Below are positions 1 through 64,000 of a DNA stretch of 64,000 bases, piece by piece. Within the stretch, counting starts at the first letter, position 1; the number at the start of each line of letters is the position of its first letter. Under the pieces are notes generated by a model that was not told the origin of the DNA, searched no databases, and was given only the letters and a program-made list of their open reading frames with translations. The position numbers and the translations under genes are program-made. The stretch lies in contig NC_060114.1 of assembly GCF_021155765.1 (NCBI RefSeq), forward strand, positions 14,827,501 through 14,891,500, in the 5' to 3' direction. This DNA comes from Diprion similis. Lineage: Eukaryota; Arthropoda; Insecta; Hymenoptera; Diprionidae.

Positions 1-250
1 TTGACATTGACAACATTATGACGTCACGCGGAATTCGACTTTCTATATCTTTGTTAATAAACATTGAATTGAAAAAAGAAAAAATATACGTTAATTATTT
101 TTCGACATTCTATCTGACGATACTAATGAAATTTTATCAAAGATAATGCATTTCCTCGTTATATAGTATTTGCGTTACATTTGTAGTGATTATAATAATA
201 CTTAGCTCAATCGTTATTATTCTTTCAAAAATGCATCGTTTATTGGACAG
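1..250. other. AT-rich left edge, intron of the coiled-coil gene
   Basis: No coding sequence is visible here. The stretch ends in an AG (tattggacag) that serves as acceptor for the first exon seen in the window. The in-frame ATG at 231 hits a stop within eleven codons, so it is not a start. The preceding exons of the gene must lie left of the window. Confidence 0.5.
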
Positions 251-3125
251 AGTACAAGACTAGCAATGCAACTTTAAAACAAGAATTGGAGAGCAAGGCC
301 ACCAAATTGAAGACTATGGTGAAAGAAATACATGGTCGGAAAAAAAGAGTTGAAGAACTGAAAAACACCCAGAAAGAGTAAATTTTTACTTCAACTACAA
401 ATGCAGTGCTCCGTTTACATCTGCTGCTTGTCTTAAAAGAAAAATATTACTGCACCAATTTTACTATCTATACTTACGAATAAATACATAAATAGCTCAA
501 CAGCCCCTTAAATTTTTTTTTAACAGCCTGGACCAGTCCAACACAGAATTAACTCTCTACGCATCAAAGTTGAAGGCAGATTTGGAGGCGTATGAGAAAG
601 AGAACATCAGACTTCGTAACGAGCACCAGGAAGTCCTCGACAAAGCCGATGCTAAGTGGGAAATGTACAAGGTAAAATAAATATGAATTTACTACTTTGG
701 GAATCTCATTTCTCTGCCAATTTTCTAAAAATAATTCCATTCGGATAATTTTGTAACAAAATATTTAAGATGAACCGTTTATCTGTCCAGGCAAAGTACG
801 AAGAGCGGCCAATGGTCAAATTGATGAGGCAGGAAGAAGGCAATTTAAAAAAATCCAAGATTGAGCTGATGGTCAAGCAGAATAAGCTAATGGAACTGAA
901 AAAAATTATTGCAACACGCGAATCAATTCACATAAAACAGAGGAATTGCCTTGTAATAGAATGTGCGAACATATATAAGGAAGCTGAATCCGAAACAGTG
1001 AAAATGCGTGCTGCATTGAGCGCTCAAACCGAGCTGCAGGAAAAAATAAAGCAGCAGGCAACAATGGTAAGCAGCTCCTTATTTCATCATCTTGTATAGT
1101 TATTTAAGACATTTAAGAAAAGTCTGGAAAACTTTAAAAGAAGTTATTGATAACAATCGTTTACTCCATCAAATTATCAGTGTATCATTTCACTGTTTAA
1201 TCATTTCTTTTACAGATAAAAGAGTTTGAGGATGAACAAAAGGAGAAGTCAAGAATGTCGCAAGAACAATTAGCAGGTGGCAAAATTGCAAAAAGAGATT
1301 TTAATTACACTATGTCACAATTCGAGCGTATTAAAATCCCTCCCAAAAGTGTTCCACCAACTTTTCCTGACTGGTGGAACGATAAATCAGGTAAATGTAT
1401 TGAATCGTCTCGTAACAACATTTTGTGGTAACATTTTATCGGGCAGTATTAAAATATGAAAGCCCCAATAGAGGAGTTGAACCTTTTTAATACGACTGTC
1501 TTGTGCTACAATTTGTGGCAACTTCAACAATGTTCTTCATGATCTTCCATATTTTAACCTTTTATCCTCCTTTATAGACAGCATTTCCATTACCAGCTCA
1601 ATGATCGATGCGCTAACTGAGCCAGCTGCACAGCTGCAACTAGCCGATGTAACGAATACTGAAGTACCTGAAGCTAGACAGTCACCTAATCCTCAACAGA
1701 GTAATAGTCAAAATACAGATGCTCCTTGCTTTGCAGAATCGAATGAACAAATAATCTCTGGTACGCATAAATAATCTAAGTAATAATTAATACTTTGTAT
1801 TTAGTTGTGTTTCGGTGATATGCCCTGAAGAGAACTTGTATAAATATAAACATCCTTATGTCTTGCAGGATATCCTTATGAAATTGAAACACTCTGTTCA
1901 AATTTTGAAAGTTTCAATCAATGTTATTCTTTTTTTTTATGCATAATTGCACTCGATTGCAGATGTTGAAAAGGGTCAAGCTGCGGCGGTTGACCCGGAT
2001 GTAATCAACCCCTCAAGAAAAGCTTCCAAAGATACGGTCCATAGGAGAATATGTGAGGGGTCAGAGATACTAAACGAGGGAAATATTCAACCAAGTCAGA
2101 TTAGAGGACAAAATTTTAACGACGAAAAGACAGAGGAAGAAGGAAATGGTGTGGGGCAATGGTGAATAAACCTTATATACATTCTTCACGTTTAGCGACT
2201 GATAAATTGTTGAGGGCCATTTAAATTTCTGTAACATAAGCATTCCTTGTGTAAATTTTTGCAAGTATTGTTCATCGCATGGCAAAACAATCATTAACAC
2301 AAACCTACTGTACATAGAATTTTTTCGGAAAGTTTTTAAACATTTATTTTCTTGAATATGGAATATATTTTTTTCGTTATACTCATTTCACGTACAGCAA
2401 TAACAATCAGAAAATTCTGACTAGGGTCAACTTGGATTCCCTCGATTATTGTACACACGAAGAACCTGAGCCGAAGCGGCCAAAGATAACCAGCATTTCA
2501 TCTGTCAAGTTTAACATCCCCCCGAAGATGACGGAGTATTCAAAGTGTAAGCAACAGCCTCCACCATCGCCAACCTTGTCTCATATGGATTCGATATCCG
2601 AATGTAGCTGGAGGCCGAAGCAATGTGAGTCTAACATATTCTAACTAGCAAAAGAAAAATCTCTAATTTCTTATGAGATTCATCAAGTTAAATTAGTTTA
2701 ATCTATTTAATGTAGTTTAACCATAGCTTTGTTACATTTTCTAGATGATTCAATTCTCAACTGTGATCAGGCATCGCAGCAATCTGCGGATACAATGGAG
2801 CGATTTCGTTTAATGCTGTCACCGCAACCGAGTCTAAACGAGAGTGAAGACCAGCACTCAGAAAGGGGAAATTCACAACAGACCCCTCAACTATCTAGAT
2901 CTGCATTTCTCATAGGCGAAATCCGTGCAGGTATTTATGTATCAATTATGTTATTCGCATATTCGGTTACAGGACATATGCAGTAGTTAGAATATTCTAA
3001 ATAGTGAAGACTGATTCCTTTCTATTTTTCAATCAGCACCTTCGCCTTTTATCGACATAAGCAACAAGGAGACAGCGTCAACACCTCGTGGAAATAAGAG
3101 CAAATTTTCTCTCAATATGTTTTAA
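251..3125 (+). CDS. Unidentified coiled-coil protein, 3' part of a multi-exon gene
   Basis: Nine exons join in one frame: 251-377, 527-671, 791-1066, 1216-1390, 1578-1760, 1963-2161, 2398-2624, 2745-2930 and 3037-3125, each bounded by GT and AG with compatible phases; the stop is TAA at 3123. About 535 residues are present and the 5' end is missing. The first four exons are rich in Lys, Glu, Leu and Gln with heptad-like spacing, so they probably form a long coiled coil. A short segment rich in Pro and Trp follows (PPTFPDWWNDKS, around 1360-1387). The remainder is Ser/Pro/Gln-rich and looks disordered, with a basic patch EPKRPK and a motif FRLMLSP. I do not recognise the family. A structural, cytoskeletal, centrosomal or meiotic role would fit the composition, but nothing proves it. 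The joined frame through eight introns makes the gene model itself fairly secure. Confidence 0.75.
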
Positions 3126-5690
3126 AGGTAAACAATAACCATTAGAGTTCAGCATATCAAGATGTAATGACCTCAGATGGACATTGTATATGTAAACAAT
3201 TAATCAATGTCTTACATATTCTTCGACTCCCTAATTTTTTCACTAATTTAATCGCAATGATATTTTATTTGAGCCAGTTACCTATTGGGTATCATACTTT
3301 AATACTAGTTTATAATGGTACTGTTTGTTACCATGTTGTAATAGTGTCATTACAATTGTTGATCGACAGTATATAGTTGAATTATTGAGAGGTCGATTAT
3401 TCTTTGTAACAATGACTGATACTACTTTGAAGTAATTCAAAGTATAATACGCCTAACTTACTACTACTAAATCCACCGTGTGTTCTATTCTTTATTATTT
3501 ATAGAAGTTCCATCCATTAAAGTTTAGAAATTAATCAACAGAAATTACAAATATGCAATAAGCACTTGTAATTTACTACTAAATCTAAATACCTCGAGTT
3601 AAATTTAGATGAAAAATGATATCATTGTCTTTTACCAGATGTTATGTCTAGAAATTTCACATGTGAATTCAGTGACAATAAATTACTACATTTATAATTA
3701 ATAATACAGTGGATTTCTCGTTCTAGTTTATGAATCCTTCGACTATACTCCAGGTACAAATTGTAGCACTATACGTCAGCGCACGTATAACTTACACGGA
3801 CGATTATGTTGTTAGACGAAGAGACAAGCATCATATGTGTATCATACCCACCCATACTACTACTAATTAATTATGTAGACTGTTGTATATCCTGATTAGT
3901 CTAGTGTAAATGAAATACACGCCGCGACCTTTACCGCACATATTCTAGACTTGCACTAGGCCGGCTAGGCTGGCCGCTTTCTTTTATAATTTAGAGAGGA
4001 GCGTGTGAATTCGTACATCGCTCACGGTGGCTGCGAAATGTTCTTACGATACACGTTAATTGTTATAAACTTTTTCATTTTTTTTTTTTTTTTTTTTTTT
4101 TTATAACAATTTGTTTTACAAATATTCTCTTACTCAAACTTTTACCGACTGTAATATCCGATTTTTATTTAATTATATTTATACAATAGATTTGGTGGTA
4201 CTTGATTTATTAAGACGACCGCTTGGGAATACAATTTATAACAAATTCAAGATAAGTGCAATACTAAATCACGAACTCTATAATGATTATTAATATTTTC
4301 ATTGCCATGATAATATGCATTAAAAGTACAGGGGGAAAAAGGAATTCCAGCTTACTTCTTTAGAAAAATTACGTGTCACTTACAATATCGATTACAAAAG
4401 TAAACATAGATTTAAATGTTTTTTACGATTACTAAATTCTTTCGCGCATTATTTTTAATATTACAAGTGCTATCATTCAAGATATGTCGAGAGACGATTC
4501 TTTATCACTGATATCAATGCTGGAATTTGCGATTCTAATAATATACATATATTAATTTTCTCCTTGTACTATTCGATCAAGCCATGTGATTATATAGAAA
4601 CGAGAACAACAATTACGATAGTCTCTGTACTCTTGAGATTACAACGTGTATATAGATATGTATAACGCCACTGTACGGTAACATGCATATTTTCATTCTA
4701 TCAACCGTTATGCGATCTGGATCGGTCTTTTTTCTGCGCATTTTCGTTTTCCGTTCTCGCGTTCAGACTTTTAACTCACATATAACTGCAATTTTTTTTA
4801 TCTACATTCTTCGGCATCCTCCCCCTTAGAAGAAAATATATACGTAAACTCAATCGAGCAAATTAATTACTCCGAGATCCTTAGGTCAACGACAGTAAAA
4901 CATTAACTGACTATTACACTTGACGTTGTTGATTAGTTATTCGCAGTGTTGTAGTTAATTATTTAAAAGAGTTTGGATCTTTTTAATCATCAATTATAAT
5001 TCGTAGTACAACCCCAGTTGTGAATTTAATTTTAATAAATCAATTCCAGATCATAGAGATCTCAATTTCAAATGAGCCAAAGAAAAATGAAACGAAACGA
5101 AATCGTTATTTGCAAACTAATAACAGTTCCCGATTTCCCTATCCTGAGAAATAAAAAACGATATTATTTACTCTTTACTCCTAATAAATCTTACAGTTAA
5201 CGCACTTCGCATATGATCTACGAATAAAAATTCCAAGAATTTTCGTTCTTCTTTTCTTTAACACTCATCGTTATACGAACATTCTTTTGATTTGATTTTG
5301 ATATTGTCTTACTTCTTTTTCACCTCTGGCAAACTATATTGTATAGGGTAAAATACGAATCAAAGAAACAGCCCGCGGTATGTAAGTACGTAAATCAGAT
5401 ATTCGTCTATAAATTCTATACCGCTATACCATATTACGACGTTATTGCATACATTCGCACGAATTCATACCTCTGTCGTTATTTTTCACACTGTTTGCAA
5501 AAGTGTGATAAAGCAACGAGCTGTGTATAATGAAACAAATATATAGTTAGGTACGTGATAAGTTAGTTATACATACGTTATACCTATCTATATTACAATA
5601 TTCGAGGATAAGCAAGAAAAATTTAAAAAAACGTATTCGAACGAAAAAGAGTTAGTTGTTTACTTTTCGCATAAAAAATAGATTATAAAA
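3126..5690. other. AT-rich 3' UTR and intergenic stretch
   Basis: The 3' end of the coiled-coil gene probably lies within the first 600 bases; an AATAAA is present near 3678. A poly(T) run occupies about 4078-4102. The rest is AT-rich, with short open frames that have no splice or composition support. I see no gene. Confidence 0.5.
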
Positions 5691-5699
5691 AACAGAGAT

Positions 5700-6537
5700 C
5701 AACACTTTTTCCCACTCCAGTTCCTGCACCCACACGTCCATATATTAACTTTACGTACTCTCCCTCTCTCTCTCTCTCTCTCCACTTCTCTATCTCTATA
5801 TCTATCTCGGCAAGAGATTCCAGCATTCCAAGGAGTCGTTCGATCCGACTCGATAATAATTATTCTTCTCCCGCGGGTCTCCTCGATCCTAGGGCGGGGT
5901 GTCGGTTCCTTGCCGTCCCCTGCATCCCCGTCGTTTCTCTCTTTCTCAACGCAGCTCACAGAGCCCGCGTTGATACCTGTAGATTTACCTACACCCATAT
6001 AACTCACCAGCGTTCTATGTATGAATGTACATACCAACTCTTGGGGGCACGCTGTTCTCGCGTGTCCCGAGTCCCATTCCTCGGCAGAAGGGGGAGGGAG
6101 AGGTGTTTACCTCGGGCGCTGAAGACAGAGAGAGAGAGAGAGAGAGTGAGAGGGGGGGGGGGGGGGAGGAGGGAGAAAGGGGGAGAGAGAGAGAGAGAGA
6201 GAGCGAGGAAGAGAGGAAGGGATATTACCCCTACCGACGAAAAGCACCTGTTGCGCTCGCCCTGGCGACTCCGGCGCAACCTGGGCTCCTCAGTAGAGTG
6301 CAGAAACTGCGCATGTTATCATCCTCTCGGTGCGTTATTGTTTGACGCTAAGGTGCAGCGGCAGGAATAGCAGGAGGTAATTTTTCCGTGTATGATGTTA
6401 TTGGTACCGCGTTTGTCGTCGGAAGCCGGTAATCTGCAGCGAGCCCTGAAACCAGACAAATCTCAGAACGAGTGTATAAGTGACAGTATGTCGTGCAGGT
6501 AGAAACGACTAAGGAAGTTTCGATCTACCCGTACGTG

Positions 6538-6568
<31 letters not shown>

Positions 6569-6927
6569 ATTCGAATTCGAATCCGGTGCAACGGTTTTTC
6601 CTTCGCGCCATGGTCACGTGCTACGTGCAGCCGAACGCGCTGCAGTGATTGATCGACGGTTCGAATCTTGATGGTTTAAAATTACTTACATGTGCGCGTC
6701 GTTGTGATCCTCGAATCTCCAAATACCGCCCCGCGGCTACCGGTGTCCAATAGATGTGATAAACTCGGTCCGTTTGCGAAAACTTGAGAAACGTTTTCAG
6801 CCGCTAAAATAGAGCCGCGTATCGCGACATGTCGGTGTCCGTTTATTCAAAAAGCTGATACAGGTGCAGCGGATCTACTACAAGATAACAACGAGGTCAG
6901 ATTTGCCGCGAGGTGACGACGCTTATC
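5700..6927 (+). promoter_or_regulatory. GC/CpG-rich promoter and 5' UTR region of the PDZ gene
   Basis: Base composition rises sharply here compared with the AT-rich flanks. The segment contains CT/GA microsatellites (5761-5781, 6129-6146, 6183-6204), a G-run near 6153-6167 and a (TTG)n tract at 6538-6567. It lies immediately upstream of the first coding exon of the membrane PDZ gene, so it is the likely promoter plus untranslated leader. A possible leader intron ends at the AG at 6862-6863, just before the exon containing the ATG. Open frames across the GA tracts on both strands are low-complexity artefacts. The transcription start cannot be placed by eye. Confidence 0.4.
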
Positions 6928-9900
6928 ATGGACTCGGGGGATGGAAATACGGATCCTACCTGCTTCGGCAGCGGCAGCATTGCCGGGGCTGTTATCGGCA
7001 CTTTCTTAACAACGATTTTACTCTTGGCTGTTGCTGCCTTGTTCTACAGACAGTGGAGGAGACACAAGGGTGAGTTTAGATTGAAGTTAGTTGCTTAACG
7101 TTTCGTAACGATTCATGCTGAGGAAAAAGCGTTGGTTCGCGATTTTGGAATTGACTGAAGTTCAGTAAACGGTGATTAAACAAAACACACTCGTATTTCA
7201 AAATCTTAGTTCCACAAGAATCATTGTAAAATTTAAAAAAAAAAGTCATTTTCCCCCCTAATGTTTCATCACGATAACGTTACTAACTTCACACTCGTGT
7301 TTGCATCATATTGAAATTAGTAACGTTATCGTATCGATTCATGCTGATGAAAAACCGTTGTTTTGAGATTTTCGCATTGCCTGAAATTTAGTAAACCGAA
7401 ACAAAACTAAACACACTCATATTTGGAAATCTTGATTCAATAAAAATCATTGTAAAATTAAGAAAATAGTGATGTTTTCCCCGATATTTCGTTACAATAA
7501 CGTTACTAACTTTAACCTCGTGAGTTTCGCGCAGATATCGATCGTTCACCAAACATCCGCAGCTACTTCGTGAATTCTTCCTGCAATTTGTCCGATAATC
7601 AAGGTTTTCTGAAATCAAGAAATTTTCATTGAATAACACGTTAATTACACACTTTGATATACGGTCTTCACCATGGATGTATGTGTTATTATAATGGGCG
7701 AACTTGTTCCGGAATGGGCGATCGTTATCCGAAAAACCATCTTCAAATTTTATACACGTAAAAACACTACAGTTAATGAAAACTTTAACTTTCGTAACTT
7801 CCTTAGCTCTCCATATTTTTTAGTTTAAAAACGTAACAGGAAAAAAATCGGAAATTATTAGTTTTACTAATTACACGCAGTAATGAATCTGTTGCCCGGC
7901 GTATAAAAATCTAGAATACAGACTGTTGACTATTTCTGTATCTGTAAGTTTGACTGTTTGAACAGAAAAGCGTGCTTCCAAAATATTTTGAGCAACAGGT
8001 AACAGATCGAACATTTGTCATAACCAGAAACTGCCTTTTCCGTGCCATTTCATCCTATATAAGAATCGCAGTGTATATACGGTACAGTAACTATAATGAA
8101 ATGATTTGCGAATGAAATAAAATTGTCGATAAAACATGTAGCTATGAAATACTATGATGAAAAATATTCTGTTATAATAATCCGACAATTCGAGTCACAA
8201 GGAAAACAGTGAATTGCAATATTCCGAAGAGACCAACATCGACGTCTCGCAAATGTTACGAAGTGTGAACGCAGGTTTGCGATTTCATGCGAAAGTGGGT
8301 TGCAGCTGTGGAAATTTTCTTTTTTTTTTTTTTTTTTTTTTTATTTCATATTAACCAGGAAAAGGAAAGAAGAACTCGAAGTTAGTTCGGCGAATGATGA
8401 GGAATCTAATTCACACGATTAAAATCGGAAGTATGTCGACCAATAGACCTGAATTTCTTTCAAACAGACGGACGTCGCCTGCCGCGTAAGAGTCTGTAAA
8501 CAGATTTGTATCCGTTTAGCCCGAAACCGGAAGGGTTTCCTAGAAGGGAATAAAATTCCCCGAATGGATGAAAAATGCATTCTGTGTAAATGCGATCGGT
8601 AATGAATAAAAATTGAATACATGAACATACACAGTACATGTATATACATATTTGAGAGAAGAAATGACGAGATGTTACACTTATCACATAATGCATGTAC
8701 ATACACTGAGCTAAGGAATTTTTATTGCCGTAAAAACATCGAGTCGTTGGAATTGCGTAAGCAGCGCGTGATATACTCAGGTGTTCAAATGTATCCGAAT
8801 TAAAACTGCCTGATAGAATTATGACGAAACAGCGAAATCGGTTGTATTATAAAAATATCGCGCATGACTAGCAGATTCATGCGTGATCAATATCCTCGTA
8901 TGGGGCAGGTATTCGAACAATTACGATTAGAAAAGAGGAAAAAAAGAAAAAGAAAAAGAAAAGCGCACGTCCTCGTTCCCGTCCTCGTCAGCGTCGGATA
9001 CATGGTCGCTTTTAACGACCTCAAACGTCACGATTTACGCTGGACTGATGCAGCGCAGCAGCAGAAGCAGCCTGAGGCCTGAATAAACGATGAAAGTCGA
9101 ATTCGCAGGAGCGCCGCGATCGGCCTCGTGATATATGTGTCCACATGCATACCGCCTGTGTGAAAATACTGTTAAACATAACTGGGTATAATTTATGCAT
9201 TTCAAAACGCTAAACAAATTACATTACGTAAAGATATGGGGAATTCCATGTGAACCCGACCAACGTCTGACCCTCAATATGATTTCTGATCTTGTTTAAA
9301 AAATTTTCTACAGTTATCCTAACTCCGAAATGGTGCCTTGAATTTTTTCAGATTTTTTATTCCACTGCTCAAGTATTTATCAATTTTGGGAATGATTTTG
9401 AAAAGGATTTATTTTAAAAACACTGTATTTTCTATTCTGAACATTTCAAGACCGAGCCCATAATGGACCAATCATTTTCTTTTTTATTTCTTGTCAGCAC
9501 TTTCTATTTCTTCATTTGTCTAAAAAATTCTTTGAATCGTTTGGAAATTTCCGAACAATACTTTAAACTGCTATTTTCACTAAGAATATTTCTAGGTCGG
9601 TTCCATTATGGAGCGATATTTGTCTTTTTCGCACATGCAACGTTTTTTTATCGACTTTAAAATGAAAATGGTCTAGAATTGTTCTGAGTGAAGAATAGAA
9701 GTTTGGAGAATTTTTTGGAAATTTTTGAACCGTTGAAACAATTTTTTGGTTGATCAAAAAAATTAAAAGTGATGAAGAAAAATAGAAAAAAATCACCCCT
9801 TTATGGCCCGGTGTTGAAATATTTGGAAAATAATATACAGTTTTAAGAACCTTTTAGAATCTTAAAAAAAGTCCCTTTCAAAACCGATCTCAATATTTAT

Positions 9901-12312
9901 AAATAATTGACCAGTTGAATGAAAAATCCGAAAACTGGTGAGAGTCAGACGTTAGTTGGGTTCGCATGAAGTCCCCCGTATATAGAGAGGAGTGAATTGG
10001 AATGAAACAAGAAGCCGAAAAAGGCTGTTGATATACAGGTGAATCACCTTCAGGCACGAACCGATCGCTGATCTGATTCCATTTCCTCTCAGGCCCCTCA
10101 CTTTAGAGAAAAGAAGTCTTTTCTGTCGCACGAATGAAGGATATTCCGAGATAATTTTTTTTTCTCAAGACACGTGCAGTTTTAATCTAAAAAAACCGTC
10201 TCTGCACGATTAATACAATCTGCATTTTTCTCTTGAAAAGTTGAAACCAGGATAAAGTTAGTAACGTTAACGTATCGAAACGTTAAAACAAAAAAAAAAA
10301 AAAAAAGAATTACTATTTCGCATCTTTTAGTGAAGAAGTTGAATTTACAAAATCTGAAATTTTTGATGCTGTATTAACGGTTTGCCAAAGTTCAAGTATG
10401 TAATCCTAAAGTTGCGAAACAACGACTTTTTCTGAAGATGCATCATTGCAATAATGTTACAAAATTCAGCCTGACGAGTTGAAGGCCTTGACCAATGTGA
10501 TGACGAGCCCGAAATGACAATTTTTTCATGTTTATCGATACCTAAGAACGATCAATTGCCGATAATTTATGTATAAACTGAAAAGAACTTGGGAATGGTG
10601 ACCGTGGTTCGTATCAGTGCAGACACCGTTGTCGGAGGCGTCAAAAATTATATTCTCCTAACCGTTGTAGCTGGGGCAAGATTCTAGAGTCAATAAACTC
10701 TTAACACTTATCTGTGAAATATCTACTACATTTTCTCATAAGCGTTCCGAGACGCGCTTGCGTACAACTGCAGGATGCAAACGTCACGAAATACCAGCGA
10801 GTTAACGGTTGAGAGAAGGATTAATGTTCATTTCTTAATAATCTTAATCCTACGCTGCTGTGATGCACAATAGGATATTCGGCACGTGTATATGCGAAAT
10901 CCGAATGACCTGAAAATCGATAATTATTTGCGATTAACAATAAACCAGATAGAAAATCTTTTGTTTTACAAGTAAAAAGAAACTGTATTTGGAAGTATCA
11001 AGAGAAAAATTCCAAAACTCGTGTATAAATGATGGGAGTAATTTCAACGAGTATGATCATTGATAATTACAAGAAAATTTATCATTTTATTTTCCTCTCC
11101 CCTTCCCTTCACCGCGAAGTTACGCACTCACGCACGTTTTCATACATTAGTGCGTACCGGCCAACACTCAGGAACACGAATGCATGTAATCTATCTGCTT
11201 TTTGGTCTCTCTGCGAAGAAACGAACGAACGAACGAACGAACGAACGAACGAACGAAGCAACGGAGGAACGAAGGCCTTTAGAAAGTGCGGCTTGGTTGG
11301 CCCAGCTTCGGCTGCGATGCTGGCAGGTCATTGAGTCTGATATACCTATGGATATCCCATGCAGCACCACCACCACCACCACCACCACTACCACCACCAC
11401 TAGCCTCGGTATGCCGCTTCTGCGCTGTTGCGTGAGCTAGGGACCCCCTTGGGCCCAACAAGGCCCCGCAATAAGCGTAAGGCCCACGTGATACCAATAG
11501 GTACGTCCATGTGTATTATACATATGTGTGACACAATATTTGCGGCGCCAATCGATGGATACGCTGACATGATTATCCCCGGACACCCGGGAATTCACCG
11601 ATTTGTTTATCGTATTTGTCGTAATTTACCGAAAAAAAGAACGAAATGCTGATGAAGACTTTTTGGATTCCAATGTTTTTTAGAACAGTTTTCAGACATC
11701 TTTAGAAGTCCAGAATTGTATAATTGATAATAATTGTAATAACAATATCAATGGTCATTGAATGTACCGATATTCCCAAATTTCGACAAAAGAATGAAGA
11801 AAGAAGTCAAAATAAAAATCAGAAAATAAAGAGCTAAAGCATAACAAAAATGAGGATGAAGGAATGGGCGAGTGACTATAATTACGAAAACACATAATAA
11901 GCATACAAGAAAAACGAAAACGTAATCTCAGACTTGATTACACACTTCTGAAGAGTATGAAAAAAACTTCGTAGAAGTCCCACAGCCGAGTAAGTTATTT
12001 GTGCCAAACAAAAGTAGAATCATAAATACCGCGGTGAGGAATTAACTCAAGTACGTGGAAAACCGTCTCATTTCATTACTCATATATACACATATTACGA
12101 GAGTAATAGTAATATTATCGTTGGAAAAACAACGCGAAACAGCGGAAAAAACCTTATTTCGAAAAGAGGGAATAACGCCTCCTCCATGGGTAACCACCAT
12201 TATTGGTATACTATATGGCCCATATCCTTCCGCACTTCAGGGTTTATAGGCACGTCTTGAAGCAGATAGATCGATAGAATATACATATTATATATCGTAT
12301 ATCATATATATT

Positions 12313-12352
<40 letters not shown>

Positions 12353-15300
12353 GAGCCGAGTGGTTTAGCTTACCCTTATTCATCGAGACGTCGATAATGC
12401 GTCTACTAGAGTTACTATACGTCACCGATCATCCCGATGCGCAGTGTCGGCTCTCACAAACGACAAATATGGGAGCGGAATGGCCGGCTCATCTCCGAGG
12501 GCTGCGGCACGTAGTTCGATTCAAATTTCAGGGTGGCGATTCCGTGTTGTCATTATTACTTTCGACTCGTGATTCATCATTATACTTCAAATATATATTT
12601 CACGGTGTTTACAATAGTCCTCGAACTTTACTCAAGAGGTCTCGGTCAATACATGCATGAGTGACGTGTTAAAAACAGGGGAAGTATCCGAGTCTCGAAT
12701 TCTTCTTCTTATTTTTTCCCATTTAATTACGACTAGGGTCTGGGTTTTGTCTAGAGAACCCAAGTGTAGAAATACTGACTCTGGAATTCAAACTGACAGG
12801 ATATAAAATCGTATAAGTACGACTGGAATTTGAGAAACGGGAAAACATGCAGCTTTTTTTAACGATGGTGAAACCTCTTCGGAAAAGGCAGGATTCGCGT
12901 TGAGTCCTTCTACGTCTCGATATTCTCGTCATCAGCTCAAGGATACCTTGGATTACCACCTAACTACAGGAAACTGAATCTGCTGTACCTAGAAGCAAAA
13001 AGTCTAAAACCATAAAATTTTCGTTCTAAATTGTAACACGTTTAATTTCAGTCCGTGTACACACATTGGCTCTTGACCATATACGTATAAGCAAAAGATG
13101 GTACATATTTTAAAAAATTCAAGTCCATAATCTAGCTTATGTCAAGACTCTGAACTAATCCTAACCAAGGAAGATTTGGGGCTGGTGAAGCTGGTAACAC
13201 GCATGCTCAAACACCAGAATGAACGAAACTCACTCACTACATCCATGGTGTTTACCATGAGTTCGTTGGAGATTTTCTCAACAGGCATGCTCGCACACAT
13301 TCGCCACGTGACAGACCCACCTCGTCCCACGTTCTACGTGTTTACCAACCAACACAAAGGCATGGTCTATTTTTGGGTTTAAGTAGTCCCATGCAGGGCG
13401 GCTGAAATCTCCGTCAATAAGCGCGCGGGGTGCGTCAGGTGCGTGAATGCATTCCTCGATCAGACTCACCAGGCTCGAGTGCAGGCTCTTCGACCTCCTC
13501 CTCTTATTCCTCTTCCTTTTCCCCGCCTATCGACCTGCCTACCTACCTGCTTGCCTGCCTGTTTTCCTTCCAACCAACCGATTCTACCTGTTTTAACTCA
13601 CGGCGTATTATGTGTACCGATGTTATACATAACCTCTATACGCAAACGATATTCGTGCGTACAACCATAGAGGAGAGGATCACTTCACTGGTGAAAATTC
13701 GAAGAATAATTCAGGCAGAGTGGCTCATTCGGCAGATCTCCATTCCCTGGATGACTCCGATTGGTGTTAATAAGTTCTTCCGGTTTTTGGCGGAGAAAAC
13801 TGTAAACAATTTGGTGTCGAAAGTAGTCCGTGTGGACTTGTTAGACTAATTTTTAGAGTCAATCTGGAGACTCAGCATCAGATAGTGTTACATGTAGACC
13901 AATTTAATAGTGTTAAATTGAGGGTAAATAGTGTTTTGCATAAATCCACATCGGGATGTTATTTACAATGAAGAATGGCCGAACGATTATTCACGTACAC
14001 GACGCCATTTCGTAGGAACGCGATTGGTTAACAGGATGTACAAAATTTCGACTAGGATTATACTCATTCAGTATTAACACTTTGAGTCATATAATGGTAA
14101 CCTAAGTATTCTTACCACCTATTTTATATCCATTTAACTTATATTTAGAGAACTTTTCGACATATTTCGTTGCGGTTTTTCATATTTTTGATCGTATACT
14201 AATGGGCTTTCAATACTCAAAAGTGATGTAATGTAAATTATTATCGTTGGAAATAAATCTATTGTGAAAATTGAAGGAATAATTAATTTTCGAAAAAATT
14301 ACCCCTCCACACATACACATATATAGCGATTACGAATCTGAATCCGGATTTCAAAAATTCAGTATGACGAACCCAATCAGCGACCTTGAAAATCCCTGCA
14401 TAAAGTTTTTGGACCATATTCGATAAAATTTGAAATTTTTGTCCACCACATTGGATCCACCGTCTGAAATCTTAGAAATTTAATTTCAGATTCGTGATCA
14501 ACGATCCCGAAACCCACAAAATACTATCTTGTTACAAAAGTTGACTCAGGCCAATAATATGTAACTCAAAGGGTTAAAATGATTAATTGACGAACGTTTG
14601 ATATTTTGGAGGAAATCATGTTTACATTCACCGCGGCAGTACGCCATCATGATCGTGCTCGGAGTTACGTCCTGGTCTCACTTACTGCATGCAACGTTGC
14701 AACGGTGCATGGAGCAGCTGCAGTGGGCGCAGATAGCTGCGGCATTCTACAAGTCTAATCACTCGATGAGCGTGTGCAGGGCAGGGTTTGAAGCAGGGCA
14801 CGTCCACCAGGGATACTTGTTATGCAAGAAAATGATGCCCACGTATATATAAGTGAGGCATTTTTCATACCTATGACCACAGTTGATCGTTCTTCGAAGC
14901 ACAAATGCAGTATATAGCGAATCAATGGAAAGAATAGAAAATAAATTGCTATAACGATTGCGTTTGAACAAATTTAGAACCGTGAATTCTAGACCCATAA
15001 GTGCCTGGGTATGTAGGTACACCTACGGTGAATGCTTGGGAAGCACAGTGCAAGGGTATAAAGCCAGCGATCGCCCGTAGGATTAAACAATCCAGGTATA
15101 TTATACGATTACCGTACGTAAAAGGAGAGACGGGGATAGAATGAAGGAAAACGAGATTAAGAAGGGAAAAATGTAGGTACATATAGCCAACGTCAGAATA
15201 AATTTAAGGCGGTTGTATAATTATCCCTTTACTTGAAAAGACTTTACCTTTGAGGGATTGCTGGAAGCTAATGACATGCCGTTACTGAACTAGAAAGAGA

Positions 15301-18300
15301 GAGAAAGAGAGAGAGAATCACGGGAGCAACAAATCCGTGTATACATTTATTTTGACATTCGATTAACGAGTGACGGAATGACTGTTGAGTGACAAGCTTA
15401 TCGCGGTAGTAATTTATTTATATCTACTTTGTTCGTAGTTTTTTTTTTTTTTTTTTTAATTTTTTTCTCACACTTTTTCTACTGAAAACTTGCCACGCGT
15501 TTTATTATAGCAATTAACACGTCGTCAACGTCATCGTCCGGAGCAAATGGGATTTCCCATTTACGAAGTATCGATAATATATATATATGCACATCAAAGA
15601 TGCAACATTCCTAACACAGTTGTAACAAGTACCAGCAGGTATGTCTGTATAAATGATTATTTTGCAACTGGAACATATGTCATAAGGATAACATTTGCAT
15701 TTCTTGAAACACTGCGGTCGGGTAAAAAAAAAGTCCGGAAAAGAATAAATGACTCGCACTTGTGTATCGTCGGTAAATTGTGAAAAACATACTCGAAGTT
15801 CGGAAGAAACAGTGTTCACAACAGGTGCTGTGTGTGTATTCAATTTTCATATGCATTATAAACGCGTGTGTGTAGAACAAGCGATTAGTGGCGGAATACT
15901 TAATTTTAACACGCTTTAATACACCGAGATCGGAGATGGTGAAAAGCAATGTTCAGATCTACGACGTAGCTAGAAACAAGTTATACTTGTTATGTACTAA
16001 CCGTGTCTACGCGGGTCTAGATAGATGATTCGTAATTGCGTTCGATTGACGATGGGCGAAGTCTAGTAATTTTCGTGAGATACTTATGTCTTTGAGTCAT
16101 AGTGGTAGGTATTCTTACAATCTATTTTATATCCATTTTTTGTATATTTAGTTTGTTTTATAGAAAAAAATTAGTTGGAAAAAAATTATTAAAATTGAAG
16201 AAATAATTCATTTTCGAGACAATTATCACACTACAGGCGTACATGTTTTACGTAAATTTTAAAGTTTTTGAAGTCACCGATTACGAATCTGAAATCGAAT
16301 TTCAAAAATTTAAAACGACGAATCTAATATGACGGACGAAAATTTCAATTTCTATCGAATCCAGAGAAAAAACTTTGTTCAGCGCTTTATGGGGTCGCTG
16401 ATTACAAATCTGTAATCAGATTTTAAAAATTCATTACAGCGAATCAAATCAGCAATCCCGAAAACCTCTGCATAGAGTTTTTTTGACCGGATTCAATAAA
16501 TTTTCAAATGCTTATCTAGCATCTTGAATTTTTTAAATCTGATTTAAGATTCGAAATCAGTGACCCAAAAAATCAGGGAATACTATCTTTTTATCATAGT
16601 CGATTCGGCAGAATAATTTATGTCTCAAAAGGTTGAACGACAATGGACGTGGTTGCATTGCAGTGACCGAGGATAATCTAAGAAGATGACCACGAAGATT
16701 CTGATTCGCGGTATACTTCGTCTTATCTTTTAAAAGCGCGTACCTGCACAGCAGTCTGTGGAATGAAATCGGCGATAAGCAACGTACCGTGTCCAGCATA
16801 CATGATATGCCAGTTGCGTATAGCGGCAGCAAACAGTAGTAGGTCTGCTGATGTCACTTGACACCCACTCGTCGCTCGTGCAAGAGCTATGAACTATATA
16901 TGTATACATGTACATAGGTATGCGTTTTCTACTGTAGAAACACCATTCATCAATTGCAACACACGATGATGTTATACCACGGATAAACAATCCATCCGAC
17001 GCGGTGGTCTTGATTCTTAAAAAGAGCTTGCCACACAGTTGTGAAACAATCGTTTTAGGCAGCATACTTATGTTCACACAGTAGTGTATGTGGATTTGGG
17101 CAAATGATATGGAACGCGAAAATTTATTATCTTTTCGTCGACTCAATCACTGTCAGTATGTTGGAAGCTGTGGTCAAGAGTATTGACTTTTTTCAATTAA
17201 ACCATCTGACTATTGTTACCTAAATTCATGCATGGATGTCTAGATATTGAGTGAAAATCAACGGTTCAATCGGGGTATACCTTCTAGTTGAGACTTCAAT
17301 CATGATATGCCGGGATTATGATGATGGAATGGCACCCGCTCGAGGCGGTTTCAAAGACAGGAATGTCTATAACGTAATTATGTAAACCGTACCGTCGGTG
17401 AACCAACGAAGGAGAATCAGATAACAGCTTCGAAAATAACGAAGTAGAAAATGGATAGAGCTGAACGTAGGCACATTATAGAATTATGGGACCTGGGAAA
17501 GATGCCTAAGCCTGGGACAAAACGGAAGTTAACGCATCGCTGCACGTATAGTTACGTGTGGATGTTACAAGTACGTGCATATATACGCGGTAAAGCCTTT
17601 CCGGTACCTATAATCACGACGAGCATAACACTCGTTGAATTGTAGAAAAAACGGAAAAACTTCCTGATGATTATCTCTCAGATACATTTCCCGATCATCT
17701 CGTGGTTTATTATATCAGAGTCTAATCACGCAGCTGTAGATCATAAACGGTTCGTCCCGAGTCGATTAAAAACAGCTTGATATAATTTAGCAATAGTCCG
17801 AGAGAACAACCTTGTGAAAACCGTAATACAAGCTGATGATTGTCCATTCCAAGGATGGTCAGTTGCCGCAACGTCTGTTCGTTCCAGCAACTATAATGTT
17901 GGCAATAACAGATGTTGAGATGAAATGAAACGTGACCGAAGTAGCGTCCGAATCGAACGTATATATGCTTACTCAGTATGGAAGATGGGATGAAAACAAA
18001 TTGGAGTGTGGGAGAACCTGATCCTTGGTACACAACCAAATACGAATTTTACGATGCTGAATACGAGGAGTTGAATCGGGCTTGTGACGAGACACGTCGC
18101 AGTACCAAGATGAAGAGTATTTGGGGTGTCATGAAACAGGGCTCAAGGCGTCCAATCCTGAGGCATGACGGGTAGGGTGCCAGAGTGCCAGTCTTCTTTC
18201 TTCATCCTTTGACTTTCAACAGTTAACGAACGAAGCCACGCCTTGCATTTCTGCATAATCACGATTGTTGTCATTCCTTTCGTTGTCGCGCCTGCCTCGG

Positions 18301-19615
18301 CCGCCTCGTCGTTCGACGTTGGTACACGTACCTTATACCATACCTTGTACCATATCTACTCGGATCGTCGCGGTTGCTCTTTAGTATTTCCCCACCTCCT
18401 CGTCGCGGCCTCTCTTAAGGTAGGTGGGCACCAGTCCAGGCGCAAACCGCGGCGTGATATTCCAGCAAGGTGACCTTGAAATACTGGATCCGCGCTCATG
18501 GCGCCCATCCAATATCCACGATTATTCTTACCGCAATTTACGCACTTAAGCGCGTGCGCCAAGAGTTTCTATATACAAGTACCTCAACGAGTATATAACT
18601 ATACCTCAATCCACGTGCTGAAATGGGTTTTTTCCTACAACATCGAGCGTGATTGCTCGTCGATATCGATTTCCCATTCACCTATCGACGACTCGCGTAT
18701 TTTTCATACTCATATACATACAAGGTATGTACGCCGCCCCCTTTTACTCTGCAAAGAGAAATTTTATCCTTTCAGGAGACAGAAGGAACCGGTAAAAGAA
18801 AGAAAAAAAAATCTTGTCCATTGAGTCGGTACACACACGTACAGCGTGTCTCTCTTCCACACAATCTATCTGCAAATGACACGAAATCAAGTTCGGGTGA
18901 TCACTGTTCAAAATACAGGAGTAACACAGGAGGAACTTGAGGAAGAGGTGGTTGGAGGAGGGGGGCCGCTCACCTTGGCGCCCCTGGTATGCGCACACTG
19001 GCGTCTCCTTTCACAGGCGTAGCGTTATTTCTTGAAGCCTCGTAGCCCGCGGTGCACGAAACACGTCTTCGAGATTTCAAGAAATCACACGTACATTCTC
19101 ACTATGCCTGCCTGCTCAAGACTCACACGCACATACGAGTAAACGCTCGTCGTAATTTGTCGTGAAATGAAATTAACCACTACTCAAATCGTCAACAACA
19201 CTGCAGCCAGCTACACGCCATATTTACACGCCAATTTTTGCTTGTTGGGCATCTGCAGGTGGCCGAGACATGGTCACACGGGCCATAATTATTCTGCAGA
19301 GGAATCTCGACCCAGAAAACTACTCGCTTTTCGCTTTGCAAGGTCCGTCGTCTTCTCATCTTTGAGATAAAAAAGAAGTGATCATAGATTCGTAGTATCA
19401 TAACATTTATCTGGTGGGCGAGGCTCGGGTACGCGAGCAGAACTCTTTGCAGACACGACGACACTCGTCGGAAGGCACACCTTTATTAGGCGTCCTTAGA
19501 TGGAGGCCGAAGTCCACATAGGCATAATAATAATGAATTATTCTCAAGTCGCACGCGCCGTTGAGAATTTTGTATTTAGTATTTCATTTATTTATTCAAG
19601 CCTTTTTTTCACAAC

Positions 19616-19651
<36 letters not shown>

Positions 19652-22600
19652 CGTTGGAGGATCGTTGTTCCTCTGAAAATGGTAAATTCACGATTTCGTG
19701 TCTCGGTATAAAAATATATGTTGTGTATATACTTATAACTATGAGAAATTTGATCAATATTCCGATCGAGAATGTCTTCACGACTCATTAATGCGACGTC
19801 TCAGCCAACCGGCCAAGTATTGTCATTCTTGTTTTGCATATATGTATGTATACCATTACATAACATTGCGATATACATCCCCCCCCCTCCCCCGAACCCT
19901 CCGAGCTTCGTTTGCCTTACCACGAGCAGCCGTTAAACAGCGCCCATTTACAAGATAAATGGACAACCATACAGCGATTCGTACTTGTGTGCGCATGTCG
20001 CCTACACCTGTTGCTCAGTACACGTATACAATACGGTATTGGTGTAACAGAGTGTACAAAGGCGCAATCAAGAGAGTTATGAGATGTTTACGATCAGTGC
20101 CGTATGAATGAGGCACTTTAGCGAGATTCTGCAATACTCATTATCTGACAAAATATCCATGAACGCTGGATGCACATCGATTATGGTATACATAAGTATA
20201 TATACACGCGGCAAAATGATCGGTTGTAAAAATTTATAAGGCAGAACTGCAGAATGCAAATAGCCCCGAGAGAAACTCGGAAATTGAAATAATCACTGAC
20301 GAATATTTAAGTACGTAAAAGTACAACTTCGATGAATGTATAATTTGAATATTTATCACCTTCGGACTAATTTTCATCGGTCACACGCCAAGGCACCGAT
20401 ATACTACTTGCGTATACACACTGACCGTGAAGTGTCGTATTTTACTCATAAATGCAGAAATTAACCTTGTCATTATTGGCGATGAAGTAATCCTTGCAGC
20501 GAAACCCTCGGCACCTTGAATTTTTGTTGCATGACTATGATGTCTTCAAATGCGGAAAATAATATGTAGCGTAAATGTTGACTCAAAGTTATAATAATCG
20601 TTTCAAATAACTGCCCTCATGACGAGTGTCACAAAATCCATGGATAATGAACTTGCCAAAAAAATATTGGCACCTTCTTCGTAGAAGGAGCGTGACCGTC
20701 GGAATAAGGCGTAACTGTCTGTGATATCTGTCGCGTGCCTGAAGAGTGTATGTAAGAAGTCCCAGGCAAACAATCGGTGTTAAGCTATATAGAGACACGT
20801 GGCGCGCTAAGGAAGGACGAAAGAAAGAAAAGAAGAGACTAAAAGGAGAGAAAGAGAGAAAGAAGGAAAATGAGAGAGAGGCAAATGGCGGAACACGTAT
20901 CCCTCGGCAAAGAATGCGCTTCCTTCCGGTTCTATCGCAGACCAAACATGGTTACGCAGCGGTAAGCAGGTGCCACAAGTGACTAAACGCGTCCCAGGTT
21001 AACCGTGACAATTACGCCGTGCCGCACGGTGGTGCTGTGTCTCTGCTTTTTATACCTAAACCTATACAATAAAACGTACGTCACGCGTTCCATTAACCTG
21101 AAAAACGGGAAATAAAGAAAGCAAAAAAAAAAAAAAAAAAAAAAATTAGATACTATTACCATTACCAAAGCCATGTTAAGGTGTAACTGCACAGTACGTT
21201 GTGTTAGGTATCAAGCGTGCGATGAAATAGATAATGCAATTAACTTCGCAATTAACTATTAACGACTATACAGTCTATGTCGAAATTATTTCCAGAGGCA
21301 TTGTATTACCTATAATCCATTCGTGGAGATCATTGACAGCTTTCTATGACCAGAGTATTTTGTTACACGCGAAAGAATATGAGAATCCATTCGATATGTA
21401 CTAGGTATCCATGCATTTTAAACGAAATAAATGTTACTCGTTCACAAGTCTCTCAAATAATCTTGTCCCAGTCAACCTTCTGAAGCATATGCTCTTAATT
21501 CAATTTTACACTCATACGGAATTCCGTTGAAATGCAACGGTTTGATGATGTTATTGTACTCTGATTGCAGGTAAACACCTAGTCCTGGTGACGGATCCGG
21601 AGATCGTCGAAGACGCTTACGCGTTCGATAATCCCTGTTTCAAAGATGCCGCGACTCCAGCCGCAATCACTAGGACCATCGAGCGTCCGATGTCAGCAGC
21701 GTCAGTAGCATCCGTGGAAACCCCCGTGAAGGACGCTACACGATGGTCAACGTCCTGGTCTTCCTTAGGTCTGGGTTCTGCAGTTAGGAACGACAAACGA
21801 CGCACCTTGGACGATTCCTGCCTCGGGGTAACAATTTGGCTTTACTTCTTTCATTTTTTAACATCGAGTCGATAACATGTTCCGATAACATCGTCGTCAA
21901 TCTCAATTTCTTTACAGCCAAAAGCAACGCGCGTAAGTCACGTGAGTCTCAGAAGTCGGGACTTTACGGGACTCGGGTTCAACGTGTGCGGAAACATGCG
22001 AGAGGGGATCTTCGTCAAGGATCTTTTGAACCGCGGCCCCGCGTCGGAATCTGGTCGAATTCACCCTGGTTAGTACAAAACTACACGTGCTAAACAGATA
22101 ATTAAATTACTCCGTATAGACATACGTTTAAATTGGTGATTACATTGAATTTTCCTCTGTTTTGGTAGGCGACCGAATAGCCAGTGTTAAGATCAGCTTC
22201 AGAAACATGGTATACGAGGACGCCCTGACCATCCTGAGCTACGCGTCACCGTACGACGTTGAATTGGAGGTGGAAAATGGAGGTCCGGGCTCAAAACCTA
22301 CTACGCTTCTGAAAAAGAGCGTAGGCCCAAGCCCTACGAGGATTTGTCATCCTCTCTACAGAAGTCAATCGATTCCAGAACTGACTCCATCTAACAAAAG
22401 CACAGCTAAGAGGCTGTTTACCGCAGATCTGAGCGACACGTTAGGCTCGAGTTACTCTACCATGAATTCAACTGTGAAGTCTTCCAAGTCAGCGACGGGC
22501 AATCAGTCTCTGGAAAGGCGTTCAGTTTCTACAGAAGATGGCAAGAGCAACCATCACAAGTTCGGAATAAAAGTGTTACCAGCGTTGGACGGCATGGTGC

Positions 22601-25341
22601 ACAGGATAGAGAACCAGAATGAGCACAACACGAACTTGGAACGTCGCAACTCGAAGAAAATGGACGCCGAAGAGATACTGTCCAATTCGAGGAACGTCGT
22701 ACTCGCCGGTGAGGTGACACCCGAGGCGAAAAAGACCGTTGAGAATCTACAACAGAGGGAAAACAACTTCGACGTTAATTCGAGGGTAAAGATGGACGTC
22801 GCTCCGGGCCATGGCCTTGAACTGAACGGGATCGATGTACCTGATAAGGGGGAAGATCAGGGTCGAATTCCCTCGGAGATACCGGAAGAGGTTCATAATG
22901 CTGCGGTTGCGGCACGTAGGAATAGGAGAAACAGCGCGGAGCTTTTGAGTCAATCGAAAACTCAGAACGATTCATTTGACGCAGACGATACGGCGGACTC
23001 GAAGAGCTCCCTGCAGAAGAACAAGAGAAAAGCTCCTGCACCGCCAAAGGAAAAGACTCCGGTACCGGAGACATCCCAAACTGTGAGCAAAAAGGAAACG
23101 GTTCAGAGTTCTCCGTTGAACTATAACAACGATGATAGTGGAGACAAGTTCGACAGCATAACCGATTACACAGAATCGTTGAACGACTACGTGACCAAGG
23201 TCCGCGAGACTACGGACGGAGCCGAAGCACGTCGTCAACGACTCGAAAACCAGACCTGCAGACGGAACTCGGAGTCAGACACAGATAGCGAACTCCAGAA
23301 CAGCTTTACGACCATAGAATTGAATCCGGCGGACATAACAATTCATCATACTCCGGTGCCAGAAGTCGATGACGACATTTACAGGAAGGCGGCTAGCCTC
23401 GGTGACCTTTCGAAATACGAGAGCAAGGCAACCTCGACCCTGGAAAGAGCGCAGAGTTTGGACATGACGGATACTGGATCGAAAAAACGAAAGGCCCCGC
23501 TACCGCCGGAGGATATAAACGAGTCCACTGAGGATCTGACGAAACTCGACGACATGGACACCTTCCAGAGGCGGAAGTTGAAAAAGTCGAACGAATGGGG
23601 AACCTTGGAGGACGCGATATGGGGAAAAACGGAGTCGGAGGTTCTGGACGAAGAGACACCGAAGACGAGAAAGAAGAGCAAGGGAACGCTGGAGAGATCT
23701 AAGTCAGCTGTTGAGATGAAGCCGAAGCAAGACAGTTCGTCGACGGGCTTAAAGCACTTCGACGTTTCAAATGTAACCGGCGAGACGAGCATCGAACTGT
23801 ACAATTTACCGCTTAGCAAGAAACTGACCTACGATTTTATACACGGTGAAAGGATGTTCAATCCTGATCAGGACAACTCGTTAGCCCGGATAGTGAACAA
23901 CGGGGACGTGGTGAAAAGCCCAACGTTCGAGGAGGTCGAACTGGATTTCAGACAAGCCAAACCTCTGATCGATGACGAGAAGGAAGCCAGACTCGATATC
24001 GATGAAGCGTTGGAGTATTTTGATCTGAGGAGAAGTGCCGGGGAGGCAAAAATTCCGGTTGAAAATATATTGGAAAAAAAAGAAACTGTCAAACCGAGCG
24101 AAGCTAAGCCAATTTATTATTACAACAACGTCGAAGTTGTCGAAGAACCGATGACAAAGACGATCGTCGATACCAGCTGTCCCGGCTGTAGACGCGCCCT
24201 GAATGGCCACCAGAATGAAAGTTGTAACAAACACAGTGAAAGACCAGACAGCAAAATTCCGGACATAATTCAAACAACAAATGACAGAGACAAAATGAAC
24301 TCGTCGTTCACTACTGAGCAACAAAACTATCGAACGGAATCGAACGACGTCAGCGAGAACAGACGAGCGGACATAACATCACCGGTATTTCAGATCAATC
24401 GGCAAAAGTTTGACCCTTTTGAAGTGGCAAAGCCAGCCGCTCCAGCCTCGTCATTTCACATACAAAGTACGAAAGTCGAGCCATTGAACACGGAGGAGAA
24501 GCGGGAATCCGTATCAACATTTCAAACAAATCGAACAAAGTTTGAACAGGCCCAAGATTCCTTGGCCAAGAAGACCAAGAGTGCAGTTGACGCGGGCTTC
24601 GAAACCCACTTCGCAAAACGAGTCGTGAATTTGGCCAACGACAAAGATGGCAGCGATGCAGTGTCGTTTGAATCCGGCTCTAACGTGACGGTGAACAGCA
24701 AAAGCGTTCCGCTGACGAGCGAAGATCGACACAACATCAGCAACGTCAGTGTATCGAGCAGCGAGACCGGCGAAAGCAGTCCAACAAATCCTAGAGAACT
24801 CAACCGGCAGGAGTCTGATACAACGCCACCGCTGCCCAGCACCCCGATGCCGTTACCTATACCTCACAAGCTGACGTACATAACGGAGATAAAGGTGTCT
24901 ACCAGTCAAGAAAACCTGAACGACATCGACGGCGATAACGATGAGATAGTTGGGATGGTGGAGGGTGGCACGGAGTCTATCAGCAAGCAACCACAGCTTG
25001 GGGTGACTGTTACGTCCAACGGAAAACCAGTGGCAGGCAAAAAACCACCCATACCTCCGCGAAGGTCGGATGTTGCAAAGTTGGCGAAAGAAGAGCTGGA
25101 AAAGCAAGTCGTCTATGTTTCAGAGTACAAATCAAGCCCAAGTAAAGACCCGGCAGTCCAAGTTGCCGAGGGTGCTGGATCCGAGATGAGTCGGACGTCT
25201 GGAGGCATTGGTAAGAAATTTGAGCAGTGGGTGTTCTTGGGAGAGAACAAGGATAATCCGTGGGAGAATAGCGGTGGACAACCCCAACCTGTAACGAACA
25301 TAGTCCTGACATCAAATGATGATAAAATGATACACCAGTAA
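6928..25341 (+). CDS. Single-pass membrane protein with one PDZ domain (1,240 aa)
   Basis: Four coding exons: 6928-7069, 21571-21827, 21918-22068 and 22169-25341. Phases match at each junction and the sum is 1,241 codons including the stop. Residues 1-17 are a short Gly/Asp/Ser-rich N-terminus without a cleavable signal. Residues about 18-40 are a hydrophobic membrane segment followed by the basic stop-transfer patch RQWRRHK, so the long C-terminal part is predicted to be cytosolic. A PDZ domain spans about 139-220; the carboxylate-binding loop GLGF is at 151-154 and an HPGDRI turn follows. The remaining ~1,000 residues, almost all in one exon, are charged and probably disordered, with Pro-rich SH3-type motifs (KRKAPAPPKEK, KRKAPLPPED, GKKPPIPPRRSD) and a CPGCRRAL patch. 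This looks like a membrane scaffold recruiting PDZ ligands and SH3 proteins, perhaps at junctions or synapses. I cannot name an orthologue. The start ATG is the first in frame; the first intron is 14.5 kb. Confidence 0.85.
7081..7299 (+). mobile_element. MITE-like repeat, GTTAGTAACGTTATCG family, copy 1
   Basis: This copy contains the shared internal sequence CGATTCATGCTG near its left end and ends in ACGATAACGTTACTAACTTC, the reverse complement of the family's left terminus. It starts about ten bases inside the intron, right next to the 5' splice site of the first coding exon. It has about 220 bp, no coding capacity, and the terminal inverted repeats of a non-autonomous DNA element. The superfamily is unknown. 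Confidence 0.6.
7311..7522 (+). mobile_element. MITE-like repeat, same family, copy 2 (tandem with copy 1)
   Basis: It begins ATTAGTAACGTTATCGTATC and ends AATAACGTTACTAACTTTAA, which gives clear terminal inverted repeats. The interior aligns by eye along its full length with copy 1, sharing CGATTCATGCTGA, AACACACTC and AAAATCATTGTAAAAT. It lies in the same orientation only about ten bases after copy 1. Confidence 0.65.
8318..8342. repeat. Poly(T) run
   Basis: An uninterrupted T run of about 25 bases lies in the large intron. Similar runs occur at 4078-4102, 15439-15457, 46020-46039, 47251-47270 and 56629-56650, and poly(A) at 21124-21145. Confidence 0.9.
9238..9976. mobile_element. Non-autonomous DNA transposon with ~38-bp terminal inverted repeats
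   Basis: The left end reads GGGGAATTCCATGTGAACCC and continues GACCAACGTCTGACCCTCA. The right end, read in reverse complement, is GGGGACTTCATGCGAACCC then AACTAACGTCTGACTCTCA. The two ends therefore match over about 38 bases with few differences. The 739-bp interior is AT-rich and has no credible protein. ATAT or GTATAT flanks the two ends, so a short AT target duplication is possible. The superfamily cannot be assigned from this alone. Confidence 0.7.
10241..10487 (-). mobile_element. MITE-like repeat, same family as 7081-7522, inverted and diverged copy
   Basis: Read on the minus strand, this segment contains GAGG-like and TTGAA-type ends, a diverged ATGCATCTTCAGAAAAA core, and finishes CGATACGTTAACGTTACTAA, matching the right terminus of the 7.3-kb copies. 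A 17-base A run interrupts it on the plus strand. It is clearly older or more damaged than copies 1 and 2. Confidence 0.45.
11217..11256. repeat. (ACGA)n microsatellite
   Basis: About ten units of the tetranucleotide ACGA/GAAC repeat in tandem. A (CAC)n tract lies nearby at about 11366-11401. Open frames over both tracts encode low-complexity peptides and are not genes. Confidence 0.9.
12318..12350. repeat. (TG)n microsatellite
   Basis: About 16 TG units in tandem, preceded by an AT-rich TATA-type segment at 12280-12310. Confidence 0.95.
14074..14577 (+). mobile_element. piggyBac-type MITE flanked by TTAA
   Basis: The element occupies 14078-14573 (496 bp). It begins CACTTTGAGTCATATAA and ends TATGTAACTCAAAGGG, so the two ends are imperfect inverted repeats (CCCTTTGAGTTACATA in reverse complement). 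TTAA lies immediately outside both ends (14074-14077 and 14574-14577). A TTAA target duplication with termini close to CCCTTTG is characteristic of the piggyBac superfamily. The interior is AT-rich and has no transposase. A second, more damaged copy lies at 16085-16636. Confidence 0.75.
16085..16636 (+). mobile_element. Second copy of the piggyBac-type MITE, degraded
   Basis: This segment aligns by eye with 14078-14573 in the same orientation: the left end TCTTTGAGTCAT, then GTATTCTTAC..TATTTTATATCCATTT, several repeats of GATTACGAATCTGAA type, an AATACTATCTT stretch, and the right end TGTCTCAAAAGGTTGAA. The flanking TTAA has decayed to TTAT and TTGA. The middle of this copy carries an extra internal repeat unit that makes it about 50 bp longer. 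Confidence 0.65.
17451..18175 (+). CDS. Possible nested two-exon gene of 97 codons, unknown function
   Basis: An ATG at 17451 opens a charged frame (MDRAERRHIIELWDLGKMPK...). A GTATAG donor after 17545 and the acceptor cttactcag before 17977 would join it in phase to a second open segment (MEDGMKTNWSVGEPDPWYTT...) that runs to TAG at 18173. The second segment also has its own ATG at 17978 and could be translated alone (65 residues). The peptide is rich in Trp, Tyr, Glu and Arg and does not look like chance AT-rich sequence, but the donor is weak and I recognise no family. It lies in the same strand as the host intron, so it could also be an alternative exon of the PDZ gene. This is a hypothesis, not a firm gene. 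Confidence 0.25.
19617..19647. repeat. (TA)n microsatellite
   Basis: About 14 TA units in tandem within the large intron. Shorter TA tracts are at 49548-49580 and 56296-56317. Confidence 0.95.
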
Positions 25342-28276
25342 AACGGTACTGCAGTATTGGATCGGATGATCATATGAAGCCTTTCAGAAAGCCCACGTTT
25401 TTCTCATCATTGCGTTTTCATCATAATTTGGCTTCGAGGTTACCTTCATTGATTCGAATACAAAGTAGAATATAATGTGTCTAATAGTAAGTTGTGGGCT
25501 TTTTTGTAGATTTAAATTCAAGTTTTAACTTTGAAACGAATTTGACAAACTCTATCTCGAGTTCTATTTTGGTCAATTGACTTTATGTTTTACCCTGAAC
25601 ATATTAATTGAAGGACAATGACTATCTTCCATTGCCGGGAAGGTGAAGATACGTACCCGAACCTCTTAAGCCACGTGCCATAAGTACATAGAAAGAAACG
25701 AAGTTCAAGATGGAGTGTGAGTATATGACTATGATGAAAAAATTGCGAAAATTATTATTGGTATTGTGATCGTGTGCGGCCTTGTCTAGCGAGTAAGGTT
25801 GCAATGTATATGTGTATGTATAGGTACGTATAGATTTGAAAACAGAGAATAAGGTAATTTAAAAATATTAAAATATAAAACTCGACTACGATTGAGTTTT
25901 TGTAAATAAAGGCCAGTGCGTGCAACGCATGTTATTGTTTATCTTTAAGTATCATATTACAAGTGAAGTAAATTTTATTTTATGAAATATATAGGTCGTG
26001 AATAATACGTAATTGAATATTCAACGACAATCAAGGAGCAGAAATCTTTACAAACTCATACTTTCACAGCAACTTTTCTCACCCATGAATAATATAAGAA
26101 AAACTTCTGTACTGTTATATTTTTTTAGTTTTCCCCATTTTAATTTTTTAACTATATAATACGAAAGTCAAGTTAACAGAAGAGACCAGAATTAAGTATA
26201 AAAACGTACACACGGTGTACGACGATTAAAATATGGTATAAAATCAAACGATGCGTCGTTTAATTAATTGTAATTCGTACTTATGATTATGGAAGAAGTA
26301 CGATTAATTCTTGTGATTACCGTATAAGATCTGGCAACAAATGATTAACGTATACCGTATTGTATGTACATGCCTGTAGTGTGTACGGGAGAAAATATAT
26401 ACATCAAGTGTACGTATATTTGCATCATAACTGTAGTTAGGCCTCTGTCCTACAGCCGATGAGGAATATTAATAATAACTAATTGACCTAGAAATATATT
26501 TACGCTTAAGTTTGAGGAGGTCGTTACATCGCACCAGCAGGTACGCGGACGTGACTGATAATAGAATACGTTAAGCAAACAGTTTTTGACTCTTAGTGCA
26601 ATGGAAAACGTGACAATTGCCAGGAAACGGTGAAAAGGAAGCTAGAAATTTGAATTTTTTTTACTAACAATGAGTTCAGATGTTACAAATGGCCGCTATT
26701 GCAGACTCTTAAATTGTTTGCTTCCCGATTTTAGCCTTTTTTGTATTATTTAGACAAAGCTAGAAAGAAATTGGCGACACTTCAAGTTTTAGTCGCTTCA
26801 AAACGAATCTTAGTTTTTGCATGAGTGAAAAACATGTATTTTACTATTATTATTGTTATTATTATTATTATTATTATCATTATTGCTTTTATAAATATTC
26901 GAACTACCGAAAATTTCAATAAGCGAATGTATCGATAATATGCGTTATAATTTATTCCCGCATTATCCCCTTCATGGTGTTTGTTAATATGCCTACTTAA
27001 ATAATATTACGCCAGAGATATACGGATGTTTTATATTTTTAACCCCTGATGGTTAATTTCAATTATTTTTATCACGCGTGTATAGTAAATATACAGATAA
27101 TATAACGGCTGGGTGAATGTTTGCAAATAGTGTAACGAGAAAAAGAATTTATACTCTTCCATCATGTAGATGCGTTGTTGTTTAGGCTTTGTATTCACAC
27201 AAAGCATATATGTATGAAATTTTTTCGCTTGCGCATTCCGGTTTTTCTTTTGGATAACTCTATGGTGCCACATAAGGGTTGTTTTCCAAGAACACAAATT
27301 TGCATAATTTCTTTCGAGAGTTTACAAAGTGATCAAGTTTAGACAATATTTAAATAATACACTTTAATAATGTGTAAGATTGGTTATCAGTTCGACAAAT
27401 TTACATAAGTACCTTTCACAAGACTTGATGGTTTTTAACTTGACATCGCATTGCATTGTCACCAATGAAAAATTTTTAAGAGAATAAAATAACTATGACC
27501 AATATGGAAATTATTTTCGTACAATTTTTTCAAATTAAAAACCATAATTATTTCAATAATTTCCGCAATTGTATAAACGACGATGAATGCACGAGGAAAA
27601 AAAAAAATTTAACACTTGGGTGTGTAAATTGTTTTACTGTGAAAATCAAACTGCATAACGATATGAAAAGCCTTATACAATAAAATATATAAGGATTTAT
27701 AAACGTGAATAACGGAATGAAACAAAAGACAAACGAGTTGTTATGATATTATACGATATTGTATATTTTATTTAATTTTATACAAACATCATGATTTATT
27801 ATTATTATTATTATTATTATCATTGCTTAGTATGTAACAAATGTTTGTATCACAAAATAAATAAATCTCATTGTTTACAAAAAAAAAAAATAAGGAAGAC
27901 AGCAATAACAATTGCAGTGTGAATGCACCCAAATATTATATATAATTCATAATCTTTTTTACACCTTTAAGTTTTCAATAACCGATTATCTATGGTGCAT
28001 TATTGTCGAATCTGTCACCATCCTGATATAAAGAAAACAAGGTCGGTACCTTGATTAAATAAAATAACTTTTTCACGATTCAAACAACCTCGTAATTTGA
28101 ATTGCGCACGTATTTTGAATTACTCTGAGACTCTCCGATTATTCCCTTATACCTTGGCAAAAGTGAAAAAGAGAGAAAGAAAAAATCTTTTGACTCAAAT
28201 ACAGTAAAGAATAACTTCATTTTGACGATACTTCTCATGTCTTGTTAATCCCCGATCACGCACTGCTGCGCACCAT
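25342..28276. other. 3' UTR of the PDZ gene and AT-rich convergent intergenic stretch
   Basis: The plus-strand PDZ gene and the minus-strand CRIPT gene converge here. An AATAAA at 25905-25910 is a good candidate polyadenylation signal for the PDZ gene, about 565 bases after its stop. (TTA)n tracts lie at about 26850-26880 and 27797-27822. No coding sequence is visible. Confidence 0.55.
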
Positions 28277-28579
28277 CTATGTGGCGGACTGTTTGTAGTT
28301 TTTAGTGCTCATTAACTTTTTGCCACACATAGCGCATATTGCTTTTTTGTACGCGCAGGATTGGCAGTAATGAGATCCGACCTGGTGAACCTTTTGCCTG
28401 CATATTTTACAGGTTTCGAATTTAGCTGTGTACGGATTAAACCGCGCCTTGCTAGTGGACAGAGCTTTGTTTTCCCCGACTTTCCGACCTCCACTTTCTA
28501 CCGTGTTTCTAGCCCCAGATTTCCACGGGTCGGGTGTTATTACGCGACCCAACTTCTTCTCGCACTTCTCGCACACCAT
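28277..28579 (-). CDS. CRIPT: CRIPT, cysteine-rich PDZ-binding protein
   Basis: A single open frame encodes 100 residues, the usual length of the family (human about 101). Four CxxC pairs (C3/C6, C57/C60, C72/C75, C82/C85) form the zinc-binding fold, and conserved stretches ARNTxESGGRK, ENKAL, GSHYCQ and ICAMCGKK are all present. CRIPT was described as a microtubule-linked partner of the third PDZ domain of PSD-95, and more recent work connects it to the minor (U12) spliceosome. The last residues here are KQSAT, whereas the mammalian form ends in a typical PDZ ligand (QTSV). The start is the only ATG that gives the conserved MVCEKCEKKLG beginning. There is no intron. It is convergent with the PDZ gene on its left and divergent from the F-box gene on its right. 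Confidence 0.97.
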   Translation of the reverse strand: MVCEKCEKKLGRVITPDPWKSGARNTVESGGRKVGENKALSTSKARFNPYTAKFETCKICRQKVHQVGSHYCQSCAYKKAICAMCGKKLMSTKNYKQSAT

Positions 28580-29648
28580 GACGCCGACGAATCTTTAATT
28601 GGAAAGAAAAATTTTCACAGCTGCAGTTTGTGTGCAGTAAACAAGTTGCTGGTTTATACAATGTTTTAAAGGACGGTATTCAGCTTTCATGATTAGAAAA
28701 AAGATCAGAAAGAAGAAAATAAAAGAGTTTGGTGCAGTGATGATAGAAAGTACAATAAACTATATGTTGAAAAATATAATATTTTATGTTCGGTCAGGTT
28801 ATGCTGGGTCAAGGTTAGTAGGGTTAGGTTATATTTGTGTCGGAGTTAAACGAATTCGTTGGAAAAGTAAGTCAGTTTCATTGATATTTACCGTTACTCA
28901 GGATCTGGAATCGAAGGAACTTCGCCGTAATACGAATCCTCTGATGGTGCGTAGTCCGTAATTTTCAAGGGTTCGTTAACTGGAGAAAGATAGGTTAGGT
29001 TAAGATGAAAACAAATAACACCAATCTTATGCGTCTTTTTCTTTTTAGGTTAAGGCTTTCTGAATGCTTGCTGGTACAAGCTTACAACTTAACACAAATT
29101 TACTCCCTAGATACGCTGCTAGTGGCCAGCCTGGACACGGATAATTTCGAGTACGGTTGGCAGTACTGAAGTCACTATGACCGCGCGAACTGAAATTAAA
29201 AATTTGTCCAAATTCAAGGGGATTTCCCGATTTTCACGCGTGTAACTAATTTGAATAAACGTAATATCGACTGATTTAAATTCAATGAAATAATCAGAAT
29301 TGAATTTTGAATTCTGCAAGCTCTTCAGCTTTTACTATTAAATAACCTGAAGTTATGTTTATTCTCATTTCGCTTACGTTATGTTTTGATTGTTAAGTCG
29401 ATCACGTGTTTTATGACAGATGAAGTAATGAAATAACGTATTTCGGAAATAATTCTCTGAAACAGATATCCCGTTTAGAAATCCAAGCAGTGCAACTATA
29501 GAACACTGGAAGAAGAGCCCCATTATATCATTCGCTTATCACCGCTCCGACGTATCTGATTTCCTGATTAGCCGCGAACCGCTAGTCACTATCGATATCG
29601 TGCAAATTATCAACAATTGCGTATAGGCTGCCGGAGATATCGAACAAA
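28580..29648. promoter_or_regulatory. Divergent intergenic region between CRIPT and the F-box gene
   Basis: About 1.07 kb separate the two divergent start codons, so the promoters of both genes must lie here. Several GGTTAGGTTA-like motifs occur (28808-28833, 28991-29003), but they are short and scattered. No TATA box or other defined element can be placed with confidence. Confidence 0.4.
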
Positions 29649-32600
29649 ATGAGTTCCGGGTATGTAAATAACCCAAACAAATATTGAAAATCTGTATTCA
29701 CGAAACTGTAGGAATGTAATTACCGTAATTTAAATTCCTTAGATCTTTTTGAGAATTTGTAACATTTTCAAAAAACGGTAATTTAGAAGGGCGTAGCCAG
29801 AAAATTTTCGACGTTTCACTGTTGAGCGTATTGTCACTTATTAGTGAACAACAAAGTATTTTACATTTTTTAATTACGTTAAGGAATTTAAGTAATAATA
29901 TTTTTCAGGCCCACCATCTGCCACATTTTGGATTTTCCGAATGAAATTTTGATCAAAATTATCTCACATTTAAACGCCAGAGAGCGTGTTCCGCTGGGTA
30001 ATTCATGCAAGAAATTACACAGTCTTGTATTCGAAGAGAAAGAATTATTAAGGTAAATATATATTCCCTACTTTTAATTTACTCTTTATACTTTCATCAT
30101 TCCATCTCAAGGAGTAATTTTGTTTGTTGAATGAAATAGCTCAGTTGAAATAAAAATCCTTAATGATTCAGCCGCAAATATTAAAATGGAGGTTACATTC
30201 ATTCCAATTATGTTTCACGCTACGCAATCCCTTCGATAAGATTTTTTTATCCGTGCATTTCAGGAATTTAGATTTTTCCAAGGACGGACGCTTGACATCA
30301 GCTTCTGACATCCGTCAATATTTCAACAACAGCAATGCAACCGAGTACATTCTGAGAGTAAATTTAAGAAACGTAAATTGTATGGAACCAGAGCAGATGC
30401 TTAACGATTACATCGGCAAGGCGGTCAACATAGTTGACATAAACGTACATGGCACAAGATTTGAAGACATACGAGAGTTGGAATATTTCCTAAAGTCAAT
30501 GCCGCATATAAAGAGACTCTCTATCGACTGGCCACGACGAACGGAAGATAACTCTGCACCTTGCTGCAAGGCTCTACGAGGGACGTTAAGCAGACTCACG
30601 TATTTGTCAGTACGAATGTGGCATGCACCTCATGCAAAAAAGTTTATCCGTTATTTACAACTTTGTCAAAAACTCAAGGAACTACGCATGATTGGAAGGA
30701 GAACCTGCTTTGTTGCCGAAGGAGACTGCGTTCTGAGCTTAGAACCTAAAATACTTAGGAACCTCGAAACCGTTGAGTTTTGTGGACCCTGCACCGACGG
30801 CGAGAAGGATTACTTCATGGCTTTGCTTCCGGAACTTGAGAAATGGACCGACTTTCAATTTCCCAAACATTACATTGGGAATGGTTTTTACTTTGGTATG
30901 TTTCCGTGATAAATTTATTTCAAAGTAACATTTGCCGCTTGACATCTAATCTGATTTTATCCTATAGCAAATTTAATAATTTTTAGAAAAAAACGTGCAA
31001 GTTTGCGAGGAGCTACTCGAGATGAATTGGATTCTAAACATTGCTCCCAATATTTACTTCGACGAATATGTTGAATTTGGCCGATCTGTGCTCTCTGAAT
31101 GTCTTTTGACAGAAGTGATTAAAATCACGCATAAAGATGGGCCAGAAGATTTCTGTTGTTTATCTCTACTCAATGAAACAGACATATGTGTTGTCAAGAT
31201 CGATGAGGCAAAGGTGAAAGTATACTCTAAGTATCGATCAGGTTACAAACGAAACAGTTTCAAAGTCAATTAGTTGTTATGAATTATTTCAACAAAAATA
31301 TAGCCATTTAGCGATGACAACAAGTTGAGAAATAAGTTATTCGAATATTTTAAGCCACAACGTGATGGAAAAATTTGTGTATTTTTAATGTTTCAGCGAC
31401 TGCTGAAAGATCCAACTTATCAAATTTCCTATTTACGTATCAATCATAACATAGAAACAAATTGTGACGTGCATTTAGTCGTATCCGCTTTTCCAAAACT
31501 GACCGAACTTGTTTTATCCAACGTAACAGAAGGCAAGTGCAAGTTTCTTATAAAATTTTTGGACATCGTTTTAGTGAAAAATTAATATTTTTGTAGTATT
31601 TTAGATACTGTATTCGACTGATTAATTACTGTTCTAAGTTATTTGTCTAATTTTGTACAATTATAGTTTCGGGTTCGAAGAGAGTACACCCTCAGAGACG
31701 ACTTAGGAAAAGAAATAGTACAATACCTAGAAAAGAGGATGATCTAAGAAACAAAAATCTAGATTCATCTTTTAAACTGCTCGTTGAGAATTCGCCTCAG
31801 CTTAGAGACCTGACGCTGGATACTAATTACAGGTACGAAAAGCTCTATTCAATAACTCCATCGAAATCATGATCAGAGTAAAACATTACCAAAATCCGAT
31901 AATGAGTCAAATTTTGAGAATACCGACTTTGTGAAAAATTATTGACAAGACGCACGTACGATTTTCTTCGTGAATAATAAAAATTTCAAAAAACAAAAAC
32001 GATAATCCGATAAAAATCACAATCATTGAAAATTAATCAAATGTTTTTTCAGCACGTTCGAAGATGATAGAATGTGGGACTTGGATGCTATGCACCTAAT
32101 CTCAGGTTGGACGAATCTCAGAACCTTACGTTTGTCATCGATACCGATCGAGGACGGTATTTTTCTCACTGAAATCGGAAGGACATGCAAGTATTTGGAG
32201 ATATTAGAATTGTACGATCTGGGTCCCGGGGATGTTTGCTGCTACATCGATGAACTGTGTCAAATGCTTTCCGACCTCAAAACCCTGAGAGAATTCAGAA
32301 TTCATCAGGACAACATTGGCGAAGTGTCTCAAGTCTTCGTCTCACTCGCCAACAACGTGCAACTAAGGAAAGTTTACATGATAAGTGATGGCGAAATGAA
32401 CACCACGAATAATTTGATATCCTCTGTCGAACACTTGCTTTGTTCGTGTTCAAAATTAACTACATTCCAATGTATAATTGACGAAATATCCGAAGCCGAT
32501 TCTGTGGCATTGACGACCGTGTTGAGAAGGTAATTTGAGCGTGTGCTTGCGAACTTTCTATAAATCTATCGTGTTATACGAGCCTATTTTACCCAGGGCT

Positions 32601-32822
32601 TAGCTTTCAATTTCTTTAAAATGTTTTTGAAACTTATTACACCATTTGTCATTATTTTGCAGTTTCAAGCGCAAAGTTAGGCGACCAAATTTCCAATTCC
32701 AAGTTGTTTGGTCTATGGATCTGGTAGTGGATGATTCTGAAGCGCTGAAAGAAGACACCATTTGTGAGGACGCCCTGCCTCTAACCTTCCCCTGTGACAT
32801 GGGTATGGCACATCGTTCGTAG
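29649..32822 (+). CDS. F-box protein with leucine-rich-like C-terminal region (650 aa)
   Basis: Eight exons: 29649-29659, 29909-30052, 30264-30895, 30987-31213, 31397-31532, 31667-31832, 32053-32529 and 32663-32822. The phases agree and the total is 651 codons with TAG at 32820. Residues about 7-46 form an F-box (ILDFPNEILIKIISHLNARE.., then VPLGNSCKKLHSL), which binds Skp1 in SCF ubiquitin ligases. The rest has repeated Leu-rich segments such as FPKLTELVLS, SPQLRDLTLD, WTNLRTLRLSSIPI and CKYLEILELYDLG, typical of degenerate leucine-rich repeats that would choose the substrate. The intron after 31532 uses a GC donor (AG|GCAAGT). I cannot match it to a named F-box protein; fast-evolving F-box/LRR genes are common in insects. 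An alternative 3' end is conceivable: a GTATGG donor near 32808 and an acceptor before 33434 would add a short basic tail in phase. AATAAA at 32897 fits the shorter form. Confidence 0.85.
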
Positions 32823-33771
32823 AGTGCGCAAAAATTCGGTGATTACTTGTACATACAGTGCAACGTCATTGAAAATTAACTTTTTATTAGTGGATAAATA
32901 AATTTTTAGACAATTAAATCGAAATATAAAGATACGGACTTGTATGAAAAGTAAATGTCCACCGCCCATCCTCCTCCCATCTTACATATTAAGATTCAAA
33001 AATCCTATCTATAAATTATAGCATATTTAGGTATATTAAAAATGATCGTGTTCAATTTTTTTTTTTTTTTGTTTGAAAAGAAAGGTCTACGATCAATGGT
33101 TCAAATGTTATATCACAAAAACTAATAAATCTTGTTGTGTTATCTACATACTTGATCCTACTGCATTTATGGATTTCTTGACATCCCAATTAGTGAAAAA
33201 AATATCGAATCTTAACGTGGTTTTTTGTTCATACACACGCCTGAAGAATGACAGCCCGCTTCACTTTTCTGCATCAACAGTTGCGTGAAGTTATTGTCAA
33301 AGGTTCGAATAACAACCGATGATAACTTTTTCGTTCTACGATCGCGAACATGGATCACTTTTCTAGCTAGAAAACATTAAAAGTGACGAGCGTAAATTTG
33401 CTCGAATACTGTTGTACCATGTTTCAATTTCAGTGATAGCTGCGAAATTTTACGGTGTCCAGAACACGTCCTGCGATACAGATAATATTATGTCTGAACG
33501 CGAAAAACCGCGTGACGTTAGGAAATACCTGTTACGAATCAAGCACACTTGTATTTGGAGAAAAAAAGAGATTAGTAAACGATGCGTGAGAGACTAAACA
33601 CTGATCGTCGGAACAATTTTGTCTGCCAATGTGTGTCAATTAAATTGTAGATATGATAAATTTCACTTCGCTCGCGTTATCATATTTTTACAAGGCACTG
33701 TTTATTTTCAGGAATCTCAACTTTTCTTTTTTGACGGACAATTTGAGTAATTGTGTCTGTTTGGAACCAAG
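32823..33771. other. 3' flank of the F-box gene; possible alternative last exon
   Basis: This AT-rich stretch holds a poly(T) run at about 33058-33070. The segment 33434-33597, preceded by ttcaatttcag, is open (IAAKFYGVQNTSC...) and would fit in phase after an alternative donor in the last F-box exon. There is no independent support, so it is described here and not called as a gene. Confidence 0.3.
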
Positions 33772-34041
33772 ATGAGTGTTGAAAGATTGTGTTTACAATG
33801 CGATAAACCTTCGTCTCGACTTGAATATACAGGGAAGATTTTTGGGAACTACTTTTTTGGAGAGTGCAGCAGTAAGTAATCTGCCATCACGTGACCATCC
33901 TACCGACCCTAATATCGGTTCTCCATCAATTCCCTCCCTTACAATACTACAATAACAAAAACTGAAGCCAATCTAATATAATCATGATTTTATTAGTCAA
34001 TTCTACGTTTTCAGATACCAAAAAGGACGGAAAAAATTAGG
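33772..34041 (+). CDS. Possible very small two-exon gene (about 42 aa), unknown function
   Basis: ATG at 33772 opens MSVERLCLQCDKPSSRLEYT and continues to a good donor (GTAAGT) after 33871. An acceptor (gttttcag) before 34015 joins it in phase to a short tail ending in TAG. An acceptor-like tattttcag lies upstream at 33703-33711, so it might instead be a downstream exon of a longer transcript. It has one CxxC and a third Cys. I recognise no family. The case rests on two splice-like sites and one start codon only. Confidence 0.2.
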
Positions 34042-34200
34042 GCAACAAAAAAATTGTTCATTCTTTTTTGTTGAGCTGCGTAATAATAGAAATCTGTGTC
34101 GACCTATTGAAACGGTATTATTACACTTAGTAGGTGTAGACAAAAAACTACCGGAGCATTCAAAAAGAAATTTATTGCAAAGCTCACCGATCGCGTTGAA

Positions 34201-34665
34201 TCAGCTCGCTTCACTGTTTTGTCCACTCGGCTGCATCGCGGTTACCTTCAGGTGTTGTTCTGCAGCTGATTTTTCCATCTCATCTTTTTGTTGTTGCCTC
34301 GTGGGATCAAATCGTCGCTTGCACTGCTTCAAAGTTCAAAAAACAATATTCCGAAAACTTGAATAACACTGATTCATCGACTGTATACTGCCGTTTATTA
34401 TTCTACGTCGTTGACTCAAAAGCTACGAATCATTTCACACGTGATATCACAGCGAACTTCAATAGGCTTCGTTAGGAAGTAATATTTGAATACAAGAGAC
34501 GGGCCAAGAGAGTTGCTTGCGGCGAACAAAACAAAGGAAGCCCGTTGATGTAAGCAGCTTGTTCCGTCTTCCACGTAAAACTTTAACCCTCGAATGAAAT
34601 GCAGCAAACAATTTGCCTTCAAGGTGGAACAGCTAGCCCTACTTTTTCTTCCAACTCTCAGCCAT
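34201..34665 (-). CDS. Possible small minus-strand gene, exons incomplete
   Basis: On the minus strand a segment from 34326 to the TGA at 34201 reads QCKRRFDPTRQQQKDEMEKS and continues AAEQHLKVTAMQPSG.. for 41 residues; its charged, Gln-rich character looks protein-like and an AG precedes it. An ATG at 34665 starts MAESWKKK before a GTAGGG. A middle exon joining the two could not be identified. A different frame between them is open for 184 codons (34416-34970). I cannot say which is real. The region may hold one short gene with a membrane or mitochondrial role, but that is a guess. Confidence 0.2.
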
Positions 34666-35317
34666 GTTGATGTAAAGGAATAAATAATTTTAACGCAATA
34701 TTTGACGCCCCAGATGCGAAAGTACGGAACGACGCGACACGCACGACTCGAATTGTCGAAGACATGACAATCAAACAATCGACGGCGTTCTCGTACTTGG
34801 CGGGAAGCAAACCGGAAGTACCAAATCTTTGACATGACTTTCAACCCACGATTGGAATCAAGTATCGAATATCGAAATTCGAAATATTTCAAATTGTTCA
34901 AAGTTTTTTTACCCGCCATAAGAGGGATTCTTCTTCCACGTTTCTTACGTCTTGACTTCAATTCAAGCAAATGTGATATGATTTTAATTTTAGTAAGATG
35001 AAAAAAAGTAAGGAAATATGTTTTATTGTGTCAGTTATGACAATATTTTTCTTTTCTTTATTGCGTAAACACGTAGTAACGCATTTATGTATTACAAAAA
35101 TGTCTTATGAAACATGTTCTTGTGTTGTTGATGATAATAAAACAGAGAAACATGTAAATCAAAGTTGTTCACATCTATTTACATTAGACTATGTCGATAT
35201 TATGCCGTACTATTTACTGCCTTATGTTATTCAGGTGTGTGGTGAGATTTGAAAAATCGAATGTAAAATGTTCACTATAATATAGGTATATATCAAGTTT
35301 TTGGCTTCACTTGTCAA

Positions 35318-38300
35318 CTAATGAATCAATTCTATGCTCCATTCTTCGCCCATATTCACTCCGGGTTTACGCACAGTCAGAACATTGTTTCCAGGATTGT
35401 ATTTGGCCTCCAGCTCGACTACGCCTAGAGCTAAAAAAAAGAACAGTTTGAATTTCTGATTGGGCAATATTCAATTGTAAGTGATATATTTTGACAAAAA
35501 ATGAAAAGAAATATCTGAAAGCTTAGCAGACATCTCAGAGTTATAACATTTAACTCACTTTTCGAGGTCAATCGCGCCGATTTCACGTTCTTCGGGGGAT
35601 TGGCGATGTCTATCCTCTCCAGCCAGCTCTTAGTTTCATAGGTTGCGAGTTTATCTATCAAACTGGACGTCAGCTTGTATCCAGTCAAAGTGAACCTGAG
35701 GTACAAGTATTTCCCGTGACGATACTCGAAACTGGATTCATCGTCGATGTAGAGAGTGCCTGTAGCGGATCCAGCATCGTCAGCGATTACTATCAGCGTG
35801 TAGGGATCGTTTTTCATAGCGACTGTACTTCTGCGGGATCGGTTCTTTTTCGGAACGATCGATCCACCCCTTTGGTAGACTGGGATTCGCTCCATCGTCA
35901 CCGGAATACTGACAGCACCAGGTTGCTTGTACGGTTGCATGGTGTCAATGTTGTACCAAGTGACTTTACCCTCTCCAGGGAAGTAGACGCTAACTTCTGT
36001 CACTCCAGGCTCTAGAACTGGACGAACAAGGAGCGAATCGCCAACCAAGATCTCGTCGTCGATGGTAAAAGCTGCAGACTCAGTTGGGTAGTGAGCCCAA
36101 ATCGGCCTGATAACTGGAATTCCGCTGATTTCGTGCTCCCTAAATAATGTGTACCACACCGGCAAGTAGGCGTAGCGTCTCTTGAAAGTTTCACGAACTA
36201 TTCCGACAGTATTGTCGCCGAAAATCCAAGGCTCACGACGCTTGGTCTCGATATGAGAATGCTGACGCATAAATGGCAGCCAAGCGGCTGCCTGATTCCA
36301 CCTTGTGAACAGCTCAGTGTCCGGGTTCTTGAAGAAGCCTCCTATGTCCGCACCGCAGAAAGAGAAACCGGATATCGCCAGGGACAGACACATCGGGTAG
36401 CTGACACGAAGATGACTCCATTCACCTGTGTTATCTCCAGTCCACAGTGCACCATATCTTTGCGAACCGGCAAAGAAGGATCGTGTCAATACGAATGGAC
36501 GCAGGGAACCACCAGACCTGAAAGAAAGCATTTATTAAATCGAATATCTATGAATTCATTATTTTTACGGGTTTGATTTGGGACTAAAAAATTGAGTTCA
36601 GTCGAATATTCTCAATTTTAATTTTCAACATGAAGTAGAAAGTATAATACCTTCGGAATAAAGCCTCGTGCGTAGCGGAGGTGAACATCATTCCGTTAAT
36701 GTTGTGGATATCTCTGTGCTCCCAATTTTGATAGTGTATCAAATCCTTCGGCATTGTTACTTCAGGTCCATTGAACACACTCGGTTCATTCATGTCGTTC
36801 CAAATATAAACGTCGTTGGTAGTTCCCGTGAATTTGTCCAGGTTGTACTGCTCGATGTAATACTGCCTGACTTTAGGGTCAAACATATCGATGTAAGAAG
36901 TTGCACCTGGCCAGCACCATCCCTCGTAGTCTTTTCCATCTCTGTGTTTGACATAGTAGCCAAGATTTGTAGCGTCGTTGTGGAGGAAGTAGTTTTGGTC
37001 TCGCTTGATGTGAGGATCGATAATGACCACCAGTTTTCTACCCTTTTCTGTTAAATTACGGACCATCTCTAGAGGCTGGGAAAATTTACGCGTATCCCAC
37101 GTAAAGTACTTCTTGCCATCAGTGTATTCGATGTCCAGCCACATCACGTCCATCGGTAAGTCGTACTTGTCGAAATTTTCAGCCACCTGACGCACGTCGT
37201 CTTGGTCGTTATAATTCCAACGACACTGGTGGTACCCTAAACTGAACATCTGAAATGGAAATAATGTAAAAAATCGAGAAATTTGATTAAAAACATCAAC
37301 ATGACGTCACACAGATATATAAAAATTTTAGTCGGTTTTTGTACGAGAAAAACTGATGTTTATTAATCGTAAGTCAAGTTACCTGAGGCAGAGGAGCAGA
37401 TCCAGTTAAGCGTGTGTATTGCCTAAAGGCGTCTAAGGGATTAGGTCCGAGCATAAAGAATGCGTCGATTAGGCCTGACTCAGAGATGAAGTGAGCGTCA
37501 ACTTGGGGCTTTTTAGCAGACCCAGAAACGAAGTTCACAATACTCTCAACGACGTTGTTATCCGCGCTGGATGTTACGTCCACCCAAGTTTCAGCAGCAT
37601 TTTGCCAGTAAACTCCTGACGTTCCGCTTTCCTTTCTGTTAAAGTAACACTACTAATTATAAATCATTTCAAAGTGTATACATCATAAATGCTCCATTCG
37701 AGAATACTTTCGTATATAACAGAACTAAATTTTAAAATTACTTTATGAAAAATTTATGAGTTATTCGATATTAAAAAGATGAGGAGCTTACCCGTGACCA
37801 AAAACGACAGGAATGGCACCATAGAGGGCCATAAAATCGTCGACTTCGTATTCAAAAACGTCCAAATTATAAAGTCTGTAAGGGTCGGATTTCTTCGTGG
37901 ATTTCAACGCAAATGATCCAGCATGCTCTGGAACCCCATAAACATTTTCAGCGCCTATGAAACTGAAGTCTAGTGCCACAGCCTCTGGCCCTAAGGGTTT
38001 AGAATCGTGATGTGATTTGAAATTTTCTTCCCAAGCTCCAGGATCAGAGTCTGCGCCGTCGCCTGGGTATTCGGGATTAGTCTCAGCTGGCTTTTCTCCT
38101 TCCTCACCCTCAGGTTTCCTGTAACAAAAGGTTATCAAAGATTAATTAAATCCCATCAATCACCAGTTATAAATTCTGTGAAACATTCGAATATGTTGAC
38201 GGTAGGTCGATGAAAATGAACTTACGGCTCTGGTTTAGTGCGTATGTGTTCAAACCGCATGAGTCCTCTTGCATTGGCAGAGAGAACGACTTGTTCACCG

Positions 38301-40182
38301 CGATAAAAGTCGATTCTGAACGGATTGAAGAAAAGCTTAGCCTTGGTATTATCTGTGCCGACTACGATATACTCTGCTGTTTGTTCAACGAGTTTTATTT
38401 TCTTTGGCACAGGATCACTCTGAAGTGCAAATGTGGCCTCATATCTCGGATGTAACGGATTCTTTTCGTTTATCCAAACCCTGTATGTATTGTCCACCAA
38501 TCCTGTCAGCCGAAGGATGTACGCAACTCCTGTATCTTGGTTAAATAATTCACCGCTCAGGTCCGTCTCTCGAACTTCAACCGTGTTCAGTAGTTTGTAA
38601 GGCGTTTTGCCCGGCTCGACTTTTCGGCAACGTCTACAAACATGTAAAGCAGAACAGAGTAAAGTCAACTTGTTTACAATGAGTTGACTGATAACTTCTA
38701 TGTTGTAAACTTTGACATGACAAGAGGTCAATTCAAGACTGATATGATTTGTTATAAAGGAAATTACAGCGTTTTACGATCTGGAAGTTTTTTCATTTTT
38801 ACTTGTTTTAGAAATGCATTATATCAAACCTCAAGTTATTATTTATTCATTTGAGTGAATCGATACTCACCGACAAAAACTGCTCTGTTCGCATGTTTTA
38901 AAATTATTTCTGTCAACTCCGCTGACCAAGTAGATGCAGCTGAGTGCTGCCAGAAACAGCCCAAATCTAAGAAAAATAAAATAATTGTAAATATTTGAAA
39001 TTTTTTTTTCCTTTGCATTATCGTCAACGATTTTAGTAAATAGTCATACTACTACAATAAACTACAGATTGTTGATTATAACTTGAAATGAAGAAAAAAT
39101 TTTTATACAAATGGATGTCAATTAGGATCGAAGAGCAATGAACAACAAAGTTACAAATTTTACCAGCATTTCAACTTTGCTGTATCTATAAAGAGACTAA
39201 TCTTTGTTTACACTGTACTACATCCATATCTTCTCGAGTACAAGCATGCATTTCAGGTAGAAAACTAAACTCTTTTCTACAGATAAGAGAATTGCGGCAA
39301 GATGTATTAAACCACAAAAATCATTGTGAAATAATTATGATAAAATTTCACTTTGCTGCTACAGAGCTTGATTCCGATACATGTTCATGAGCGGACAATC
39401 ACTGTGTGTGTAAACAGTGTGTAAGAAATTATTTTATATTTTTTAGTCAATTAAGGATAGCAGTGCTTGCAGCATTGGAGAAAATTTATCCAGCTGCGAT
39501 GTCGAAATACGGCGATATTTTCGACGTTATGACTGCTAATATTTATTTATGTACAATCAGGTAACGTTATAATTAATGCATCGATCCCGCCGGAATCAAT
39601 TGGATTTCCGTGTACACTTGCATGTGTTTGTTTGGTGTGAAATCGAATAGAATCAAGAAAACCGGATTTGCAAGGATCTGAATCCGTGAAAATAAAATCA
39701 CGATTCAATTAACTACTATCTCAATTGTCAACAAGATAGATAAATATCAATTTATACGTAAGCAACATGAATTGTCTAGTAAGGTGGAAAAATTTGTAAA
39801 TCAGTTCATTAGATGTGCAAAAATTGCTTGGACGCACGTGTAGGCAGTGATGAAGTGATAATACTACGGCTCCGATTTTAATTAATGTCAGAAAGTAAAT
39901 TAATTGTTTAATTTATTTACGAAACGATTATCGCAAACAGCCAAATAACACCGGTACGAATCCGCGGCGACACGTCAGCGGCTCCACGGTGACTTGATAC
40001 GATAATCGTTACTTCTACGATTTTACGTTTCTGGGCAAATTTTTTCTACGTTCATAAATGTAAGATGGATTTATTCGTTTTAAATATATGCACATTTCAT
40101 GCACTTGCATGTCCGTATTTATAGTTAAACATGGATCTTTGGCAATATCGTTAACGGATACTCACCTCACGCTCAGAGCCAT
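35318..40182 (-). CDS. GANAB: Neutral alpha-glucosidase AB, glucosidase II alpha subunit
   Basis: Eight exons on the minus strand: 40182-40166, 38966-38871, 38633-38226, 38118-37792, 37635-37383, 37249-36651, 36517-35559 and 35430-35318. Phases match and the sum is 924 codons, i.e. 923 residues, close to human GANAB (about 944). Residues 1-24 are a signal peptide ([22 protein letters not shown]). The segment [15 protein letters not shown] starts the mature protein as in vertebrates. The GH31 catalytic domain is complete: nucleophile Asp about 519 in [10 protein letters not shown] and acid/base Asp about 595 in WTGDNTGEW. The enzyme removes the two inner glucoses from N-glycans in the ER and so controls calnexin/calreticulin cycles; it is held in the ER by its beta subunit, and indeed no KDEL-type tail is present. 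An acidic Glu/Pro-rich loop ([17 protein letters not shown]) interrupts the N-terminal domain, as in orthologues. The end, [13 protein letters not shown], also matches the family. Confidence 0.97.
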
Positions 40183-41439
40183 ATTGGTATACTGGAATCT
40201 TAGATGTGTATGCGCTAGGGCTGGAATACTGGCCGTAATTCGTGAAACGTGGCGGCGCCACCGTCTCATGTTACTCTCACTACGAACCCTATGAACTAAT
40301 CGCGTGAGTTGACCATATGAAGGCCATCTTGTATTTTCAACCAATCACATTCGAGATCTTTTAGCGCACATTTCAAAAACATTTTATATTTTTAAAATGG
40401 CTTCCATAAGGTCTGCCGTAGAACGGGTCACGTGACAAGAATGCGTCCGTCTGTCTTGCAGTGAAATGAACTAGCTTGGCGGTCACTTTTGAAGGAGAGA
40501 ATTAATAAATCGCACTTGTAGCACTTTTTGATTCTTCTCGTCATTTGATGAGATTACACACGGGTCATTCAAAATACGGAATTTCCTGATACTCTAGGTT
40601 TCCTCTTAAATTCTTTGTTTTTTAGTATTTCTCTTAACATCAATATTCCAAAAAGGTATTTATTGAGGACAGGCTCGGATTTGTTAGGCGACCCGACGGA
40701 CTAACATAGGTACACATATTAACACGTTAAAAATGTGAAAATGTACATAAAATTTTAAACTGTAAAGAAAAGATGATAAAATTGCAATATTTAATTCAGT
40801 TAGACATGCTTAAAAGTCCATACGAAAGCTACTGAATAACCCGCAACGGTTACAATAATGCTGGGAAATCTCCGCAACAGTTGTCTGCACCTGCACTGCA
40901 TTCCATGATGATTCTATGTGCATTTTATTCATTTGCACAATTGCACTGCATGTGTCGACGAATGAATGTGTCAGAAGTGAAAGACAGGTACACAGATTCT
41001 GCTAGATGTTAGGTACGCATTATGCGGTTTGCAAATTTTTGTTTTTGCTGTTTATGTGCTGGAAACTGTATTCCCTTGATTTTTTGTACGATACGGTCCA
41101 GCGATTTTGAGTCTACCCCAACCTTAGAGCATATACTGTATATGCTCTAAGACTCTAACCTAACCTATACAATATCAAACGTAATGTAATGGAATAAGAA
41201 ATGAAACGTAGTGTGTGACTTGCATACCTAGCTTCTGAATAAAGCGTTGCGATTTGCCGACTCATAATTGAATTTCTTATTTTTTCACATCTTGTAGAAC
41301 TTTTTTTAATCATTGTCTAGAGGTTCGAATTTGATCATTCTTTCTTCTTGTACTGTTAAAAAATGTACCTTTGTCCAGCATCATCCACTATGAAATATGT
41401 TCATTACTCCTATTTAATATTTTGCAATTTTCTTTACAG
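40183..41439. promoter_or_regulatory. Divergent intergenic region between GANAB and IMMP2L
   Basis: The two genes are transcribed away from each other, so this 1.3 kb should carry both promoters. A CACGTG E-box within GGTCACGTGAC lies at about 40427-40437. A 29-bp palindrome is at 41123-41151. No TATA box is evident. Confidence 0.4.
41123..41151. repeat. 29-bp perfect palindrome
   Basis: The left arm is CTTAGAGCATATAC, the centre is a single T, and the right arm is its exact reverse complement. It lies in the IMMP2L upstream region. Confidence 0.9.
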
Positions 41440-41482
41440 CTTAAAGAAATCGCCCGACCCATCTCTTTATTCAAAGTGATTG
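41440..41482 (+). other. IMMP2L: Probable 5' UTR exon of IMMP2L
   Basis: The short segment is bounded by a strong acceptor (tttctttacag) and a strong donor (TG|GTAAGT). The next acceptor, ttcacag before 41633, lies five bases upstream of the IMMP2L start codon. It therefore looks like an untranslated leader exon; its own upstream exon is not identified. Confidence 0.45.
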
Positions 41483-41637
41483 GTAAGTTTCCACGATTGA
41501 TTGGTATAGTTGAATAAATATAAACAAATTTACTCTGCTAGGGTTGCACATCTTACATCTTAATATCTCTGACATATTTTTATTTTCTTCAATTTTCAAG
41601 GCAAGAAAAACTCTTATCCTTACCATTCACAGGCTAC

Positions 41638-42365
41638 ATGAAGCTACCACCCCTTCTGTGCAACATCCTTATAGGAACTTCTATAGGGAAAACGGTTTTC
41701 GACGTCGTTGGATATGTCGCGCAAGTCGACGGTATTTCAATGCAACCAACACTGAACCCAAACAAGAAAGAGGTTGATCATGTCTATCTAAATTGCTGGG
41801 CTGTTCGAGGGCTCAAAGTCGATCGCGGTGACATAATTTCTCTATACTCACCTAAGAATCCTGAGCATACACTAATAAAGCGTGTAATCGGACTACCTGG
41901 CGACGTCATTGGCACCATTGGATACAAGACAGACTTCGTAAAGGTCCGGGAGACTGAATTAAACTGCAAAACATTGAATTTTTTTATCATTACAGTTCAT
42001 TATATTAACAAATTTAAGTCCATGACTAAGAAGGATTAGTTTTCGGAATCAACATGACATAAAATTATCAAGCATAATGAATCCTTAATCAATAAGTCTG
42101 GAGAAGAAGTGAACTTCTTAAGAAAAGAACTTAAAGAAGACAACTTGTAAATCATTATCCGCAGGTTCCAGAGGGTCACTGCTGGGTCGAGGGAGATCAC
42201 ACAGGTTATTCTATGGACTCAAATAGCTTTGGTCCAATCTCACTGGGTTTGGTAATAGCTAAGGCTACTTGCATTGTCTGGCCTCCAAAACGTTGGCAGT
42301 TCTTAAATCCCGAGGTACGTGAGCACAGATTACCGCTCAACATCCTGAGATCGTCTGTTGCCTAA
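41638..42365 (+). CDS. IMMP2L: Mitochondrial inner membrane protease subunit 2
   Basis: Two coding exons, 41638-41943 and 42165-42365, encode 168 residues (human about 175). It is an S26-family signal peptidase with a Ser/Lys dyad: Ser34 in [11 protein letters not shown] and Lys81 in [12 protein letters not shown]. The conserved box [20 protein letters not shown] follows in exon 2. An N-terminal hydrophobic segment (about residues 5-28) anchors it in the inner membrane with the catalytic part in the intermembrane space, where IMP removes bipartite presequences from cytochrome c1, GPD2 and similar clients. The donor of the coding intron is weak (AAG|GTCCGG); joining there gives FVKVPEGH as in the family. 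The GTAAAG six bases upstream would also keep the frame and delete Val-Lys. Only 30 bases separate its stop from the ITFG2 start. A GAG|GTACGT within exon 2 is read through, because the following RLPL matches the usual C-terminus. Confidence 0.93.
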
Positions 42366-42395
42366 AACGAGTAACTGTGAAGAGAGAGCACCATC

Positions 42396-44896
42396 ATGCG
42401 AGCCGTAAGCTTTGTTAAACGGCTGCAATGGGACGTCCCAGGAACAATTTTCAGACATGGTATGTCACTAGGCGATGTTGATAACGATGGCGACAACGAA
42501 TTGGTTGTTGGAACCGCAGAAGGGGAGCTATATATTTTTAAAGTACGTAAGATGTATGCATTCTGATACCAATTGAACACCATCAGTTCCTTCTGGTCGA
42601 GCTAATTGAAAACCAGAGAATATTTTTAATATATCCAGGGTTCGGACTTGTGGCAGAAAATAACAGGTCTTGGTCTCATAACTTGCCTAACAGTCGGCGA
42701 CATTTTTAACTACGGTCGTAATGCTCTGGTAGTAATTTGCGGGGATGGATGGGTCCACATCTTCTACAGTCCTCGACCAGTCAACCCAACTGCAACATCG
42801 CTGGGCTCGGTGGGTTCGGTGGGCCTTTTACCTGTAATAAAAGAGTCTACTCTTCAAGATCAGTCCGGCGCACCGACCGGTATGTCAAAAAACTATAAAC
42901 GTTTGATTTTTCCTGTTCTCGGTTTTTTACTCTAAAATCAATTTGCCATCAGGGCCAACCAGCGTGGACGTGGCCACAGGTATGAGCAGTATGATGAACT
43001 CGTCAGGTTCTGATCAAATGGATAATAACGTGGAATCGAATGAGCCCTCTGGGAAAATGCAGTGCGTTCACGTTCAACGTATTCCTACAAACACCAAAGT
43101 AGTCCTCCTCGCTGATGTAGACAAAGATGGGGCTGTGGAAATGATCCTGGGACTGACCGATCGCGTTGTGCGATCTTACAGATGGTCTAGTAGCGCCGAA
43201 CTTGGGTCTCGCAGACTAATTGGTTTAAATAAATGGGAATGTGCCGACCAAATTGGAACTGTAACTCTACAGGTATTTATTTGTTTTTTCCTAATACAAT
43301 ACATTGATTGGCACTAAAGTCATAACGACGTCTACTTTGTTACTCCATGAATTGCAGCACACTGGGGATGGCACACCGACTCTGCTAGTTGCACAGCCAG
43401 GCGGAACGTTTATGAGGATAAAATGCAGTCCTGAAGATTGTAATTTTGATGATCCTGATGGCTCGGAGACGAACAGTGAAGTAGCAGCAAGTTGCGTGGA
43501 CTATCAGATGCTGGGAATATCAAGAATGCGAAACCCGAATATCTCGACAGAGATTCTGGGTGACCTTGAGCCCGGAAAGCAGGAATTTGTGTCTGCATTG
43601 GACACTGAGGCAACAAAGTTTTCGGCGAAAAGTGTTTCTACTAAACAGAACACCTTCTCAGACGACAGTCAGCTCGGAATGAACGAGTTCAAAGCCTCGT
43701 CTTTGGAATTTAAGCGGAATTATTCTCAGCCGGAAATGCGGAAGGCAAGTCTAGACGCAGTGGATATCATTCGTCGAAGAGAAATTATCGCCCAGCATGA
43801 CCAAGCTGTGAGTTTTTACACCAGGCACGACACACGTGGCATCGACACGATCGACGGGAATTTTATCGGCGGTAACATCGTTCTGGGTGAGTTTGACGTG
43901 AGGACAGATAAAAAGTCTCTTCTTCCAACGCACAAGGACTTTTTGCCGTCTATAGACGACAATAAAGATAACAACAATCGTAGCGAGAGCGATGATAAGA
44001 ACTCCCAGGATTCCGTCGGTGCCAGAAAAGGAAAACCATATGCTCTAGCCACCCTAGACGGAACAATTATGCTCGTACAAGATGAAGTTATTTTATGGTG
44101 AGCCAGACTAGATGGTACCGCTCCATTTTCACAGCTCAAATTATATCTGCGATTAATTTATCCTTGATATAATGTTTCTTCCGCAGGGCGATGCAGGTGG
44201 ATCACCAAATATTTGCTCTGTGTCGATTGGATGTTACTGGCGATGGGACGGATGAGATAGTCGCATGTGCCTGGGACGGTCAGACATACATACTTGATCA
44301 GCAAAAAAATAGCGTACGATTCCAATTCGAAGAACCAGTGAGAGCCTTCTGTACTGGAAAATACAGCGTTTCATCTGGATCGTCAAGCCCCTGTTTAGTC
44401 TACAATACATTTCAAAATAAAGTGGGTGGTAGATGAATTTTCCAGACGGTGACTTTTCAGAAATTGAACGTACAGATTCGTAATTTGAGAATACTGAGGC
44501 TGTACTTTGCAAAAAGGAACAAAGCGAGATCGGTGGAATCGAATTCGTTAAACAGATGTTAATACGTTCCCTTTTATTTTAAGTCTATTTTCATACAAAG
44601 TAACCAAACCTGTTTAATCCTGTGTTTTCGGTTCTAATTAGTATTATAGAAACTACATTGTGACAAAGTAAATATCACGACTTGACTCCGTTTAATTTTA
44701 TTATTTACAGATATTTCTGTATCACGACGTGATTTTACCGAGTATGATGGTGTCCTCATTGGATCCTCTTGACGCACTTCATGACGAGGAGAAAAGAATA
44801 TTGGAAGAGTGGTTAAGCAAGGACAGTGAAACAGGGAAAGAGCACAAAATGCAGCTATTAACTGAATGGTTACTGTACAGCAATGATTGTTTGTAG
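42396..44896 (+). CDS. ITFG2: ITFG2, FG-GAP repeat protein of the KICSTOR complex
   Basis: Six exons: 42396-42542, 42639-42879, 42953-43272, 43358-44097, 44187-44421 and 44711-44896. Phases agree; 623 codons including TAG at 44894. The protein begins [16 protein letters not shown] as in ITFG2 orthologues. FG-GAP/beta-propeller motifs of DxDxDG type are seen at about residues 27-39 ([14 protein letters not shown]), about 184-196 ([13 protein letters not shown]) and in exon 5 ([20 protein letters not shown]). ITFG2, with KPTN, SZT2 and KICS2, forms KICSTOR, which brings GATOR1 to lysosomes and restrains mTORC1 when nutrients are low. At 622 residues it is much longer than human ITFG2 (about 447): the extra length sits in a Ser/Asn/Asp-rich loop in exon 4 and a smaller one in exons 2-3. 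AATAAA signals at 44898 and 44906 follow the stop almost at once. Its promoter is not obvious because IMMP2L ends 30 bases upstream. Confidence 0.93.
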
Positions 44897-46785
44897 AAAT
44901 AAAAGAATAAAAAATCGGTGTTCTTATAGAAATTATAAAAATGCCAATAGGCTATTTAAAATGAAATAAACTACTAATTCTTGTTACTCTATATTATTTC
45001 TCTCTTCTTATTCCTCATTTCAAAACCCTTCAAGTAGATGAATCAAGAAATCTGGTTAAAAGTTTTAAAAATGTAATCAAAATCTCTTGAGATTTGAATT
45101 CAGAATTTCAAACCGACATCCTGCGGTAGTTTCATGAATTGCAGTGTAAATTAATCTGCAAATGAGGCACGGATTATGAATTATCACGGTTTCATTCAAC
45201 GTGATTTGATATTTATCAATCGTTCATTCAGGGATCAACTTTGAATGATTTATGACACACGGTTGGATATAGCGAGACGCGTCATTGCAAGGCATAATGA
45301 ATCGAATCTGAATTCTGCAAATAAAAAGTGAACATAGATATAATCCATTATTTGAAAGTGTGTGTAAATGGAGGGAGTTAATTGATAATCAGAACTGGTG
45401 TTGCGTTGAATTATTGTTTATATTTTTAATATACGCTTGTATATTACAAATTATTCAATTACAGAAACACTAAATATACCGACTGTACCAAGGGATGCGC
45501 TTAATATTTATACTTGGTGGTATTCTTTTTAAAAGTTGATGACTTATTCGTTTTACAAATTATTGTAATTATCGATTATACTCATAAAGTATAATATATT
45601 AATCGGACAATGTTTAACATTGTTGTTGAGTAAGTGATTTTTTTCCAAGCCGTATTAGTTTAAATATTGTACAACCCCTTGAAAGAAGAAAAAAAAACAA
45701 GTTCTGTTTTGTATCACAGTAAAAGTATATCGTGTTTGTGGATTCGCAATAAATCTAAGGCTAGATAGAAACTAATTTATTTCTACATAATAATGCTAAT
45801 AATAATAATCATTCAAAATACACACAACTCCAATTCAATGTTATTTTAATTAACAATCAACTATGGTATTTTATGCTCTTTCCGCCGTGTTCGACTTTTA
45901 ATTACTCGACCAATCCGCCAATCACAGTGTTATTATTACTGAATTAGCGATTTCGATGATATTTCAATCGCATCTGCATTGAATTTTCAGCATATATATG
46001 TTTTTTATTTATTTGTCTATTTTTTTTTTTTTTTTTTTTGCTGTGTATCCGTTTTCAGTTAAATTAGAAAAAAGTTCGTTTCAAACGGTGCAGGTCAATT
46101 AGAGTCGAAAATGCCGATATTATTGCAGCACGGCAAGATTACATTGCCGGGAAAATTTCACTTCAGAAATTACGAGCATTGTTTAATGTGTCATATTATC
46201 TGCAGTGGAACTGTCTGTTTTCTCTATTGAAATAAACTGCACTCGCGAGTGCGAAACTCGTCATTCGGTAAAAGCTGTATTGTAAGTAGCCATAAGTTAA
46301 TTTTATTTTATTGCATTAGTTCGTATTTTATTATTGATCAACGGTAAGAAAATTTTCAAAATTTATACCACGTCGCGTTAATTTTTTGCGAAAGATTTGG
46401 TAATCAAGCATGTAATATGGCAGCAAAGTTATTAATACTTGGTAATAGTGGCAATATACTACTTTACACAATTAATATAACTGGGTACGAAATAATGTCG
46501 AACGAAGATTATAATGCAATAAACATACCGATTCACAGGTGCTTATAATTCTAATTTACATTGCAATGGTAGGTAGGATAGGTATATAATACGTTTAATT
46601 AACCAATATTTCACAACACTAGTCGAATACAATGTGTGTAATAATAGTATAATGTGTATGTATATAATATTTATTAATTATCTATATTCAACGCTTATAC
46701 CTATATATATAGATGACTAATTTATGTCGGAAGTATAAAACAATATTATTAATATGTATGTAACCGGTTAATTGGACCTTTTCAG

Positions 46786-47428
46786 TACAGTGCACTCTCT
46801 CAACAGGGTCGTGGCTGTACAAGATAACGGGAAACGATTTTCCAGGTGTCGGAAAATAGTATATATTGTGTAACGAGGAGGCAAACTCAGTCTTTCCGGA
46901 CCGAGCGTAAGTTTGCAATATGAGTCTAAGGGGAACCGAAGACGAGTATTGCAAATACGCGAGGCGAAAAGACCGTTGCCTCCTTGTTGCACGCGATTCT
47001 TTGTAGATATAACGCGTTTTTTCACGAAGTACGAAATTGAGGTTAGGAACGCGTAATGCCAGATTGTTTTCGCGACAGCGCATGTGCGTAGTACAGAAAA
47101 AACCACTTTCGACTCCCAGGACTTAAAAGTGGTCTTTTCTGTACTCTGCGCATGCGCATTCGCAGCGTACTCAACCGTTATAGAAACGGGTGCTTAATTG
47201 GGTACGGAAAATGCGTAAAACATGCTCGTGTTGTTTAAAATACTTATGTGTTTTTTTTTTTTTTTTTTTTTAAGTTCTTTTTTTATACATCACTACATAT
47301 TCATGTAGACACACGTTTTACATGAAAGATTGTGTGTTTGGATAGGAATAAGTTTGTTTACGTGGTAATAATAGAAATGACAGAACCATTGCATTTTCTG
47401 CGCAGCCCTATTGAGAGAGTGCACTGTA
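46786..47428. mobile_element. Tc1/mariner-type non-autonomous element with TA duplication
   Basis: The element spans 46788-47426 (639 bp). Its left end is CAGTGCACTCTCTCAACAGG and its right end is the reverse complement, TTGAGAGAGTGCACTG, so the terminal inverted repeats match perfectly over 16 bases and imperfectly to about 24. TA lies directly outside each end. CAGTG termini with a TA target duplication are typical of Tc1/mariner elements. No transposase frame is present. An internal hairpin lies at 47078-47157. Confidence 0.75.
47078..47157. repeat. ~80-nt internal hairpin of the Tc1/mariner-type element
   Basis: Left arm GCGCATGTGCGTAGTACAGA continuing AAAAACCACTTT; right arm AAAGTGGTCTTTTCTGTACT continuing CTGCGCATGCGC. 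The arms pair over about 32 bases with three or four mismatches around a loop of about 16 bases. It is similar in size to a microRNA precursor, but lies inside a transposon. Confidence 0.7.
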
Positions 47429-49545
47429 ATTGATCTGTCCGAATTATTAGATACCTATGTATTACACATTGTATCAATTGCAAGTCGGAATGACTCGTAA
47501 TAAACGATGCACAGATTAATTTCGTATATTTAAGTTTAATTTTTTGTTCTTTTTTTTGTTTTTTATTACATTTTTCTTTAATTTGTTGATTCGTTTTTAA
47601 TATTTTTCTTTTAGGTATCTTTCGCCACGTTACTACGCAATGATTTTTCTGTATGATTTTTCACTTATTGTGCCTCATTATTCAATATTTATTACAAGAG
47701 AATTTCTCACGAAGAGATCCTTTTTATTTCTTTTTCTGTATGATAAAATTAATGATTCATTATTTGTATAAATTTCTCGTCAGCTGCGCCCGATTTGTAT
47801 TACGTAGGTTTTCTTTTTTTTTATATATATATTTTTATTTTATTTTTCATTGACGGCTATTATCATTATACAATTTAAATAATTAATTATTATTTTTATT
47901 TCTGTGTAGTTTAGAACATTTTTTTCTTTTCTCTTCGAATACTCATATCATTCGAATTCTCTATAGTTATAGGCGTATGTATAATAATATATACTATACA
48001 ATTGTATCAATTATCATATACCACGGCACTATAATTAATTTTCTTTTTGTTTTTGTTTTTTTGTTTATTTTCATATGGACTTTGTTATCGTTTCCTTAAA
48101 CTGTACGTTTTTACGCGCTATAATATTTACACCATAGAATTATTTATACTACAGAGCTTTTCATTTTATTAATCTTACTGTCATTATTATTATTCGTGTA
48201 TTTTGAGTAAAAAAATTATTCCGTTTCAAAATTAAACGAAATCTAGTACCAATTTGCATGCACAACTTTTGAGATGAAAAAGAATTTATTTTAAATATAT
48301 TCTACCACAGTAAATGTAATATTTATATTTGAGGTATGTCAATCCTTCTAATTTGCTTTTTTATATTTGAGATTTGTATGTTAACAACAATTTTGAGCCA
48401 ACGGAATTGTATACCAAACACTCTGATAGTTGGTAAAATGTCTAATATATAAATTAAATGGTAGGTTTTTAGTGATTTTATTTTTCTATTGATCTTATCT
48501 CTGTCGTATGAGGGATCAATTGGCGTGTTAAAACCTCGACGGAATTGAAATTCTTATCACCGTAGTCACGAACAGAGTAGAAATATGTGTAGAAAAATTG
48601 GCGTTATTATTACCTTCGGAAATATCTGATATCAGCTGAAATGGCTAAAAATTTCACGAAATAATTATCACCTACGTGTAAATATTTATTATAACGTGAA
48701 TAACGCGATGTAAAAAATCAGTTGTAAGTAACATTTCATTAAAACTAATTTACTATCACAAATGATAAATAAATTCGTCCTGCATCGAATTATATCCTCT
48801 TTAAAAACAGAAAATATATGTAAAATAACAACAATATAAATAAATCACAAAACGTCGGTGTAATTTTACGAATACGATCGTACTAATTGTGAGAGTATAA
48901 TTTTTCCTCAATATGCAAATAAATTTAATTTTCAGATAACTACCTCACCGAGAGTTCGACAATAGTAGAAATAGATATATTTCAATTATCCAGACTGAAA
49001 TTAGAAAAGCTGAGAAACTTTGAACTTTTGTCAACTTTACATTGAACTCTAGGCCTGATAAAGGCAGTTATAAAAATGGTAAAGGAATAAACGTAAAGGA
49101 ATATTATAATGCGAATGCTTTATTATTCCATTGGCTCGTAACTTCTCCTTTGATTGAAAACTGCTACGCATAGTGAACAATAACAACAACAACAGTAACA
49201 ATAACAACAATAATAATAAAATTTAATTTTCACAGAAGATTCAATTACGTGCATTAACTATTATACAAACACAATCACACATGCGCACACAGCGTCACAT
49301 ACGTACAAACGAACGACGTGCATACATACATACGTTGATATAAAAATACTACTAACAGTAATAATAATAATAATAATAATAAACACGTATATCATGAAGT
49401 TACGTACTGGAACAATAACTGATCAATTAATCAATCAACTTATTTCACATTAACTATAAGGTAGGTAGTTAGCGTATTTTAAATTTGGCAGTTATATTGT
49501 CTCTAGCTATTTGCTTCTTCATAATTATTGTATAACTTACATGTC

Positions 49546-49577
<32 letters not shown>

Positions 49578-50920
49578 TAATATATGTATATGTACCATTC
49601 ATGTATAATAAGTAGTTAATCATCATCGCCTTCATTATCTTAATTTTTTTTTATTTTACTTCATACCAATTTTTTTTTTAACTTTATTATCTTCCTTTCA
49701 CCCTCACATTATAAGACACGCCATAGCATCACGCACTGCATAGTATAGTTTATTATTTGAATTTGCGAACTTATTATTATTGTTGTTATTATTCTGTTTC
49801 ATTTTACAACCTAGCGTGTATTGATCGTTTCTTTTTTTTTCTTTTTTTTCTTTCTCTCTTTGTATAAACTTCTATACATATCTCTGTACTTATTTATAAT
49901 ATGTATATACATGTATATGTATAGGTATATGAAAGGGTAGTCTTTTTATGGAATATCAAGCAATGAAAACATAGCAAATAAGCCAGCAACAACGACAATG
50001 GTATCAAAAACTTTTTTCCTCTCAAATTTGCTCTACCGAGCATTCGTCTAGAACTTTATTCCCAGTCTACGAACCGATGAATAACGAAGGGAGGGAGGCA
50101 GAAAATATTCAGTGAAACCAAGGACCACCCAATGTGTGTGTGCGCACACAAACATGCACACACACAAACTATTTTTCTATGTTACGTCGTTTTTACTATT
50201 CCACAGAAGATTTGTATTTGCTTAATTATATGTATAAATATCCATTCGTGTCAGATTTGTATTCACTAATGTACGCGAGATCTAACGAAAGCAAAACTTT
50301 AACATTTAGTTTTGGTTTACTTTTTGTTCGCACACAATCTTACAATAATCCCAATAACGTTAGCAATACCAAAATAGGAAAATAATTTCTTTTTGCAATT
50401 TTTTCATTTGCTTTTCATAGTGTTTTAAAATTGGGTATAATTTTTCTGTTGGAACGGGTATTTATAATACATAATTAATCGAGGTCATACAAGTGTGAAA
50501 AAGTTCTGTAACATGTACAAGATTTTAGCAGCCCCCCCTCCAATACCGAGCCTTTTTAGTAACAAAGGTTCAAATAAGGAAAAAAGGACTTTTAGAACAA
50601 TGCAGAGCAATCTTCCCGAATAACGACCCTCAATTCTAAATGTCTTTCAGCATGATGACGACATTTATAACGCACACAAGTGCATACATAAATGTATATC
50701 ATACATGATATCAAAATTGTTTAATACCATAATTGTAAGGTAACTGGTGAAATAATTGATTTACAATCAAAATTTTGCTTTTTTTTGTGAAGTTTTTCAA
50801 TTCTTTCAACGTTAAAATCAGTTTTTTTTTACATTATTCTCCCCCTAGTGTTCTACGAGTACAACATAAGCCCTTAATATTATTTTCTTGTAATCATTTG
50901 GATGTACAATATAAAACATA

Positions 50921-51053
50921 AATGTACACCGCCCGAGGCGGATTCTGACCGGTTCAAGGCCACCGATGTCGTCTGCTACTATCTATTCAACCTGTGTAGC
51001 AGTCGACACCGGTGGCCTTGAATCGGTCAGAATCCACCACGGGATGTGTACAA
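50921..51053. repeat. 133-nt near-perfect long hairpin
   Basis: The arms, each about 58 bases, begin ATGTACACCGCCCGAGGCGG and include GGTTCAAGGCCACCGATGTC; the opposing arm in reverse complement reads TTGTACACATCCCGTGGTGG and GATTCAAGGCCACCGGTGTC. The loop is about 12 bases. The arms are GC-rich in a strongly AT-rich setting. It could be a foldback element, a hairpin RNA precursor or a small MITE. Confidence 0.8.
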
Positions 51054-51718
51054 TGGGTGTTATTGATGAAAATTACAGAAAACTTTCGGATGAATATACC
51101 AAAGTAAAAACTTCGAGTTTGTCGAGTGGCTTGAGGATAATACATAAATTTTATTTACCACTATATAATAATAAACTAAGGTAAGGTAAGCTGATTAGGA
51201 TAGATCGGAATTAACGACTGAACGAAACAGAAGAAATTAACCACGATAAAAGTCGAACTGCATAAATCCTGCTGTTGTTCGAACTAAATGTTCCTGATAT
51301 TATTATCATTATGAGATGAAAAGGAGTAGTGGGAAACAAAATATTCCTGATGACGATAGCCGTTGTTGATAGATGAAAACTTGGTGGTAGACACATAGTA
51401 AGATTTTTCTGGAAACAGTTGCTCCGCCGCATATGTATATTTTTTCTGGATTTGTCGGCATCACTTCAATTTTTTATGCCTCAAATTGAATCAAGTATGA
51501 ATTGCATTGCTCACTTTCTTCAACTTCTCTTTCCTAATGTAACGAACAGCGAAATTTTCTAAAATTAAGTAAATAAAATAAACGAATGATACGAATTCCT
51601 ATACGACAGAGTATTTAAAGAAGACTTGTTACATCTTTAATTTTACACAAAATAAGTTTAATCGATACAAAACCTCGATTCACTTTATAATACGCAAATT
51701 TTTTTTTCCTCTTTTCCC

Positions 51719-51724
51719 TTTATT
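51719..51724 (-). terminator. Polyadenylation signal downstream of the long ABHD17 frame
   Basis: AATAAA on the minus strand lies about 70 bases after the final stop of the 436-codon open frame, in the position expected for the 3' end of a transcript containing that frame. Confidence 0.5.
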
Positions 51725-51795
51725 TTTTAGAAGTCTTAAAAATTGTCTTCGATAGAATTACAATCTTCGAGTTTTCACCACCTACGGATCCTTGA

Positions 51796-53103
51796 CTAAC
51801 ACTTGGTCTCCAGTGTAGTTTTTTTCATCTTTTGAGAGCCACGAGTAACACAATTGCCCTGGATCTCACCGACGAGAGTATGTTTCGGTGCCGTATTCTC
51901 CGCGTCATTGTTGACTACTGCGTTAGATCCTACTTCGTCAAGAGAGAGTATTTCAGTTCCAGTCGGAGAGCAGCTAGTCGTAGTTCCCTCGCTGGTAGGC
52001 GAGGTGACACAGCTGTCGCCGACACTTTTACTTCTCGGAGTAGAATTACCTGATTTTTGAAACTGCCTTATATTGAGTGATAGGCTGGCCTGAATAGTTA
52101 CTTTTTCCACTCCCGTCCCCACCTCACGCGATCTGGCTGAGGCTGACAAAGAAGAGGTTGACGAACAGTTGCCATAGTTTGACGGACTTCTGGAGCGCAC
52201 GGCCCTCAGAGGGCTCTCTGGACTCGTTGGCGAGTTACTGGACAGTATTTTTGAACTAGCTGCGAGTCTGCTGGCGCATGGCGAATACTTTGATAAATTA
52301 ACGGTGATCTTATCAGGCTCAATGGTAAGCGAAGATCGACTGAGCTTCTTGAACGGACTGCAAGAAGGTTTTTGCTTTTTCACGTCACGTTTATCGCTGA
52401 CCTTCGAACAGCTTTTCACAGCCTTGTTACCCAGTGAGGATCTCTTTTCTTTTGAGCATTCAGGGTTCGCCTTAGCGCTTTTCGAACCCTCCGAAATCGC
52501 CGATTTCTTAACACGACTTCTACTGTTACTGTTCCTTAGGGTCTCTGTTTCCATCTCAGGTTCAACAGAGCTATAGCTTTGAGTCTGTGTTTGACTCTGT
52601 GTACTGTTCTGTTTTACCCTCGATGATTTTGCGTCACTTTCGCCTTCCACAGTCTTAGAACTCCGGCTGGTTTTATTTTCAGTGAATTGCGGACAAGTTT
52701 CAATCTGGATTTTGACCAAGCTAAAGTTGCCGGTCTGATCCCCGGCCGACAATTTCTTCAATATTCCCTGCTTGTTGTGTTTCTTTGACGCGTCAATGTC
52801 ACTGGCCTGATTTCTCTGACTTTTTTTTATCGTACTACCGTTTTCCGAGACAGTTTCAGCCGGTCTTGACTCTCTCTTGGCGTAATTATCACTAGCGGAG
52901 TAGACAGCCTGTTCAGGCGTCGATACTTCCTTGCCTTTTTTTTGGTCACATATTGTAATTGAGGAAGAACCGGCATCGTTGCCAGCTTTTTTAGTCGGGA
53001 TAGATTTATCCTCTTGGAAGTAGAATACCTCATCGTTTGAGAGAGGCGAGGTATCCTGGTCACAGGGAAGAACTGGGATAGTCTCCCCTGCGGAGGGCGA
53101 TTG
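51796..53103 (-). CDS. Long open frame after ABHD17, probable alternative C-terminal extension
   Basis: On the minus strand, 435 sense codons run from 53103 to the stop at 51796, in the same frame as the ABHD17 coding exon just upstream. The first ATG is at codon 184 (52554), so an independent start is unlikely. The peptide begins QSPSAGETIPVLPCDQD and is rich in Ser, Lys, Thr and Asn, with SPxSP and RSRSPS-type motifs; it is probably disordered and phosphorylated. A chance open frame this long is improbable. Three models join it to ABHD17: readthrough of TGA (53247) and TAG (53106); removal of a 165-nt intron between GTAAGC (from 53268) and TATAG (to 53104), which is phase 0 on both sides; or splicing of exon 2 (ending at 55800, phase 0) straight to 53103, which would drop the catalytic His. 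It could also belong to another transcript whose start I have missed. I recognise no known domain. Confidence 0.6.
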   Translation of the reverse strand, partial: QSPSAGETIPVLPCDQDTSPLSNDEVFYFQEDKSIPTKKAGNDAGSSSITICDQKKGKEVSTPEQAVYSASDNYAKRESRPAETVSENGSTIKKSQRNQASDIDASKKHNKQGILKKLSAGDQTGNFSLVKIQIETCPQFTENKTSRSSKTVEGESDAKSSRVKQNSTQSQTQTQSYSSVEPEMETETLRNSNSRSRVKKSAISEGSKSAKANPECSKEKRSSLGNKAVKSCSKVSDKRDVKKQKPSCSPFKKLSRSSLTIEPDKITVNLSKYSPCASRLAASSKILSSNSPTSPESPLRAVRSRSPSNYGNCSSTSSLSASARSREVGTGVEKVTIQASLSLNIRQFQKSGNSTPRSKSVGDSCVTSPTSEGTTTSCSPTGTEILSLDEVGSNAVVNNDAENTAPKHTLVGEIQGNCVTRGSQKMKKTTLETKC

Positions 53104-53244
53104 CTATAGAAGTTTTTCTGTAGGTGAAGTTGTTGATATTGAACTGGTCGTGTTTGAATTGTTCGAAACCGAGTGACCCTGGTTTCCAGCACGGACATGA
53201 CCTCCTACTTGCCCCCCCTGACCCTGGGAGAGGCTCAGTCGACG

Positions 53245-54214
53245 TCAGTTGACCAGCTCTACGCTTACAAACTGCTTCAGTCGTTCCAAATACTGATTGT
53301 AAAGCTCCACGTCGTTGTGACCTGCTCCCTGAAACCGAATATAGATGTGTAAATTTGCTGACACCATTTTGGATTGAAAGTGTCGAAAATGCAAATGACA
53401 AATATAACTTGATCTACGCTCCACCTCACGATTTCACCATACCATTACTATTAACAATTTCGTAGGTTGTGAAAAATTTAGTGCTCTGTCGGTTTGTAAA
53501 TACTTGCACAGTCGGAATCCGTTTACGTTTTCGATTTTTTAACAGTGAAACGACCGCGATTGCAAAAAAACAATGCCGCCACTATTTAACTGACGCCGCC
53601 ATGTTTGTTCGCGTGTTGAAATCTACTTTGCTGACAACGACACGATCGCAGTAACTCGTATATTCACGTTGAAAGCTACAGCAAAGTACGGAAATTCATT
53701 GATAATAATTTGTGCGACGGATATGCGGTTAGTATAATCCGCTGTATCACGGTTTACGATTCACGTCATGAAACCAGTCTGTGGATGTCACTAAAGGCGT
53801 TTATTTATTAGCAAAGACGACGGCGTTTCACGGCATTCAAAATATCAGCGACAATTATTATTATATTATATTTCCATTTTTTGACCAGTCTGGAAATCGC
53901 GAATTGCAAAAACAAAACCTTGTGATATCTGTTGCAGAAATGAATAAAGTTACCGTGAAATACTTCATTGATTACGGGGCTAATATTAGATTTTTTGCTT
54001 TCGAGTATCACTAAGCTCTTCAATCACGTGCGTTGGAATGTGTCTGAAAGTAAAATTAGGTATACGTGTAGCTAAGGAATCTATTTCACAGATTTGCATC
54101 ATATACCGAGTAAAATATGGAATACCTAGCACACACTTGCGACGTAATTGCCTCGGAATTATATCAAGATAAGATAACGTGAATGGAATGATTAAACACT
54201 TCCTTTATGTATCT

Positions 54215-54279
<65 letters not shown>

Positions 54280-57200
54280 AATGAACATATAACAAAACGA
54301 GTCGTGCGACAGTTTCTGTTAGAATTGCAGAGCTTAGTAAATTACATTAAGTTAATACTGATCACCCAATACACATTATATCGGAAACACTGCGGGTTTT
54401 TGGAACAACGGCCAATTTTATTTCAACCGCAAAGTAATATCCGTATCCTTGTAAACCGGGTTTACCTGGATTCCAAGATTTTTCACAATCAGGTGGAAGG
54501 TATCGAGGAAGCGGTAGCGCAAATCTAAGATGGAGATAATGACCGATTCATCTCAAAATTTCGATATTGTAATCTAATTCTGGATATTCACAGCGTTTCC
54601 ATACTATTTATATTACGAGTTGAGATTAGATATTAATTGACCGAGACTGTTATCGTTGTCAAAAATCTGTACGTTTACAATGTATACGCAGCTGTTTCTA
54701 ACAACGATTTTGTCACCCTAATCGCGTTACGTTGTCAACTACGTTACTGGGTGTAACGGTAAAGCTTTGAATTCGCCGAAATTTTTCATTATATTTATCT
54801 TCGTTCATTCTTTTTAAATTCTTTTTTTCTTTGTCTTTATCCCACGAGCAATGCCGATTCCTTAATTCGACCTATTTTTCTTATCGGGATAATCGAATTA
54901 TCGATTGACGAGTTCTTTCCTCTCATTGTTAGTCACACGGCGCGTTTTCTTATTGCAATCTGTAAAACAATCAAAGCCTTCCTTCCTTTGTAATTCTGTC
55001 TGCGCGGGATAAGTATTATACGCATAGGTGAAAGATGTATATGGATAACACATATGTATCGTTGTATAGGCGTGTATAAATTATCCAACAAAGAGGTACG
55101 CATTCACCTAGCTCTCAGTGAACGGTACGTGTGTAAATAATATTGAAATTGTGTTATCATCTCGCGTCACTTTATAACAAAACTGTGCGTCTATTTCGGT
55201 CTTAAATTTTGCCTTTTTTTTCATTTCCCTCTCTCGTTCACATCGTATGGAAGAGAAGCCTCTTTTTCACACCATCAGCAACTGAAATCCTAAGCGACAA
55301 CAACGTTTGCTTCTTTTTTTTTCATCTTTTTCGTCGTCTTGCCAAGATAACGTATTCTCGTATAATATTTTACATGAATAATTTATTGCTGATATTATAT
55401 ATTATACGTGTGGATATTCTCGCATTCCAGAACTAGACAAGAAAATAGCACGAGGGAATAATAGACAGCTTAATAGGTGGAAAAAAACATCATGTTGAAG
55501 TAGTAGTAACGATTCATGCTGAAGAAAAACCGTTATTTCACGATTTTGGAACTGTTTGAAATTCAGTGAATCGTAATAAAAGAAAACATCCTGATATTTT
55601 GCAATCTTAGTTCCTTAAAAATCATTGTAAAATTAAGAAAATAGAGACTTTTTTCCAATGTCTCGTTACGATGACGTTACTAGCTTCAACCTCGTCAAAA
55701 AACAATAATAATTGAATTTAACATAGTTTCGGAAATTTGCGGTAAACCGATAATCGCACGTATTCACTATACATATATAATGATCAGTTTTCTATTTACC
55801 TCAACCCATAATGGTTCCACAGGTCTTGGACATCGTTCGTAAATCGCTAGACCATGGCTAAAGTCTATGACTTCGTCTTCCGTCCCGTGAATGACCAGAA
55901 CAGGCGACGTCACTTTTGGAACTTTGTCTATACTGTAGTGGAAAAAAAGAAAAACAATAATATTGACGAAAAACTTGATAAAAACCTGATGAGATCACAT
56001 TTTTATTTCACGCATGTTATCATAATCTGATCAGGGGTCTCACATCACTCATCGATAATAATTAACGATGAAAAATGTGCGAAAAGAGAATACATATTAA
56101 AAGTATAAATGAAGAATTTGCGTTGCAGTAAAATGAGACAAATTATTTCGCGTCACATGACATAACGTTGTGCGCGGTAGGTAAGGAATATACATATATG
56201 TCCCCAGTGCAAATATATCCAAGGCAAAGTGTAAAATGCTTAGTACAAACAAATGCGCGACATACATAACTGCTTGCAATGTACCATGTATATAATATAT
56301 ATATATATATATATATACGTGGGTGACACTCATAAGAAGTTTGATTCACTCTGCCTACTGTTACTTCGTTTGTCTGTAGGTAGTTTTGAATATCTGTAAA
56401 AGGTGTCCCAGAAAATGTATGCCAGACTAGGTATGTAATATTTCTTCGCCTCTAATACAAAAGAATATTGCGTGGATACTTTCACATTAACTGTATACAG
56501 TTCATAGCTTTGATATTCAAACAATGTATGTGTCTAGCAAAGATATTAATTAGTGCGATGCAAATGTTCGAATATCAAATAACTATTGAAGAATTGAATA
56601 GTAGAAAAGTGACTCAAGGTGGGAATGTTTTTTTTTTTTTTTTTTTTTTTAAGGTGTCAGCAATAAAATGAATAACAAACAATGAAAAGACTGAGATTAT
56701 GTTCGGGATATCAGTTTAGAGCGAGTATCTTGGAGAGGATTAATTGGAGGACAAAAAACACCTTCATCATTCAGCATTAATCGTTCTTATGATTTTTTAA
56801 ACAATGATTCATTACGTTCGAATATCAGAGATGTGCCTCAATGATAACTTTGAGAATTGATTGTGAAGTACCGTACAGCGTGAATTGATATCTATACCCT
56901 GGATTCTACTATGCGGTAGTACAGGGTAGAAATAGTTTTATCAACGATAGAGAAAGAACAAAGGAATTAAAGGAAAGGACAAATGAAAAAATTAAGTAAC
57001 ATCGATTGTATCATAGAGAGGGATAGATTTATTATGGAGTTACGATCGTTGACTCGAAAGATAGAAGGTGTTTAAAAAAAAAATTAATAAGAAAAAGAGA
57101 TAGTAACCAACTACGCAGGTATCTAAAATAAAGAACCGTGTCTTGGATTCTTTGCGAATCTACGAATTACGCGTTATCTCAACAATTCGATTCAGGATAT

Positions 57201-58778
57201 CATTGATAAAGTTAAAGAGAATACATTTAAATTAAACACTTTGCTCTGTGTATTTAGAAGCTTCAATGATTTAATGATTTTCAAACAACTTTCTCATAAC
57301 TTTCTCTTTCCTTTTACCAATACATGATAGAGAAGTCGACAAAGTGACCACAAGGATTTAGCAAGAGACAACCCCAACTTTTCCCTGATCAAGATTAAAC
57401 GAAATACCAACCCAAATACCAGAAAGTTTGATATGGAATATAGTAATGCAAAAGTCTGTCCGATTTGAAATGTTTTCTGCATTGTTTGTGCGTGATAACA
57501 ATATGAACAGAAACAGTGAAAGAGGCATGAAGAGAATGAAAAGAGAATAAAGAGAATGGAGAGAGAATGAAGAGAATAAAAAGAGTGCTCGGTGAAAGCA
57601 CTGAAAGAACACAACGAGATACATGACTGGAGATAGCGGGATGCATTTCATCAGCAAGTCGTCAGCTGCTGCAATCTCAAAATAAGCTGCAAGATTTCCT
57701 GGGGAAACGAACATTCTGATAGCTACTGAGAAGAGTTTTCATCGCTACTTGATACAGAAATAACAGCGTATGACTGACATTTCTGGGGTACAAGCCTGAG
57801 ATGTTTTGCAAGGAATTCGTTAACCATATCACGTCGATTATTTACATATTCAGAACAAAACAAGAAAAGCGATGAATAAGCAGGACTAATTAGAATTTTG
57901 GGATATTAAATACTATCTAATCGAATGATAAATAGCAGACATTCGATTTAAATTGATAAAGAAAGAAGATATTTCTTCCAGATCGACGGATAAAACTCGA
58001 TATCACTTCCATTTGCGTAAACAATTTTTCTTTGAAGATAAATTACAACTGAATTTGAAATGTGACTTTATCCAAGTATTCATAAATAAAATGACGTTAG
58101 TTCACGTTTTCTTTACAATTTAAATTACCTAGGAAAAGCGTCGAAGAACCAGGTCCTCTTGGTATTGGGAAAGGCGACCCTCATCCCGGACATAAGAGGC
58201 GAATGAAGAACGACAGCGCCGACTTCATACCTGGCGGCAAGATCGACGGTAGGAACGGTACCGATGCTCTGTCCATAGAGGATGATGTTTTCAGGGCTGA
58301 TGCCGTACCTGGTCCTGAGAGCATGCCAAGCGGCGTCGATATCGGCGTACAAATTCTTCTCCGAGGGTTTGCCGCCTGATACCCCGTACCCAGAGTAATC
58401 GTAGCTGAATATATTGCAGTTTATCCTGGAGCCGAGGCCCAGGTAGAAGCTGGACATCTGTCCGAGGTCGACGGCATTTCCGTGGGAAAATAGTATCGTA
58501 AACCTCGCGGTTGCCGAGCACCTGACGAACAGGCAGGCGATCCGATTCCCGCGGGAGGTGCGGGCGTAGAAACCCTCGACGGATTCCTTCTCGCGTTCCG
58601 TGTATTGCCACTCGGCACGCTCCGAGAGGGCGATGGTGAATTTAGAACTGGAGGCCTCGTCCTCGGTGAAGGAGTACGTCGGCTCTGGAGGAAGGAAGGC
58701 GAGCTTCGCCGCGATCCTGGACGGACATGGGGGGCAGCAGAAGAGGCAGCACAGCTCGCTCAAGCTGAGGCCGTTCAT
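53245..58778 (-). CDS. ABHD17: ABHD17-family alpha/beta hydrolase (protein depalmitoylase)
   Basis: Three coding exons on the minus strand: 58778-58129, 55932-55800 and 53328-53245 (TGA), phases compatible, 288 residues as usual for the family. The N-terminus [20 protein letters not shown] carries the palmitoylated Cys cluster that takes the enzyme to membranes. The alpha/beta hydrolase fold follows, with the nucleophile Ser171 in GQSIGT, Asp236 in [10 protein letters not shown] and His265 in GAGHND, so the catalytic triad is complete. ABHD17A/B/C depalmitoylate N-Ras and PSD-95 at the plasma membrane and endosomes. The end, [16 protein letters not shown], is typical. The introns are 2.2 kb (55933-58128) and 2.5 kb (53329-55799). 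The paralogue (A, B or C) cannot be decided from this; insects usually have fewer copies. The same frame continues open beyond the stop (see the 51796-53103 entry). Confidence 0.95.
54221..54276. repeat. (GA)28 microsatellite
   Basis: An uninterrupted GA dinucleotide tract of 56 bases in ABHD17 intron 2. It is the longest perfect microsatellite in the window. Confidence 0.97.
55494..55696 (+). mobile_element. MITE-like repeat, same family as 7081-7522
   Basis: It reads TTGAAGTAGTAGTAACGATT then CATGCTGAAGAAAAACCGTT, and ends CGATGACGTTACTAGCTTCA. The interior shares ATTTTGGAACTG, CAATCTTAGTTCC and AAAATCATTGTAAAATTAAG with the copies near 7.1-7.5 kb, so the family is dispersed and not merely a local duplication. 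Confidence 0.65.
55933..58128 (-). other. ABHD17 intron 1, no gene inside
   Basis: AT-rich intron with TA tract 56296-56317, poly(T) 56629-56650 and a GA/AAG-rich stretch at 57520-57600 that produces low-complexity open frames on the minus strand (57294-57714). Nothing here is supported as coding. Confidence 0.6.
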
Positions 58779-59220
58779 GTTTAGAGTGCAGGTTGCTCTG
58801 TCTAAGGGAATTCGGTTCGGTTTACCGCGTGTATCGACCGTTAGCGCCTTGCTTCAGGCGGCTGTTATCACCTCGAGACGACGGCCGACGAGGAGGACAA
58901 GAGCGCGGGTGACGAGGAAGCAGAGTCGCTGCCAGCTGGGTGGAACATTGAGGCCAGCGGCGGTTCGGGCCGTTCGATTTTCAAAAAACCGCTGATTCGA
59001 TTCACCGATTCACTTGTTTTAACACCGACGGTTAACGAGCCGCGATCGCGTTTAAGGTTTAGACCCCGTAGGGGTCAGCGGCGGTTCGGGACGTTCGATT
59101 TTCAAAAAACCGCTGGTTCAATTCCCCGATTCACTTGTTTTAACTTCGACGGTTTGCGAGCCACGAAGCCGTTTAAGATTCATTTGGATACAGTGCGAAG
59201 AGAGAGACGAACGCCCGTCT
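58779..59220 (-). promoter_or_regulatory. CpG-rich promoter / 5' UTR region of ABHD17
   Basis: GC- and CpG-rich sequence directly upstream of the ABHD17 start codon, contrasting with its AT-rich introns. It contains a tandem duplication with a 121-base period (58955-59180). The transcription start cannot be placed exactly. Confidence 0.45.
58955..59180. repeat. Tandem duplication, period 121 bp, about 105 bp conserved per unit
   Basis: The two units start CAGCGGCGGTTCGGG at 58955 and 59076 and share GTTCGATTTTCAAAAAACCG and CCGATTCACTTGTTTTAAC. They differ at scattered positions, more toward the right end. The units are separated by a small palindrome, ACCCCGTAGGGGT. Confidence 0.85.
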
Positions 59221-62200
59221 ATTGACTCATCGTTTTTCCAGGTATACGCGTGACTGCGCGTCCGGTAGTATACCTGCGGTAATTTATACCAGGTATATAA
59301 AACGAAACCACGGTTGTTATCGTCGTGGCACGCAGGTGTCGCCTGTCTTTACGGAGCTCGGTTATTACTTTTACGCAATTTCACTATTCAGACTTCACTT
59401 TAGGTGTATCTTTCTGTTCGTAGTTTCCTTTTCGGAGCGAGAATTCATCGGGTTGCCATGATTGCGCGACGCGACGAACCGCTGCTACCTTATCGCGTTC
59501 ACTCACTGCTAGCTACTTCTATTCTCTTTCTTTGTAATCTTTTCACACTGCTGTTACTGCTGCTGGTGCTACGGCTACTGCCAATGACGATGATGGGCTT
59601 CTTTGTATACATACGTGCATGCGTCCGTGCACAAGGTGGAGCGCACCTTGTGTGCGCGATTGGTCTGCATGTACGCGTACGGCGTGTGCTGATTGGATTT
59701 TAACTATGCGCTTGTTGGGGCTGCGCTCTATGACACTGGAAAATCACGTATGAATACCCACGCAAGAACACTACTGAGAATATTTAGTACGTGGGGACAG
59801 CGGCCGACTCTCGACCCGCGATCACGAACACGGAACACTGCGTAAATAAAGAAACACGGGATTATAAACTGTTGGCAGCTGTTCCGGGAAAAAAGTCCTG
59901 TCGAATTTCGGTTTATTAGCGCACTCTGACGGCCATCTGCCGCAACACTGGCTCGAGGCGAATTAACCCCAGACGTTGTTGCCAACATTCCAGACCCAAA
60001 CATTAGACAAAATTGTGCGGGGAATTTCGTTCCGTCGGTAACTAGATCTCTCTCATGCTCTCATGATGAAGGAAGATAATGTTATATTATCATGGATGCT
60101 CATCTCTGAAATCACGCATCCTAGTGCGACTTATATTCCACCAGGTGACACGATAGTTCCATGATATCGCCAATTTAGGAGAAGCTCGAATTCCTACCAA
60201 AAAGCGAACTGACGATGTATGACCCGAGAAAAAAGACCTAGAATCTAACATAGATCAGTGCTTTTTATTCACCATCTTTTTTGCCCTTTCACTTTTAAAA
60301 AACGTAATCAAATAATTTCCCCCTCAATCTGGCTATCTGCAGCAATAAACTATTGCTGAGGGAAAAGCCCGTGTATTGGCGATGGTCAACGCTGAATGTT
60401 TGATATGAGAGCAGTGCAACACTTGGAAATAGAGAGCGTATAATGTATTCATCCACACACACACGGTATTAGTTTTTAAAATACATAATTTGTGAATTCC
60501 ATCAGATCACGGGGCTTTATACAAGTTTCATCATGCTAAATTCTAGTGTAAAGTTAGTGCAAGAGTACAGATGATTGCCTATTGGCAGGCGTGATGTGCA
60601 ACATTTCGGATTGCATGTAAATGCATAGATAGAATTTAATAGATAAACTATACGTGAACACTTTACTTAGACGTAATTTAATTGCAGTATAGGCATAAAT
60701 GATTTGATACACTCATGATTACGATCACGACATGATCATTCATCTTTAATGAAAATCTTTTCTCAACCTCAGTGAATTATTATACTTGCGAATAGAATTG
60801 CCATCGCGTTCTTGTAACGAAATTCACGTTCTCAGTACAATTCATATTTTAATGCCATGCTTAGTTTTCGTTGATCATTATTGTCACGGATAATAATCTT
60901 TTCATTTACAATCTGTATAATGAATCTAATGAATAGAAACGATATCGTCAATATATTCGAAAAACAACAAAAATTGTTTGCGATCGGTTGATTACAAATA
61001 AAGTAAATTATTACGTATGAGAATACGAAACTGTAATGGCTTATAAAAAACGTCAACGATCGTAAGTTACGGCGAAGAAACAGATCGCGATGCGTGATGA
61101 ATTGGCATTGAATTATATATCAAACTGCAGAGTTTCGTGACCGGCAAAAACGGTGAACCGAGGAAATTGGACTTTTTCGTAACAGATCGAGTACAAAACA
61201 CGATCCGGGATCGCGAAGAACTCGAAGATACCGCTAGACGAAAATCGCGCATTACGATTCCTCAATCTTCCCCGTAACTTCTGAGCTAATTGTCGTCGGA
61301 GATTCCGGTTTAACGAACCAAGTTAAAGTAAACAATGCGCTCCTGGGACACGATCATGTTCCATTCCAGATACCGCGTCGAACTAGATCTGACCCGGTTG
61401 CGAAGTACGGGCAACCCTACTCCTCGACTTCCTCGAATAATAGGACCACGTCTACGACCAGCCTCAGTTCAGAAACTAAAGTATACAGCTCTCTTCTCAG
61501 ACTTTCATTGTTCCCCGTCGAGGCGGTGCGCGAATATCACTATCGAAACTCGCGGCGCTGGGCGAATTTTTTTCTTTGTTAATAGTAATTTTCTTTCGGT
61601 CTATTTATTTTTGGGGGAATTTTTAAATACGATCATCGTCCAATTGACTAAATCTTCGCTAATCTAGTTCCATTAACGGTGCCAAGGATACGATTATCTC
61701 TCGCGGTGAGCATCGAGGTAAGTTTTGTACATACATGAATCGATGTGAGAATTCTACTCATCAGGACTAATTTTTATACTACAAGAGTTTATAAGTTGCC
61801 TGAAACGATACGTACCTCTGCGCTGTGGATACTTAATAATAAAATTTCGCTGAATTGAAAGTGTTCAATTTTATTCGGCGGCTCGCTCTCGCCGTTGTAT
61901 CCTGCAGGGTTCATTACCGCGTGTATAGCAGGTGTAACTTTCTTCGAAAGTTTCTTAAAGAGGAAGGCGGTATAATTTTATACCGAATCGAAATTAAATA
62001 GGGAAAAAACCGTCAGCGGACCGTTACGCTCGTTACGTGGATTATAATTACGTGATTTTGAAGTTCAGTACATCAAAGTGTACCGTGTATGAAGATAATA
62101 CTTTTTGCATTAGCTCTATTTGTCTCTAAGTCGAACCTTCTCGACAGACTGAGAAAAAGGACGGCTAAAAAGGGAGAAAGCGAAGCACGCCGGTTGCTGT

Positions 62201-64000
62201 TAGGGCGAAACGAATGTGCAGTTACGTGATAATTATATACCTTTGCGTATTTTTATCTGAAAGCGATAGCAAAAATCGAAGAAAAGTAGTCGGATAGAAC
62301 CCTTCGCGTTTTAGACTTAATTCAACCTTGAACGATTTATTCCGAGCTAGAATCTGCGTGGCAATTGCAAATCCATCAGAGGAATATTTCTGCAGTAACT
62401 GAATAGCCATTACTCTCTTGTCGGAAATTTTTTAACCCGTGTTTCTGATCGTTTTTTTCAAAGATATGTATAAAAAGTATTCCTGTTAATTTTGTTCCTC
62501 TTTTCACAATATTTCCAATGTTTTTAAAGACACGCAGAGTTGTTTTGATGTATTTCTCGACGAACATTTGCACATACCGTGGAATTCATTTTCATCGAAT
62601 TCTGAAAATACTCACCCTATAACAATACTTATCATATACCATCACGAGATATAATATATGGGTCGGAAATGGATTTTATCTCTGACACTGCCGCTGTGGT
62701 AAGAGTTTATCTTAAGAATTGAGTTCCACATGGCGGGTTGTGCAACTTTAGTAATTACCTTACAATAGACAATATGATTCAATAGTTAGAATCTGATGTA
62801 GCGAATCAATTTCCCGGGCGGGAAGGACTTGTGCTGTGCAAGAGTGATGAAAATACAAGATAAATGCTCATGCAGGCAATTGCCAAAGTAGGACAACCTG
62901 GGCCTAAAGTCCAACGAAGCGCAAAGCTATTGCGGGGCTCGCAAGAAGTTTAGCTACTTAGGAAGCCAAAATTCATTTCAATGATGAGAAAAAAGTGAGC
63001 ATATAAAATTAGAGATGAAGATTAATCACTCCGAAGATTACGAAATACCGCAATGGTAGCTTCACTCGCATGGATTACGATTATTATTATGTTATCATCA
63101 TCGTGTTTTATACGTGCGGAATTCAATCGGTTAAAAAATGTACCTGCTTCCTAGTTTCACCAACTTTGCAGTACGTATGTCATACGTGCCTGGGGGTCCG
63201 TAACTTCAAGTGTGTCGTTACCTCGGGACGTTTGCATTCATGCTCTGTTTGAGCAAGTACTGTGAATTCACCGAGTTTCTACAGGATATGGTTCCAAGAT
63301 GTTTTAATGGGACGAAGCAAGGATGCAACGGTGACACGATTCGTCATTTCCCTATTGTCATTCTAAGTTAATTGTCATGTGCAGCGAATGCGACGTATCT
63401 AGATCGTTCAGCGATTAGTTTTTATTCAATTATGCTCATATTACATGGGCATGGTTTAATTGGGGGACAAATGAACATTCTGTATTACGTAATCAATTAC
63501 CGAAATACCAAACTTTAATACAATCTGAGCACCGATCTTTCCGCAATAAGGAAACGTTATGTGAAAATTTAATGCTTACAAATATTTCGAAAGTCGAAAG
63601 TTCATTTTATTAAAGTTTAATCTGATTTGTTATCCGGATAAAATTCATTACCGCCAATTTCACCGAAATTACTCGCTCAAGTATTATATCATGTCAAACT
63701 GACACGGTTCAAACTATGCCTACGGTATATCTTTGAATTGAAATCATTGAAGTTTCAAACCATTTCTGTTACTATACATCGTATTTATTACTTATCCCAC
63801 GAAACACTTGACAGTAATGGACGGTCAGAGGCCGCAGGCTAATCAGTTGGTTGTAAAATTAGCATCGTAATTAATAACGAATCTGCTACGTCGTCACGCC
63901 TTCTGCTCTCGCGTTCTTTGAACCGGTGCCTGGAGAAAGCTTACATAGTACTATATCCTCAAGAGGGACAGTGAATTTCAACGCATAGGTCATTGAATGA
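59221..64000. other. Upstream flank of ABHD17; no supported gene
   Basis: A moderate hairpin lies at about 59628-59655. Around 61330-61720 the GC content rises and a strong donor-like site (ATCGAG|GTAAGT) occurs after 61718, which could be the end of an untranslated first exon of a plus-strand gene reaching beyond the window. Otherwise there are only short open frames without splice or composition support. The right part, 61.8-64 kb, shows nothing I can name. Confidence 0.45.

Follow-up and report, generated by a model that had tools for sequence, protein, structure and literature searches.

The published text on insect stop-codon readthrough describes the phenomenon as widespread, with 353 candidates, 35 of them double, given for Anopheles gambiae (PMC5100048), 851 candidates, at least 306 of them estimated to be functional, for the bumblebee (PMC7826183), and two cases of double readthrough described from ribosome profiling in Drosophila (PMC3840789). 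According to these sources, insect readthrough favours TGA and a C as the next base (PMC5100048; PMC7826183), and the long extensions of fly proteins are described as disordered, as having no Pfam entity and as reaching up to several hundred residues (PMC4999894). The type I viral readthrough signal is given as UAG-CAR-YYA, and readthrough RNA structures are stated typically to start about 8 nt past the stop (PMC3542737). For the fly gene dfr, readthrough of a UAG is reported to be driven by a stem-loop that lies at about +10 to +58, and to fall when this stem-loop is shifted by 3, 6 or 9 nt (PMC13170385).

The window analysed here is a stretch of 64,000 nucleotides from the hymenopteran Diprion similis. 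On its minus strand is a gene that we take to be ABHD17, in which the reading frame continues beyond the first stop, through a second one, into 435 further sense codons; to our knowledge, the known forms of ABHD17 end at about the first stop. We put at slightly better than even the prospect that this tail extends the C-terminus of ABHD17 through programmed readthrough of both stop codons.

Layout of ABHD17 and of the frame beyond its first stop

The coding parts of the gene are as follows, the splice scores here and below being from insect-like matrices that were not trained on this genome; a slash marks the splice point.

58129..58778, minus strand: ABHD17 coding exon 1, from the ATG to the donor at 58128 (650 nt; open reading frame; donor TAG/GTAATT, score 3.03)
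55800..55932, minus strand: ABHD17 coding exon 2 (133 nt), ending at the phase-0 donor 55799, score 4.23
53245..53328, minus strand: coding end of ABHD17 in its last exon, 27 codons and the first stop (81 nt plus TGA; acceptor 53329, score 4.37)

The acceptor of intron 1 scores 6.66, and the three exon parts (58778-58129, 55932-55800 and 53328-53248; 650 + 133 + 81 nt) give a coding length of 288 codons. The spliced protein matches Pfam Hydrolase_4 (E 4e-13) and its translation contains GQSIG and GAGHND, motifs to which we assign roles by family, GAGHND presumably being the catalytic His motif. The Pfam match and these motifs point to the alpha/beta hydrolase fold and catalytic motifs of an ABHD17 depalmitoylase, and the features of this family, i.e. 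a Cys-rich N-terminus, an alpha/beta hydrolase core and GAGHND near the C-terminus, are also found here. Just 5' of the start codon, at 58955-59177, lies a 121-bp tandem repeat (1.8 copies, 88% match). Conserved neighbour genes recognised with Pfam are the following.

28280-28594, minus strand: CRIPT
36587-37306, minus strand: family 31 glycosidase
41542-42036, plus strand: S26 signal peptidase
43295-44098, plus strand: ITFG2

The plus strand also has a 1069-codon open stretch at 22132-25338, the longest in the 264 kb surveyed and probably a large Ser/Thr-rich coding exon, the 1044-residue part of which, from 22207 on, gave no match in a Pfam search. Two 207-codon frames about 5.3 kb apart on one contig (L013:2581-3201 and 7885-8505), which are alike in their ends, entropy and length, look like a recent duplication or repeat.

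Beyond the coding end of ABHD17, the following features are arranged on the same strand.

53245-53247, minus strand: first stop, TGA, in the context UGA-C
53107..53244, minus strand: inter-stop segment of 46 sense codons, open in the ABHD17 frame
53104..53106, minus strand: second stop, TAG, in the context UAG-CAA-UCG
51796..53103, minus strand: Ser/Lys/Thr-rich tail ORF of 435 codons with its final stop, TAG (51798-51796)
51719..51724, minus strand: AATAAA poly(A)-signal hexamer, 3' of the final stop

The initial annotation had given the positions of the stops and the lengths of both open segments, had given codon 184 as the earliest ATG in the long segment and had described an RSRSPS motif within it, all of which proved right on rechecking. 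Since the 183 codons that precede this ATG contain no other, the tail ORF must be entered from upstream. A search for six poly(A) hexamers between the TGA and the TAG found none, and there is a second AATAAA, at 52677, inside the tail ORF; given this hexamer and that at 51724, with none between the stops, the ABHD17 mRNA probably holds much or all of the tail.

Coding character of the tail and of the 46-codon segment

The 435 codons of the tail frame are free of stops, whereas 2000 dinucleotide shuffles had 20.5 on average and never fewer than 8; the part ahead of the first ATG, 183 codons, is likewise stop-free, compared with a shuffle mean of 8.8, and the two remaining sense frames hold 12 and 45 stops. 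It is the second longest among 20 ORFs of at least 200 codons in the 264 kb, two of which are mutual copies. Its codon log-odds score, 0.139, is near the mean for 129 left-out coding windows (0.136), while the sequence 3' of the final stop scores -0.168. The coding training for these scores comprised nine of the 20 ORFs plus the 105-codon CRIPT ORF, one of the others being the tail itself and 10 having been dropped as repeat-like or spurious, selections that were made by judgement; the windows termed non-coding are all of the remaining sequence, in which unannotated genes are still included. The score for the ABHD17 last exon, computed with its end set 5 nt into the intron, is left out of account. 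Between 55900 and 50000 the maximal GC-rich segment (preset GC 0.48 vs 0.33) is 53337-51776, and directly 3' of the final stop GC falls to 0.26-0.28. The fit of this block to the last-exon acceptor at 53329 and to the final stop at 51796 suggests a single coding exon made up of the end of ABHD17, the 46-codon segment and the tail. GC-rich non-coding DNA is also present, e.g. at the 5' end of ABHD17 (58001-60000, GC 0.51).

The low-complexity Ser/Lys/Thr composition of the tail could be explained by a chance open frame within a GC-rich 3' UTR, as could the synonymous-only codon score, which shows no preference for frame 0 (0.046, lower than the 0.069 of frame 2, the frame with 45 stops). However, the lack of any stop where no shuffle had fewer than 8, together with the drop in GC right beyond the final stop, makes chance a very improbable source of the frame. 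As in insect readthrough genes, the stop appears to be followed by an in-frame ORF of coding character, at least in its 435-codon part, and we regard the extension of ABHD17 as real and probably coding.

Taken alone, the 46-codon segment gives no clear coding signal. Its openness is within chance, 29% of its shuffles being equally open, as are 2004 of the 18939 presumed non-coding windows of this length (10.6%). Its GC content is 0.51, a value that 5.7% of unmasked 138-nt windows equal or exceed; if the TAG and the 16 codons after it are counted in, GC is 0.53, which 3.1% of windows reach. The coding scores in its three frames are 0.053, 0.106 and 0.079; 12% of open non-coding windows score as high as the segment and 21% of coding windows as low. 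Compared with shuffles, its preference for frame 0 has a P of 0.021 with a model trained on the tail, of 0.45 with one trained on another Ser-rich ORF, and of 0.23 with one trained on both.

The tail protein is probably disordered, as judged from its composition (82 Ser, 45 Lys and 37 Thr among 435 residues; K+R 65, D+E 46), from FoldIndex (-0.075 for the whole tail, with few 51-residue windows near or above 0) and from a single-sequence AlphaFold model, the mean pLDDT of which, 40, fits disorder and proves nothing. Linear motifs, likely due to chance, include one GILK (PP1 SILK-like), a weak PDZ-like C-terminus and 12 SP/TP sites; the tail may have a role in localisation or partner binding. 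No match to the tail was found among Pfam and PDB sequences at E up to 10. In its own genome (269 Mb, 60 contigs) the tail finds itself and one 30% match containing four stops, which was taken as low-complexity similarity. Scans of viral and genome contigs gave 7 and 46 pattern matches for the tail and 5 and 36 for spliced ABHD17, respectively, none of which was confirmed.

Stop contexts, predicted RNA structure and possible routes into the tail

The UGA-C of the first stop has a base that follows 18% of all TGA triplets in this DNA. The second stop, UAG-CAA-UCG, differs from UAG-CAR-YYA at the final base only, and TAG-CARYY makes up 0.78% of 5402 TAG triplets (264 kb, both strands). By comparison with published contexts, UGA-C and UAG-CAA-UC would both be counted as leaky. 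Folding of the RNA 3' of each stop gave the following.

53211..53234, minus strand: 8-bp hairpin beginning 10 nt after the TGA, not significant
53010..53096, minus strand: predicted RNA structure beginning 7 nt after the UAG, with its main hairpin at 53092-53061 and a second hairpin at 53057-53022
53096-53093 with 53013-53010, minus strand: closing helix of the predicted post-UAG structure

After the TGA, folding has a z of -0.90 over 100 nt and of +0.50 over a 131-nt stretch around the hairpin. The 100 nt after the UAG are predicted to fold with -35.8 kcal/mol (z -4.27), with equally good folds in one of 200 shuffles, and z ranges from -2.5 to -4.9 over eight window lengths from 50 to 150 nt. 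Among 100 windows tiled over the exon, a z of -4 or lower is found once, in the window that begins three bases inside the post-UAG stretch; five reach -3, those at 52650 and 52635 being distant from the UAG, compared with none of 178 windows in nine coding ORFs, ABHD17 exon 1 included. A z of -4.27 is reached by 7 of 1000 GC-matched windows after TAG triplets, several of which are by eye inverted or simple repeats, and a z of -4 by two of the 42 UAG-CARYY sites in the 264 kb, the ABHD17 site included. The post-UAG hairpin narrowly misses the strict stem-loop definition in the text of PMC13170385, having by eye either 32 nt rather than 35 or a 3-nt bulge rather than one of 2.

Two further forms of recoding were considered and rejected. 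Selenocysteine insertion found no SECIS element among the matches with E up to 1 in 49500-60000, in which region three sub-threshold microRNA-like matches lie at 49542-49935. As regards frameshifting, another sense frame is open past both stops and closes at 53063, so that reaching the tail in this manner needs two shifts. Readthrough, or bypass, may instead be confined to the UGA, the TAG at 53104 then being an error of the assembly, a nonsense change that is recent or still segregating, or a codon converted to UGG by A-to-I editing; the rest of the exon does look continuous, and editing of this type, which turns UAG into a Trp codon, is described as a recognised route (PMC3542737). An error would not, however, bring with it a readthrough-like UAG context and a stem-loop at the expected distance, and the UAG itself is only in a short, weak hairpin, which leaves this single-UGA explanation improbable. 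We are marginally more doubtful of a separate gene, the transcript of which would begin with a start exon of its own further upstream, perhaps at a promoter within intron 2 of ABHD17, and would have the tail as its last exon. Such a last exon could be entered at the acceptor-like site at 53056, but intron 2 has no phase-0 ATG-to-donor exon at a donor score of at least 3 (a weak point, as random stretches of equal length average 0.47), and the composition of the tail is continuous with that of the ABHD17 last exon. Within intron 2 there is a GC-richer patch (53480-53850, 0.36-0.43) with the start-like string ATGGCGGCGTCA and a stop six codons in, which could mark an alternative promoter.

The splice-like sites that bear on a further route, alternative splicing, are the following.

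53056..53057, minus strand: acceptor-like AG, TTCTTCCCTGTGACCAG/G, phase 0, score 5.30
53267..53268, minus strand: weak donor-like GT (TTT/GTAAGC), phase 0, 5' of the first stop, score -0.28

The tail would then be an alternative C-terminal segment entered at acceptor 53056, with both stops spliced out from either the exon 2 donor (55799) or the in-exon donor (53268, giving a 213-nt intron), both of which are phase 0 and join in frame. This acceptor, itself in phase, scores more than the true acceptor of intron 2 and less than that of intron 1; in sum with the exon 2 donor it reaches 9.53, like the true introns (9.69 and 8.60), and splicing would also accommodate a 46-codon segment lacking a clear coding signal. 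By contrast, there is no yUnAy branch motif within 60 nt of the site, a soft test since intron 1 also has none within 40 nt, and the previous AG is 17 nt away, compared with 29 and 41 nt at the true acceptors. Its pyrimidine tract is the 3' arm of the hairpin predicted after the UAG, and the in-exon donor is weak, with the best intra-exon pair summing to 5.02, well below either true intron. The join from exon 2 to 53056 would delete GAGHND, presumably the catalytic His motif. Were splicing the route, the stem-loop would either regulate it or be a coincidence, and the UAG-CAAUC context would be left without explanation. Equally good acceptors are rare in coding sense sequence (two sites in 9857 nt), for which reason splicing, unlikely on balance, is kept as the chief alternative and as one of some weight.

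Double readthrough is favoured by the stop-free 435-codon frame, the GC block at 53337-51776 and the 183 codons without ATG, by the UGA-C, the UAG-CAA-UCG and the structure predicted 7 nt after the UAG, and by precedent, i.e. the double cases predicted or observed in insects, the UAG stem-loop of dfr and the disordered, Pfam-free extensions of fly proteins. From these observed features we infer that readthrough is the likeliest route. Most ribosomes would halt at the UGA to give a 288-residue depalmitoylase; some would misread the leaky UGA-C, adding 46 residues, and some of those would misread UAG-CAA-UC, aided by the stem-loop 7 nt downstream, adding a further 435, so that the longest product would have 771 residues, one being counted for each stop. 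The basic, Ser-rich, disordered tail would likely serve to equip a membrane-anchored enzyme with partner-binding and phosphorylation sites, either in a subset of its molecules or in certain tissues. The fuller proposal, that one mRNA gives three depalmitoylase forms via two chained recoding sites that differ in type, the first a plain leaky UGA-C, the second a type I-like UAG with a stem-loop, such that the longest protein is for the most part encoded beyond stops and a large disordered basic region is present only with the full tail, we consider to be evenly balanced.

Several observations speak against double readthrough. The 46-codon segment has no clear frame-0 signal and the synonymous score does not favour frame 0 of the tail; the structure after the UGA is not significant; four further tail windows reach a z of -3, and another UAG-CARYY site reaches -4; the post-UAG hairpin falls narrowly outside the strict definition of PMC13170385; and a good acceptor-like site lies just 3' of the second stop. 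Two serial readthroughs should, moreover, give little protein. The initial annotation had proposed a fusion of the tail to ABHD17 at the RNA or translation level, and this is favoured by the stop-free frame, the GC block, the lack of an early ATG and, weakly, the lack of an intron 2 start exon at the threshold used. Its own argument, from the same frame, the same strand and adjacency, is weak, since chance by itself would put the two in the same frame 1 time in 3, and it omitted both the readthrough-type stop signals and the acceptor-like site at 53056, with the possible splicing route that this offers.

Comparison with known readthrough systems

Depalmitoylases are a class of enzymes that control how long signalling proteins stay on membranes. 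If double readthrough does occur at this locus, one such enzyme carries a translationally controlled tail that is larger than the enzyme itself, and more than half of the protein is lost from an annotation that stops at the TGA; the locus would also be a long case of double readthrough in which the two stops have differing signals, and would lend itself readily to reporter assays. The fly ABHD17 gene is, we presume, CG33096. Neither ABHD17 nor CG33096 was found among the readthrough candidates in the text of the Anopheles paper (PMC5100048), and the titles and abstract openings of published work on ABHD17 and on readthrough describe no such tail; ABHD17 could already figure in a published candidate list. 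Most likely, the ABHD17 tail is a new candidate of a known phenomenon, notable for its length and for two differing recoding contexts in series.

According to their published descriptions, the double-readthrough candidates of Anopheles and Drosophila resemble ABHD17 in having two serial in-frame stops, in favouring TGA followed by C and in having an extension without a known domain; they rest on alignments or ribosome footprints, whereas the ABHD17 case rests on one genome. Like ABHD17, where it is predicted, Drosophila drifter/ventral veins lacking (dfr) is reported to have a stable stem-loop a short way past a UAG (PMC13170385). By contrast, dfr is a case of single readthrough, shown by reporters and in vivo, and its stem-loop meets the strict definition that the ABHD17 stem-loop narrowly misses (PMC13170385). 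The tobamovirus type I signal, as given in the source text, has in common with ABHD17 the UAG-CAA and two pyrimidines after it, the final base at ABHD17 being G rather than A; the tobacco mosaic virus signal is described as a short local context, whereas at ABHD17 a predicted RNA structure comes after the UAG (PMC3542737).
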